DNA from: Meghimatium bilineatum
Lineage: Eukaryota > Mollusca > Gastropoda > Stylommatophora > Philomycidae
DNA length: 64,000 bases
NCBI GenBank assembly: GCA_034231615.1
Contig: CM067298.1
Location: forward strand, 25,438,528 to 25,502,527
Direction: 5' to 3'
The position numbers and the translations under genes were made by a program. The notes under the pieces are model-generated. The model worked only from the letters and a program-made list of their open reading frames with translations. It did no database searches and had not been told where the DNA came from. Positions 1 through 64,000 of the stretch are shown here, piece by piece; position 1 is the first letter of the stretch, and each line of letters starts with the position of its first letter.

Positions 1-526
1 ATTTTGCTGAGGTGTGTCTCTTGTATGCAGCAAGTGCTGACCTGCTCCTTAAGAAGAGTGTTCTCTAATTCTAATTTCTTGCTAAAGCCATCTTTTTTTT
101 TGCTATTTACACCCTCAGCATTCCAGTGCATTATTATAAGTGGTTTGTCATTGATTGGTAATACTTGTTGGGCAGTGATATTACTATTGTGCCTCCTGGC
201 TCCACAAGGCAATTGAAGAGGATCTCAAGTCACTTAGGGTGGGCCCTTTTGAGGTATAGGGTCTGGTGCTACTCCCGCCTGGTTAGTCATCACATTGTTA
301 GCACCATCTGGGGTATTGCAGATATAGACATTCAAGTGCAATAATGCATGACATTCTTGTTGTTGTGGTGCACCTTCTAGCCAAATGTTGCTGACTTCAG
401 CACCGTTACTTACTAGGTAAGACTGTGGTCCTAACCGAATGTGGGATGGTCCGGCCAGTCTTAGTTTCCAGCCTCTGCTGGCAGGACTAAGTCCCATCTC
501 CTCGCCAAGAAGCTGGTCTCGATGGG
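1..526 (-). mobile_element. I-like LINE, 5' end of a truncated or edge-cut copy
   Basis: This stretch is the reverse complement of the 5' UTR and N-terminal coding part of the intact LINE at 19361-23414. The antisense of 4-216 matches the antisense of 22893-23105 almost residue for residue, and 400-526 matches the 5' UTR (shared words such as CCAGTCTTAGTTTCCAGCC). The 5' terminus lies at GATGGG, position 526, the same point where the intact copy ends. The reading frame appears broken near the endonuclease start, so this copy is probably dead. The rest of the element would lie to the left of the window. Confidence 0.8.
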
Positions 527-802
527 AAAAATCTTGACTAAATTACAAACTTTATTTATTTAGGGATTCATAAAATGTATTGATTCAAGTGTTGCGAGGT
601 GAATTGGTATCAGCTGAAGAAAATTGGCTAGAATCTTGTCTGCTACCATCTGATTTGTTCAATAATTCCTGGTGCTTCCTAATACTATTAGACAGATTCT
701 GTAGTGTATTTCAGGGGTTATCATGTTATATATCAAATAATATATATATTTGGGTGTGCATGTTGTCATGATTACATCATGTATCTATGTATAATCTGTA
801 AT
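527..802. other. No gene recognised
   Basis: AT-rich sequence between a LINE 5' end and a SINE. I see no coding, RNA or repeat structure here. Confidence 0.5.
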
Positions 803-1072
803 CTTGTTCTTCTTGGGCGTTCTCACAAACTCCTGCAGATTAGCAGGATGTGGTCCAGCGAACATTATTCGATGTACCATGTTTTAAAACCTGACTGCAA
901 TATCTGCACCTTTCAGCCTTACACATCCAATGTTAGAATTTTTGACTATGCACGAGATTGGACGGACAGCCAACTCCACCCCCAAAACATACTTAGTCGC
1001 CTAGTACGGCATGCGTGACAGGTAACAGTCTCGCTATTCTTTGCTCCCTTTCAGCCCCAACAATACACGTTC
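803..1072 (-). mobile_element. SINE subfamily A copy (diverged)
   Basis: The reverse complement follows the SINE A consensus seen at 3304-3586: a head with GGGAGCAAAGAATAG, then GGCGACTAAG, GGAGTTGGCTGTCC, AGGCTGAAAGGTGCAGATAT, ACATCCTGCTAATCTGCAGG, and a tail that has decayed to AAGAAGAACAAG. This is the clearest near-full-length A copy on the - strand. It lies head-to-head with the SINE B copy immediately to the right. It has no protein-coding content. Confidence 0.8.
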
Positions 1073-1108
1073 AAGTGTAATTTTGTTCAAGTCACCAGAA
1101 TTATACCG

Positions 1109-1275
1109 TCCATCAGAGACGGATGTGTCAGGCCATTGGCGTGAATAAAACAGCGACAAAGCGCATTTCCATTCTCTGGGCTGCATCCTGGTGGAAATCT
1201 AGTAGGACCATTTTCCTGTTCTACAAAGAGAGGTCCAGCGGGAGTTTCAGAATGAACGCTGAAGAAGAAGAAGAG
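1109..1275 (+). mobile_element. SINE subfamily B copy
   Basis: Contains the B signature: GACGGATGTGTCAGGCCATT, ATTTCCATTCTCTGGGCTGC, GGAAATCTAGTAGGACCATT, then GAATGAACGCTGAAGAAG running into a GAA tail. It shares its front (GATGTGTCAGGC), centre (CATTCTCTGGACTACATCCT) and tail with SINE A but has a different segment before the tail. I found no obvious target duplication. Confidence 0.85.
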
Positions 1276-3292
1276 TTAAAATAACAAACATTTAAGAACA
1301 AGACAGACTATTTTAGTTTGAAATTTAGAATATTTATATTTCAATGTGAATTATTATTTGTCGAGTGACACTTATATATGACTCTGCATGCAATAATGCT
1401 CGATCTAGGTCATGTCTTGTTGTTGTCATAGATTTATGGACCTTATACTTTTGACCAAATACTTCATCTTCTAATAAATATGCATTACTTTTCAACATTT
1501 GCAATATGAGATCTTGATGGAGATTTATTGATGACATATGACAAGTTCACAGTTCCTCATTTGCAAACGACATAGTTTTGTGAACTATCTCCATACAATA
1601 TATCCCATGAGTCCATACTCTCATGTAAAATATTTTGTCACACTGATGTAAATTAATTGAAGCATATCCTTTATAGGGCATAGTTTTTCAATTATTGTTG
1701 TATTTTTAGACATTACTCATACATGCAATCATATTGCCCCAGTACAGTGTAGATGATTGACTTTAACCATGAGAACTGCCAAGAGTAGAAATGCTCGGAA
1801 GCAATTGGGTATCGACAACAGCTATGAGATAGTTCAAATGTGCTTAGTTTGGGAGTCTGGCCTAGTAACCTCTCCACCACCAAACTGTATAGATGTCAAC
1901 TTATTTTTTCATAAATCCATATTTTCATTTCTAACAATTTATTTCTGTAATTCAATAAAAAAAGTTCCATATTTAGCACATCTCCCCCCCCCCCCCCCCC
2001 CAAAGCCACACATGCACACCATTTCTTCCCCCCCCCCTCCTCCCCCAAATCGATACATTCAATACGTGCTTGTGCAATATAAATGTCAGAATGAGTAGTA
2101 ATTACTGAAGATATAACATCAAATGCCTTTTAATTTGGTGTTTTGGGGATTTTACCAACTTATTTGTCAACAAGTTTTGTCAACTTATTTTTCCATAAAT
2201 CCGTAATTTTAACAATTTATTTGCGTATTTCAATTAAAATCGTCAGTGTTTAGCATTGCCCATCAATATATGCTTATGCGATAAAAACATCTGCATTAGT
2301 AGTAATTACTGACAATGTAACCTGAAATACTATGTTTAAAATTGGGTTTTTGTGGGGAGGTGGCCTGAAATCCATACTAGTTGACACCTGTGGAACTGAC
2401 ATACACTTATTAGGATTCATTATTATTTTGACTCAAAAAGAGTTGATGAGCCCTGGAGAAAGTGGTGGAGCATAATCAGATGTATTTAACACATGTCCAG
2501 GGTACTGTGAGAAGACATGTTAGATGACTTGAACATATGTCCATGAGATCTAGTCAGATAACATGGACAGATAAATTTAACACATCTTGACTGGTTAACA
2601 TGATATGGTGAAACAAGTTATTAGTGTTATTGATTATAACCAAAGTTGATCGTTATTCCTGTTTTTATATACACTTAAATTATTATAAATGTTTATAATT
2701 GTATATGATCGTATGAATATTATGAGTTCTACCAGGGTGCATGGAAAAGAAGGCCAAACAGCTAAATTTAAACATCCACTCAGCTGGGGTATTTTTTTTG
2801 GACTATCGACAGAAACAAGCTATTGCACTATTCTATTGCACATTGCTGCAAAATGCTATTTATTTCTTTTTTTTTTATTGGCTCACGACACGTGAGAAGC
2901 CTCTCTTGGTGATTATCATTAAGGTAGTGTGATGGTCTGTTGCTACCAATAGGTCACAAAAAGGCACCATTAGAGTGAATTTTTACCTTTAGTTGTCTGG
3001 TCTTCTCTCCTGTGTGCCACAGTTCTACAATTGAAAATCGTCATATTAGAAAACTTAGCCATATTTGTTTCAGCGATAAGTAGCAATTAAAGGAAATATG
3101 TTTTGTTTTGAAGCAAGCCCAGAAGTCCTACATCACACCTGCAGGAATTTTAAATAATGTTACTGTATTTTAATTAAATTAGATTTTTATCATGATAGAA
3201 TCTGTGTAAGCAAATGAAAACGTAACACTTTTGAAGATGGTACCTCAATGTGTTTTTTAAAACCTTTCCTGCAGTGGGATGTTATGAATTTC
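1276..3292. other. Gene-less stretch with a tandem duplication and poly-C tracts
   Basis: No convincing coding sequence. The segment about 1885-2110 is repeated in diverged form at about 2178-2330 (shared words TCAACTTATTTTT, CATAAATCC, AACAATTTATTT and AGTAGTAATTACTGA). The first copy carries two poly-C runs near 1984 and 2029. The proline-rich open frame across them is just the poly-C. Confidence 0.6.
1885..2330. repeat. Diverged two-copy tandem duplication, about 280-bp period
   Basis: Two copies in direct orientation share a series of short words in the same order. The left copy has acquired poly-C expansions that the right copy lacks. Confidence 0.6.
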
Positions 3293-3303
3293 TGTCTAGA
3301 AAT

Positions 3304-3586
3304 CGCCTGTGTGTTGCCAGGCCCAAGAGGGAAGCAAAGAATAGTAACACTGTTTACCTTCCATGTATGTTGTAAGAGGCGACTAAGGAAATTATGGGAT
3401 GGAGTTGGCTGTCCCATCCCATATATGGTCAACATGACCCAAAGCCATGCTAAAGTCAGATGGTCAGGCTGAAAGGTGTAGATGTTGCAGCATTGCTGTA
3501 AACCATGACACAACGCATTCCGTTCTCTGGACTACATCCTGCTAATCTGCAGGAGTTTTAGAATGAACGCAGAAGAAGAAGAAGTG
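3304..3586 (+). mobile_element. SINE subfamily A, full-length reference copy
   Basis: A 283-bp insertion bounded by an 11-bp target-site duplication, TGTCTAGAAAT, at 3293-3303 and 3587-3597. The duplication defines the ends: the element begins CGCCTGTGTG and ends GAACGCAGAAGAAGAAGAAG. Internal landmarks are GGGAAGCAAAGAATAGTAAC, AAGAGGCGACTAAGG, AGTTGGCTGTCCCATCC, CAGGCTGAAAGGTGTAGATG, ACCATGACACAACGCATTCC and ACATCCTGCTAATCTGCAGG. I see no convincing A/B-box pair, so the source of the head (tRNA, 5S or other) is unresolved. Open frames on both strands across it are meaningless. Confidence 0.9.
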
Positions 3587-3597
3587 TGTCTAGAAAT

Positions 3598-4469
3598 AAA
3601 CTTTTGAAATTTCCACGCAATCTGTTTTGTACGTATAGTAAATCTAACAATCACTTGCTGAATTTAAATTGGTAAGACTCACAAACATATCTGTTGTATT
3701 CAGAAATGTTTTCAGTTACTGTAGATACACCATGGTCACAAAATGTTTAGAATTTGTACATCTTTATGCAGTGTTTTGAAAGATATACATCTGAGTTCTG
3801 CAATTATAGATTGTAAATTTTCTGTAAATTTGTGTAAATAAATGTCTTTTGTTATGTCAAATAGTCTTTATTACTCACTATTGAAGTAAATGCATATGTG
3901 GTGAGAGTGTGAGGAAGTTTCAATTTTGATTCCAATTATCAAAGTGATATCTTTGAGGCAGAAATTCTGAAGGTGTTCAACATTGTGGTAGATGTGATAC
4001 ATGAACAGCAAGTAGATTGACAGGAGATGCATTTTTTAGGTATTAAAAAATGATGTTACAGTATTCATACTACTACATTTGCATTCGTGTATGACCCCTC
4101 TCTACCTTTCCCAAGACCATGGTCAATTTGAAATGTGTAGATTTCACACCTGTAAATCACATGCTACACATTTCATTTTGCAAACTAATATCTTGGATCT
4201 TAAATCTTGGAAAAGATGGAGAATGGGGCATACATTTTCATGTAACAAGACTGTAGCTAGATGAATACAGTAACATCATTTTTGGATTCTATTTTTGGGC
4301 ACTAAGTTTGCCTCTTGCTTCTACTCCTTGATCACACTTCCTTCCAGCAAATGATTACTTTGTGAAGATGAATAAAATCTTGCTGACTCAGATAGATCAA
4401 ACCAGTAAAATTTGTTTAAAAAAAAACAACAATAATCAATAATCATCAAAATCACTGAAGAACAGGTGC
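3598..4469. other. No gene recognised
   Basis: AT-rich spacer between a SINE and a LINE remnant. No coding or RNA feature can be supported. Confidence 0.5.
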
Positions 4470-5095
4470 TAAACATAAAAATACATAAAGAGAAACTGCA
4501 ACAAGTAGAATATTATCAATATCTCAACACATAATCACAAATGATGGCAGATGTGAAACAGAAGTTAAAAGGAGAATAGGAATCGCTAAAAGTACTTTCA
4601 ATGAAATGATGAAAATATTAACATTTAAACAAATTACAAAGTTAAAAATGAGAATTATGAAAAGCTACATCTATTCTATATTAAAATATGGCTCAGAAAA
4701 ATGGACACTAAACAAACAATTAGAAGACACAATTTATGCCTTTGACATGTGGATATATAGAAGAATAGGGAGAATATCATGGAAAGAGAAGAAAACAAAT
4801 AAAGAGGTTCTAAAAATACTTAATATGAAGAAAGAATTATTAAGAGAAATAAAGATAAGGCACATAAAATATTTTGGACACATTAAAAGGCATAACACCC
4901 TAATGAAGATGTTACTTGAGGGTAATGTCAAAGGGAAGCGAGCAAGAGGTAGGCAGAGATACTAGTGGGAGAGTAAAATCACAAGATGGACAGGTTACAG
5001 TCTAGCAGAGTACACCACCAAGACAAGAGACATGGGATGTTGGAGGTCTATTGTAACCAACCTTCATTGCGGAGACAGTACTTGAAGATGATGAT
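4470..5095 (+). mobile_element. RTE-like LINE, 3' end remnant
   Basis: An open frame at 4606-4962 encodes the post-catalytic part of a reverse transcriptase: KMRIMKSYIYSILKYGSE, then AFDMWIYRRIGRISWKEK, KYFGHIKRH and GKRARGRQRY. It closely parallels the - strand copies at 18500-19051 and 61800-62130. Diverged coding with stops extends upstream to about 4470 and downstream through GTTACAGTCTAGCAGAG to GATGATGATTACTG at 5095. The catalytic RT core is missing, so this is a 5'-truncated dead copy. Its 3' end abuts a 46-bp minisatellite. Confidence 0.85.
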
Positions 5096-5820
5096 TACTG
5101 TGAGCGAACAAGAAATATATGTTGTAGTACCGTTATTATATTACTGTGAGTGAGCAAGAAATATATGTTGTAGTACCGTTATTATATTACTGTGAGCGAA
5201 CAAGAAATATATGTTGTAGTACCGTTATTATATTACTGTGAGCGAACAAGAAATATATGTTGTAGTACCGTTATTATATTACTGTGAGCGAACAAGAAAT
5301 ATATGTTGTAGTACCGTTATTATATTACTGTGAGTGAGCAAGAAATATATGTTGTAGTACCGTTATTATATTACTGTGAGCAAACAAGAAATATATGTTG
5401 TAGTACTGTTATTATATTACTGTGAGCAAACAAGAAATATATGTTGTAGTACCGTTATTATATTACTGTGAGCAAACAAGAAATATATGTTGTAGTACCG
5501 TTATTATATTACTGTGAGTGAGCAAGAAATATATGTTGTAGTACCGTTATTATATTACTGTGAGCAAACAAGAAATATATGTTGTAGTACCGTTATTATA
5601 TTACTGTGAGCAAACAAGAAATATATGTTGTAGTACCGTTATTATATTACTGTGAGCAAACAAGAAATATATGTTGTAGTACCGTTATTATATTACTGTG
5701 AGCAAACAAGAAATATATGTTGTAGTACCGTTATTATATTACTGTGAGCAAACAAGAAATATATGTTGTAGTACTGTTATTATATTACTGTGAGCAAACA
5801 AGAAATATATGTTGTATTAA
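5096..5820. repeat. 46-bp minisatellite, about 15.7 copies
   Basis: Head-to-tail units of 46 bp beginning TACTGTGAGCGAACAAGAAA and ending CCGTTATTATAT. The units are nearly identical and differ mainly in the word after TGAG (CGAACA, TGAGCA or CAAACA). The final unit decays at TATTAATG. The first unit starts directly at the end of the LINE remnant. Confidence 0.95.
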
Positions 5821-5831
5821 TGTTATAATTT

Positions 5832-6690
5832 TGATACTAAAATATGGACTCATGTGTACAAAGATGAATCGACAGAGGTAACTATAAAAAATGGAGGAGG
5901 AGACATAAGATATAATAACAGAAAGAGCCTCAGTAAATCATTCCCAACAGGAAAGACATTCAAACTTCAGAGCAGAAGCTAAGGCACTCCTGCAGGCACT
6001 GAGAGCTCTCGTTTCCACAGATCATCCAACACCATCCAATGTAGTAATATTCACGGACTGCACATCCTTATTGGAAACATTACAAAGCAACAAAAATGAA
6101 AAACATAATACACAAAATCAAACATTATAAAAAAGGTCAAACATCGCTCTTCAGTGGCTACCACCCATTGGAAAATGAGAGAGTTGATGCCCTGGAAAAA
6201 GCAGAGAAGAAATGGAACAATTCACGCTGAAGTCGGATGTGTCAGGCCGAAAGGCGCAGATATCGCAGCAATGCTGTAAACCATGACACAACGCATTCCG
6301 TTCTCCGGACTACATCCTGCTAATCTGCGGGAGTTTGAGAACGAACACAGAAGAGAAGAAATGGAACAATTTAGCTATCCTCTGCCATACAGTGACGCCA
6401 AAACAATAATCCGCAACTTGTATACATCACAGTGGAAGAAAGATATGGATATTGACTCGAAACCAGACCCCCATACATCAACTTCACAGGCAACAACAGA
6501 TCATCATCTTTCGACTTAGAACTAACCACTGTGGGCTACAGAGTGAGGTACAAAGAACTGCGAGGCAAGACTGGCCACAATGTACCGAACTGAGGCAAAA
6601 ACTTTCGGGCAGACGCTCTGTCCTGGAGAAGACTTGAAGCTTCACCCTGAAGATCTAGCGAGACCAAAAGATTTCTGAACGCAAAAGAAG
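5832..6690 (+). mobile_element. I-like LINE remnant, RNase H domain, interrupted by a SINE
   Basis: Translation gives RNase H landmarks in order: WTHVYKDEST (normally YTDGS) near 5840, FRAEAKALLQALRALVST near 5968, VVIFTDCTSLLETLQSN near 6046, and LQWLPPIG..NERVDALEKA near 6152. Frame changes occur between them. After the SINE at 6223-6351 the frame resumes as EQFSYPLPYSDAKTIIRNLY. The element is 5'-truncated by the minisatellite and carries degraded catalytic positions (K for the T of YTDGS). It is not functional. Confidence 0.8.
6223..6351 (+). mobile_element. SINE subfamily A, 5'-truncated, with a 20-bp target duplication
   Basis: A 129-bp insert containing CGGATGTGTCAGGCCGAAAG, GCAGCAATGCTGTAAACC, GACACAACGCATTCCG and ACATCCTGCTAATCTGCGGG. 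It sits between two perfect 20-bp direct repeats (AGAGAAGAAATGGAACAATT) at 6203-6222 and 6352-6371. The repeat includes host RNase H coding sequence, so the insertion point in the LINE is unambiguous. Part of the right repeat could overlap the GAA tail, but the last 11 bp cannot. Confidence 0.92.
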
Positions 6691-6829
6691 CACTTTATCA
6701 TGACAAACAGGACATTCTCATTAATGCTCCACTCTCCTATACATCACCCATCCAAGAGTTTGCAGACTGAAAGTTCCAGTCAGATGTTGATTATGTGATC
6801 TTCAGATCTTTCTAGAGAGGACTTACTTT

Positions 6830-7330
6830 CTCCGCTCACCCCTAGTCATCCCCATTTCTGTCATTCTGTGTATGTACACATTATCACATACAGTATCGTC
6901 TGCTTCACTCTGTAGTAAATCAATGACCTCCTTTTTTAGCTCAGCCCTAATCTCTTTACTGTGCCATCAACCACAGCATTGTCAGCCAATAAGTCTGATC
7001 TTTCACTGCCTCTAACCACTTCATGACCAGGGCATTATATACATCTAACACTTTGGACAACCGAGTTATTCTGTAGCGTGACCCATTCTTTTCTTAACAC
7101 GCACCTTCCTATCTTATGCAACATGTGTTGAGAGTCTGAGATTATCACCGTGCGTTGACATTTCAGTCACCAACAAAATGCCGCCATCACTGCTTCTATT
7201 TCCATTTTCATACTCAATGTTGTAGTGAAGTAGGCAGATGTTTTCTCGTGTACCTTATTGCTATTTTTGTACACAACAAAGCCTCATCTAAATTTATTCG
7301 TTTCTATGTTAAGTTATCTGTGATTTGTGC
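6830..7330 (-). mobile_element. LINE remnant, RNase H region (diverged)
   Basis: The + strand words CACCAACAAAATGCCGCCAT and TTCTATTTCCATTTTCATAC, followed by the reverse of a chain-start region, parallel 63380-63860, where the - strand clearly encodes an RNase H (YTDG and CPGHAGVMGNKRAEVL). No open frame survives. I call it from similarity to the other copy. Confidence 0.6.
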
Positions 7331-7734
7331 ATATGTTTGTGTTTTGTGATTTCTAGTGCATTAGACAAGCTTGTGTGACAATAAGTTATATTTGCCTATG
7401 ATTCCTTTTGTCTTGAAGTATCCCGTAGTTGTAAGTTACAAAATGTAACCTCCGAGAACTGTTACTGTGTTGTTTTGATGTGCAAGTGTTGTTTCTGAAA
7501 TCGAAAACCTAACTAGAATCTCGATCGACTATAGCAGAGTCCCACGAACATCAAGAACTAACAATGAAGTCTTGCATAACAATTGCCTGTTGAAATGTCA
7601 AAAAGAGGTATATGTTCACAATATGATCAGGAATGAAAATACAATGAAATAGGTAAGAAAGATGTAATGACAAAAAATTCGATACATTATGGGGAGATGT
7701 GCCCACATTTTTAACGAAACAAACCATACAGTAT
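7331..7734. other. No gene recognised
   Basis: No coding, RNA or repeat structure supported. Confidence 0.4.
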
Positions 7735-7905
7735 TTAACAAAATGATATTTCGCTAAAGGCGTCACAACGTAGCTTCCATCGATCACAGGGGAGGCCCCT
7801 TCCCCTGGAAGACCCTTTTGGAGGTGGCTCTCCGTGTCCAGATCGAATGATCGGTAGCAGACGCTGCGTGTTTTTTTTTTTAATCTCCGCATCATAGAAG
7901 CTGTA
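7735..7905. repeat. Dispersed hairpin-type repeat, copy 1
   Basis: Shares CAGATCGAATGAT, GTAGCAGAC and CTCCGTG-like words, in order, with 28755-28935 and with the interior of the MITE at 32899-33282. A short inverted repeat around AGGGGAGGCCCCTTCCCCT is visible. Probably a non-autonomous element; class unknown. Confidence 0.55.
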
Positions 7906-8974
7906 TGAAACTAAGCCTAATATTAAAAAGTTGGAATGTGTGTACACATCTCCCCAGAATGAACCGGAAAAAACTTTTGGAAAAGCATGTAGATAGGGAA
8001 AGGGAGCAAGGGATTATTGAAGGGTTCAAACACTACTGTAAGACTACTAATTGCATATCCACTTACAATGTGTAAACGAGGTTGTCACCGTAAAATTAGA
8101 CAAGTCAAACAATTACATCTTTTGGAGATTTTTGAGAATTATCGTTGAAGCTCCGGGTTTACATGTTCACTTTCTGCAGGAAGCGTGCTGCATATGTTAT
8201 GTTGTTGAGAGAAATGCAGTACGCATGTTGAAAGTGTACGTATGTCGAGTACAATGAAGTTAATCCTCTGCGCTATTGATCCATGGTGTCCTACACAAGC
8301 AGATGGATGATGGTGATCCCCAACAGTTTCTATACTTTTGGTAAAAGGTTGTTATACTGTAGGTCAATGTAAATATGTAATCGAAGATTTCGGTTTAAGC
8401 TCTCTCAAAAATACAATTTTGAAAACGTGTTGAGCCAAACCTCGTAGATATCACAGCTTTGTTTTCAACCGCAATATAATGTCACAGATTTCCTTTTACG
8501 GACGATGGGGAAACAATTTGGCATCATTGTTTATTTAGATCAGCGATTCTTAACTTTTACATTTCCGAGGACCCCTTCTTCCCACCCCCCGAAATATTCC
8601 ATATATTGAAAATGCTCAAGTATTAATTCTCCGTGTTAACAATGGTAAATAATATCGACAGTGCATTAAAATAAATAGGGCTCATCCAATGGTAGTCATT
8701 TATTTACTTTCATCTTCTCGAACCCCAGGAATTGAGAGCAATTAACTCTTACTTCCTATGTGTAGTGGAGAGGCTTCTCCGAGCTTTCTTTCATACCCAG
8801 GAGATTTCAGCTTAGTGCAATGTCTATTAAAGAAGCCTTCTACTCGGAATGAGTATATGTCACGAGACTAGCTGATAGTTTTCCTGGGTCACCCATTGCT
8901 TGTCTTTCCTCCGACAAGACGCTTCGCAGCCAGCGAGCTGTTCCTCGTATAGTAAGACCATTCCATTACCACCC
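7906..8974. other. No gene recognised
   Basis: Unremarkable sequence. Possible further diverged repeat near 8890-8974, just upstream of the dispersed repeat. Confidence 0.4.
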
Positions 8975-9716
8975 TTTCTGTCCATAGGTCACATACCCAA
9001 TTTCTTCCGTATGAGCCGTGGTGGGTAACAGCGACGGTCGAATTAGACTCAGTGTTGATGGACCTTCCTAGATGAGGTGCTGCTTTACCAAACACTTCTC
9101 TGGAGTCTGGCATTTCTCACACACTCGCCTTGTCCGCTTGATAATGCCTTCCAATCCATCGCCATGCGCTGTCTGTGTATTTTGACTCTTCGACATTGCG
9201 TATATTACCCAAAAACGTAGGTAAAATACGAACCTCGGACGAGGGGCTTTGCAGTGGGCCCTTCGGTACTGAACCCAATTCTCTCTGTATGAGCAATGTT
9301 GGACAATGGACGACTGTCGAGTTGGGCTTGGTTTGCAGTGTCGTATGAGACTTGCGCCGCCTTCTACCTACGTTGCCCGCAGCGTCCAAAGTTCGAGTCT
9401 CAACACTGCTTCAGTCAGACAATTGAGCAATGCACTCCCCGACATTTGTGCCATGTTTGTCCTGTGTGCAATGGGAAGCTGTATTCAAAGCTTTTTTCCA
9501 TATCTAGGAGTGCATGATCAAGTTGGCGTATCCAATACTTGAGTCATGACTCCTACTTTGAATGAGGTCAATTGTGATGGGACATGTGGACTTCTGTGTG
9601 TTCTCGAGAATGAACAACACACCCACCAGTCGGTCTCGTGCTGGACTATTGTGGCTTCGTTGCCACTGAATTGATTGATTCGCACACTCACACTACGCTG
9701 CCCTCTAGCGTGTGAG
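8975..9716 (+). repeat. Dispersed repeat of about 660-740 bp, copy 1
   Basis: 9059-9716 matches the reverse complement of 26691-27348 over its full length: CTTCCTAGATGAGGTGCTGC, GCATTTCTCACACACTCG, GGAAGCTGTATTCAAAGC, GATCAAGTTGGCGTATCC and GCTGCCCTCTAGCGTGTG. In this copy 8985-9050 is a diverged duplicate of 9265-9340. GC content is higher than the surroundings. The open frames on either strand do not agree between copies, so I do not call a protein. Class unknown. Confidence 0.75.
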
Positions 9717-9849
9717 GGCAGAGAGTGTGTCTTCCCTGGAAATGTCAGAAGAACACATAGACCTAATCAACATCTGACTGAGACTTTGAGTCTTCGTACT
9801 CTTGAATGGCTGCTGGAACGGAACACTTATGGGAATGCCCCGTGTGCCA

Positions 9850-10082
9850 TGTAGATCTCTTGTGTGCAAGTTCTTCCCATGTATCTTGGTCTATTTCAAC
9901 AACTTTCAGTGAGGACTAATGAGTCCTTGTCGCGATTTTTTAGCCACCTAGAGATCGTAGGCACATACCCTTCTCGAGCTCACCATAGAGAAGTATCTTT
10001 GGCAGGCGATGATCTGGCATACGTACCAGATAACATGTCCAGCGAATCTGTGTCTGCATAAGAATAGTGTCAATGATATAAC
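9850..10082 (-). mobile_element. Finger-tailed RTE-like LINE remnant, part 1
   Basis: The reverse complement matches the coding sequence at 38800-39010: SIDTILMQTQIHWAGHLV, RMPDHRLPK, and DHDTWEELAQN, with frameshifts. It is the downstream half of a copy whose upstream half lies at 10520-10830. The two are separated by about 440 bp of unrelated AT-rich DNA at 10083-10519. Confidence 0.75.
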
Positions 10083-10519
10083 TGTTCAATTTAAGAATGA
10101 AGTAGGTCAGTGTTTCTGATTAGTTGTTAACGCCGAACCCATAAATGGAATGTTAAATGTGCAATAATATTGTTCATTAGATCATAATACTATTCTTAAT
10201 TTAAATCTATTATTGCTAAGTGAAACATGTCTATCACAATAGTAATGTATGTTTTAAAATATATTTTCATATAATATATCTGTAACATTCCATTTTATAC
10301 CTACTATTTTACCTAAAATTACTATACTTGCTGTCGCATGCATAAAGAGGTCAGGGGCAACCATTATAGTTCCTTACACAATGTTAAAAGTTCTGAATAA
10401 TGAATTATGTTGTTGTTTTTAAAGTCATCAGCTGTATAAAAATCACCTGTTGTCGCAGAGTAATATGTGGGTGTGTTTTGACCCACTTAAATCTTAGAAT
10501 GAACAGAGTAGGGCCCTAT
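10083..10519. other. Unidentified insert splitting a LINE remnant
   Basis: About 440 bp of AT-rich DNA separate two collinear halves of the same LINE copy. I see no clear terminal repeats or coding sequence. It may be a MITE or another insertion. Confidence 0.4.
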
Positions 10520-10830
10520 AAGGATACTAGATATGTCTAGAACTATGGTATCCGGAATCTTGTCTTGCCATTTGATGTTCATAATTTTTTAAAGACAATA
10601 TGTGTGAAAATGATTGAGTTTCCTCACATGTCGTCTATACACAGTCCATGTTTCACTAAAGTATAACAGCACTGGGCGTACCATTGGTCTGTGCACTTTC
10701 AGCTTAGTTTGTAAATTGTAATTTATATGCCACATATTTGCGTACAATCTGCCGAATGTGCTGCTTGCCTTGGCGATCCTTGTATACACTTCATCACCAA
10801 CATCCGCATTGTCTGATAAATTACTACCTA
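10520..10830 (-). mobile_element. Finger-tailed RTE-like LINE remnant, part 2
   Basis: The reverse complement encodes TRIAKASSTFGRLYANMW, LQTKLKVHRPMVRPVLLY and FSETWTVYRRHVRKLNHF, matching residues 20-80 of the + strand frame at 38448-39161. Decayed by substitutions and stops. Confidence 0.8.
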
Positions 10831-10889
10831 ATGTTTACCTAGGTCTATTCGTATGACTAGTATAAATAGTTAAAATATAATATTGAGCA

Positions 10890-11300
10890 CTCAAGGCAGG
10901 ATTTCGAAAAGCTGGTGGACAGCAAAAGCGCTTCAAAGACACGCACAAGTCATCACTGAAACATCTTAACATTGACGTAGGCGCTTGGGCGAGCCTTGCT
11001 TAGGTTAGAACAGCATGGCGTTGCAGCATTAGAACGAGAGCACTAGCGGCGGAAGAGTCCAGACAAGATACTGCAAGACAGAAGCGGACACGTAGAAAAT
11101 AAAAAAAACATCTCAACCTCAAACAGATACCCTCTATTGTTGTCAATTCTGTAAAAGAACATTTTGTGCGCGCATTGGACTTGTTAGCCATTTAACGCAC
11201 TATTAACTATTATTATTTTTATTATTTATTGTTATTATTATTATGGTTGAGTTTTTGGTCATCGTCGATTACGACGGACGAACATCATCATAAATAAAAT
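10890..11300 (+). mobile_element. Finger-tailed RTE-like LINE, 3' end with C2H2 finger
   Basis: Coding starts as AGFRKAGGQQKRFKDTHKSS and, after a frame change, ends YCCQFCKRTFCARIGLVSHL, giving a C-x2-C-x12-H-x3-H arrangement just before the stop. The 3' UTR contains TGGTCATCGTCGATTACGAC and GACGAACATCATCAT, equivalent to the sequence after 39240 in another copy. RNase H is absent and the C-terminal zinc finger is the diagnostic. 5'-truncated and frameshifted. Confidence 0.75.
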
Positions 11301-12229
11301 TCGGCAGCAATTAAAAGTTCAGATGATTTCTTCAAGTCTCTGTTGACACCCTTTCTTCGTGAACGTTGCAAGATCCAGGTCAAGAACTACTGAATTCGGT
11401 TGTTTTTTTTACGTGTCTTAACAACACCAATGTTAGTTACTAAATTATGATACTAAAAAGCACACATGACAAGAAATTAAATTCATCGTACCCATTTCCA
11501 GAAGAAAAGTAACGGGTCGACAGCACGGGTATTTAGAAACATCAGCTCGTATATATACAAAACACTAACAGTCTAGATGTCTGTGGCAATATGCATTGGG
11601 TTGATGACTGAAGCCGTAACACAGCAGCTTGTGTTATTTCGTCGTGACAAGCTACCAGAAGTGATCAATAATGCTACATGTCAAGTCATAAAATGTTCAC
11701 TGGGAAGAGATTTGTGACTACCTTGGCGAGGTCATAGAACGAATGCATTAAACAAACAATAGTAATTGGACGAGCAAACAATGGAACAAACTGTTTTTAA
11801 GAAACGAGATAACTATTTGTATGTATAATATTACAACACATTTCAGCACCATAGTTACGACGCCATAAGGAGGGAATGGGAGGTTTGTCTGGGAATAAAA
11901 ACCCAAGGTAATCACCAAGTTTTTGTAGGGATTTATAATGATATTTTGGGGGAAAACCATAAAAGGGATGGATGGGGATCTGCTCTATTTTTATTTACTT
12001 TCAAGTGTTACTACTAACTGCCATATTTGATATGTTAGGGAGTGAGGATGAACAATGCAAATCCCACCCTCTTAATCTACGGGCGTAACAATTTTAATAT
12101 AACTTTATGTACCAATTTCTGAATCCTAAACAAATCCATAGACGATGTCTCACCAAGGACACATCCATAGACGATTACTCTCACCAAGGACACATCGATG
12201 GGCGTCATCCAGCACAGGCGAAACAGGAA
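11301..12229. other. No gene recognised
   Basis: AT-rich. A roughly 30-bp duplication (CATAGACGAT..CTCACCAAGGACACATC, twice) occurs at about 12138-12196. Nothing else supported. Confidence 0.45.
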
Positions 12230-12700
12230 AACGCGAAAAGTAAACAGATGTAATTGAAAAGTTTTGCTACACAGTTCAATGTGGAACTCTGCCGCAGATG
12301 GATGTGTCGGACCATTAGCGCAAATAAAAACGGCGACACAATGCATTTTTATTCTCTGGACTACATCATGTTAGTATGACTTTGGTCTTGCTACAAAAAA
12401 GATCCAGAGGGAGTTTGAGAATGAATAATGAAGACAATGTGGAACCAGCTGATGTGCCTGATAACCTACAATACAAAATCATTCAGCTGCAAAGCGATGA
12501 TGAGCTGAAAGCTAGACACACCAACATCTCACTGCATGAGTTCAACAAACGTTACATAAGCCTAAAAACTTATGAAGTTCCATCTCTGGGAATACATGCA
12601 TTGAAATATGCATCTGTTTCCGGAAGAATTTACTGTTGTGTGCAGAGATGAATCCTAAATAAAGTAAATAGGTTACCTGTGAATATCTAACTATCGATAT
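12230..12700 (+). pseudogene. hAT-type transposase C-terminal remnant (ZBED5/FAM200-like)
   Basis: Removing the SINE at 12288-12434, the + strand reads SFATQFNVE before the insert, then PADVPDNLQYKIIQLQSDDE, LKARHTNISLHEFNKRY and YEVPSLGIHALKYASVSG. This is the pattern at the C-terminus of hAT-derived proteins such as ZBED5, FAM200 and GTF2IRD2: a PxxLQxxxIxLQxDxxLK helix followed by P-x-L-x8-SxFGSTYxCEQxFS. Here the final block has decayed (GRIYCCVQR) and stops follow immediately. Upstream transposase domains are not visible. This is either a dead transposon fragment or a retrocopy of a domesticated gene; I favour a transposon remnant. Confidence 0.7.
12288..12434 (+). mobile_element. SINE subfamily B with an 11-bp target duplication
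   Basis: A 147-bp insert with GATGGATGTGTCGGACCATT, ATTCTCTGGACTACATCATG, GATCCAGAGGGAGTTTGAGA and a decayed GAATAATGAAGA tail. It is bounded by a perfect 11-bp direct repeat, CAATGTGGAAC, at 12277-12287 and 12435-12445. The repeat is part of the hAT-like reading frame, so the insertion is dated after that copy. Confidence 0.9.
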
Positions 12701-12879
12701 AAAACAATAATAAATAGCAATAAAACACAGAACAAGAACAATTTTCAAAGTGTCGGTCCAATTGGGTCCTTTCTCAAGAAACACTAACGTTAAGAAAACA
12801 CAACCATAAAAATATTGATAACCAAAATGACTGGGGCAATGTCTTCCTCACCAAAATACATTGCCTAGTTGCTATTTAA
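12701..12879. repeat. Short sequence related to the loop of the fold-back element
   Basis: ACAATTTTCAAAGTGTCGGT..CCTTTCTCAAGAAACA resembles ACAATTCTCCACGTATCGGC..CCTTTTTCAAGAGACA at 50338-50388. The relation is weak but follows the same order. Confidence 0.35.
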
Positions 12880-13207
12880 CTATATCGTCTATGTTGATTA
12901 TTAGTTTGATCTGTTTTATCTATTGTCATAATTTTTGTTTTCTGTGCGTTGAGATATAGATTTTGGACCTCACCGTATTTCTTTGTTGTTGTAATTAGCT
13001 GTTTCATTCCCTCAGGATGTGTAGTAAGGAGGACTGTATCATCTGCATATCTTATTTCTAGAATCTTGTACCCACCGATATTTATTGGATGAAACTCATT
13101 TTCCTCTAGTTCTTCTCTTGCATTTCTCATTATATTCTCTGCATATATGTTAAAAATATAAGGCGATAGAGTGCACCCCTGTCTCACTCCACTTTGAACC
13201 TCGAACC

Positions 13208-13383
13208 CGCCGAAGACGGATGTGTTGGGCCATTGGCGCAATAAAACGGCAACACAACGCATTTCCATTCTCTGGACTATATTCAACTGGAAATTTTGTA
13301 GAACCATTGTCCTGTTCCAAGAGAAATCCAGCGGGAGTTTGAGAATGAACGCTGAAGAAGAAGAAGAAGAAGAAGAAGAAGAA
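13208..13383 (+). mobile_element. SINE subfamily B inserted in the RT gene
   Basis: GAAGACGGATGTGTTGGGCC, CATTTCCATTCTCTGGACTA, AGAAATCCAGCGGGAGTTTG and GAATGAACGC, then a long (GAA)n tail. It lies between - strand codons for TSEWF and FEVQSGVRQG, which are normally contiguous, so the host RT is cleanly split. The flanks GAACC and AAACC suggest a short imperfect target duplication. Confidence 0.9.
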
Positions 13384-14690
13384 CAGCAAACCATTCAGAT
13401 GTTTCTTCCTCCACTCTTACTGCTGCTTGTTGTTCGTGATATAGTGTTTCAATAAGATTTATTAGATGTTTGGGGAAACCCATGTCTCACATGATGGACC
13501 ACAGCTGGTGATGTTTAACACAATCAAACGCCGTGGTGTAGTCTATGAAACACATATGTAGATCTAAGCTGTATTCTCTACATTTCTCAATTATATTCCT
13601 CATGTTGAATATGTGGTCTCTTGTTCCTCTTCCTGCTCGAAAACAGGCTTGAACTTAATGAATTTCTGTCTCTAATTTGCAGTGTATTCTTTTCATTATG
13701 ATTCGTAGTAGTATTTTGCTGGCTTGACTAATTAGTGCTACTGTTCTATAGTTGGTACATAGTTGAATGTCTCCTTTCTTTGGTTAGGGTATGTATACTG
13801 AATTTGTTCATTCTTCCGGCCCTATTCCGCTTGTCCATATCTTGCAGCATAAAGTATGGTATATTTGAACATTTAAATCTCCACCGGCTTGTATCATCTC
13901 TGATGTTACTCCATCGTTAACTGGAGCTTTTACTTTTTTTCAGATTTCTGATTGAATGTCTGAACTCTTACATTGTAGGTTCTGGTTCTTGTTCTAATTC
14001 ATTGATGCTCTTATTTGGTGACTGTGTTGTTCTTTATACATTTCTTGACAATATTCCTTCCATCTATCTAGAATGTCTGTTTTCTCTGTTAGGGTATTCC
14101 CTTTTTTTTTTATCTTTTAGTACTCGAAGTGCGGGCTTGAAGTTATTCTGTTGTAATGTTATTATAGCATTGAACATATTTTTGCTATTTCCTTTTTGTC
14201 TTTGATCATCGATTTCTCTGCAGGTATTTTGTTTGTCATTCTTAATTCGTTTCTTAATTTGTTTTGATAGTTCCCTGTAGTTTGATTGACTTTTTCCGGT
14301 GGTTTTGCATTTCCTTCTTCAAATAAGTTCATTGTTTCTTCTGAAATGTATTCTTGAGTTTTGCGTCTTTTTTTGGGGGGGAGGGGGGGGGGGGTAGAAG
14401 CTTTTCTGCAGTGTTGGTGATGGCTTCGCTTATTTTGTTATTGGCAAGATCGTTTGGTGTCAATTCCTCTTGTATATCTAGCAGTGTGGTAAATCTGTTG
14501 TTTTTTTATTTGATGTTATATTCGCATGGTATTCTTGATGTATCATATCTAATGGTATAGTGTTCTTGTTGATTTTCTTTATTGTTTACTTTAAATTTCG
14601 CCATCAGCAGTTCGTGGTCCGTGACGCAGTGTGCTCCTGGTAATGTTTTACTTAATGGAATGCATGCTTTCCAGCTTTGTTTGATCAATA

Positions 14691-16260
14691 AGTACAATCA
14701 AGAGAAAGCATTTGACCGAGCAAACAGAGAAAAACTCTGGGAAACATAAAAAATGTATGGGTACACCAACATTTAATTAACGTTTGTAGAAGTCTATAAC
14801 AATAGCAGCTGCACTGTAAGAACAGCATCAGGCTACACAGAAGACTTTGTGCTTAGTACATGAGTTAAACAAGGATGTGTATTATCTCCACTACTTTTTA
14901 TTACATACATGAACCATATAAACAAAACAGCAAATTCAAATGAAACAAATAAACTACTTTTTGCAGATGACCAGGTTTTTATTTCACAACAGCATACAAA
15001 ATCTGCAAGACCGCCTGAACATAATGGACACAACAGACATGGAATTTGGAATGAAAATCAACATAGATAAAACATAAGTAATGAATATTGCAAGAGAAAA
15101 TGAGAACATCAACATACAGATAAACAATAAACAACTAAAACAAGTAGATGAATTCAAATATCTTGGCAGCACATTGAGATATGACAACAAATAAAAAGCA
15201 AAAATAGATACAAGATGTAATAAGGCCTGTCAGGTCATTAGTCAATTAACACCTTTACTATAAAACAAAGATATTACACTAGAAACAAAAAAGCCCTATT
15301 CAACACCATTTTTCTAACAACGTTGTGTTATCAGTGTCAAACTTGGACATTAGATTCTAGAACAATTCATAAGATTAACACCACTGAAATGAAATGTGTA
15401 AGACTTATGATTGGAGTTAGCTTAAGAGACAAAATCAGGAATGAAGAGCTAAGAAAACAATTATGGAGTCCTTGCGGTCACTACGAGTAGTATGACCATG
15501 GAGACTATGGCAGTGACCAGGGCATTTGAGTGGGAATGCACACAGAAGGTAACGAAGGTCTGCATCTTGAGTGACTCTATGAGTATGATTAATAAGGTAC
15601 AAGTGGGTCTCGTTCGCGAACAGTGGATTGAGGCCTTGAGAAAGGCGAGGCTGAAAGTGGTTACATTTATTTTCGTGCCGGGACATGTGGGTGTTCGAGG
15701 CAATGAAAGAGCGGATCAACTGGCATCATGCGCGATTGTGGCACAGGGCGATGGGGCAATGGATCGCGCTAACGTTTTGAACTCCTTAAGAGATATAGCA
15801 CGCGAGATTGAGACTAATGCGGATGATTCCTTTTCAATGGCTAGGATTAAAGATCAGGGATTGCGGTGTTGCTAGAGGTGAACATTTTGGAGGGCGCAGA
15901 AGAATGATGGTCAACCAGCATAGGACCGGTACTGTCAGCAGAATGTAATGGCGGATACACTCAAGGAGAGATCGGAGTAACTATGGATGTGTCCAGTTTG
16001 CAGTGATGATGATCCGACGACTAACTATCTAACTAAGTAACCAGACAGAAAGAGCACAGTATCCTCGAAGAACCCCTTAACAAATGGTACGAAAACAACA
16101 GACCTTTTGGACGCCCTCGTAAAAGGTGGATAGACAGTGTGATAGAAACACTCGGAAATATAACGGCAGAAGAGGCAAATAGAAGAGCAAAAGACCGTAC
16201 ACTCACCCCCCCCCTCATCACCAAAAGGTACATGAGGACAGAAAGAAGAAGAGGAAGTTG
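14691..16260 (+). mobile_element. LINE inserted inside the RTE-like endonuclease gene, 8-bp target duplication
   Basis: GATCAATA occurs at 14683-14690 and 16261-16268 on either side, and the host - strand frame resumes across it (NQIDYILI | KQSWKAC). The insert begins with + strand RT: EKAFDRANREKLWE, VKQGCVLSPLLF, LLFADDQVFISQQ, then DEFKYLGSTL and LTTLCYQCQTWTL, all with many stops. From about 15475 to 16030 it switches to an RNase H block of another family. It then ends with ENNRPFGRPRKRWIDSV and AEEANRRAKDRT, a LINE 3' end, with an AGAAAGAAGAAGAGGAAG tail. Confidence 0.8.
15475..16030 (+). mobile_element. RNase H fragment of a different LINE, nested or chimeric
   Basis: The frame at 15492-15875 encodes the second half of an RNase H: VCILSDSMSMINKVQ (third carboxylate in LSDS) and FIFVPGHVGVRGNERADQ (last D in ERADQ), followed by DRANVLNSLRDIAREI. 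The same family recurs, decayed, at 60610-61100 (+) and 63380-64000 (-). The surrounding RT block belongs to a family without RNase H, so this is either a nested insertion or a template-switch join. Confidence 0.8.
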
Positions 16261-16690
16261 GATCAATATGTAATCTATTTGATTTTTACATTTTCCATCT
16301 GCTGACCTCCACGTATACAGTCTTCTGGGATGTTGTTCAAAAAATGTATACATGCTTGCTGGATTGTTTACCTAGCAAAAATTGAGCAGTCGCTCATCCC
16401 TTTCGTTTTTGTTTCCTAAGTCATATTTTTCCTGAGATCTAATTTCACGGTGTGCACTTTCGTTCCCCTACTTTAGCATTGAAATCCCCATGACTATAAT
16501 AATGTCTTGTCTGTTCGTTGTATCTAGAGTGTGCTGTAGTTGTTCGTAGAAAGTGTCAATTACTTGGTCATCTGCTGCTTTTGTGGTTGTGGGTGCATAG
16601 ACTTGAACAATAGAGATATTTTTCTTTTTACCCTTGATTCTGATGGTAATAATACTGTTGCTCCTAGAATAGTATCCTAACAGAGAAAAT

Positions 16691-16980
16691 TGTATCTATT
16701 TAGACAGGTACACAAATAATAAGGAAAAAATGTGCGGTTAGTAGAACCGTTTCCCACCCCAATCAACGTATCTAAGACATATATCATAAGTGCATATTAG
16801 TTGTTGTGCCTTTGGAGATTGCATTTGGCTGTGGCCGTCCCTGCCTTGTTTGTGTTGAACTATATTCTGATGCGCATTATTTTGTTTTTGATGCACAAGT
16901 CCCTGAGCCTTAGCTATTGATAGCAAGTGTTTTGGAAGAAATGCATTCAATAACAATGGTATGTCGTCCGACTGTCGGTG
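16691..16980. other. No gene recognised
   Basis: Short spacer between the LINE nest and a tandem array; nothing supported. Confidence 0.4.
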
Positions 16981-16981
16981 A

Positions 16982-17209
16982 CAACATCAATCTGAAAGCA
17001 ATCCACTTTCACATCTCGTTCTTATCAATATAAATATGAAAGCAGCCCACTTTTATCTGTCGTTCTTATCAATATAAATATGAGAGCAACCCACATTCAC
17101 CTTTTGTTCTTATCATTATAAATCTGCAAGCAATCCACTTTCACGGATCACCACTTGTTTTTATCATTATAAAAATTAAAGCAGCCCATTTTAACTTTTT
17201 GTTCTCAGT
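16982..17209. repeat. Diverged tandem array, about 55-bp units, 4-5 copies
   Basis: Repeated GAAAGCAATCCACTTTCAC / GTTCTTATCAATATAAATAT words. The units vary in length and sequence. The array ends at the insertion site of the LINE fragment at 17220. Confidence 0.75.
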
Positions 17210-17219
17210 ATACATCAAT

Positions 17220-17669
17220 TAGATCATCCCTATTCTATCATATGGGTGCGAAAGTTGGAAAGCCACAAAAGCCACAGATAAAAGACTCGACTCCTTTGAA
17301 AACAAATGCCTACGTACCATTCTGAACGTTAAGTGGAGTGACTTTAAATCTAACACTACTATAAGAGAGGAAAGCAAACATACCTATATATCTTCCTTCA
17401 TTAGACAAAGGCGTTGGACTTACATCGGCCATGTTCTCAGAATGAACAGCCTAAGAATTCCCCAGCAATCACTATATTGGGTGCCACCTGGAGTAAGAAG
17501 AAGAGGGAGACCTAGAGAAACTCTACGAAGAACCATTAATAGAGAAGGCATGTCAATGACCCTAAACAACACGCAACAATTGAAAGACCTGGCAACACAA
17601 AGACAGAAATGGAAGGCTATGATTTCTGCCCTATGCGCCGCCTATGGCCCTGGAGGAACATAACATAAC
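17220..17669 (+). mobile_element. RTE-like LINE 'AAYGPGGT' family, 5'-truncated, 10-bp target duplication
   Basis: A 450-bp insert flanked by ATACATCAAT at 17210-17219 and 17670-17679. It encodes the RT C-terminus: NKCLRTILNVKWSDFKSN, RQRRWTYIGHVLRMNSLR, RRRGRPRETLRRTINREG and SALCAAYGPGGT, then a short AACATAACATA tail. It differs from the - strand copy at 24766-25799 at only a few positions over the shared 440 bp, so both are young. A typical 5' truncation leaves no catalytic core. Confidence 0.92.
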
Positions 17670-17679
17670 ATACATCAAT

Positions 17680-18495
17680 ATGTGTGACATTTGTTTATGC
17701 TGACAATAACAGGCAGGTCACGACTCATCGTTGCACGTGACAGATCGTTGCTAAATATGTGTTTGCTTTATTGAAAATGGAGAGTAAATAGGGTAAATAT
17801 TCAACGTTGACCAGAATGGAAAAAAACCGCAGGTTTTCCCTTACACCTTCCCTTACATTATGATTGTATGTCTGTAATATTCATTCTCTGTTGCCACGTT
17901 TGAGGTAAGTATTTTTACTTTACTTGCTATATATCGTTTCCTTTTTTCCACCTCACTTTCTTCTGTCCACTTTACCCTCCACACTTACTACTATCCTCTC
18001 CCTTCTCTCCTGTCATGCTGCTACATCTTTGCTTACTCCATTATTAATCTGCTATTGTCCTCCTCTCCTCCTTATTATAACCCTATTTGTCTCCATGTAA
18101 GATTTGTTTTATTGTGGTCGTTTGTTTGTTCTGATGACGGCTTTTTTAACCAGAACGTAGTCTGTCCCTGTATCTCGTTGTTATGTTGTTTTATGTTTTA
18201 TTTTGGTAACACATCTAATTATTTTTGTTTATCTTGATATATGCGTTGCTTACCCTGGCGATCTGTGCGTATCCAGCGAATTCTCCCACCAGCGTAGAAA
18301 TACAACTTCATGGAATGTCAGAGCGCACAACACTTTTTTGACGGCAATATTCCACTATTTTGCAGAAATGAGACAGCATCATTTTCTGTCTGTGACAGGT
18401 TTAACATGAGGAACCTGTCTTTATTTTCTTGAACTAATCGGAAAGTTTTTAACCAAACGGACAGTGTTGCCAGGTAGTTCCGACAAAAGAAATAG
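17680..18495. other. Gene-less, pyrimidine-rich on the + strand at about 17930-18250
   Basis: The tract is rich in CTTTCTTC-like words and ends near TATTTTGGTAACAC. Similar pyrimidine-rich sequence with GTTATGTTTTGTTT..GGTAACAC occurs at 24350-24390 and 25811-26190. It may be part of an unrecognised element. Confidence 0.45.
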
Positions 18496-19051
18496 TAGCT
18501 CATTATCACCAAATGCCGTCTCCGCAACGAAGGTATGCTGCAACGTATCTCCAACATCTCCTGTGTGTTGTCTTGGTGGTGCACTCTGCTAGAATGTAAC
18601 CTGTTCATCGTGTGATGTTACTCTTCCACTTGTATCTCTGCCTACCTCTTTCTCGCTTCCCGTAGGCTTTTCTCTCAAGTAAGGTCTTCAATAAGGTGTC
18701 ATGTCTTTCAATGTGTCCAAAATATTTTATTTGCTTGATCTTTATTTCTGTTTGTAGTTCTTTCTTCATATTAAGTGTTTTTAGCACCTCTTTATTTGTT
18801 TTCTTCTCTTTCCATGATGTTCTCCCTATTCTTCTATATACCCACATCTCAAAGGCATCAATTTTGTCTTCTAATTGTTTATTTAGTGTCCATGTTTCTG
18901 AGCCATACATTAATATGGAATAGATGTAGCATTTTATAATTCTCATTTTTAACTTGTTTGTAATTTGTTTAGATATTAATAATTTCCTCATGCCATTGAA
19001 GGTACTTTTAGCCGCAGAAACAAATAGTAGCTCAATCGTAGCTAAAACCAA
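18496..19051 (-). mobile_element. RTE-like LINE, 3' end remnant
   Basis: The open frame 18605-19051 on the - strand encodes KLKMRIIKCYIYSILMYG, AFEMWVYRRIGRTSWKEK, TLNMKKELQTEIKIKQIK, YFGHIERHDTLLKTLLER and RERGRQRYKWKSNITR. This is the same family as 4470-5095, about 80% identical by eye. The sequence beyond the stop (18496-18604) matches the 3' flank of that copy (CTCCGCAACGAAGGT, ATCTCCAACATCTCC). The first 20 or so residues of the open frame are not LINE. No RT core remains. Confidence 0.85.
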
Positions 19052-19324
19052 TGAATCGACTTTCCAATAGTTGTCTAAACAGTAACTAAATTAGTGTGTA
19101 CACAAACTAATGTTTTACTCATTTGACACATCTCGCGACAACTGAGTGCTGTAAAATATTACAGCAGACGTATAAGAATGATCTAATATTCAACAAAGCG
19201 TCCAGACAATCTTGCTTTATGCGACTGTGTTGTTTGTTCTTAAGTTCATTTGTGGAACGCCCGCTCGACAGCTGCGCTACTGAATGGTAGTAAATGAAGA
19301 GGTAGCGCATAATGCCCCACTTCA
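19052..19324. other. No gene recognised
   Basis: Spacer before the minisatellite half-unit that flanks the intact LINE. Confidence 0.4.
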
Positions 19325-19360
19325 TTCATTCGTGAACATCACTCACTTTTTTTGGTTTAC

Positions 19361-22300
19361 TTCTTCTTCTTCTTTCGTTCACTTGAAACATGTCTATATC
19401 TGTAATTCTGTCTCCTTAATAAAACTCACTGTCTTTTGTAGTTCATACAGTGTCCCATAGAGTTTTGATTCCAGTGTTGTTTCCTCTGGCCAATATGTCT
19501 GCCTCAGCGTTTCATGCTCAGAACACTCTTGAAGTATATGTTTGGCACTCTGTGCTGCCTGTACACATGTACACATGGCTGTGTTGCCAATCTTGAACTT
19601 TGTATACATGTGACTGCGGAGTCGGTTGTGTCCTGTTCTGAGACGTAGAATTATAACTTGTTCTGGTCTGTTCATAATATGATAGTCATCGTGTGTTGGT
19701 GTTTGTGGCTTTCTTATTGACTTGATCATCTGTTTTTTCTGATGGTAGGTGATTGGTATATCTGGTTGGTCTTCGGCAGCACCTTCCTTAGCCAGTTGGT
19801 CTGCTTTTTCATTTCCTGGTATTCCACAGTGAGAGGGTATCCACTGCATGGTTACCCTATACTGGTAAGACAATTCGCTAAGTAGTTTTTTCAAGTCTGT
19901 TAGTTTTTCAGACTGGAGAGCTTGAAGCACTGACCTTGCATCTGTCAGGAATACCACAGGCTGTAGGTCAGAGTTGGAGTTCAGAAGTTTTTTAGCTGCC
20001 ACACTAATTGCCTGGATTTCTGCATCATAATTATTGCAGAATTTTCCTGTCGGTGTTCTGATTGTATCTCTAGGCTTGTGTGGATATTCTATATATACAC
20101 CTGCACCTCCATTCCTCACGGCATTCTGTGCTGACCCATCTGTGTATACTCTGACCCATATATCTTGTGGATATTCCTCATCCAGGAAACTGAGGGTGAC
20201 TGTCCTTCGCTGCACACTGTTCTGTTCGTCCACGCTTAGTATTCCTTTCACATGGGTCTGAATATATATTGGCATTCCATGTCTTTCACTCCACGGGGTT
20301 TGTTCTGGTACAGGCCTTAAGGGGCTGTCAACTTCAGGTAGGTCTGTAAGTTGTCTGCGGAGTCGTTTAGCTTGATGGATAAAGCTGCTTCTTTTCAGTC
20401 GTCCCATTGCTAGATTTTGGAATCTTTCCTTCATTGGATGACTTGGCATACACTGAAACTTTTCTGCCTGAATTAGTACTTTTGTGTCTCTGCGTTCGCC
20501 AAGTGTTTGCATTCTTCCCATTTTCTGCATCTCTGCTATGGGTGTTGATTTCATTGCTCCCAACATTATTCTAAGTGCCTGGTTTTGCACTTTATCTAGA
20601 TCTTGCAATGTGGTGTTTGATGCAGGACACCACGCAGCTGAACCATATTCCAGGTGTGGTCTTATGCCTTGCTGGTAAACTTTACTGAGTATATTCCCAC
20701 TGGCTCCACATGTGGTTCCACTTAGTTTTCTCAGGATAGCTAACTTCCTCCTGGCTTTTGTTGTTGCTTTGTTTATGTGCTGCTTCCATGTCAGTTTATC
20801 ATCAAAAGTAACTCCGAGGTATGTGGGTTGTTTGTCTTCTTTCAAGAGCTCTCCATCTATTTTGATATGACCGGCTTTTTGTTTTGGTGAGAGGGTAAAA
20901 AGTGTAGTGCTGCACTTATCTGTGTTAATGCTGACGCACCATCTATTAGCCCATAAGGTTATGGCATCGATAGCTCTTTGTATTTGTTTAGTGGCCACTG
21001 TCGCATGTTCTTCTGTGCACCAGATCACCAGGTCGTCAGCATACATTGCCACTTTGATCCCGTGTGGTAGTTCAGCAACTAGGTCATTGATGTAAACCAA
21101 GAAAAGTGTGGGCGACAGGACTCCTCCCTGAGGGACTCCATGACGCAGTAGAACTTTCTTGCTCTTGCGACCATCTAATTGTACCCTGGCTCTTCTATTA
21201 TGCAGGTATGCTTTTACCCATTTATACATTCTTGAGCTAACCCTGCAATTTCGCAATTTCTTTAGGAGCCCTTCTTTCCAGACCTTATCAAATGCTTTCC
21301 TGAGGTCTATCCATGCTGCTAGTACCAGTTTCTTATCTTGGAAGGCATCCTCAATCTCTTGGGAGAGGTAGGTTGCCTGATCTTCAGTAGAGTAGCACTG
21401 TCTGAAACCTGCTTGCTGTGATACCAGAAGGTTTTCACTTTCTAGGTACCACTGCATCCTAAGATTGATAATGCGTTCCATTGTTTTGCATAGACAGCTT
21501 GTGAGGCTGATGGGCCTGTAGTTGGAGACTGTGTTGCCATCTTTTCCTGATTTGAGGAGTGGTATCATTATTGCTTCTCTCCACGCCTGTGGTACATTAC
21601 CTGTGGACCAGCTTGTGTTAAAGATCTGCAGTAGCTTTGCTCTTGCTGCAATTCCCAGGTTTCTAATCATTTCATTGGACACTCCATCAGCTCCAGGGGA
21701 CTTTTTCATTTTCAATTTGGATATTGCATGCTCCAGTTCTCTCATTGTGATTGGTGCCTCCATGACTTCAGGTATAGGTTCGCCTTGTCCAATGTTTTGC
21801 TGGTTCTCTCGAAGCTCCTGTTGTTTGTCTGGGCTGACTTTGATGTTATTGTCTTCTGCAAAGGAATCTGCAAAGTAATCAGCTGCATGTTTACCTGTTA
21901 AAATGTTTCTATCTTTATAAAGTGTGATCCTGGTATTTCTCCCTGTACCTTCATCATTTAGTTGTTTTACAAGTTTCCATAATTTCCTAGTATCTCTTTC
22001 TAGGTTCAGCGACTCTGTTTTTTCTTTCCAGCTACTCCGTCTGGCTTGTAACTTGGCTCTTTGAAATTTAGCCTTTGTTTGCTGATATTTGTTGTGATGT
22101 TCTTGGCTAGGTCTGTTCTCAGCCTGCTGTCTAGATGTTTCCATCTCATTTTGCAGCTTTTCCAGTTCATCATTCCAGTAGGGTTTGTAGTTTTTGCGTG
22201 CCCCCCTGGGTATGGTTTTACTAGCAGCATGTAGTATACATCTATTAAATTCACTCACTGCTCTATTGATGTCTTTGTCCAAGTTCATGTCCTTAGCTAG

Positions 22301-23414
22301 AACACTGGTTAAATGCTGGTACATTTTCCAGTCTGCCCTCTTATAGTTCCACCTAGTGAGCGTGCTGCTGTCCTTGGTAAATTCATTGTGGATTTCCAGA
22401 AATACTGGTCTGTGGTCACTACCCCCAAGCTGCTTTCCAATGACACGTGTGATGTTCCATTCCAGGCCTGGTGAGTGGAATGCCAGATCTGGTGTAGAGG
22501 TGGTGTGCCATGCTCTCGAGTAGAAGGTCGGTGAGTCAGCTGGCTGGTTAATAAGGATGAGATTATTTTCATCCTGCCAGCTCTCAAGTTCCTCACCTCT
22601 CTTGTCGATATGATCGTAGCCCCAGCTCTGAGAGTGGCTGTTGAAGTCACCACACACCATAAGTCTCTCTTTATCTGGAATTGTGTCTAGTGCCAATGGT
22701 TTATCATTTGGGCAGTAGTAGTTCAGGAGATGGAATTCTGCACTGTCTGTTTTTAGGTGGAGCATCTGGTATTCTGCCCCTTCCATATATACTTCCAGCT
22801 GACATGCGCTGATATTGTTTTTAACAAGTGTCAGAATTCCACCCTTTCGCCTGTCCTTTCGGTCAGATCGGTAGCACTGGTAGCCTCTGATTTTGAAGGC
22901 TATGTCGCTGCTGAGGTGTGTTTCTTGGATACAGCATATATTAACTTGTTCTTCACTGAGGACATTTTCAAGTTCCAATTTTTTGCTGTATCCATCTCTT
23001 TTACTGTTGACACCCTCAGCATTCCAGTGCATTATTTTTATTGGTCGTTTGTTTGTTTGGCCAGTAGCTCTATTCCCTTGCCTCCTGGCTCCTCGAGGCA
23101 ATTGAGAAGGACTTTCAGTAACTGAGGTTGGGCCCTTTCGAGGTATAGGGCCCGGCACCGTCCCTGCCTGAACGTCCGCCACAGGGCAGGCACCATAACT
23201 TTTTATAGATACAGACATGTTTCCATTGTGTTTTGTGCGTGGCATCCTGATTATCTGTGCGCCTTTTGGCTGGATGCCTCCGTCTTCAGCACTCTGCTTA
23301 CTTGGGCAGGACTATGGTCCTGCTCGAATGGGACTGCCCGACCAGTCTTAGTTTCCAGCCCCTGATGGCTGAACTAAGTCCCATCACCACTGCAAGGTGC
23401 TGGCCTTGATGGGG
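19361..23414 (-). mobile_element. Intact I-like LINE, single ORF, 4054 bp
   Basis: Flanked by an 11-bp duplication, TTTTGGTTTAC, at 19350-19360 and 23415-23425. The target is a 42-bp minisatellite, with units on both sides. 5' UTR is 169 bp, the ORF has 1283 codons, and the 3' UTR is 33 bp ending AACGAAAGAAGAAGAAGAA. Two other copies (1-526 and near 41381) end at the same 5' GATGGG, so this looks full-length rather than truncated. No separate ORF1 (gag-like) lies within the duplication, unusual for I-type elements. Confidence 0.95.
19394..23245 (-). CDS. LINE polyprotein: endonuclease, reverse transcriptase, RNase H, zinc knuckle
   Basis: A 1283-residue uninterrupted protein that would nick target DNA and copy the element's RNA into it. 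AP-type endonuclease, residues about 69-282: HWNAEG (N74), QETH (E108), GDFNSH (D200, N202), GGSDHRP (D277, H278). Reverse transcriptase about 490-850: KSPGADGV, IDLRKAFD (D647), GVPQGGVLSP, YADD (735-738). RNase H about 1028-1160: YTDGSA (D1036), E1076, LTDARS (D1102), GNEKADQLA (D1149). A C-x-C-x8-H-x4-C knuckle spans 1225-1241. All expected catalytic residues are visible, so it may be active. The start is the first ATG after the 5' UTR (MPRTKHNG). The first 65 residues are low-complexity and basic. The clade (I-like, perhaps Nimb) is inferred from RNase H plus endonuclease. Confidence 0.95.
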   Translation of the reverse strand: MPRTKHNGNMSVSIKSYGACPVADVQAGTVPGPIPRKGPTSVTESPSQLPRGARRQGNRATGQTNKRPIKIMHWNAEGVNSKRDGYSKKLELENVLSEEQVNICCIQETHLSSDIAFKIRGYQCYRSDRKDRRKGGILTLVKNNISACQLEVYMEGAEYQMLHLKTDSAEFHLLNYYCPNDKPLALDTIPDKERLMVCGDFNSHSQSWGYDHIDKRGEELESWQDENNLILINQPADSPTFYSRAWHTTSTPDLAFHSPGLEWNITRVIGKQLGGSDHRPVFLEIHNEFTKDSSTLTRWNYKRADWKMYQHLTSVLAKDMNLDKDINRAVSEFNRCILHAASKTIPRGARKNYKPYWNDELEKLQNEMETSRQQAENRPSQEHHNKYQQTKAKFQRAKLQARRSSWKEKTESLNLERDTRKLWKLVKQLNDEGTGRNTRITLYKDRNILTGKHAADYFADSFAEDNNIKVSPDKQQELRENQQNIGQGEPIPEVMEAPITMRELEHAISKLKMKKSPGADGVSNEMIRNLGIAARAKLLQIFNTSWSTGNVPQAWREAIMIPLLKSGKDGNTVSNYRPISLTSCLCKTMERIINLRMQWYLESENLLVSQQAGFRQCYSTEDQATYLSQEIEDAFQDKKLVLAAWIDLRKAFDKVWKEGLLKKLRNCRVSSRMYKWVKAYLHNRRARVQLDGRKSKKVLLRHGVPQGGVLSPTLFLVYINDLVAELPHGIKVAMYADDLVIWCTEEHATVATKQIQRAIDAITLWANRWCVSINTDKCSTTLFTLSPKQKAGHIKIDGELLKEDKQPTYLGVTFDDKLTWKQHINKATTKARRKLAILRKLSGTTCGASGNILSKVYQQGIRPHLEYGSAAWCPASNTTLQDLDKVQNQALRIMLGAMKSTPIAEMQKMGRMQTLGERRDTKVLIQAEKFQCMPSHPMKERFQNLAMGRLKRSSFIHQAKRLRRQLTDLPEVDSPLRPVPEQTPWSERHGMPIYIQTHVKGILSVDEQNSVQRRTVTLSFLDEEYPQDIWVRVYTDGSAQNAVRNGGAGVYIEYPHKPRDTIRTPTGKFCNNYDAEIQAISVAAKKLLNSNSDLQPVVFLTDARSVLQALQSEKLTDLKKLLSELSYQYRVTMQWIPSHCGIPGNEKADQLAKEGAAEDQPDIPITYHQKKQMIKSIRKPQTPTHDDYHIMNRPEQVIILRLRTGHNRLRSHMYTKFKIGNTAMCTCVQAAQSAKHILQECSEHETLRQTYWPEETTLESKLYGTLYELQKTVSFIKETELQI

Positions 23415-23424
23415 TTTTGGTTTA

Positions 23425-23600
23425 CAAAATTCATGTCGTGAACATCACCCACATCTTTATGGTTTGTAACATTCATGTCGTGAACATCACCCACTTCTTT
23501 GTGGTGTGTAGGTCTATATTTATGTCGTGAACATCACCAACATATTTGTGGTTTGCAACATTCATGTCATGAACATCGCCCACTTCTTTGTGGTTTGCAG
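23425..23600. repeat. 42-bp minisatellite, 4-5 copies, target of the intact LINE
   Basis: Units of TTCATGTCGTGAACATCACC followed by CACTTCTTTGTGGTTTG. A single related unit (ATTCGTGAACATCACTCACT..GGTTTAC) lies at 19326-19360 on the far side of the LINE, so the LINE sits inside the array. Confidence 0.85.
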
Positions 23601-23724
23601 CATAGATCCACAATTTCTTAGTATCCCATCTTCAGTATTTAGCCAGAGATAATTGTCCATGTTTTCTATAAGTTCACTAAATAATTTCACCGGTCACTGC
23701 ATCCATTACAATGAGCTTATTGAC

Positions 23725-24200
23725 TCTGTTTATACCCTTACCTATTGGATGTAGAAAGATGAAGCATAATTCAGCTTTGTAATTACTGATCAACCCAAAG
23801 ATCAAGAGAAAAGTCAAGAGATAGATGATAAACAATATTTTTATGTCAACACTCTGCTATCAATGCCAGACATTGGCGCTGACAGTAGTCCAGCAGAGAA
23901 AACTTACAACGTGTGAGATTAAATGCCTGAGAGAAGCCGCAATAGTGGTCAAACTAAACAAAATACGAAATGATGAAATCAGGAGAAGAATCGATGTAAG
24001 ATCATGCACAGAATACATCGAGAAACAACACATAAAATGGTTTGGATACCTAATGAGAATGAACAAACTACCCACAAGAACATATAACATGAGAAGATCC
24101 GGATACAAGGCCAGAGGAATACATAGAAAAAATGGGGTAGATAAAATAGTATATGTAGTGGGGTCTATAAACTGGTGTTGGTGTAGGTCAGGGTAGCAGA
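23725..24200 (+). mobile_element. LINE remnant, RT C-terminal part
   Basis: The frame at 23825-24196 reads MSTLCYQCQTLALTVVQQ, CEIKCLREAA, KIRNDEIRRRIDVRS, EYIEKQHIKWFGYLMRMN and NMRRSGYKARG. It is the same family as the RT block at 15300-15470 (LTTLCYQCQTWTL and EMKCVRLMIG). 5'-truncated and ending in degraded sequence near 24200. Confidence 0.8.
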
Positions 24201-24754
24201 GATTCCAATGAAGCATAACAGCAGATGGACCGAAGACACAAACACAGCACTGTGTGCCTTTTTTTAGGCGTGTACCAGGGAATGTGACAGGTCTCATAAA
24301 CCGAAGTATAAACCAAAGATTTAAGAGACTAGCCACAATAACGTTGTCCGTCGCTGTCTCGTTGTTGTTATGTTTTGTTTAAAAGATTGGTAACACTTAT
24401 ATGCCTACGTATTTCCGTTCATGTGTAAATTTGCCGTGGGTTACCTCAGCCCACACATTTCCAGTATCAGTTGATTTCCCGACACCAGAGTTTCCCATTT
24501 GCCTGCTACCTATTCATGTTTTTGTGGTCTCTTCGTTTCCCCTCGTTTTCTTTGTTTAGACTGTGCTGTGCAATTTTTGTTTTGTTACTCTCATCGTATC
24601 TTGCTAAAACTGCCCACCATCTCTGCTACATGTTACCGTTTTTCCCCTATTACTGTTACTTCGACATCGTATCTCTACCTTCTTACTCTCTTACATAATC
24701 CATATTCCTTGTTTTTGCATGCACCCTCTTTTCTTCGTCTGTCTCCTCTCTCGC
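24201..24754. other. Pyrimidine-rich gene-less stretch
   Basis: Rich in CTTTC/CTCTC words on the + strand. It continues on the other side of the LINE insertion (25811-26190). Short open frames here reflect the low pyrimidine complexity. Confidence 0.5.
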
Positions 24755-24765
24755 TCTATCCTTAT

Positions 24766-25799
24766 GTTATGTTATGTTCCTCCAGGGCCATAGGCGGCGC
24801 ATAGGGCAGAAACCATAGCTTTCCATTTCTGTCTTTGTGTTGCCAGGTCTTTCAATTGTTGCGTGTTGTTTAGGTTCATTGACATGCCTTCTCTATTAAT
24901 GGTTCTTCGTAGAGTTTCTCTAGGTCTCCCTCTTCTTCTTACTCCAGGTGGCACCCAATATAGTGATTGCTGGGGAATTCTTAGGCTGTTCATTCTGAGA
25001 ACATGGCCGATGTAAGTCCAACGCCTTTGTCTAATGAAGGAAGATATATAGGTTTGTTTGCTTTCCTCTCTTATAGTAGTGTTAGATTTAAAGTCACTCC
25101 ACTTAACGTTCAGAATGGTACGTAGGCATTTGTTTTCAAAGGAGTCGAGTCTTTTATCTGTGGCTTTTGTGGCTTTCCAACTTTCGCACCCATATGATAG
25201 AATAGGGATGATGTTGGAGTTAAATAACTTGAGTTTTGTGGTGTTTCTTAGTGTGTTTGACGTCCATATGTTGCGTAGTTTATTGAAAGCACCCGCTGCA
25301 AGGGCAATACGGTGTAAAATTTCTTTTGATGAGTCGCCATCCAATGCTAGATTGGTGCCTAAATATGTAAAATTGTTGACTTTTAATAATGGAGCATTTT
25401 GAATTTCTATGTTGTCGTTGGATCTCGTAAAATCTAGTATATGAGTTTTTGATGTGTTGATTTTCAACCCTATCTGATTTGAGTAGTGTTGGAGATTGTC
25501 AAGCTTAGATTGAGCATCTGTGTGGTTTGCGCTCAAAAGGGCCAGGTCATCTGCGTAGTCAAGATCTTCGAGAACGGTATTATTAATCCATTTTATTCCT
25601 GTCAGCTCATTTTCAGTGCTCTTTCTCATGACCCAATCAATAGCGACGCAGAAAAGTAATGGGGACATGATGCATCCCTGTTTAACGCCCGTAACAACTT
25701 GGAACCATTCTGACTTCTCAGTGTTTGTTTGAACACAACAATGTGAGTTGGTGTAGAATGCTTTTATAACATTGATTATTTTAGTAGGAAAACCGTATT
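24766..25799 (-). mobile_element. RTE-like LINE 'AAYGPGGT' family, 1034 bp, 11-bp target duplication
   Basis: Flanked by TCTATCCTTAT at 24755-24765 and 25800-25810. The - strand frame is open from the 5' truncation to the stop: YGFPTKIINVIKAFYTNS, GVKQGCIMSPLLFCVAID, LDYADDLALLSANHTD (catalytic ADD), LRTILNVKWSDF, GHVLRMNSLR and AAYGPGGT. The longest ATG-initiated piece is 298 residues. The tail is AACATAACATA. The endonuclease is lost by 5' truncation, but the surviving frame is intact, indicating a recent insertion. Confidence 0.93.
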
Positions 25800-25810
25800 C
25801 TATCCTTATA

Positions 25811-26210
25811 CCATCTCTTAAACATCTCTGACATTCTATTCACTCCTCCATCTTTCATGCTTTCGGACCTCTTCCACCTGATTTTTCCCGCACCGCTATG
25901 TCTTTGGCTTTCACTACTTAAAAAGAACACAATTCTCTTTTCCTGTCACTCTTACTTCCCCCGATGTTGTCTGCATCACCATCTTTTACCTCGCAGCTTC
26001 TCTACTCATTTTGACCTTCATTAGGTCACTCTTTTCCTTATATTTTCTCGTTGTTCGAACATATTGACCACCGTTGTATTGTCTCCAGGATGCATACTGT
26101 CATAGTCTGCCACTCTCGCCTCATTCAAGACCGCTCTGCCTTCGTGTCCTCTCTCCTGCAACATTTTCTTTCCCTTACATCACCACACTTTCATAGCTAG
26201 ACAGTCAAGT
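25811..26210. other. Pyrimidine-rich gene-less stretch (right part)
   Basis: Continuation of the tract at 24201-24754, rich in CTTTC and CTCTC. No coding or RNA feature seen. Confidence 0.4.
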
Positions 26211-26690
26211 AAGAATCTTATTGCTCGCACCGATGTGTCCCTTGTGCACCCAAGAATGTCATGTACATCCTCATTCTGGATACTATTCGATATTTCAGTA
26301 AACATCTGGGGTGCAAAAGGGTCTCGCGATGCTCTCGTGCGGAACCAGGATTAGCAGATAAACGAGATCCTAAAAGCACCTCCTCGTGGTGTACCATAGA
26401 AATAGAAATACATATATTCTTGCTGTATTCCCGACTAACGCTTTTAGGCTCGTGTCCGTGGAAGCTGTAGATGTATTGTGAACTACCTGCAGAGAGACAG
26501 GAAATACCTCCGAAACCTCTACACATAACATCCAACATATTCATGACATCTGTGCTTTCCGACCTGGTCGGCTTAAAAAAGCAGAAACAATGGAGGATAT
26601 GTGGATGAGGATATATCGAGGAGCCAATGTCAATATCCCTAACATACAGTGATTTGTCGAGTACATACCACATGTAAAAGTTAACACACG
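26211..26690. repeat. Dispersed repeat segment related to 44985-45215
   Basis: TGGGGTGCAAA..GATCCTAAAAGCACCTCCTC GTGGTGTACC here corresponds to TGGGGTGCAAA..GATTCTAAAAACATCTCCTT GTGGTGTACC at about 45000-45080, same orientation. A 151-codon open frame on the - strand is not conserved in the other copy, so I do not call a gene. Confidence 0.5.
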
Positions 26691-27348
26691 CCAGAGGGCA
26701 GCGCAGTGTACGTGAATCGATTATGTGGCAACAGAGCTACAATGACCCAGCACGAGACCAACTGGCGTAAGTGCTGTTCATGCTCGAGAACACACTGAAG
26801 CCGACATGTCTCACCACAATTGACCCAATTCACAGTAGGAGTCATGATTTATGTATTGGATACGCCAACTTGAACATGTATTCCTGGATATGGAAGAAAG
26901 CTTTGAATACAGCTCCCCATTGCACACAGGACAAGTATCGAACAAAAGTTGGGGAGCGCTTTGTTCAAATGTCTGACCACAGCAATGTTGAGACTCGGAA
27001 TCTGTACACTGGGGGCAACGTAGAGGGTGGCGCAAGTCTCTAACGACACTGAAACCAAGCTCAACTCGCAACTCGACTGTTGGCCATTGCAAAACACGAC
27101 TCATACAGAGAAAATTGGGTTCCGTACCCAAGGGTCCACTGCGACGCCCCTCGCCCAAGATTCGTATTTTACCTGTTTGTGGGTAATATACGCAATGATG
27201 AAGAGTCAAAATACACAGCCATCGCCTGACGATGGATTGGAAGGCCATCTTAAGCGGACGTGGCGAGTGCGTGAGAAATGCACAGGTCAAACTCCAGACC
27301 CCCGACGTGTTTGGCAAAGCAGCGCCTCGTCTAGGAAGACGTATAACC
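26691..27348 (-). repeat. Dispersed repeat of about 660 bp, copy 2 (inverted)
   Basis: Reverse complement of 9059-9716, with the same landmarks including GGATACGCCAACTTGA and GAGGGCAGCGCAGTG. It joins directly to a SINE A head at 27350-27490 on the same strand, so the two may be parts of one longer element or a nested pair. Confidence 0.75.
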
Positions 27349-27349
27349 C

Positions 27350-27490
27350 TAGTAAACCCTATACGGGATAAAACAGCCAACTCTACCTTATAACCTCCTT
27401 AGTCGCCTCTTATGCATGGAAGGTTAACAATTTTTATATTCTTTGCTCCCCTTTCGAGACCTGGAAATACCGGCTGTGTGCCATATTGTT
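27350..27490 (-). mobile_element. SINE subfamily A, 5' half only
   Basis: The reverse complement shows CCAGGTCTCGAAAGGGGAGC, AAAGAATA, TAACCTTCCATGCATAAGAG, GCGACTAAGG and AGAGTTGGCTGT. The SINE centre and GAA tail are missing; the copy continues into the 660-bp repeat instead. Confidence 0.7.
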
Positions 27491-28028
27491 GGCAGTCGAT
27501 GCCGCGTGGACGTATAATGTGTCCTGGTCTTGTACACCTTGTGTTCGGGCCTTTGTACACATTATAACCACACTGTGACCATATGAGAAACTGCCCCTCC
27601 GTAATAAAATGCACATACACTTGAATGCATTTTTTTCTATATTATTAAATTGTAATCATGTAAGTAAATGTATAGTGTAGTACTTACAATATACAGTCTC
27701 TTGAATTGTTTTTATAGTCGATCTTCACAAATTTAATAGTACCATAATATATAGTAGTAAAAATGTAATGGATATTTAAGATTGAATGAAAGTCATTACA
27801 AAATATTCATAACGTATTAATTAACAAACTAATCACAAGATTGCATACTTCAACAAAACAGTTCAAGAAATCTCAGGCTATTATGATTTAGACCAGATGA
27901 AAATTGCAATCAATGAGAACATGTGATTGTTTATTCTTGCCAATTCTCTGATACATGGAGGAGTGTTTGAAAAGTCACAAGACATGTATCCTCAGGGTAC
28001 AGTATACTTCGCCGCTTTATTTTCACTT
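27491..28028. other. No gene recognised
   Basis: AT-rich past 27630. The first 130 bp may extend the SINE A head. Nothing else seen. Confidence 0.4.
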
Positions 28029-28334
28029 GCAACAGAGATGAAATTCTGCATTACAAAGATATGTTGACACTTGCACCAGAAATGAAATTCTGTCTCACAA
28101 AGATATGTTGACACTTGCACCAGAAACGAAATTCTGTCTCACAAAGATATGCTGACACTTGTACATGATACGAAATTCTGTCTCACAAAGATATGCTGAC
28201 ACTTGCACATGAGACGAAATTCTATCTCACAAAGATATTTTGACACTTGCACCAGAGATGAAATTCTACCTCACGAAGATATGTTGACACTTACACCAGA
28301 GATGAAATTCTACCTACGAAGATATGTTGATAAA
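28029..28334. repeat. 44-bp minisatellite, 7 copies
   Basis: Units of GCACCAGAAATGAAATTCTG followed by TCTCACAAAGATATGTTGAC and ACTT, about 90% similar to each other. The last is 1 bp shorter and decays. Confidence 0.9.
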
Positions 28335-28754
28335 AATGGAAGCATTATACGGATCTCTTTTTGTCATGATTGAGTAGGAATTCGTGCCGAAATTGGGTAA
28401 TTGATTTATCATCTAACTTATCTTTAGTTCTCGAATCGGTCTTCAGTTCCAGAAATTCATCATGACAATTTTCAGAAACTTTTCAACTGACAATGTGAAT
28501 GAATTTCATACTCAATTCAATTCATCACTGAGTGCAGGAAAATATTGAATTTTCCAGTGCTAACAAATGCTACAAAATTTCTTTCTTTTTTTTTTCTTCA
28601 AATTTGTTTAAAAAAAAAAAAAACGTGGTCTTTGCCAACTGTAGCAAGAATGGATGATAATTTCTCAAACATTGTAACATTTGGTGCATTGCAGTATAAT
28701 GTGTCCCTTTTCAACGAAACGAACTTTCGTCAAATGCACATACAACGCAGCATC
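28335..28754. other. No gene recognised
   Basis: AT-rich with T- and A-runs near 28590-28625. No feature supported. Confidence 0.4.
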
Positions 28755-28935
28755 CGTTGATCTGCGCGCAACTCACTGAGAGGCCCACAACTCCCTCTCT
28801 CATGGAAGACCATGGGGGGGGGGGTGGGTTCGCTCTCAGTGCATTGCGCGCAGATCGAATGATTTGTAGCAGACTCTCCGTGTTGTTTTTTTCTCCACGT
28901 AACAGAAACTGTATGGAATCAAACTGAATGTTAAA
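28755..28935. repeat. Hairpin repeat copy 2, long inverted arms
   Basis: Perfect inverted arms GATCTGCGCGCAA (28759-28771) and TTGCGCGCAGATC (28844-28856), extended by ACTGAGAG (28775-28782) and CTCTCAGT (28833-28840), around a loop with a G-run. The right arm continues into CAGATCGAATGATTTGTAGC, shared with 7735-7905 and 32899-33282. Confidence 0.75.
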
Positions 28936-29640
28936 AAGTTAAAATATGCCAGACCAATCATTTCCGTAATAAACCAAACATTTGTTTGTGGACCTTTCTA
29001 TTTAGTCCTTTTCTTCGTTCTCCTGTCGGAGTCATACGCTGATAAGGATTTCTTCAATGAACTAGAGTCAACAACTACGAGCCATGGTCCATACTTCACC
29101 AGAGGGCATGCCACAACATACATAGGAGCCTACTGAATAAACACATGAACAGAATATGACTTTGTGCCACACCACTGTGCACTTGAGGAACAAAAATACA
29201 AACCTCTGAACATATTCTTCATGCAGAACTTTTCCCAGTAAGAACAAATGAGAGACATGCTAGCCCAACCCTGCAAGCAAAGATATATGGGACCAAAGAA
29301 TAGCTTAAGACAACGGTGTAGTTCATCCATAATACTTGTCTGACTGTGTAGACAAGTAGCGAATAAAAAGCATTTGACCCATAATTAGTATAATGATTAA
29401 CACTGTATTTCTATGTATTAAACACAACATATATGACTTTGCAGCAAATGTGAACTAAAATAATATATCTTGACCTTTTTTGTTTTTACTGAAATGAAGT
29501 GGATGTGAGAATGGAATTAATTGTCAACGCCACACGGCATTATGACATATGACGAAGAATTACAAGGCAGAATTGTCAATGCTTTCTTACCCGCCACACA
29601 TCCAACATGGGTTATTCTGCTAAATATAATCCCACACGGT
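28936..29640. other. Upstream region of mitoferrin, no gene
   Basis: No coding sequence supported. It precedes the presumed promoter. Confidence 0.4.
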
Positions 29641-29770
29641 GATTGGTCCATTTCCACAAGAGGTCACAATGGCGTAAGAGAGGGATCACGTTGGCTACCT
29701 TATATTTGGGGGTTGTTCGTTTGTGTTTTATAAACTATAGACTGAGTGTTATTTACATAACTTTAGAACA
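29635..29770 (+). promoter_or_regulatory. Candidate proximal promoter / 5' UTR of mitoferrin
   Basis: An inverted CCAAT box (ATTGG at 29642-29646, in GTGATTGGTCCA) lies about 125 bp upstream of the start codon. No convincing TATA box at the expected spacing. The start context is GAACAATGG, with A at -3 and G at +4. The transcription start cannot be placed from sequence alone. Confidence 0.3.
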
Positions 29771-29896
29771 ATGGATGAAGACGAGAACCCGTACGAAACA
29801 CTTGGAACTGCAACCTCTATGAGTACACATATGTTTGCTGGAGCAGCCGCAGGAGTCATGGAACACTCAGTCATGTATCCTGTTGATTGCGTAAAG
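29771..29896 (+). CDS. mfrn: Mitoferrin exon 1
   Basis: Residues 1-42. Starts [10 protein letters not shown]; the first transmembrane helix is [17 protein letters not shown], ending in signature PVDCVK. The donor is AAAG|GTATGC at 29897, phase 0. Confidence 0.93.
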
Positions 29897-32800
29897 GTAT
29901 GCTTATGCTGTGACTGTGTTACTAACTCACATTCTGGTGGACTAACATTTACATCGCGTTATAATTAATGAGTGAAGATTATGCAGGACCTGAAGTTACA
30001 GGAGCAACTATTAAGTAGTTACCAGGTGAATAATTATTGAAAGGAAAACCATTGTACCGTAAAATATCTAGCATTAATAAACAATAAGGGCCGATACCGA
30101 TCTTTGAACACAACGAGTGTGTGTCACAGTTGCACACTTCATTTCACAGTGTGACACTGACAGTGTCCGAACTTTACATTTACAAATTAGTACACTAATT
30201 AATAAATACAATAAAGTTACCAATGAGAATGGTTTATAATTAACTATCAACAATAAAAGAGTTTTTAAATAGGGGTTAATATTATTAATAAGACACAAGT
30301 CTTAAAAGATCATAAGTAAGTGACATAAGGCAGGCTAGTTTATTAATAATGGCTGAAGTACATTATAGTTCTCCGCTGTGACCTTTGCTCTAGTGTCGAG
30401 GTGTTACCTGACCTTTGTTGTGTGATTTGGCAAACTTACGGTAAGTACTTAGAGTAAGGTTATGATTAGAAATAATATATCTAATGTGTGCGCGCACCTC
30501 GTTCTGTGTATAGCGGGCAGAAATACTGATCACTCACCACAAATATTAGGAAATTGTAAAAAATGTGTAAATTGGAAAACAAACAGATTATGCATAAGTT
30601 CGTCTGTGTCTAGAGTTGAACTGTGTGATTGTCCGGATGTGACGTCACGGCAGCCATTATTTTGATTGGTGTTACACGGGAATCCATGATGTTGGATCAT
30701 TAAAATTGTCAACAGTGTGCTATTTATAGCACAGCAGAGAACTATTCTGTACTTTCACCAGTTTAATGGTAAAAGTACAGAATAGTTCTCCACTGTGCTA
30801 TAAATAGCACACTGTTTACATTTTTAACTAGCTGATGTCATAGATCTCCCTAAAACATCAATTATCCGTAGGGTTGAGAAACTGTAACAATGTGAATAAA
30901 ACCAGACACTCACCTTAGTCAGCATTCTCTGTGGGATACACTTTTTTAATTATAGAAACAAACTCCATGAATATTCCTGCTATTCTATATAATAATAATC
31001 TACCCTAATTCTAAATACCGAACACTTATTCTACTCCTTAACACTAACTCTAATGCAAGCGTTTTCAATTAATAATATATCATTCGACTTCACACGCTTT
31101 CTTCTCCATATATGAATTTATAACGAAAGTATGATCACACGGCGCCATAATTGTTCTATTCCGTCTGCTAATGTATACCACTGTGCATGTCCCTTAAATT
31201 TTATCTTCCCGCTATTGTACATAATAATTTACTTTAATTTTAATTCTAACAATAAGAGGTTAGAATTAACACTAGAAACTGATCCTAATCCTTAACCCCC
31301 AACCCCAGGCTGAATACTAACTCTAATGTAATCGTTTTAAATAAATATTAATTTTAAATACTACTTAATATTCGAAACTAAATCATACAATACTAGCACT
31401 CTGCATGGCAATCACAACACAAAGGTTAGAAAACACCTTGAAGCTAGAGCAAAGGTCACAGTGGAGAACTATACTGTACTTCAGCCTAATAATATATAAA
31501 AAATGTACTACACATCTGATGATATCTGGACCATAGTTCTGCACAATACTTTCTTACAAATGGTACATTTGCACTTGTGTGTAGTCTACCGTAACAATGA
31601 TTGATGATGTGGATATGATAGAACAGAAATTAAAACATTCAATTGGATTAGCACTAAAAATTAGGTAAATAACTTGAGATTTCAGATAGTATAATTAGAA
31701 TACAAAGAGTGAGGTGGACAGACAATATGACATAGACAAATTCTCAAAATTTAAGAAAGGAAAAAAACACTTTTACTTTACTAGACATAGGGGTTAAACT
31801 ATGAAATAAGTCTTCACTATGCTATAAATAGCATACTGTTTACAGTATTAACTATCCAATGTCACAGATTTTGGTGTAACGCCAATGAAATTAATGGCTG
31901 CCGTGACGTCACATCCCAACAATCACTGAGTTCAAATCTAGGCACAAATGAACTTGTGCATAATCTGTTTCTTTTCCAATTTACATATTTAAAAAAAATT
32001 TGTACTGAGCGATCAGTATTTCTGCGCGCTATACACTGAGCGAGATGCACGCACACATTAGAAATATTATTTGTAATCCTAACCGTAATCTAAGTACTTA
32101 ACCTTAACTTGCCTTAAGCTTGTTGAATGACACAACAAAGGTCAGGAGATAAGTAGAAACTAGAAAAAGGTCACAGTGAAGACTTATACCATAGTTGCGC
32201 TGACATAGGCCTACATCATTGAATGTTCATCAACCCAGTCCATCGCCATAGAGATACGAGTTTGCTAGGATAGAGTTTTCTAAAGAAAAGAGCATGTCAG
32301 TTTTGGGTAGATATTTTGATCATTTGGTGGAAAGGAACCACTAAGATGTAGTTGGGTTTACTATCTTTTTAAAACCTACTAATTATAAAAACTACCTGTA
32401 GTTTTTATGGGAAATATCAAAGTCTACAGAAATTACATCAAATTCAAAACTGAATATTCAGCTGAAATGTTAAGAAACTGTCCAACATGGTCAGTGTCAT
32501 TGTTACTCGTCATTTGATCATTTGTTATGTTCTGGATGTGTACAAAAGTACATGAGTAAAAACAATATGTCTTTCACATATAATATTTGATGCTGCCAGA
32601 CTAGCTTGAATTTGTACATAAATTCTGAATGATTCATTTATTCACAGACAAGAATGCAGTCCTTAGTGCCAGATCCCAAGGCAGACTATCGGAGTGTTGC
32701 TGATGCCCTTTATAAAATAGTTCGTCATGAGGGAATAAGGAACACAGTTCGTGGTTTCAGTGCCATGGCCCTTGGGGCAGGACCTGCACATGCTTTGTAT

Positions 32801-35800
32801 TTCGCATGTTATGAAAAAGTTAAATTCATTTTAAGTGGTGGAAAACAGGGAAATCACTTTGCGAATGGTAATTATATATATCTGTGTAGATTTATTGGTT
32901 CTTTCCCAAAATAAGGGCCTATTTTCATACTTTTTATAAAATATGCGCAGATCCCCTATTTTGTGTAGTTTCGTAATGTTATTTACTGCCTGTTTAGTCC
33001 TAAATACAAAATAGCTACCGTAATCGTACGTTTGTTAGAGATATACAATTGTTACAGCAGCAAGGACTGCTACCAGATTCAACGGTTTTCGCACCACCTC
33101 CTCCCATCTGCGTGCTATCCACTGAGAGACCCATCCATACAACCCTCCTAAAATAAATATCTCTACCCCAAACCACTGATCTGTAATTACAGGCAGATAA
33201 GGCAGGAAAAAATTGCTAAAATTCATTTCGCTTTACACAAAAAAAAAAAAAAAAAAGGTAGAGCCTTATTTTGGAAAAGGACCGTTTTATTATATATGTT
33301 AATTTGTTCTAGTCTGCTGTCATGTTTTCATGCCTTAGATTGTTTTCTGAACAGTACATATCCACAGTTGCAATATAGTTGAGACAAAAGAAATACATTT
33401 TTATTGCCACATCCCAGGTAGATGGTGACACCACTGGTCCATACACTGCCATCAAGTGTAGGGGTGTGAGCTTTAATTTTGATTCTAAAACTAGATATGT
33501 CACTTATGTCGTGCTATATCCATGTTTATTCCGAATGTCTTATGTTTATCCATTTCTTTCTTGATCTCTCTCTTGGCTCTATAATCTCCCTATGTTTAAT
33601 TTTATGCTCTTGAAGGAAGTTTGACGTATTCCATTCTCATAAGATCCACTATTTTCTGTCTATAATTTTTGATGAATGTTATAATGTCTGTTTTCTTTCT
33701 AAGATCATAATTTTGTCACCTGTCTAATTTGGTAGCACCAACAGTCTTTCTCAAGCACTCAATTTTAAATTACTAACCTTTTGTTTTGTGAAGATGTCAG
33801 TGTCCAAGTCTGGAACTAGTAAGAAAGTGTTGGTAAAAAGACCTCTTTATCATTTGTTGTTTAAATTAGATCTTGATCATTGGATGTTGAAGTAAAGGTG
33901 ACAGCTGATAAGTCATTACATTTGCCTTTTGATATCTTGTTTCTATCTCTCTGCTGATACTTTTAATTTAAGGTGAAAATAATCCCTAGATATCTACGGT
34001 AAACTTCAAAACTACCGGGTAGTTTTACTTTTATATTATCTATTTATATGTTTGATGAGTTTAGTCTTTCTATGATTTTCATAGCTTCTATCTTTTGTTT
34101 ATTTCAAGTTCTTTAAACAAATTGATATGTTGTTGCAGTTGGACTTCATAGATAAAGCTCATGTCGGCTGTGAAAAGTAATTAATTGAGCGAGTTGTCTA
34201 ATTACTCTTTGTCTTCTTGCTCCAAATTAATTGGATTTCTTTTCTGAATTATGCCTGTTTGATTATGCTATGTATATATTAAAAGCAAAAGTGAGAGCAC
34301 ACTTCTGACATGCACTTGTTACAAATACATCAGTCAGTTCATCTGTTGTTCTTATGACACTGCTGCATTTTAAAATATAATTCTCTAGTGTTATCCAATA
34401 ATTGCTCTTCAGTGCTGCAGTTTTCAAATGTTTCCCAAACAATGTACCTGTCTACTCTTCAAACTTTTTCTTGATCAACAAATATTATATTAAGTTCTTT
34501 ACTGATTTGTATTGACTTTTTATATTAAGATTAAGCTAAGACTCGAGACGTCGATGGCTGCCATGGCAAGGTTTGAATACGATATGGAGAAGTAAAATCA
34601 GTGTATTTAGATCGCTAGTGCTAAGTATACTTTAAACGCATGTAAAAGATGAACACTTAATGCAGACACAGAAAGAAGGATCCAGGCTTCTGAAAACTAG
34701 TGCTACAGAAATTTGTTAAAAATTAACTATATAGAGCATGACATATATTTGTCCAGCAGCAAATAAACAAACTTGTAGGATATCAAGAACCATTTTGACA
34801 GTAGTGAAATGACATAAACTTGTTTGGTTTGAACATGAAATGAGAGATGACTTGCTTTCTAAAATAATTCTGCAAGAAACAATCGAGGGTTGAAAGGAGG
34901 AGAAGAATACTGAAAAAATCATTATTGGATTAATAACATGGGCGTGATTTTTCTACACTCCTCTGAATGGCTGGAGATAGTGTTGTTTAGAGAGCTTTTT
35001 GTGCTGTTGTATCCAATATATCACTCATACGATCCTAATGGGTTATGGATCTTATTTTTATTTTTGACCTTTCACTTAGTTATCTCATGATGAACATTAG
35101 CATCTGTGCAATATTAAGATATACACCGTGCATCCTCCAGCTGGCCTAACTCTGTAATTGAGTTCAAAATATTAGCATGATCCATCAAACTCTACTTGTC
35201 ACTGCATAGACGCTGGAAAGTCTATCTGCTCTTTCATTTTCTGGCTAACCTTTTTGGGTTCAAACAAAAACACAGGATTTTGAGACTGCAGATGAAATTA
35301 GAACTGAATATCGATTCTACTGAGATGGAGAAAATATTATTTGCTGACGACACTAGTTCTGGACCTCAATGGCTTCAACGATGACCTGGAGAGAGAGTCA
35401 TACAAGGTAGTTATTAAAGCTCTACTGGTGCTGTAACCTGAAGACTGACCAAAGAACAACGAAGAAAAGAATATTCAATAGCATGATGATTCAGCCAAAT
35501 AAAATGACTGATTAGCAGTTATTTGCTGCTAATAACAAACACAAAAGTGTAATGACCATATGTTACATAGACATAATTTATTGATAATAACTATGTGCAC
35601 ACTTTTTCAATACTTTAAACACACGTATCATATTTTGGACAATTCTAGAAAGAATTCATTTTGTTTCCTGTATTGAATGTGTACTTATTTGATTTCCAGG
35701 CATTGCTGGATGTACTTCAACACTTTTACATGATGCAATCATGAATCCTGCAGATGGTAAAGTTGCTTGTATTTCTTTGTGTTTTCAAACAAATAAAAAT

Positions 35801-36928
35801 TCAACAGAAACTTTACATCCTTTTTTCTAATTGAAAACATTATATATATATATATATGCCTCAAACTCATATGTCCATAAAGAAATTGTGTGTGTACAAA
35901 CATCTATGATGTATGTATTAAGTTGGTGTCTTGTCTGCAACCTTCTGATTGATATATTTTCTCAAAGCTCCCCACATAATTTTTTTCTATTTTACATGAT
36001 TCCTGTGATTATTTTCCATCTACCATTCTTTTGTATGCCACTATCTTGATAAGACCATTTGGTTGAAACATCAATTCTGTGTATTTATACAACATAAAGC
36101 TACAATTCAACACACTTTTGTTTTATTTACTTATATTAATTTACAATGTGGTACACAGTTTTACTGCAATCTCCTGTTCATTCAATTTTATCCTTAACTA
36201 ATCAACAAATTTATTGAAATTATTTTTTATATGAAATAAGTAAAAGATAATGTATGGTGTTACATTAAAAAACACCAAAATATATTATCAATTAGCTCAT
36301 ACATTGTTGTATATTTTAGTATTTACTTTAACTGCATATCTCTGCTTAACATTTATTTTTAAAAATATTTTCAGTTGTCAAACAACGCATGCAAATGTAT
36401 GGTAGCCCCTATCAGTCTACTCTGCTGTGCTGTCGGGAAATCTTACAGACAGAAGGAGTGCGAGCCTTTTACAGAAGCTACATCACACAGCTCACCATGA
36501 ATATCCCCTTTCAGTCAATACAGTTTATAGCATATGAAATCATGCAAGATATACTCAACAAAGAGAGAAACTATGATCCATCTTCCCACATTGCTGCAGG
36601 AGCAATAGCTGGAGCAGTGGCTGCTAGTGTCACAATGCCCTTAGATGTATGCAAAACCCTCCTCAACACACAAGAGCATTGTGCAAGGACTCATTCAACG
36701 TACATAAGTGGCATGGCTTCAGCATTTCGGACTATATATGAATTTTGTGGCATATCTGGATATTTCCGAGGACTTTCTGCACGTGTTATATACCAGATGC
36801 CTTCCACAGCGATTTCTTGGTCTGTGTATGAGTTTTTTAAGTATGTGATCCATAAACAGAGGCACCAAGTACCAGAGGACATATATATAGGTCCAGCCGT
36901 GCATATAGCAACTGCCACTGCCAGGTGA
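29771..36928 (+). CDS. mfrn: Mitoferrin, mitochondrial iron carrier (SLC25A37/SLC25A28 type), 4 exons
   Basis: Inner-membrane carrier that brings ferrous iron into the matrix for haem and Fe-S cluster synthesis. Four coding exons (29771-29896, 32648-32867, 35700-35756, 36375-36928) join in frame across GT/AG introns of 2751, 2832 and 618 bp to give 318 residues. All three carrier repeats are present, with signatures YPVDCVK (36-42), NPADVVK (131-137) and MPLDVCK (222-228). [45 protein letters not shown] and [18 protein letters not shown] are mitoferrin hallmarks. The protein is slightly short relative to the 338-residue human MFRN1 because the N-terminus is brief. Introns are loaded with MITEs and LINE debris, but no exon is damaged. 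Other SLC25 carriers are unlikely given the LLNTQE motif. Confidence 0.95.
30353..30755 (+). mobile_element. MITE family 1, copy a
   Basis: Left end GAAGTACATTATAGTTCTCC and right end, inverted, AAAGTACAGAATAGTTCTC: terminal inverted repeats of about 25 bp. The interior is matched in inverted orientation by 31807-32186 (ATGTGCGCGCACCTC, AGAAATACTGATC, ATTATGCATAAGTTC, GTGACGTCACGGCAGCC). Non-coding. It includes TGACGTCA at 30640-30647. Confidence 0.8.
30713..30814. repeat. 43-bp near-perfect inverted repeat, 16-bp loop
   Basis: Arms 30713-30755 and 30772-30814 (CAGTGTGCTATTTATAGCAC.. and its complement) differ at 2 of 43 positions. They are the abutting ends of MITE copies a and b. In mitoferrin pre-mRNA this would fold into a stable hairpin. 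Confidence 0.9.
30772..31485 (-). mobile_element. MITE family 1, copy b
   Basis: The left end, AAAGTACAGAATAGTTCTCC, pairs with the right end, ACTATACTGTACTTCAG (complement CTGAAGTACAGTATAGT), and GAGCAAAGGTCACAG at the right mirrors CTGTGACCTTTGCTC at 30377. The interior is longer than in copies a and c and mostly AT-rich. Confidence 0.7.
31807..32186 (-). mobile_element. MITE family 1, copy c
   Basis: Ends AAGTCTTCACTATGC and (complement) AAGTCTTCACTGTGAC. The interior is a diverged inverted copy of 30353-30755, including TGACGTCA at 31904-31911 and GCTATAAATAGCATACTG near the left end. Confidence 0.8.
32648..32867 (+). CDS. mfrn: Mitoferrin exon 2
   Basis: Residues 43-115 plus the first base of codon 116. 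[16 protein letters not shown] completes the first signature loop; helix 2 has [17 protein letters not shown]. The donor is GCGAATG|GTAATT. Translation beyond the donor quickly hits unrelated sequence, confirming the boundary. Confidence 0.95.
32899..33282. mobile_element. MITE family 2 with terminal inverted repeats
   Basis: The left end TTTCCCAAAATAAGGGCCTA (32903 on) and the complement of the right end, TTTTCCAAAATAAGGCTCTA (to 33278), form imperfect terminal repeats. The interior carries the hairpin-repeat words CTGCTACCAGATTCAACGG and CATCTGCGTGCTATCCACTG, shared with 28755-28935. A-run near the right end. No clear target duplication. Confidence 0.7.
33570..34520 (-). mobile_element. Decayed LINE reverse transcriptase in intron 2
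   Basis: On the - strand: [14 protein letters not shown] with [18 protein letters not shown] (RT motif A region, about 34515-34410), FNIYIA (about 34270), [10 protein letters not shown] (the catalytic ADD decayed), [31 protein letters not shown] and [17 protein letters not shown]. Several stops and frameshifts. It lies antisense to mitoferrin. The family differs from the intact LINE; no RNase H seen. Confidence 0.65.
35270..35410 (+). mobile_element. Possible LINE scrap with FADDT motif
   Basis: The frame gives [18 protein letters not shown] followed by LFADDTSSG, which resembles the catalytic YADD block of an RT. Too short to assign. Confidence 0.4.
35700..35756 (+). CDS. mfrn: Mitoferrin exon 3 (57 bp)
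   Basis: Codes G116 to D134 plus the first base of V135: [19 protein letters not shown]. It is a micro-exon with clean TTTCCAG|GC and GATG|GTAAAG junctions and spans helix 3 up to the second carrier signature. It is too short to stand out as an open frame and was found by reading between exons 2 and 4. Confidence 0.93.
36375..36928 (+). CDS. mfrn: Mitoferrin exon 4
   Basis: Residues 135-318, acceptor TTTTCAG|TTGTCAAAC. It contains the rest of repeat 2 ([28 protein letters not shown]) and all of repeat 3 ([37 protein letters not shown]). Ends TATAR and stop TGA at 36926-36928. The last codons also spell a good donor (CCAG|GTGAAT), so a further exon cannot be excluded. Confidence 0.95.
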
Positions 36929-37322
36929 ATTATGATAGGTTTAATTGTTTTTGTCATGTCATATCTTTATGTAAATTTTACTTCTGTCAACTCATTCTAG
37001 ATATCTTATACTGATTTAATTATTCCTTTTCTACATTATTCCCTGGGGTGTAGACACAATCCAGAGATAACACTACATGATCATACAGCGGTTTCATTTA
37101 AGAATCATTTCCAGTCTAAGGTTTTACTCTTCCGGAACTGTTTCATTTTTGATCTTCCATCAGTCCAAAGTCTTCCCATAGCTCAAGGAGATCTTCCTAG
37201 AGTTGTGGTTACGCCTTTTCTTTTGTGTTCAAGAGGTTGCGGGTTCAAATTTTGCTTGTAATGTTTTGTCCATAAGTCTATAAAGTGGATTTTTTAATCA
37301 CTGGAGATTATTGCTTGAAGCT
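36929..37322 (+). other. Presumed 3' UTR / downstream of mitoferrin
   Basis: No AATAAA within the first several hundred bases by eye; one occurs at 37927-37932, beyond the tandem array. The polyadenylation site is uncertain. Confidence 0.4.
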
Positions 37323-37664
37323 ATGGAGTTGCATGTGGTACTCTTGACAGGCGGTATATTGTTTTGTCGAGAGAGATATGGAGTTTTATGTTACAAGTGG
37401 TACTCTTGGCAGGCGGTATAATGTTTTGTCAAGAGAGATATGGAGTTTTATGTTACAAGTGGTACTCTTGGCAGGCGGTATATCGTTTTGTTGAGAGAGA
37501 TATGGAGTTTTATGCTGTGAAGGTACTCTTGGCAGACGATATATTGTTTTGTCGAGAGAGATATGGAGTTTTATATTACGAGTGGTAGTCTTGGCAGGCG
37601 GTATATTGTTTTGTCGAGAGATATGAAGTTTTATGTTATGAGTGGTACTCTTGGCAGACGGTGC
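37323..37664. repeat. 62-bp minisatellite, 5 or more copies
   Basis: Units of GTGGTACTCTTGGCAGGCGG, TATATTGTTTTGTCGAGAGA and GATATGGAGTTTTATGTTAC. Open frames on both strands are products of the repeat. Confidence 0.9.
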
Positions 37665-38224
37665 TCCGCAGGTCAATAGGTTTTCTGATTCCCATTTCAA
37701 TATAAATCCATCAGAGTGTAATAGCTCACAGTTCCAGTTTGGTGTTGATTTATGTCACTTTGTATACCTATTATGTTTCTATTTCCGAGCAATGCGAGAA
37801 TGTGAGGGCACCTGATCCATAAATCAGACATGGACATATCCAATTGAATGAATAGGAAGAAACATTGTTCATTACAGTTAAAAAATATTTCAACATGGCT
37901 AGATTAAACAATACCAGTAGATTTAGAATAAAAGCTGGAACTATACCATTTAGCTCATTGCATTGTATGTAGGGTTCAGCAAAATAGTATCTGACTCATG
38001 ACTTGGAAAAGTAAGTTGAAAACTTGTTCCCCTGAGACATCTTTCTTAGTATTTCATTTGCTAAAACAATGGTTATAATAATTTTATTTATATGAATCTT
38101 TCACTATTTCTTGGATAAATTGGCCAGATTTCTAAATCAAATTTTGTTGAATCGGATTAAGCAAAACTGTTACCTGTCTCTCAAATTGTTGTATTATTCA
38201 AATTCTGTACCCATGTGTAATTGG
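37665..38224. other. No gene recognised
   Basis: AT-rich spacer between the 62-bp array and a split SINE. Confidence 0.4.
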
Positions 38225-39358
38225 GGTTCTAAAAGGGAAACAAAAAATAATCACACCATGGCCTGCCATTACACGTTGTAAGAGATGACCCCGAAGGTTG
38301 TGACGATGGCATTAAGTTCCATCTCTTAGATGGTCAAAGTGACCCGTAAGTCTGATGTGTCAGCTTGAAAGGTGCAGATATCATACAGATAAGCTGTAAG
38401 CCATAATTAAGCCCTGCATAAAGGTAAATGGTGTAGCACTGAAAGTTGTGAATAGATTCACATATCTAGGCAGTACGTTATCACAAAATGCCAACGTTGA
38501 TGATGAAGAGTATACAAGGATCGCCAAAGCAAGCAGTACTTTCGGCAGATTGTACGCAAATGTTTGGCATAGAAATGGCATTAACCTACAGACTAAGCTG
38601 AAAGTTTACAGAGCAGTGGTACTTCCAGTGCTGCTATACGCTAGTGAAACATGGACTGTGTATAGACGTCATGTGAAAAACCTCAATCATTTTCATACAA
38701 ATTGTCTCAGAAAAGTTATGAACATCAGATGGCAAGACAACATTCCAGATACCACTGTCCTTGATAGAGCTGGTATCCCAAGCATTGACACAATCCTGAT
38801 GCAGACACAGATTCATTGGGCAGGTCATTTGGTACGTATGCCAGACCATCGTCTGCCAAAGATACTTCTCTATGGTGGGCTAGAGAAGGGTATACGATCT
38901 CAAGGTGGCCAAAGGAAGCGCTACAAGGACTCGTTAAAGAACTCACTGAAAGCCTTTGAAATAGACCACGATACATGGGAAGAACTTGCACAAAATAGAT
39001 CTACATGGCGTTCTAAAATAAAAAAGAGCGCATCATCTTATGCAAAGAAAAGAAATGCAGCAGCTCAACAGCGGAGAGCAGCTAGAAAGTCACGGATAGA
39101 CCAAGATCCGTCTACAGTCGTCATTCCATGTCCAAACTGTCCAAGGACATTTACAGCTTGAATAGGGCTCATTAGCCATCTACGAACTCATAATCAAGGA
39201 CATAACTAAAATTGAATTTTCAAAAGTGGATGTAACAAATGGTCATCATCACTTGTGATGGACGAACAACAAAAGCCATAATACAATACATTCGATTGTC
39301 TGGACTATATCCTAATCTGCAGGAGTTGAAAGCAAGTGCAGAAGAAGAAACTGCTTGA
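38225..39358 (+). mobile_element. SINE subfamily A, split by a LINE insertion
   Basis: The 5' part at about 38225-38407 (AAAGGGAAACAAAAAATAAT, AGTCTGATGTGTCAGCTTGA, AAGGTGCAGATATC) stops at CTGTAAGCCATAAT. The 3' part resumes at 39273 with AAGCCATAATACAATACATT, TGTCTGGACTATATCC, AATCTGCAGGAG and GCAGAAGAAGAA. Together they follow the A consensus. AAGCCATAAT is present on both sides of the LINE as a target duplication. Confidence 0.88.
38408..39272 (+). mobile_element. Finger-tailed RTE-like LINE, 865-bp insertion in a SINE
   Basis: Bounded by AAGCCATAAT at 38398-38407 and 39273-39282. The frame 38448-39158 (237 residues) reads FTYLGSTLSQNANVDDEE, RIAKASSTFGRLYANVWH, YASETWTVYRRHVKNLNH, CLRKVMNIRWQDNIPDTT, IHWAGHLVRMPDHRLPK and GGQRKRYKDSLKNSLKAF, ending CPNCPRTFTA. 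A TGA stop at 39159-39161 interrupts a C2H2 finger whose histidine half (IGLISHLRTH) follows in frame. 5'-truncated; the RT core is absent. 3' UTR has TGGTCATCATCACTTGTGAT, as at 11240. Confidence 0.92.
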
Positions 39359-39559
39359 GCAAAAATGTGTTGTTTGCAGTAATGCTGTCATCTTGCGAAT
39401 TTCAACCATCACATCGGTGCTGCAAGTTTTGGCTCGTGTAGGATATGATGTTCACATTCATGTGTGTTCCATCACAGGCCTCTCCATCATGGAAATTATG
39501 ATCCAGTATACATCCAAGTGCAAATGCCACATTTTATTATATCAGATTGAAATTGATTA

Positions 39560-40880
39560 GGTTGGTTGGTTTGTTTGTTGCTGATCCAGCATTCCATGAG
39601 TTCATGCCCTTTGAATGCCATTGTGTGATATATGCATGTGTTTGTGAGCTCTTGTTTTGTTCCATATAAGGTGTTCCATTTATATGACCCTGGAGGGAAA
39701 AGCATTTTTCTGACGTCATCCAGTGCTGGACATTCAAAAAGGTGGTGAATAGTTTCATAGGGATGTGTGCTCAGCCGGCACCCTGGAGTATGTTGTGGTT
39801 GTATTCTGTTCAGGTGATTGTTAAGCTCTACATGTTGTGTATACAGTCAGAAGATGATAGTCTGGTCTTTCCTTCCCAGGAGGTTGATGTCTTTACGATT
39901 TGGCTCGTCATATATTTATAGATTTCCCTCCCAATGTTTCCCATGGCCCATCTGTTCATTTTTGTTGTTTTTTTGTTCACAGATTTCAACATAATTTTAA
40001 CTGTGTGCATGGTTGTTTGTGTATATGGTTGTTCTTGTTGTGCTCCCTTCTTTACCAGTCTGTCTGCCTTGTCATTGCCAGGTGTGTTTGAGTGGCCAGG
40101 AATCCACTGCATAACAATACTGACTTCATATGATGTAAGCAGCCGATTGGAATGGTCATATATTTCAGCTAGCTCAGGTTTACAATGTACATCACATTCT
40201 AGTGCTTGAAGACCAGACATAGAGTCTGTAAAAATCACAATTTTTTGTGGACTTTTGATGGAAAGGCATCAAATATGGTCTTCAGATGGCACAAAGCAAC
40301 TTCTAGCGCTGTTATTTCAGCTTCATAGTTAGCACATATCACCCCACAGGCATCAAACAACTCACTAGATGTTTTGTCTGGATATTCTATATATACACCA
40401 TAATCTGCTTTGAAAGTAGACCCATCAGTATAGACATGAATCCATTGTTCTGAGTAGGTGTCTATTGTTTTCTGTGTTGCTTTCCTAAGACTTACTGGGT
40501 TGGAACTTTTCATTGCATTATCTGTTAATTGTGGGGTGGTAACATATTTCTACTCTTTACAGTTCTTGTCTCTTGTCAGGGAGGTGATTTCTGCCTTTTA
40601 TTTCATTGACTTTGCTGAGGACTGACTTTTGTTTAAATCTGTGGTTTGGTTGCCAGTTTTCTACAAGTTGTTTTTTTTTTTGGATTGTTCTTTGTTCATT
40701 CTTTTGCAGCAAAATTGGGTTTTGTTTTTGGAATTTGTTTTCAAACCCAGAGGGCTGATCCAACAAAGTAGGTCCTGGGACCAGGAGTATCATTTTCCAA
40801 CTGGCATGATGCTGCTTTAACTTGACTCTTCCCAGACTTCCAATTATTGGTAGTAGATCTGATGTGTGCTTCATCACTCT
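39560..40880 (-). mobile_element. I-like LINE remnant: thumb, RNase H and zinc knuckle
   Basis: On the - strand: FKQKSVLSKVNEIKGR (end of RT, about 40640), WIHVYTDGSTFKADYG and CANYEAEITALEVALCHL (RNase H first half, 40450-40280), MIFTDSMSGLQALE and WIPGHSNTPGNDKADRLV (second half, 40238-40060), then LNRIQPQHTPGCRLS, HHLFECPAL (zinc knuckle, about 39830-39740). RNase H carboxylates are present in YTDG, YEAE, FTDS and DKADR, but the frame breaks at about 40240, and the endonuclease and RT core are missing. A different subfamily from the intact LINE. Confidence 0.85.
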
Positions 40881-41299
40881 CCATTCCCCGCTACCTACAG
40901 TCTAGAGGCACACAAGATGTGTGCCATGTCTGCCAAATTTGGAAAGACATGTAGAGTCGTCATGTCCTGGATTGGATGGTTTCACCTCAGGTTTCCCCTT
41001 ACTCCAGTTGGTATCTTGGTGTCAGTTCAACATACAACATCAAACAAATGAGATCATGACAGTCTGGGTCTCAGGACCTAGGTTCTATGATGGAGTGCAA
41101 TGCCACAGTTGGACAGCCCTCTACTCCAGGGGGGATGATTGACAACAGCACATTACGACATAAAATAACCATAACCGTAAAGATAGAATGCTGGTGACAT
41201 TTTCATTTAAAAAAACCTCACTAAACAGTCATATCATCTTCTATAATGTAGCATGATGGTTTGTCTGGTGGTTGCCACCTGATCTTCCTTATGTTGTTA

Positions 41300-41381
41300 G
41301 GAGGGCCTGGCCAGCCTTAGTCTCCAGCCTCTGGTGGCTGGACTAAGCCCCATCTCCACGACAAGGATCTGGCCTTGATGG
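41300..41381 (-). mobile_element. I-like LINE 5' UTR fragment
   Basis: GGCCAGCCTTAGTCTCCAGC, CTCTGGTGGCTGGACTAAGC and GGATCTGGCCTTGATGG match the 5' UTRs at 23330-23414 and 440-526, ending at the same GATGG. It may belong to the same deleted copy as 39560-40880, about 400 bp away, which would leave an internally deleted element. Confidence 0.75.
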
Positions 41382-42329
41382 TCCCCTCTGCCTATATATT
41401 TAAAAATAATTGTAAACAAATCTACAATTTTAGTAATTTGTGATAATGACCTAATCTTCAGTTCCATATAAATAATTGGAAAAGTGATTTATTGCCTATT
41501 GCAATCCACCAGAATTCTTTGGCCCATATTGTGAAAGTGCTGCAGATGGTGTTCACAAAATCAATAGACAGCTCTCTCTCTCTCATGATTACTGTAAAAT
41601 TGCTTTGTCACAAAGGGAAGGTTTTGAAATGCTATCTACTGAAGTTTCATTTACTTATAAATACTCTGGTACACTTATTACAAATTTATTCATGCGTGAA
41701 CTTAATCTGAGCTAACTCAGCATCTATCTTATTTAATTCTCTGCATGATTTACATGCTTTCTAAAGTAGGAGAATTCTGCAGTTTCATAGCAATGATCTA
41801 TTGTATGTATGTGAAGCTTGTGTGTTTTAAATTTTATTTTTATATCCTATATGGAAATTAATTATTGGTAATGAACCATTGATGTTGCGCAATGGGGAGA
41901 TCCGTAGGTGCTCAGTCTCCCACAACAGATGATGAAAGTTATGCATGCTGATGATTCATATGGCTTGATGGCTAAACACTCGTCTACTCTGCAGTTGCTA
42001 AGTTATACACATGCCAGATTTAATGCAGAGTTTTCCTAAACACAGCCTGGATATGTTGTAAATCACAGTATCCACATCTAACAGGTGGTCTTACAGTAGC
42101 TTCAGCATGTCCAAAATTAACTCACTAACTATGGATTCTCTGGGTGCAAGACTGCCTTCTCTCTCTTTACTGCAGGCGTCACAATGTCCGGGACTGGATG
42201 TACACATGGATGTAAATAATATGATACAAGAAATCCCACAGAAAATGTAGATAACCAGTACAGGGATAACATAGAGGGTGCTTGTCATAGTCGATAGACA
42301 GAAACATGGCATGTCTTTGTTATGACTGC
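41382..42329. other. No gene recognised
   Basis: AT-rich spacer; nothing supported. Confidence 0.4.
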
Positions 42330-43375
42330 TAAACTCACAGAGCTCTTCCAGACAATGTGGAACCTGGAAACGTTACTACAACTTTAAGGATGCTTTCATC
42401 ATACATCTATACAAGAGAAAAAGAAATCACCTAGCTTGTGACAATCACAGAAGCATATCCCTACTCTCTATAGCAGGCAAGATCCTGGCTAGGGTCCTGT
42501 TAAACAGACTGTAAGCTTATCTTGAGACAGGTCTCCTCCCAGAGAGTCAATGTGGCTTCCGACAGGGCAGAGGAGCGGTTGACATGATATTCACTGCCAG
42601 ACAACTACAGGAAAAGTGTCGCGAACAGAACATTGGTCTCTACATCACATTTGTTGACCTAACTAAGGCATTCAACACTGTAAATCGCAAAGGATTATGA
42701 AAGATCATGGCCATAATTGGATGTCCCGAAATATTCATGAACATGGCTCGCCAGTTCCATGATGGCATGACAGACTGTGTACAAGATGATGGCGCACACT
42801 CAAACCCGTTTCTAGTAAATAACGGTGTCAAACAGGGTTGCATCCTGGCTCCGACGCTCTTCAGCATGGTATTCTCTGCCATGTTAAATGATGCCTTCCA
42901 GAATAACAGTGCAGTAATATGCTTTCGCTATCGAGCTGATGGAGGGCTATTCACCTTAGTAGATTGAAGACCAAAACTAAGTTGGACATTGTTCACGACC
43001 TTGTTTGCCGACGATTGTGCACTAAACTCTACCAGTCTTAAAGACATGCAGGATAGCAAGGACCTCTTTTCTTTGGCCTGTAATGCGTTCGGTCTCACCT
43101 TCAGCACTGCAAAGACATTAGTATTGTATCAACCAGCGCCAGGTGTCCCCTACACAGAACCAGTAATCACAATAAAGGGACAAAAACTCAATACTGCCAA
43201 TAAGTTTGTATATCTTGGCAGCACCCTATCTCAAACTGCAAGAATTAATGAGGATGTTGCCTTGCGTATTGCTCGGGCCATTGCAGCATTTGGGAGCCTT
43301 TGTGCCAATGCCTGGATCAGGCGTGGTCTCATTTTGATAACTAAGTTGGCAACTAATTTTATTTATTGTTGGGGA
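42330..43375 (+). mobile_element. LINE reverse transcriptase remnant (same broad type as 38408)
   Basis: Translation with frame breaks: NHRSISLLSIAGKILARV, SQCGFRQGRGAVDMIFTA, GLYITFVDLTKAFNTVNR (motif A, D of VDL), NNGVKQGCILAPTLFSMV, LFADDCALNS (motif C), and LGSTLSQTARINEDVALR with RIARAIAAFGSLCANAW. In-frame stops occur near 42510 and 42697, and a frame change precedes the ADD motif. It covers the RT core but lacks endonuclease and the 3' end. Confidence 0.85.
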
Positions 43376-43845
43376 TGATTGTGCTATCTTATCTGGGAAG
43401 AACCTACCCATCTTCTCTCAACTCTTTGTCATTTAGTCTCTCCAGAATAATTATATTTCTTGGCACTGATAAACCTCTGTAGTTGATGTACACTTTCAAA
43501 TATAGGTAATTCTTTACTTTATTACACTCTGTCAGTATCCTTATTACATATAAGAATCTCCTAGTGCCGTTTTGTTGTTCTGCATTTGCAGTTTAAAAAA
43601 ATCTTTTCCTCATTTCATCCTATGAATATGAGGAGTAGGATCTTGGTCATCTGGCTCATAAGATTGATTGTTTGATGGTATCATGATTCTACTGCATCAG
43701 ATTTCTTTGATAAGGTTGTGAATATTGAAAGAAATAAATCTAGTTCTAATTAACTTTGTCAAGATCCCCAGGAAGTATGAGTGGTTAGATCTTGCTTCAT
43801 ATATGATGTGGGGTGGTCTCTCTAGGTTTTTTTTAAAACCCAGAA
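43376..43845. other. No gene recognised
   Basis: AT-rich between two LINE pieces. No feature supported. Confidence 0.35.
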
Positions 43846-43849
43846 AACT

Positions 43850-44205
43850 TCAGCTTCAGATGTTATGCAAAGCAATTAGAAAGCCAACAACACAAGATGA
43901 CTACCAAATCATAAACAGACTAGAACAAGTTGTCATTCTGCACCTCAGAACAGGACACAGCTGACTGCAGATACATGTGTAAAAAGTTCCAAGATTGGCA
44001 ACATAGTCATGTGTACACGTGGACAGGCAGCTCGGACAGCAGAGAATATTCTTCAGGAATGTCTGATGAAATGCTGAGGCAAATACACTGGTCCAAAGGA
44101 ACATAGTGGAAGAAAAACCCTACGGACCTTTAACGAGTTACAAAACAGTCAAATGTGTAAAGAGACAAAACTTCAGATATAAGCATGTTCCAGGTGATCA
44201 AAAGA
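43850..44205 (+). mobile_element. I-like LINE 3' end remnant
   Basis: AIRKPTTQDDYQIINRLEQV and ILHLRTGHS match residues about 1175-1206 of the intact LINE (IRKPQTPTHDDYHIMNRPEQ, ILRLRTGHN). Decayed zinc-knuckle sequence follows, then ACTTCAGATATAAGCATG and a GATCAAAAGAAGAAG tail equivalent to the intact element's terminus. 5'-truncated, with stops. Confidence 0.85.
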
Positions 44206-44984
44206 AGAAGCCGTTATGGGCAATGTCCAGTGAAGTCATTTACTCTGAGGAGTCTATCTGGTTTTGAAAGGTTTGAATAAGTGTAGAGCATTAACTTTAT
44301 CATACTCAAGTTCAAACAATCAAGTGCCATGCTGAGTGGCTTAGGTGATCATGCTTCTCTACAACTCTGTCTCTTATGTTGTTAATTATTCAGTTAGTGA
44401 CTTTTTTTGTGTCACAGTAACATTCAGAAATTTCCATCGTCCATAAATTTCCAGCAAAGTTCTTTCTTTTTTCAAAATGTTGATGCCAGCAGTGATCTGG
44501 GTGTGCCAAGCTAATCTCTCTTTGTTTTCTTTGTACTCAGGTTACCCCCTATGTAATCTGTCTCTCTCAATGAAGCCTGGAGAGAGTACTACTAATGAAC
44601 CACCCTCAACATGCAACCCTTTCATTAGGTAAACTGATGAGCACGCATGGGCTTGCCTGAAGAGTTATAGTTTTAACAAACAGTAACTAGTAGATTAATG
44701 GAAACATCATAGATGTTTATGCAACACACATTCATTAAAAAACTTTTGTTGTTACTGCACATTTTTCTGTTAAAGAATACAGGGAGGCTTTTTATTGGCA
44801 GTGGAAATAAAGGTGGCTTTCCATAGCAGTCGGCACGATATGTACAAGAAAGATTTTAATTGTATCTCAGAAAGACACAAATTCTGTCCCAACTGTAATT
44901 TGAATCTGAGACCTTATGGTCATAATACAATCATTCTAACTATTCAGCCACATGTTCATCTACATGCTCCTCCTATGTGTTAAT
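44206..44984. other. No gene recognised
   Basis: No feature supported. Confidence 0.35.
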
Positions 44985-45215
44985 TTAAATATCAGTATAT
45001 TTGTTTTGGGGTGCAAAGAGATATGCATTTGCTATCATGCTGTCGCAGGATGATTCTAAAAACATCTCCTTGTGGTGTACCCTGAAAACAGAAGCTCGTG
45101 TGAAGAAATTTGGCGAATACTTTATAGATCGAGCCTGGGCTGTGTAGACTGAGATGGAATGATAATTATTTGCACAAGACAAGCAATATCTCTGAATAGA
45201 ACCGCTCTGCATCAC
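44985..45215. repeat. Dispersed repeat segment related to 26211-26690
   Basis: Shared words TGGGGTGCAAA, TCTAAAAACATCTCC and GTGGTGTACC. Class unknown. Confidence 0.45.
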
Positions 45216-45703
45216 AGCCGAAACATTGTTGCGGTACAGTGCAAGACAACGACTGACCTGTAATTCTGGGTTGTCATGTCCAAATGCTCACTAATGCAAA
45301 AATATTGAGAAGCAAAGCGCATCTATTAAGTATATGCGAAGGTAGTACAATGCTGGAGGAAGAACCATGTGTAAGGGTAACTGAGAAAAGGGAAATCATA
45401 ATGAAAGCAATGTTCATGTTCGAGAACAAGATTTCAGCAGCAGGTTGAGTGGAAAGGAAAAGGTAGGATACTATACTGTCCTTGTAAGAAGAAAATATGA
45501 GTAAAAGCTGAAACGTCAACAGTGTGTTCATGTCAACAAACAAAACTTTGGCTGAGTGGGCAAACCAACCCTAGTCAAACTTGACTGTTTGATAAATTTC
45601 CTGTGCTGGAGCAAGGCTTACAGTCGAGATAAGGGTCAGTACCAAAGGATATGGTGCATTGGAATGTCTTAATTACACGAGACAAGTTCCCAAACAGGTA
45701 AAT
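45216..45703. other. No gene recognised
   Basis: No feature supported. Confidence 0.35.
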
Positions 45704-46122
45704 GATGAGACATTCAGTTTGTGTGATGGGTCATTGATAAGACCTTCAGTTGGTTTGATGAGCTACTGATGAAACCTTCAGTTTGTTTGATGAGCCACTG
45801 ATAAGACCTTCAGTTGGTTTGATGAGACCTTCAGTTTGTGTGATGGGTCACTGATAAGACCTTCAGTTAGTTTGATGAGCCACTGATGAGACCTTCAGTT
45901 AGTTTGATGAGCCACTGATAAGACCTTAAGTTGGTTTGATGAGACCTTCAGTAGGTTTGATGAGACTTTCAGTTGGTTTGATGAGACTTTCAGTTGGTTT
46001 GATGAGACTTTCAGTTGGTTTGATAAGCTGCTGATGAGACCTTCAGTAGGTTTGATGAGACCTTCAGTTGATTTGATGAGACTTTCAGTTGGTTTGATAA
46101 GCCACTGATGAGACCTTCAACA
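45704..46122. repeat. 21/33-bp composite tandem array
   Basis: Units based on GATGAGACCTTCAGTTGGTT (21 bp), alternating irregularly with a longer form that inserts GAGCCACTGAT. Clearly a tandem array with a higher-order pattern. Confidence 0.85.
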
Positions 46123-47570
46123 TTCGGAGATATCAGTATCATATTTTAATATTCTTTTAAAATGTTTTGCATTCTCTTTCCACAGCACAACGGAGAGATA
46201 GCAAACCCCATATATTGGAGTGATATTTTTACAAGCCATCACCAAGCATCAAAAATCCTAAAGCACACTGTTAAGCAATATTTATTGAAAGTTCGAAGTT
46301 AATCATTTAATAATTGCTTTCCCGATGCTGTGATCTGTTATTTTTGTAACAACATAGAACCAACAACATAAAATTACCTCATAATGTGTGAACAAACATT
46401 CACAGCAGGAACTATTGTCTGTGGAATACATTTGTGGTTATTGAAAAGTTGAAATTACAACAAAGTGGAATCTGTCATCATGTACAAATTGATACAGGTT
46501 TTTTAAACATTTATTATAATGTATGGAAGGAACATATAGTCCCAGTTGAAACTTAATAGAATTTCATTCTGAGAAATTAATATACTTTAGGAATAAATGT
46601 ATGAAGAAATACTCGAGTTCTGTTGTTTAATTTAAGTTTTTTTTTATGAAGAATACCAGAATTTTTTTTTTTTAAGAGCAGCTGGTTGATTTGTTAGGAC
46701 ACAAGTTTAAAAGTCTGTAAAGCTTGAGTAGTTATCATTTGGGGTTCATAACCCAAACTACATTGTGATGTGATAAAAAGAGCAAAATGTCTTTGACTTT
46801 CATCAGAGAGCTCACTAGTAACCTGCTAATATGCGATAAATTGCAACAAAATTTATTTAATGTATATAATTATGTAGCTGCTGTTCAAAAACTTTTAGGA
46901 GTATATCTTGGAGGAAATCATCTAAGATTTCGTGTGACTTTACTGACTTCAGACATTCTGTTGTAATTGTAACCTTCATCTCTGTACTAGATATTACATC
47001 TCCACAAAAAATAATAGAACTTCTAGTCCTGAATCTTGGGTTGGTCAACGGATTTTAGATGGAACAGTAGACTATCCATTGTCAGTTATCCATGAAGACC
47101 CCTCAAATATGCAGCGTTGATGTGTTTGCTTGATTCTAGGCTATTCCACATCCTGCATGTGACTGTTTTTCACCTCAACCTTTTGCCACCTATCAGCTGC
47201 TTGGTCAACCTGTACATTTTATGAGTCATGTCGTGAATTGGGGCATGGAAATTAGATGATTTTCTGAGATTATTATGTTTTATTTGATCTCTAGCATATT
47301 GCACCACAGAGAGAAACATGTTTATCACTAGTGCAATTGTTGTCACTCAATTATTGACATTGCCAGTTGTTGACATGCAACACTTAGAAGTATTTCATGT
47401 CTAGCTTAGTAATCTAACTCTGGAATCACACATGAGTAATGTGTCTTTTTTAAAATTTACTGAATTGAACTGATGTCCTAAAATATATATTATTTCCATT
47501 TTTTCTTTCATCTGCTAATTTAGGTGAATATTTTCATAACAAACATCAGCAGAAGAAACAGAATATTTTC
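46123..47570. other. No gene recognised
   Basis: AT-rich; short open frames only. I see nothing I can name. Confidence 0.4.
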
Positions 47571-47586
47571 TTATACTCAGCAGGCC

Positions 47587-47743
47587 AACCGAAGATGGAT
47601 GTATCAGGCAATTGGCACATATAAAACGGCGACATAATGCATTTCCATTCTCTAGACTACTTCCTGCTGGAAATCTAGTAGGACTATTGTCGTGTTACAA
47701 GAGAAACCCATTGGGAGTTTGAAAATGAAAGTTGAAGAAGAAG
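47587..47743 (+). mobile_element. SINE subfamily B with a diverged target duplication
   Basis: AGATGGATGTATCAGGCAAT, CATTTCCATTCTCTAGACTA, CTGGAAATCTAGTAGGACTA and GTTGAAGAAGAAG tail. Flanks ATACTCAGCAGGCC (47573-47586) and ATATTCAGTAGGTC (47744-47757) match at 11 of 14, differing by transitions, as expected of an older insertion. Confidence 0.85.
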
Positions 47744-47924
47744 ATATTCAGTAGGTCGCCTTAAAATTGAACAAATGTTATAGAATTCAGTAACCATGAA
47801 CGAATGTTATAAAAATCAATAACCAGACTATTTTCTTCCAGAGGAGAATTTGTAAAGAAAGTTATATATGATAATTATATATTAAATATTCCGTATACAA
47901 TATCCAGAAGAATAAATTCATTTG

Positions 47925-48245
47925 AAATGAAGTACTGCAAGAAGATCCTATGATTATCATAGATGAAGAAAAAGAAGAATACTAAAATTTAGAAATTACT
48001 GAAACTAAATGAAGGATGGCTTCTAATACCATCATAAGAGGAAAGCTACAGTATTTTGAACACTTAAAGCGACATAATGATACCGAAAGGTTGATTCTGG
48101 AGATCAGATTGCCAGGTGAGAGAAGAGGAAGACCAAGAAGATGGTGAACCAGCGACATTGACGAATGTATGAACATGTCTCCAGAACAGGCCTGCTTACC
48201 TGGAACAGAGGCATTCAGAGTATCCACGATGAAGACAACATTCTG
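47925..48245 (+). mobile_element. RTE-like LINE 3' end remnant
   Basis: Frame pieces: ASNTIIRGKLQYFEHLKR, HNDTERLILEIRLPGERR, GRPRRW and SDIDECMNMSPEQACLPG, followed by AFRVSTMKTTF. This is the usual C-terminal arrangement (GHxxR.., then a GRPRRRW block). 5'-truncated, with stops. Confidence 0.75.
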
Positions 48246-48260
48246 GAAAGAATATGTCCT

Positions 48261-48286
48261 TTTATATATATATATATATATATAGT
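48261..48286. repeat. (TA)n microsatellite
   Basis: About 12 TA units, directly before a SINE B copy. Confidence 0.9.
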
Positions 48287-48446
48287 CAGATGTGTTTTAC
48301 TTAACTCATGTAAATTAGCTCATATAAACTGGTGACACAACACATCTTCATTCTCTGATCTGCATTTTGTTGGAAATCTAGTAGGACTATTGACCTTCTA
48401 CAAGAGACATGCAGTGGGAATTTGAGAATGAACACTTTAAAGAAAT
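48285..48446 (+). mobile_element. SINE subfamily B, diverged copy
   Basis: GTCAGATGTGTTTTACTTAA, GGTGACACAACACATCTTCA, TTGGAAATCTAGTAGGACTA and GGGAATTTGAGAATGAACAC. The GAA tail has decayed. Confidence 0.75.
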
Positions 48447-50045
48447 ATGATAATGGGGATGAATTAGTGTATGGAAAAAAAAAATTGGTAGCATATCCTA
48501 TTCAGGAACAACCTAGCATTTTTTGGTTCTATTGATTTTCTAAACAATATAAATACCTTCAGTAGTTTGCCATTGCTTTCTGAACAGCCCCGATGCACTA
48601 ATGCTGCAACTGAAAGACACATCACTTTGTAAAACTAGTAGACTATTTTTATGATTCTTACTATTCCTCTTGGGATGACTGCTAAAAAAAATAGCTATGT
48701 TCTGTTACTGTGGAACCCCCCATATAACATATTAGTCAAAATAAATGAAATATTTATGTAATGACTCAAATCAGCCACATACATTTATATACAATAAATA
48801 ATAAATTAACTGGATATTAAAAAGTATTGTTAAATAGGAAATTTTGTTATAAATAAATGTGCTATAAAGATTCTACTCTAGATTGTAGTAGCTTCTGTAG
48901 CAATTTGTTTGATATGACAGAAGTTTCCAGCCCAAATTGCAACTCTCCTAAAATTTTATGACAAGTTGAATATTATATAGTCATAGTATTTACTTTCAGT
49001 GAATCATGGGGAATCATATAGCAATCAGACTGCTATGTTCAAGACTTATTTATTGTTTGAATGTTCATAATTTAACTCTTCGTTACAGATTGTGTGATTT
49101 GGATTTGTTTTTATATTTGTAAAATATTATTTGGTAATTAATTTCAGAACTGGCAGTTCATGGTTTAAATTTCACTGTTTATGTATGTTTATTTGCTACT
49201 ATGATTGCAATCCAATCACAGATATCGTTCTTATTTCCCAATAGTGCTTAGCGACGTATTTTGTGATTAATTGGACTAGATATTATATCAATCAATAATT
49301 AATTGAAATATTCATTTTTTAGGATTAGCTATGTTTACATAACTTATTATAATTATATTTAAATTAATAAATGATAAACATAAACAAGACAAGGGAAATA
49401 ATCACACAGTTGGGCACTAATTGGCATAATGGGGGTTAGACTGCGATCATAGTACCGTTTATTTTTTGGGTAGTATTTTTTTTAAATGAGTAATTTGGAG
49501 GAATTGATTTCATTTCTGTTCTCCTTTCATAATAGGAATGTTTCTTTTGTTTTTTTTATTTGAAGTTTGTTGTCTGTGTTATTTTGCAGTTAACTTTTCA
49601 ACTGCTACATTATTCTCAGTAACTGATCTCATTTGTGCTAGATTCTTTCACTAACGACTTTCCCTGCTGTTGAATCCGTCACTTGTCCTACAAAAATAAG
49701 AGAGCTTTCACTGACTTTTTATTGACACCAGAAAATAATACGTCACGGATTACGGGTGACGTACACCGGGTTAGCAAATTCAGACTGAAATTGTGTTTAG
49801 CCATGGAAGAAATAAAAAAAACAACTTGTGAACTTGCCAATAGTAGTAATAGTAAGGAGTAAACTCATTCATATCAGTTAAAGAGTTAGCATTCAGCAAA
49901 ACACACACACACACACACACACAGTTCGTTGATTGACTTTATTATGGTTATTTCATTGCCTTTAATGTTGTTAACTAGTATGACTGTGACACTGTGAGAG
50001 TGTTGGCAGGTCAAATTTGTTGCGAAATTGTGAATACTTGCATAC
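48447..50045. other. No gene recognised; one (CA)n tract
   Basis: AT-rich. A (CA)n microsatellite lies at about 49900-49922. No coding sequence supported. Confidence 0.45.
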
Positions 50046-50230
50046 ACAGAATGAAACTCAAGTACACTCAAATTCTGATAAAATATATGAATGTATGAGA
50101 TAGCTGGAGATGAGGTTTAATTATTGCAACCTACATACAGACTATTAAGATCGTACACTTTATGTCTGACAAAATGTATGTGTGAGATGAAGATGAGATT
50201 TAATTATTGCAACCTACATACAGACTATTA
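50046..50230. repeat. Tandem array of about 95-bp units, left part
   Basis: TTTAATTATTGCAACCTACA and TACAGACTATTA occur twice here, and the same unit recurs at 50703-50790 on the far side of a fold-back element. Confidence 0.75.
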
Positions 50231-50637
50231 GTCAAGCAAAATGAATTAAACAGGTTACTAAAACACTTACCTTGCCTATTAATAAAAATATATTTAAAAA
50301 AGTATATATAAAAAAACATACAATAAAACTAAACAGGACAATTCTCCACGTATCGGCTCAAATTGAACCTTTTTCAAGAGACAAACAACAAAATAAAAAA
50401 CAAAATAGATGACTAGATTTCATCAAGCCCCGTCTCCATAACGCAGGGATGGCAACGCATCTAGTAAAAGAGAAAATGCGTGCATTCATTATAAACAAAC
50501 CAAAAGTGGGAAATTAGAGGCACTATATATGTTTAGTTTTATTGTATGTTTTTTTAATATATACTTTTTAAAATATATTTTTATTAATAGGCAAGGTAAG
50601 TGTTTTAGTAACCTATTTAATTCATTTTGCTTGACTA
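50229..50637. mobile_element. Fold-back element with 107-108-bp inverted arms
   Basis: Left arm 50229-50335 (TAGTCAAGCAAAATGAATTA..) and right arm 50530-50637 are inverted copies about 97% identical around a 194-bp centre. The centre includes CACGTATCGGCTCAAATTGA. No coding sequence. It interrupts the surrounding tandem array. ATACAGACTATTA occurs at 50218-50230 and 50703-50715, either a target duplication of a slightly longer element or two array units. Confidence 0.85.
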
Positions 50638-50702
50638 TTTGTTCATTAGGTTACTGAGGCACCATCCACTTTGTCGGACACCCTCTGACCATTTGGTTAG
50701 TT

Positions 50703-50797
50703 ATACAGACTATTAAACTCGTACACTTTATGTCTGACAAAATGTATGAATGAGATTTAATTATTGCAGCTTGTCATATACAGACTCTCAAACTTGA
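50703..50797. repeat. Tandem array of about 95-bp units, right part
   Basis: CAGACTATTAAACTCGTACA, CTTTATGTCTGACAAAATGT and TTTAATTATTGCAG continue the array seen at 50046-50230. Confidence 0.7.
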
Positions 50798-50798
50798 G

Positions 50799-51003
50799 CT
50801 CTACCCAACAACTCTACCCAACAACTCTACCCAACAACTCTACCCAACAACTCTACCCAACAACTCTACCCAACAACTCTACCCAACAACTCTACCCAAC
50901 AACTCTACCCAACAACTCTACCCAACAACTCTACCCAACAACTCTACCCAACAACTCTACCCAACAACTCTAACCAACAACTCTACCCAACAACTCTACC
51001 CAA
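50799..51003. repeat. 13-bp tandem repeat, about 16 copies
   Basis: Units of CTACCCAACAACT, essentially perfect, with one CTAACC variant near 50972. The threonine/asparagine/leucine open frame across it is an artefact. Confidence 0.95.
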
Positions 51004-51574
51004 ATTCTGGTAGAATATGTGTATGTATGAGATAATGAAGATGATGTAATAATAATGGATATTGTGCTGGAAGGGGGGGGGATTTTTAAAAATGGTATAG
51101 GCATAGGTTTCACTAAACTGTGCCTACCAATAAGGAGAAAGGAGGTTTATGTAAGCAAAAATTTAAAATTACAAGAGTTTTCATAGTTCTTTTTAAAAAA
51201 ACTCATCAAAACAAAAAAAAAATCTCTAAATATACATTTTTATCACCATTCCTCATTAAAGCACAATCAGTTTATCCCGGCTATACTAAAACAAGTAAAT
51301 ATGTTCTGTTGTCCTCATGAAACATAAGTACATTTTCTCCCTAATTCTTAAAAGAAACATAAATACATTTTCTTTATTCTCAACTAATATAAAGAGCAAT
51401 AAGTACATTTTCCCAGTCATCCTAAAAAAACATCAGCAAATTTTTCCCCTTGCCTAAAAACATCAATAAATTTTCTCTTAACATATAAAACAAAGTAAAT
51501 GTTCCCTATTCTCAGGTAACAGGAAGAAGCATAAGTATATTTTCCATGCTGTGATTCATAAGACAGTTATCATT
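51004..51574. other. No gene recognised
   Basis: AT-rich; recurrent AAGTACATTTTC-like words suggest a very diverged array at 51300-51540. Confidence 0.4.
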
Positions 51575-51987
51575 TCTTCCAACCATGTTCACATCAACAG
51601 ATATGAATGTGTTAGTCTTTCATGTGATGAAGTTCAATTCTTGGTATCAACCATGTTCACATCAACAGATATAAATGTGTTAGTCTTTCATGTGATGAAG
51701 TTCAATTCTTGGTATCAACCATGTTCACATCAACAGATATAAATGTGTTAGTCTTTCATTTGATGAAGTTCAATTCTTGGTATCAACTATGTTCACATCA
51801 ACAGATATAAATGTGTTAGTCTTTCATGTGATGGAGTTCAGTTCTTGGTATCAACCATGTTCACATCAACATATATAAATGTGTTAGTCTTTCATTTGAT
51901 GAAGTTCAATTCTTGGTATCAACTATGTTCACATCAACAGATATAAATGTGTTAGTCTTTCATGTGATGAAGTTCAATTCTTGGTAT
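51575..51987. repeat. 68-bp minisatellite, 6 copies
   Basis: Units of TTCTTGGTATCAACCATGTT, CACATCAACAGATATAAATG and TGTTAGTCTTTCATGTGATG, about 95% similar to each other. Confidence 0.95.
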
Positions 51988-52239
51988 CTCAAGAAACTAA
52001 CATAGTCAGATTTCTTGTATGAGTCTCTCACACTCCCTGCACATATCAACAATACATTTGATAAATATAGACATTCCCATTATACTCAGTTAAATGACAT
52101 TCCTCTCATAAAAGTCACTTCCTTATTATAATTTGTCAGTTAATGACATACAGAAACTCACATATAACAAAATTAACAGATATTCAACTCTGTGGACATT
52201 TTGATATTTTGAAAGTCTTGTCTTGTCTTATCCATGTGT

Positions 52240-52600
52240 GCCGCTACGCATCATGGGGAGCAGAAGTCGTCTTTCTTTAACTAACTGTGATGCTGCTGCC
52301 TTACTGGTGTTGTAGTATTTCTCTGATTTCATCTATCCATCTTTGTCTAGGTCTTGCTGTGTTTCTCTTTTCAGATGATCTTTTATTGAAGGCTACCGAT
52401 GTAATGTGATGAAATATCGATCTGTCTCCATTCAGATTAGGTGGCTGAACCATTTGATCTTTTGCATGTCTGTATTTGCACAATATTGTTTTCACCAGAT
52501 TTCTTATAGTGTTATTGTTTATTCTATCTTTTTCTGTTATAGATAACTTCTTTTTGTTATAGTTAGTTAATCTGGAGAGCATATTTTGTAAATGGTTTGT
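52240..52600 (-). mobile_element. LINE 3' end remnant
   Basis: The - strand frame ends RHAKDQMVQPPNLNGDRS, then NTARPRQRWIDEIREILQ, with the RPRQRWIDEI block typical of LINE C-termini, followed by about 60 bp of 3' sequence. 5'-truncated. Confidence 0.65.
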
Positions 52601-53214
52601 GATAATGACAGAAAAACCCCACAGATTTTGTTATTTGCTGTGTTCTACTGTTAGGAAATAATTCATTGCATCAGACCCTAGGAGACTGATAGTGAGGTTG
52701 TTTTCAAACAGATATTATTTTTATAAGGCTTGGACATTTTTACTAATTTCAGTAATATTTGCAACAAATTTCATTTTTTATATTTTTTTATTATGGAATA
52801 TTACAATTTTATTATAATTGTTTTTTATCATCTTTATATTAGTAGTGGTAGGTATTGTTAACACATTTACTTGTACACTATTATTCATTTATTATGAAAC
52901 CAATTTACAAATGTTCTCAGTGTTTAATATTCCTTTTTTTTAAACAAAAATATTTATCTCAACATTTATAGGTTTTTATACAGATTGAATCTGCTCATAT
53001 ATGTCATATCCTAGTTGGTTAAACTATCATAAAACATCATCCATGTTTTTGATTTACATATGGTTTCATAACTTTTAGAAGTCTGTGTAGCTCAGTGGTT
53101 TTGGCTCGGTGACAGAATGGTGTGCTCATTTCATCACTAACACAACTCAGTCAAACTTGTTCATGGTTTGACAGCCAATTGTCCATGTTGTACTAGTAAT
53201 GAATGTGATTGGAC
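52601..53214. other. No gene recognised
   Basis: AT-rich. GTGTAGCTCAGTGGTTTTGG near 53085 resembles a tRNA A box, but I find no matching B box, so I do not call a tRNA or SINE. Confidence 0.4.
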
Positions 53215-53515
53215 GTATTAATAATACCTGAAGAAGCAACTATAGTTGAACGGAAATGTCCTATATACGGTAGGTATATAAAGAGACAATCTGTTTTTTT
53301 TGGACTCCTTATAAGACAGCAGGGAGGTCTGGAAAACATAATTACAACAGGCAAGAGAGATCGAGGGCAACAACCAGAAAATATCAAATAGTATGACATC
53401 GTGGTATGGCAAAGAGTCAACAATGATCCTGATAAAAGATACTGGAAATAGATGATTGTGGAGAACCATGATTGCCTGCGCCAGTCTGCATGGCACCTAA
53501 TGATGATGATATTAT
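53215..53515 (+). mobile_element. RTE-like LINE 3' end remnant
   Basis: Frame pieces: GGLENIITTGKRDRGQQP, then DPDKRYWK, MIVENHDCLRQSAWHLMM, and a GATGATGAT tail. The word ENIITTGK and the terminal RQSAWHLMMM are common at RTE-like LINE ends. Stops break the frame. Confidence 0.65.
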
Positions 53516-54004
53516 ACTATAACTAAATAGAAAAATGCACACTAATGGTTTGTGTTTATTTCCCAAACTGTAGGTTTCTATGGAATCATTGCTATCTCTA
53601 CTGTTATTGTTCTGACATATTTTCAACCAACTTCAATAAGCAGAACACTTTTGTTGCATATTGAATTCATAATTGTTGATTCAATGTATTAGTATTTATA
53701 GAAGAAAGTTTGAAATAGTTTTGTTTTGAAATGTAATTTTGTCATATTCTTGTTAATTTGCCATAATCTGTTAATTTGTCATGTTCTTGTTAATTTGTTA
53801 TATTGTTAATTTGCCATGTTCTTATAAATGTATCATTTTCCTGATACATCCAATGTTGAATTGAGTGGATGAAATCTATAGTCAATTTCAACCTCCTGGA
53901 CATCACATAGATTTACTGTACTCGACATGTTTGTGTTAGTGGTATTAAGAGGGAAGACAAGCTTCTATCCACGGTATCAATAGTCAGTGAATTGATAGTA
54001 GAAT
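53516..54004. other. No gene recognised
   Basis: AT-rich, with repeated TTGTTAATTTG words at 53750-53825. No feature supported. Confidence 0.4.
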
Positions 54005-54360
54005 CTTACATCCAAAGGATCTATAATTCACGGTAGAAGCTTAAATACAAGTTGGTGAGTTAATGGAGAAAGCTTACATCTTAGGTATCTAGTTGGTGAA
54101 AACTTACATCCTTGGTAACTACAGTTGGTGAGTTAATGGTGGAAGCTTACATTTTAGGTATAGTTAATGGTAGAAGCTTACATCTAAGGTGTCCATAGTT
54201 AATGGTAGAAGCTTACATCCAAGGTGTCCATAGTTGATGGTAGAAGCTTACATCCAAGGTGTCCATAGTTAATGGTAGAAGCTTACATCCAAGGTGTCCA
54301 TAGTTAATGGTAGAAGCTTACATCCAAGTTATTTATAGTTGGTGAGTTGATGGTAGACAA
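54005..54360. repeat. 35-bp tandem array, 7 or more copies, diverging to the left
   Basis: Units of ATAGTTAATGGTAGAAGCTT followed by ACATCCAAGGTGTCC are regular at 54170-54330. Upstream units carry GGTGAGTTAATGG variants. Confidence 0.85.
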
Positions 54361-54933
54361 AGGAGATGTATGAAACTGCTTAACTACCACCATTTGAATG
54401 TAGAATTAACTCGTAGTGGACCAAGCGACAACCTATTTGTCGTTTTCCCCTTTGTGCTGGTTTTGTCCCTGATCCACTACGAGTCAATGACATATCTATA
54501 TGATTTGGAGAATTTAGTATTAATGGGGCATTCACAGAACTGCACATGTGAAGCAGTGATGAGTGTGTTTAACCAGTAAACCACATCAGCCATTAACATA
54601 CTTACATATCTTTGATACTATTTGGGGTGACTTAACATCTGCCCAGATAGCAATGATGTCAGTTCATATGACATTGTAATCTTTAAGACTAGTGTCCAAG
54701 GTACACTTAAAGATTGACAACTGAGCATCTCTATTGAAGTTTCTGTTGCTGTATTTTTTAAATTTATTTCTTTACAAGCCATCTTGTCAGGTGAAGAACA
54801 TCTACAAGCCATTATGTACATTATGATATCTATCTCTAAGTAGATTTATGGTTTGCAGGTGTTAATCAGATTTTTAAATAACTTTTTGTGTGTTATCCTC
54901 TCGAATAATGTGATTAGTTTGTGCTGTGATGTA
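54361..54933. other. No gene recognised
   Basis: No feature supported. Confidence 0.35.
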
Positions 54934-56008
54934 ATAGGGTAGATTGGGGCAAAGATCCACACTTTAAAAAATAATAATTAAAAAAATAAGTTTTCTAACA
55001 ATTAGACATAACTACGGAACAACAAACTGTCATCAGTATATAGTTTATCTATCCATCTTACATTAGTGAGGGTATTGAATACATGCTCTTGTAATATAAT
55101 ACGAATAATGAAAGTTTATGAACTTAGGCAAATGCAGATCCTTGCCCCATTTCATGGGACAATGATTCACAGGCAAAAAGGTGATACATACCATTATAAA
55201 ATCGAGCGAGATCGAAACTGCAACAGATCTAGCAAGCTGGCAGTGTGTAAATGTGTGCTAAGAATAGATATGTATATTTTGCAATTTTAATCTGAAAAAA
55301 ACTGTTATAATAAAAAATAATTGGTAAGTTCTGTTTTAAAGCTAATTATGTCTTTGTAAGGTTGGATGATCGGTATAATCATATATATTGATCTCTCCTA
55401 GCTTTGGTATTCCTCATAACATTGACATTTTCCTCATACATTTTGAATGCAGACCTCTGTCGAAGACGGATGTGTCAGGCCTTTGGTGCACATAAAATGG
55501 CGATACAGTGCATTTCCTTCTTTGCACTACATCCTGCTGGAAATCTAGAACCATTGTCCTGTTATAAGAGAGCTCCAGTGGGAGTTTGAGAATGAATGAT
55601 CCAGAAAAAGAAGAATATGGATTTTTGCCCCAAATAATGCGCAGATCTTTACCCCAAATCACAATGTTAGAAACCTTCATAAATTCTGATGAAAAAAAAG
55701 TAGCCTAACAAGATAATGTTGTTAAGAACTTAACAACACACATTTTTCAGTTTAATCATTTAAAAAAAATTACAATTTTTAATGATAACAGCAGGCGAGA
55801 AGTTGAAAAAAATTAGATCAAACAGCGAAAAAATATCTTTCCTCATTGTTGAAAAATTGACTCGTCCTTGACCTACCAAACTTCCTGTCAAAGATTGGAA
55901 TGTTGGTGTCTGACGTAGTGGCATGTGATATTGGGAAAATCCATTGATTAGAAATAAACCCACTGAGGATCTTTGCCCAGCACAGATCTTTGCCTCCACC
56001 TACCCTAT
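54934..56008. mobile_element. Non-autonomous DNA element, 24-bp terminal inverted repeats
   Basis: The ends ATAGGGTAGATTGGGGCAAA (54934 on) and, inverted, ATAGGGTAGGTGGAGGCAAA (to 56008) match at 21 of 24. A subterminal motif, GCAGATCTTTGCCCC, recurs with small changes at about 55132, 55651, 55966 and 55984, as expected of transposase binding sites. No transposase frame. It carries a SINE B at 55456-55614. Superfamily not assigned. Confidence 0.75.
55456..55614 (+). mobile_element. SINE subfamily B inside the TIR element
   Basis: CGAAGACGGATGTGTCAGGC, CATCCTGCTGGAAATCTAGA, GGGAGTTTGAGAATGAATGA and an AAAAAGAAGAA tail. It is flanked on both sides by element sequence, so it inserted after the DNA element. 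Confidence 0.88.
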
Positions 56009-56017
56009 GCATAGTAA

Positions 56018-56262
56018 TAATAAATTGTAAACATGGCCAGAGTTTGTGATTGCCTTTAGTTGAAATAATAAGTCAAAGCAAATTGTAAGCATGGCCAGTC
56101 TGATTGTCTTTTGCTGCAGTAATCAGTCATGGCAAATTGTAAACATGGCCAGTGTGATTGATTGTATTCTGTTGCAGTAACCACAGTCATGACAAAGTGT
56201 AAACATGGTCAGTCTATTTAGTTTTTGGTGACATAATCAGTCATGGCAAATTGCAAAGCCAG
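56018..56262. repeat. Diverged tandem array, about 62-bp units, 4 copies
   Basis: AAATTGTAAACATGGCCAG and AATCAGTCATGGCAAATTG recur about every 60-65 bp. Confidence 0.75.
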
Positions 56263-56819
56263 CATGGATGATTTCAGTAAGATACAATAGACCCATGCAC
56301 AAATTATTAACAAATGTATTTCTTGATCAGCGTCTAAAAATGTGAAATTATAATTCAAAAATGTTTTCTGATGCCTTTGATAACCCTGCCTTCTGTTGAA
56401 GCTGCTGCTAATTTATGATGTGGCAGATGTCAATGATTGTGTCAGCAGCATTTTACCAACCAAAATGTGCTTTTGTTTTTACAAAAACCACTCTTGATAT
56501 TTTGGTGTTCATTATTATCTGGCAGCTTCCTTTTCAGTTCATATTTATTCATTTGTTCTGAGTCCAAAATTTTGACCAAATTGTTCACTCTACTTGGTCC
56601 ATATACAATATTATAGAAAAAAACAACCAGATGTTGAGATCATGAGCTATTTGTATACTTGGTCGGCAGATTTCAACAAACCAACATAAATTTGTGCGAG
56701 GTTTTACATTTTACGACTATGCTAATCAGTTATTAGTGATGGAATTAAGTTATTCTCAAATCTTGTGAGGTTTAGAAAACCTACAAGCCTTTGTATAAAT
56801 TTTGTGTTAATTTTACTAT
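56263..56819. other. No gene recognised
   Basis: No feature supported. Confidence 0.35.
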
Positions 56820-57235
56820 TTTTATCTAAGAGGAGTTCGAATGAGAGGACAAGCATGCAACATTTTCCACACAGCTACAAAGTCATCCCTGATCTCTTAA
56901 ACAGGAGAATGTGTAGACATGAAAGATTAATAATAGAAGTATAGTTTCTTTGAGATTTTTAACAGTTATGTTTTTAATATATTTTTCTTTGCCATCTGCC
57001 GAGTCTGAGCATCATCTGTCTGTAGTGAAGTGAAATTAACTGACAGCAAAAGCATGCAATCTTTGCCACACAATCTTCTCTGCTCTCCTTAGCTGGAGAA
57101 TGTAGAAATGAAAGATTTTTAAGAGATAATAGTTTCCTTGATATTTTTCAGTTATATTTTTCTTTTGACATCTGCTGATTCTGAGCAGCTGTAGTGACAT
57201 TGACATTTCTTCTGTTAATTGACAGCAAAATAGAA
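56820..57235. repeat. Two-copy tandem duplication, about 200 bp
   Basis: CAAGCATGCAACATTTTCCACACA..GGAGAATGTGTAGACATGAAAGA and ATTTTTCTTTGCCATCTGC in the first half recur as AAGCATGCAATCTTTGCCAC.., GGAGAATGTAGAAATGAAAG and ATTTTTCTTTTGACATCTGC in the second. Confidence 0.7.
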
Positions 57236-58030
57236 AATTCATGATTATTTGCATTATTGTATGCAGTTTTTTTATATGTGTGTGGGCAAAATGTTTGTCA
57301 TTAACTGTTACTACAGACCTAGAGAGCTAGAACTGTGCTGTGGAGGTGAGGTTTTTTTAAAATAAAGCTTTGACCACAAATGAAACCAAAGCTCAAATTA
57401 TTCTATATAAAAGTTATGAGTTATTTCCTATGCCACATTTCCTTCTTGTGTGTGCTAGTACATTTCTTGATTGTTTGTGTTATTTTACAAGATATGGGTA
57501 CTCAACAAAACAGTTCAGGAAATGTGTTGGCAATAGCTAGTTAACATCTCACACTGCTAATGAATAGTAATGCTCTTCTGGTTTCATTGTCAAACTTATC
57601 ATTGTTAGCCAGATGTAGAACCAAATATTGTTTTCATCATTGATAGCTTTGATGCTCTTCATAAATTACAGCAACGTATTGCCAATTTGTACCCCCCGTC
57701 CCTTGCCGACAACTGTCAAACTATTTCATACACCCCCTTCCCCAATTGTTGATGTAATTTATGGACATCCTCTTTCTTGTCTTAAATGAACTAGAGCAAG
57801 TGTTCAGATTTGTGTTCATTTGTACATCATAGGTCAGGACATTTGAAAAATGTTATTAAATTATAGTAATTTGAAGCTGAAATAAAGCTACTTTCATATT
57901 TCATGTATGTTAAATTATGTTTCGATAACAGAAATATCATATGGTATTATGTCACATTCTCTGTCAGATCAGATGCGTCCAGTTTGTTGGTTTCATGTTA
58001 AATTGAGGAGGTTTACATGGAATCTCATAC
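57236..58030. other. No gene recognised
   Basis: No feature supported. Confidence 0.35.
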
Positions 58031-58033
58031 CTT

Positions 58034-58275
58034 GGGGGGGGGGGGGGCAACATAGCGCAGTGGTTAGTGCACTAGTATCGCATTTGAGTGATCCTGGGTT
58101 CATTTCTCATTTCAGGGGGAAATGCTTTTCGGATTGCAGTGGTTTCCGGGTAGACCCAACTTTAATTGGATTTATCAGGGAAGTAAAGACTGCAAGGGAG
58201 AGGAGATGGCAGAGACGCTGGTATGTGAGATTGCTAACATCTCACATCCCTACAGTGTTAATAAATGCTAAGAGT
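58034..58275 (+). mobile_element. tRNA-derived SINE
   Basis: A G-run is followed by AACATAGCGCAGTGGTTAGT (polymerase III A box, TAGCGCAGTGG) and, about 45 bases on, GATCCTGGGTTCATTTCTC (B box, GGGTTCATTTC). The rest, with GGTTTCCGGGTAGACCCAAC, is a SINE-like body. Cloverleaf pairing is not intact, so it is not a functional tRNA gene. It is a different family from SINE A/B. Confidence 0.75.
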
Positions 58276-58464
58276 TTACTTTATATACCTTTGTGATATT
58301 TTGTTGGTATGTAAGAAAATCCCACCTGCAGAAATATTTACAATTGGATTAAGATACAATTATTTTTGTAAATGTTGACAAAGAAATTATTAAAACGTTC
58401 TTTCATGAATGACTGACTTTTTAAAGTGATTAGACTTTGAGGAATTCTATTTGATTTGTTTATA
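58276..58464. other. No gene recognised
   Basis: Short spacer. Confidence 0.3.
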
Positions 58465-58762
58465 ATCACCTCTAGTGTAGTGTGAACTCACAGCCGGCCA
58501 ACAGGTTTATAATCACCTCTAGTGTAGTGTGAACTCACAGCCGGCCAACAGATTTATAATCACCTCTAGTGTAGTGTGAGCTGACCAACAGATTTATAAT
58601 CACCTCTAGTGTAGTGTGAGCCGACCAGCAGATTTATAATCACCTCTAGTGTAGTGTGAACTCACAGCCGGCCAACAGATTTATAATCACCTCTAGTGTA
58701 GTGTGAGCTGACCAACAGATTTATAATCACCTTTAGTATAGTATGAGCCGACCAGCAGGTTT
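58465..58762. repeat. 47/36-bp tandem array, about 7 copies
   Basis: Units of TTTATAATCACCTCTAGTGT followed by AGTGTGAACTCACAGCCGGC and CAACAG. Shorter units delete the ACTCACAGCCGGC part. Confidence 0.9.
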
Positions 58763-60609
58763 CGAGAACACTTGCTATTGATGGTTTAAAATAAAAATTA
58801 CTCCTGTTGTTTATTGAGCTACAAGGAAATAAGGCAAGTAAGGTGCCAGGGCTCATGTTCTGAGAATGTTGAGGAATGTCATTACTACTGAAAAAGTGTT
58901 ATGGTGATACTAGTCAGACAGTTTCGTTTAACCACTGACTAGGTAGCTGAACACTTATGGGAAAACCATGTGCTGTGATGCTGGTTCATTATTCAGCTTA
59001 CCTTTACTGTTGCTTGTAAAGTTAAGATTTCTGTCATGTATGGTTGAGTTTTATCAGTGGCAAGAGGAATTGTACTGTGGAATCCCATTATAACAACTTA
59101 GTCTGGACTGTTGAAATACTTGTATTTGTGTAATAACAGAAATTCACTATATACAGTATACAAAATAAAGAATACAAATAACTGAGGATTTTGAAAAGTG
59201 TTATTAAATAAGGAAATTTGTTGAAAATATAAGAGCTATAAAGGGATTTCACTGTATTTGTTTTATATATAATAACCTCCAAAAGTTAAGAAATATATAC
59301 CAGATAGTTTTTACATGTCAATATATTGTTACAGCCAGCATTCTGTGAGCTGAGTTAGATTTGAACTCTTATACAACGTGTTGTTTCTCCCAGATGGTGA
59401 CTATGTTCACAGTACCTGTAACAGTTTTGCTGCACTGTAGGTGATCAGTTTTGAGAAACATATGGTAGCTTATCATTCAATCTCAACCCTGACCTTTTTT
59501 TGTAGTGGACTATCTTTCATCTGGAAAAGTGGTTTTTCAAGGATGCAGGGTTTTGGCTCCTTTTATATTTTATAATTTATATGATTACGGGTAGTTTCAT
59601 ATTAAAATGAAGAGGCTGACACCTTGGCAAAGGAAATAGAAAAATAAATGGCAAAATGTAACATGAAGAGGGCTAGAGTAAAAAAATAAGATACAGTGTG
59701 GTCGAATTTTGGAAATGTGTTGACTGAAGTTGCGACGTGAATAAGCAGCAGCTAAATGAATCTGGTTCAAATGACTTCTGATTTTTTTCCATGAAGCTCA
59801 ATATGTTTCTGAGTCTTTCTTACGTAAGACTGCTCCAGGTGGGTGTAGTTGCCATGAATCCAGGTATTCACGTTATTGAACAACACAAACCTAGTCTGGT
59901 AAGCTGGAAAGTATTTCTGTGGAAACATTTGTTCATAGCTGACACTAAACTGCTATCAGTGCGTTCAATGAGTGATAATTATTCTTATGATAAGATACAG
60001 ACTTTGTGCTTCAGCAATTGTCTTATTGCTACTCTCACATTTCATTGCTAGAATTTGTAGTCACTACAAGAAAATAACTTGGCATTTAGTAGGAGGGCTC
60101 GTTTTCTAGTAGACTGCTTAGTTAATAACATATTAATATATTATAGGCAAGTATGTGATCCTACTTATATTGATCCTGGAGAGGAGTTGATACCCACTCA
60201 GCGATGCCTTCATTACAATCACAGACAGTCTTATTGTGGCTGTGATAGGCACTGTTATGGCGGACATCTCTGTCATTTGTCATCAATACTATGTGTGGAC
60301 TTTTTCTGCATGGTCTGGTGGGAACACTGTCAAAGAATCCAGTAGTGTCTTCACTACAATCACAAGCAGACTTACTTATTTCTTTCTTTTCGGTTTATAT
60401 CCTTTTATGGTTTACAGCATTATGGGTGGAAGATTTCTCTGGAGAAGACCTTTTTGTGTGTTTCATATATGTTTGTTTTCGTTGATTCTTTTATTTCTGT
60501 GATCCATCTTTTGCATGGCCTGCCTCTAACTTTCTATCCATCGTATCTGTATAGGAATGCTTTTTTTGAGAGGCACTATCTGATGGTAGTCTGGAAGCAT
60601 GTAAGAACA
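58763..60609. other. No gene recognised
   Basis: AT-rich, with short open frames (for example 60079-60502) that show no domain I recognise. Confidence 0.4.
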
Positions 60610-61100
60610 ACTTAATCCAGACTACCATCAGTCTTACGTTGGAGATAAAAGCTGTGAAAGAGGCACTGTTGTCATAGGACTACTCTTAGGCATGCATATT
60701 TAGTTACTCAACGAGATCTGCAAAGTTGAAGGGGAGTTTCCTGGTGTCAATGGGTGGAGTTATTGACACAATCTATGAGCAGAAAGATTATCTTTATATT
60801 CATGCCAGGACATGTGGGAGTTGAGGAATTGAGTGAGCTGATATACTGGCGAGCATGGCCACTGTGTTAAAAAATACAGCAATGGATCGATCTGACATAA
60901 TTAGTGCGTTAAGGAACCTTGTCCATTCAGAAAATTTTCACAAGTGTTATGGCCACTGTTAAGACTGGGTGATAATGGCGTAAAAATAAACAATGTAAAT
61001 ATATGAAGAAACATCGGCATCAAAACTGGAAATGTCGGTTGCTACATTCTGATGGATTTATTGAGGCTGGGATCAGAGCTCCTTAAGACTTCTCCGGTGC
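60610..61100 (+). mobile_element. RNase H LINE remnant (family of 15475-16030)
   Basis: TTISLTLEIKAVKEAL, then CCAGGACATGTGGGAGTTGA (HARTCGS / MPGHVGV depending on frame) and AATGGATCGATCTGACATAA with GCGTTAAGGAACCTTG. The order parallels SMTMETMAVTRAF, FVPGHVGVRGN and AMDRANVLNSLRD. Many stops and indels. Confidence 0.7.
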
Positions 61101-61419
61101 TGATAACCTGCAGTCATAACTTATTGGTGTAGAGAGACAATGGATGTAGTGCCACTTGGGGATTGATAATATAGCTTAAATCGATAGTAGTTGCAATTCT
61201 TATTGTGTCAGCATTATTGGGGCAATGATACAGTTGTTCTCTGGAGAAACTTTTGATCATGTCTATAAGAAGAATCCGTTTCCCATTTACACCCTCTCCA
61301 CCAAACTAAGCACAGTAAGGGAATTTCAAGGTTTATACAACTTGACAGCTATCTCTCACAATCTTGTCCGAAAACACTGAATCATAAGACTTGCTTAGTG
61401 ACTTTAGATTTAATTTTGG
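61101..61419. other. No gene recognised
   Basis: Spacer before the tandem array. Confidence 0.3.
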
Positions 61420-61770
61420 GGTTTATTCCAATAGTCTTCTGTATAAATTTGTATGGCCAGAAATTTTTGAGATCTATTCCAATAGTCTTCTGTATAAATT
61501 TGTATGGCCAGAAATTTTGAGGTTTAATCCAATAGTCTTCTGTGTGAATTTGTATTTCCAGAAATTTTTGGGGTTTATTCCAATAGTCTTCTGTATGAAT
61601 TTGTATAGCCAGAAATTTTTAGGTTTAATCCAATAGTCTTCTGTGAATTTGTATGGCCATATTTTGTTGGGGTTTATTCCAATAGTCTTATGTGTGAATT
61701 TGTATGGTCAGAAATTTTGAGGTTTAATCCAGTAGTCTTTTGTGTGAATTTGTATGGCCAGAAATTTAAA
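61420..61770. repeat. 50-bp tandem array, about 7 copies
   Basis: Units of GGTTTATTCCAATAGTCTTC, TGTATAAATTTGTATGGCCA and GAAATTTTTG. Confidence 0.9.
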
Positions 61771-61799
61771 TTGAGTTTCTTTTTCTTATGAGTTATCTT

Positions 61800-62130
61800 C
61801 CAAGACTAACATGTTCATCATCATGAAGTGCCGTGTCCACAACAAAAGTTGGCTGCAACAGACCTCCAGCATCCCCTGTCTTGGTGGTGCACTCTTCTAG
61901 ACTGTAACCTGTCCATCTCATGATATTACTCTCCCACTTGTATCTCCGCCTAGCTCTTGCCCGTCTCCCTTCAACTTTACCCTCAAATAAAGTCATCAAC
62001 AGGTTGTTTATGATTTTTTCACTGATCTTGAGTACTAGTATTCTATATGTTTAAAAATATTCTCTGCGTAGATATTAAATAGGATGGGTGATAAAATTCA
62101 TCCTTGTCTTACCCCTCATTGTTACATCTA
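61800..62130 (-). mobile_element. RTE-like LINE remnant with an internal deletion
   Basis: The - strand frame gives GKVEGRRARARRRYKWES, RWTGYSLEECTTKTGD and CGHGTSW-like 3' sequence, matching 4900-5090 and 18500-18680. Just upstream, 62120-62030 encodes a decayed VRQGCILSPILFNIYAEN, the RT motif B region, so about 500 bp between them are missing. Confidence 0.75.
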
Positions 62131-62596
62131 CCCAATGTTTTAGATATCTAGTACAAAAGACATTCTGTTTTAAAACTTATTAACACATACACTATTGGGA
62201 GTTCATGATGCCCATATGAGAAGCCATTTAGTATTTATGTATGGTTACAATATACATGTATAATTGAAGATCATCTTTGTTCTTTCCCTCATCAGTGGCC
62301 AGATATGCCAAAAATTACCATGAAAAGCCACAGTTGTGAATTTTGGTTAATTTTGTTTCAATATACAGTTTTCACTTGACTCTTGTTTGACATGCAAGTC
62401 TTTCACTGAAATGTCCCACGAATGAGAACAGCACATGCACTAATTTGTTTAAATGCTCCATTTATTCATAAAATTAGATTTAATTCTCTCGTAATGGGCT
62501 TCACATATCTAGAAAATAGTTTTCCTGTAAATAAAAGTCTTCTCTACACAAATTCATTTTCTCCTTTTATGCAATGCTTGTTTGTTTATTGGTTAT
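62131..62596. other. No gene recognised
   Basis: No feature supported. Confidence 0.35.
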
Positions 62597-62970
62597 GTTT
62601 GTAAGTATAGTTTGAATAGATGAGTGTTTGTAAGTATAGTTTGAATAGATGAGTGTTTGTAAGTATAGTTTGAATAGAGGAGTGTTTGTAAGTATAGTTT
62701 GAATAGAGGAGTGTTTGTAAGTATAGTTTGAATAGAGGAGTGTTTGTAAGTATAGTTTGAATAGAGGAGTGTTTGTAAGTATAGTTTGAATAGAGGAGTG
62801 TTTGTAAGTATAGTTTGAATAGAGGAGTGTTTGTAAGTATAGTTTGAATAGATGAGTGTTTGTAAGTATAGTTTGAATAGAGGATTGTTTGTAAGTATAG
62901 TTTGAATAGAGGAGTGTTTGTAAGTATAGTTTGAATAGATGAGTGTTTGTAAGTATAGTTTGAATAGAGG
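62597..62970. repeat. 29-bp minisatellite, 13 copies
   Basis: Units of GTTTGTAAGTATAGTTTGAA followed by TAGAGGAGT or TAGATGAGT. Long - strand open frames rich in LQTLLYSNYTYKHSSIQT-type repeats are only the array read through. Confidence 0.97.
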
Positions 62971-63379
62971 TATAATTTGTTTGATCTGTGTCGTTTTAAT
63001 GTAATACTTGTGATACAACTTATCACTTATATGAGAATGATATCTGCAGGTGTAGCTAGACTTGGTTCCTTGTCTCGAGACAAACTGTTCAGATGTAACC
63101 AAATTGAATTTCCTGGCTCGAGACCTGCAGATGTAACCTGTATGGATTTCTTGTCATGATTAAAATTACTGGGTAGTTAAAAAATTCATCAATGCCTCAT
63201 TTCTATCAGAGTGATCTGTACTGTAGCTTCCTGTAATGAAGAATTGGTAAAGTTCTTGTATGACAGATTCTTGATTAAGAACAAGCGTCACATCACTGGG
63301 GACCATTTCCATATGTGCTCTGCTTGCCGTTCCATCAGCCATCAAAAATTGTATATGCTCAGTGTCCCAGTCGCTTGCA
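62971..63379. other. No gene recognised
   Basis: No feature supported. Confidence 0.35.
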
Positions 63380-64000
63380 GATTGCGCGTTCTAGTTGCCT
63401 CTAGTCCCTCCCATTTCCACCATTCTCTAAATGTGTACATTGTCTTGTTGTACCTCATATTTTCGTAGAGTATACATGACTGCTCAAATTAATTTTAAAT
63501 CCTGTCTTCTTTTTTATCTCAGTGCCATTCACTAAGGTGTTACCAGTCAACACTTCAGCTCTCTTATTTCCCATGACTCCAGCATGACCTGGACAGTAGA
63601 TCGATGTAATACTCTGCGAGTTGTTAAGAAGAGTCAACAATTCAGTCAACAATTCAGTTCTAGTGCAGCATATTTTGAGTGTCTGATAGGATCACTGAGT
63701 TTGTTGGTGATGCGTCACCAGCCAAGTGAGAGCTGCTGTTACTACCTCTATTTCCATTCTCATACTTGATGTTATAGTGGGGTACACAGCTGACTTCATA
63801 GCTAATTTCTTGCCATTTTGGTAGGCCACGAAACCCCATCCACACCTGTTTGCTTCTTGTGTCACTAAGCCATCTGTGTAAATTATTATATCGTGTGGCT
63901 TCGAGTGTTGCAGGATAAGTTCTTGAATCATTCCCTCTGTTCTGTTGGCAGCCAAGCACTCTTTTCCAAGCTGTATCACAACTGTTGTCAATGACTTTCT
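63380..64000 (-). mobile_element. RNase H LINE remnant reaching the window edge
   Basis: The - strand frame 63692-63991 reads HDIIIYTDGLVTQEANRC, GWGFVAYQNGKKLAMKSA and SSMRMEIEVVTAALTWLV (first two RNase H carboxylates, in YTDG and MEIE). After a frame break, 63652-63455 gives SIYCPGHAGVMGNKRAEV (normally NERAD; the D is lost). Same family as 15475-16030. The element continues beyond the right end. Confidence 0.85.

Follow-up and report, generated by a model that had tools for sequence, protein, structure and literature searches.

Short retroposons of Meghimatium bilineatum share a structured RNA module with the 5′UTRs of a LINE clade

The window, by which we mean the whole 64 kb stretch analyzed here (positions 25438528-25502527 of contig 1), was taken from the 1.61 Gb, 32-contig genome of the gastropod Meghimatium bilineatum. 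It contains a full-length LINE, LINE1, together with copies of two short elements, SINE A and SINE B (Table 1). Two further LINE families, LINE2 and LINE3, were found via the window's own 5′ edge and one additional locus (L004), while a separate LINE carrying RVT_1 and DUF6451 domains has a tail very unlike the ends of LINE1-3. Consensus sequences for all elements were built in this analysis from few copies each, and a literature search by topic and by sequence strings found no published description of them. Minisatellites are abundant in the window (Tandem Repeats Finder gave 48 rows for the 64 kb, a large number of which overlap), and tandem repeats host the window LINE1 copy as well as the SINE B copies of loci L001, L002, and L004 (the SINE B cases judged by eye).

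Table 1 Features of the window, in window coordinates
Feature	Position	Strand	Remarks
LINE1, full length	19361 (approx.)..23414	-	within minisatellite; TSD GTAAACCAAAA flanking both sides, read directly
LINE1 ORF, 1283 aa	19394..23245	-	endonuclease, reverse transcriptase, RNase H
LINE1 3′ end	19361..19400	-	tail string TTTCAAGTGAACGAAA(GAA)4
HDV-like ribozyme candidate	23336..23414	-	LINE1 5′ end; P1/P2/P3/P4 topology
H2, 57 nt	23236..23292	-	LINE1 5′UTR; hairpin a, 7-bp stem Y, hairpin b
LINE3-family 5′UTR	329..526	-	ribozyme-like part and H2 (345-403)
Other LINE family (RVT_1 + DUF6451)	24772-25668	-	tail AACATAACATAC
Copy of the other LINE family	~17220-17680	+	
SINE A, full length	3304..3583	+	(GAA) tail; TSD TGTCTAGAAAT; H2 3447-3517
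SINE A copy	6223..6349	+	starts exactly at H2 5′ edge; own TSD
SINE B, full length	13207..13383	+	H2 13207-13261 at 5′ end; (GAA)10 tail
SINE B copy	1110..1271	+	H2 1110-1165
Older SINE B copy	12289..12425	+	with H2
Older SINE B copy	47586..47729	+	with H2
Older SINE B copy	55457..55596	+	with H2
Minisatellites	5094-5816, 23418-23603, 28024-28330, 37328-37662, 45703-46119, 50799-51003, 51580-51988, 54131-54328, 58459-58762, 61412-61767, 62596-62970		

The LINE1 family is young, with 97-100% identity of its 3′ 535 bp across 40 copies (the 40 scored of 1175 first-look candidates). The genome has 5,918 copies of a LINE 5′ core string. When 60 such cores were followed on contig 1 (<9.36 Mb), the LINE1 tail lay at the full-length distance of 3913-3980 bp in 22, at 249-860 bp in five, and at other distances in three, and the remaining 30 had no LINE1 tail within 6 kb. 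The five at 249-860 bp (L162-L166) are LINE1 copies that have lost their middle but keep an intact 5′UTR and tail, and two short LINE2 derivatives (L108 and L109) are built in the same way; internal deletion thus turns LINE ends into short elements in this genome. Loci L104 and L105 contain a different short element, a LINE2 5′UTR with a TSD that ends in an A-run in place of GAA, and the flanks of the two are common to both.

The 5′UTRs of LINE1-3 follow a common layout (by eye), in which an HDV-like fold at the extreme 5′ end is followed by a hairpin and then by the module that we call H2, whose 3′ end lies 13-17 nt before a start codon shared by the three families. In LINE1 this codon is the ATG at ~23218 (MSVS), 17 nt past H2 (likewise by eye). 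The HDV-like fold was evaluated on 25 of 33 rows, after removal of L073, L080, L110, and L112, which do not represent an element start, L102, which carries a deletion, and the repeats L105, L119, and L121. Its cells are paired in 93.3% of cases vs. 90.7% in shuffled alignments, and cells with double changes number 14 vs. 5.4, while changes on both sides affect one P2 and one P3 pair (2 pairs vs. 2.5 in shuffles). Rfam searches of these elements returned no ribozyme match and nothing close to a gathering score. We therefore treat the LINE 5′ ribozyme as a candidate, with a consistent fold and modest covariation.

H2 is found in the 5′UTRs of all three LINE families and in four groups of short elements: SINE A, SINE B, SINE C, and SINE D, the last being a fourth H2-bearing short element (locus L033, ~970-1400, minus strand, H2 at 1157-1228) with a distinct 5′ part and the end GGCGTACGATGAAGAAG. 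SINE B and SINE C have the module at their 5′ ends, whereas it lies ~142 nt inside SINE A and ~122 nt inside LINE1. Exact H2-module strings occur 11,015 times in the genome for SINE A and 6,130 times for SINE B. A regular-expression search gave 116 candidate rows, mostly chance matches, from which 59 modules were chosen by eye; degenerate copies such as those of L015, L032, L034, L058, and window positions 847-940 were left out. Removal of exact or near repeats (L039, L043, L047, L115, L037, L004:1594, and L007) and of two SINE B modules with indels (L061 and L075) left 50 sequences (49 distinct) in seven groups, three LINE and four SINE, which are related to one another.

In this set, 92.6% of the cells of the predicted structure, in which stem Y encloses hairpin b, are paired, vs. 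80.5 ± 0.8% in shuffles (0 of 500 as high), and cells changed on both sides number 87 vs. 29.7 ± 4.4. All seven pairs of stem Y show both-side changes, and sliding the partners by 1-3 columns reduced pairing to 26-41%. Two of the five covariation measures were no better than shuffles: double changes affected 7 pairs (8.3 in shuffles), and 22 further pair types were counted (22.9 in shuffles). RNAalifold, supplied with no structure, recovered hairpin a and stem Y and missed hairpin b. Among LINE1 copies, the stem occurs as GGCATCC/GGATGCC, GGCAACC/GGTTGCC (L045 and L047), and GGTATCC/GGATACC (L054), each with pairing kept, and one stem pair is broken in L055. An H-type pseudoknot was also considered for H2 and was dropped in favor of hairpin a plus stem Y. 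A covariance model built from the module found ten copies in the window, eight of them training sequences, including the LINE1 copy (73.2 bits); the two copies outside the training set lie at 1110-1165 (36.5 bits) and on the minus strand at 868-939 (19.5 bits).

Comparison of the short elements with LINE 5′UTRs gave scores for SINE A of 25 against LINE1 and 27 against LINE2 (null ~11; reached by 0 of 1000 shuffles in each case) and 20.5 against LINE3 (2/1000). SINE B matched the LINE1 5′UTR (3/1000) and SINE C that of LINE2 (3/1000), while the matches of SINE B to LINE2 and LINE3 (173/1000 and 214/1000 shuffles as good) and of SINE C to LINE1 and LINE3 (355/1000 and 382/1000) were not significant. 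When gap costs were relaxed, the score of SINE B was 18 with the remainder of the LINE and 17 with the LINE 5′UTR. A likeness seen by eye between LINE 5′UTRs and the part of SINE A upstream of H2 was abandoned, since 597, 293, and 42 of 1000 shuffles did as well, and the case for deriving the SINEs from LINEs consequently rests on H2. A second likeness between SINE B and LINE1, AGCAGGACCATAGTCCTGC, scored 16 against a 99.9th percentile of 12 in shuffles, and was set aside because it is a palindrome and lies on the opposite side of H2 in the SINE.

Elements repeatedly start at the 5′ edge of H2. In a survey of SINE A, 36 matches with at least 85% identity reached the 3′ part, and three partial ones (two in L007, one in L031) were dropped. 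Of the 33 starts retained, 27 fall at consensus positions 1-4, four at 142-143, which are the first letters of H2, and two at 19 and 36; two pairs of loci in this set (L136/L140 and L177/L179) share flanks and are not independent. The chance of four of six short starts falling together is 6e-7 for the given 2-nt window and 9e-5 for any such window. Three of the four H2-edge copies have TSDs (window position 6223, L156, and L169) and one has none (L186); a separate lineage of short SINE A would give the same starts. Alignments of 56 tail-selected SINE B copies begin at position 1 in 29 and at positions 2-5 in 15, and SINE C starts at the H2 edge in three copies. The SINE B copies, 49 of them near full length, have a median identity of 89.9% to their consensus and look older than the LINE1 copies described above, which were chosen as best matches.

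Repeated 5′ ends at H2 would also be expected if the module were mainly a DNA-level promoter or transcription start that sets the ends of SINE B, SINE C, and short SINE A. A-box-like words occur at one mismatch in SINE A, SINE B, and SINE C, and in trypanosome elements the Pr77 hallmark combines promoter and ribozyme, as outlined in PMC4035085. However, no B box is present within two mismatches in any of these three SINEs, H2 lies well inside both LINE1 and SINE A, and the compensatory base-pair changes point to selection on RNA; we judge a mainly promoter role to be on the unlikely side. The label SINE does not hold in its classical sense, since no tRNA head was found: ARAGORN called 0 tRNA genes in 13 SINE loci, and every match in Rfam searches of eight loci fell far short of the gathering score (e.g., GlsR16 at 21.4 vs. 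100 bits over the H2 of L073).

Shared 3′ tails are the usual argument for a partnership between a LINE and a SINE. The first-pass annotation proposed such a partnership from a tail likeness of 20-25 bases, and the ends that it described are all present: GTTTCAAGTGAACGAAA(GAA)4 on the minus strand for the LINE, TTTTAGAATGAACGCA(GAA)4 at 3564 for SINE A, and GTTTGAGAATGAACGCT(GAA)10 at 13346 for SINE B, with a second SINE B end at 1253. The likeness itself is weak on closer comparison: what the tails have in common is limited to roughly YGAACG and the GAA run, which is near chance relative to shuffles. The best local alignment between SINE and LINE1 tails scores 7.5, a value matched by 119 of 2000 shuffles for SINE A and 342 of 2000 for SINE B. 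When tails are anchored on the microsatellite, the longest block shared with LINE1 is TGAACG (reached by 74/5000 and 96/5000 shuffles for SINE A and SINE B), and the final 25 letters show no unusual degree of identity (shuffles as good in 1661/5000 and 571/5000). Over those 25 letters SINE B has 13 identities with LINE3 and 12 with LINE1. Tail-only homology was dropped as evidence for LINE1.

The letter preceding GAACG differs among the elements. A single exact regular expression for the LINE1 tail gave 28 matches in 30 loci (L009-L038), with T at this position every time. Tails of LINE2 and LINE3 read CGAACG-A(AA)-(GAA)n: LINE2 ends in CTCCGAACGA(GAA)n in L080 and L091, with C also in L108 and L109 and T in L112, and LINE3 ends in TTAGCGAACGAAA(GAA)n, with C in L093 and L096-L100, T in L095, and A in L101. 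In 20 SINE A loci picked by an internal 23-base string and read by eye, of which L177 and L179 have flanks in common, the letter is C in 18 and T in two. In 20 SINE B loci picked by an internal string (with three flank-sharing pairs), it is T in 15 and A in two, and three were unread by the script. With more copies, the consensus tail thus departs from that first described for SINE A, which mostly has C, and stays as it was for SINE B. The string AATGAACGCNGAAGAAGAA occurs 29,423 times in the genome (reversed control, 0), and GAGTTTGAGAAYGAACGCWGAAGAAG at 34,618 places, the first 100 of which comprise 23 C..A, 19 T..A, 58 T..T, and 0 C..T (by eye); some of the T..A places are SINE B-like, e.g., L002 and L007. 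From these counts, C is commoner in SINE A and T in SINE B. SINE C ends in GGAGCGAACGAAAAACAAACAAAC in two of three copies and in GGAGCGAACACAAAAC in the third, with a microsatellite unlike GAA, and shares an anchored tail match of nine letters with LINE3 (0/5000 shuffles). Since the YGAACG end is common to three LINE families, SINE A, SINE B, and two of three SINE C copies, and since SINE A mostly carries C, the tail marks a clade, not LINE1. The SINE-LINE link is stronger through H2 than through tail letters.

The loop of hairpin a and the tail letter may vary together. AAGA goes with TGAACG in LINE1 and SINE B, and AAGU or AAAU goes with CGAACG in LINE2, LINE3, SINE A, and SINE C, so that six of six groups match by majority (1 in 15 by chance alone, the groups being related); SINE D, a single copy left out of the six, combines AAGA with GCGTACGA and breaks the matching. 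It is conceivable, if doubtful, that H2 represents a novel RNA element marking the 5′ end, whether as a reverse-transcriptase stop or protein dock, through processing, or even by self-cleavage, and that corresponding variants at the 5′ and 3′ ends match each SINE to its LINE. The TGAACG end and mostly AAGA loop common to LINE1 and SINE B, along with 14,465 exact genome copies of the LINE1 tail string (the sole LINE tail counted), might be taken to mean that SINE A and SINE B depend on LINE1 alone, whose reverse transcriptase would recognize TGAACG..(GAA)n. Against this stand the near-chance tail likeness, the C of most SINE A tails, as in LINE2 and LINE3, and the slightly higher identity of SINE B to LINE3 than to LINE1, which make a LINE1-only partnership improbable.

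Insertion sites point to LINE-type integration of the SINEs. TSDs of 10-13 bp were identified in 12 LINE copies, and 18 of 25 SINE copies have one, 17 of these being 8-15 bp long; the remaining 6-bp duplication (L005) may be due to chance. The LINE nick profile rests on 12 of 19 flank pairs (five gave no TSD, including that of the window LINE, read by eye, one was skipped, and one was too short), and the SINE profile on 17 of the 18 TSDs, with L005 omitted. Both give the site TY|R: T at -2 in 11/12 LINE and 13/17 SINE insertions, a pyrimidine at -1 in 12/12 and 14/17, and a purine at +1 in 12/12 and 16/17. Such a nick site, accompanied by short duplications, is common to many LINE endonucleases. 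Among the first 68 of the 29,423 AATGAACGCN(GAA)3 tails, all on contig 1, 56 belong to SINE B and 12 to SINE A, and a search with the LINE1 ORF found no LINE homology upstream of these 68 SINE-type tails; 0 of 68 allows a LINE share of up to about 4%. In five of the 68 loci (L066, L070, L126, L137, and L141, the last two sharing flanks), the match is confined to the final 38-70 bases of SINE B.

Our preferred reading, to which we assign a probability of roughly 0.7, is that a single LINE clade comprising at least three families (LINE1, LINE2, and LINE3) supplies the proteins that move SINE A and SINE B, and that these two non-autonomous retroposons keep the 3′ signal of this clade together with H2 as a selected RNA structure. 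The earlier proposal that a LINE drives the SINEs is supported for this kind of LINE, by H2, the nick site, and the absence of LINE among the 68 tails read rather than by the tail, but not for the LINE of the window specifically. An origin of H2 in a host RNA, acquired independently by LINEs and SINEs and with no bearing on their partnership, would fit the lack of clear homology between SINE A and LINE 5′UTRs beyond H2, but is very improbable given that no match of these elements to an Rfam family approaches the gathering score and that H2 and the YGAACG end occur together in LINE1-3 and SINE A-C.

Under clade-wide mobilization, a clade protein would reverse-transcribe SINE RNA in trans, with the LINE reverse transcriptase starting on the YGAACG(GAA)n end. 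H2 would act as RNA in the mobilization cycle, in template capture or in 5′-end definition, and would most likely serve to anchor the 5′ part of the template to the LINE protein, or to the ribosome that translates this protein. The 5′ ends of SINE B, SINE C, and short SINE A could in this way be set at H2. LINE 5′UTR and 3′ pieces may have given rise to the SINEs, which then drifted except in H2 and the 3′ signals, an origin made plausible by the internally deleted LINE1 and LINE2 copies, which show that it can happen.

In terms of class, SINE A and SINE B show LINE-type insertion features but have neither the defining Pol III head of SINEs nor the joined LINE ends by which SIDEs are defined. 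They contain H2 and a 3′ core with no LINE 5′ end, while the joined 5′ and 3′ ends of SIDEs are found in L162-L166 of LINE1 and in L108 and L109 of LINE2. A 5′-terminal HDV-like ribozyme signature, the mark of RIME and SIDER, is absent from SINE A, SINE B, and SINE C. As outlined in PMC4035085, the L1Tc/ingi LINEs of trypanosomatids encode endonuclease, reverse transcriptase, and RNase H and bear a 5′ HDV-like ribozyme, and RIME, NARTc, and SIDER are their short non-autonomous partners, which retain the 5′ RNA signature of the LINE. The partnership of RIME/SIDER with ingi-type LINEs described there is similar in design to that proposed for SINE A and SINE B with LINE1-3, although the trypanosomatid pair shares the 5′-terminal ribozyme Pr77, whereas SINE A and SINE B lack it, share the internal 57-nt H2, and have a GAA microsatellite tail unlike that pair (PMC4035085).

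The R2 SIDE and R2/R1 hybrid SIDE of Drosophila, in the account of PMC3414825, and Persaeus of Lepidoptera, in that of PMC6740152, are LINE-derived, have no Pol III head, and are mobilized in trans, as proposed here for SINE A and SINE B. These SIDEs keep the LINE 5′ end, whereas in SINE A and SINE B nothing but H2 and the 3′ core has been kept (PMC3414825, PMC6740152). SIDEs are also described as rare, almost all of the earlier-known ones having low copy numbers, in contrast to the tens of thousands of SINE A and SINE B copies indicated by the 34,618 exact tails (PMC6740152). Sbg1-9 of the German cockroach, as presented in PMC9191728, resemble SINE A and SINE B in being short, having TSDs and microsatellite motifs, and depending in principle on LINEs, but they are tRNA-headed, whereas no tRNA head was found in SINE A or SINE B and their likeness to LINEs lies mainly in the 5′UTR module. 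By analogy, SINE A and SINE B would work like RIME/SIDER or SIDEs with a different shared RNA part.

A covarying LINE 5′UTR structure has thus been retained by several groups of SINEs, some of very high copy number, and H2 makes the role of 5′ sequences in trans mobilization directly testable. The module may also help to explain how tens of thousands of copies arose without a recognizable Pol III head.

Some copies have multiplied along with the DNA around them. Flanks are identical or nearly so in L136/L140, L137/L141, L192/L193, L201/L202, and L205/L206, which represent recent duplications of the surrounding sequence. In addition, six same-strand SINE A cores are spaced 9.3-9.6 kb apart at contig 1:7898591-7945878, probably as part of a tandem array of a long unit.
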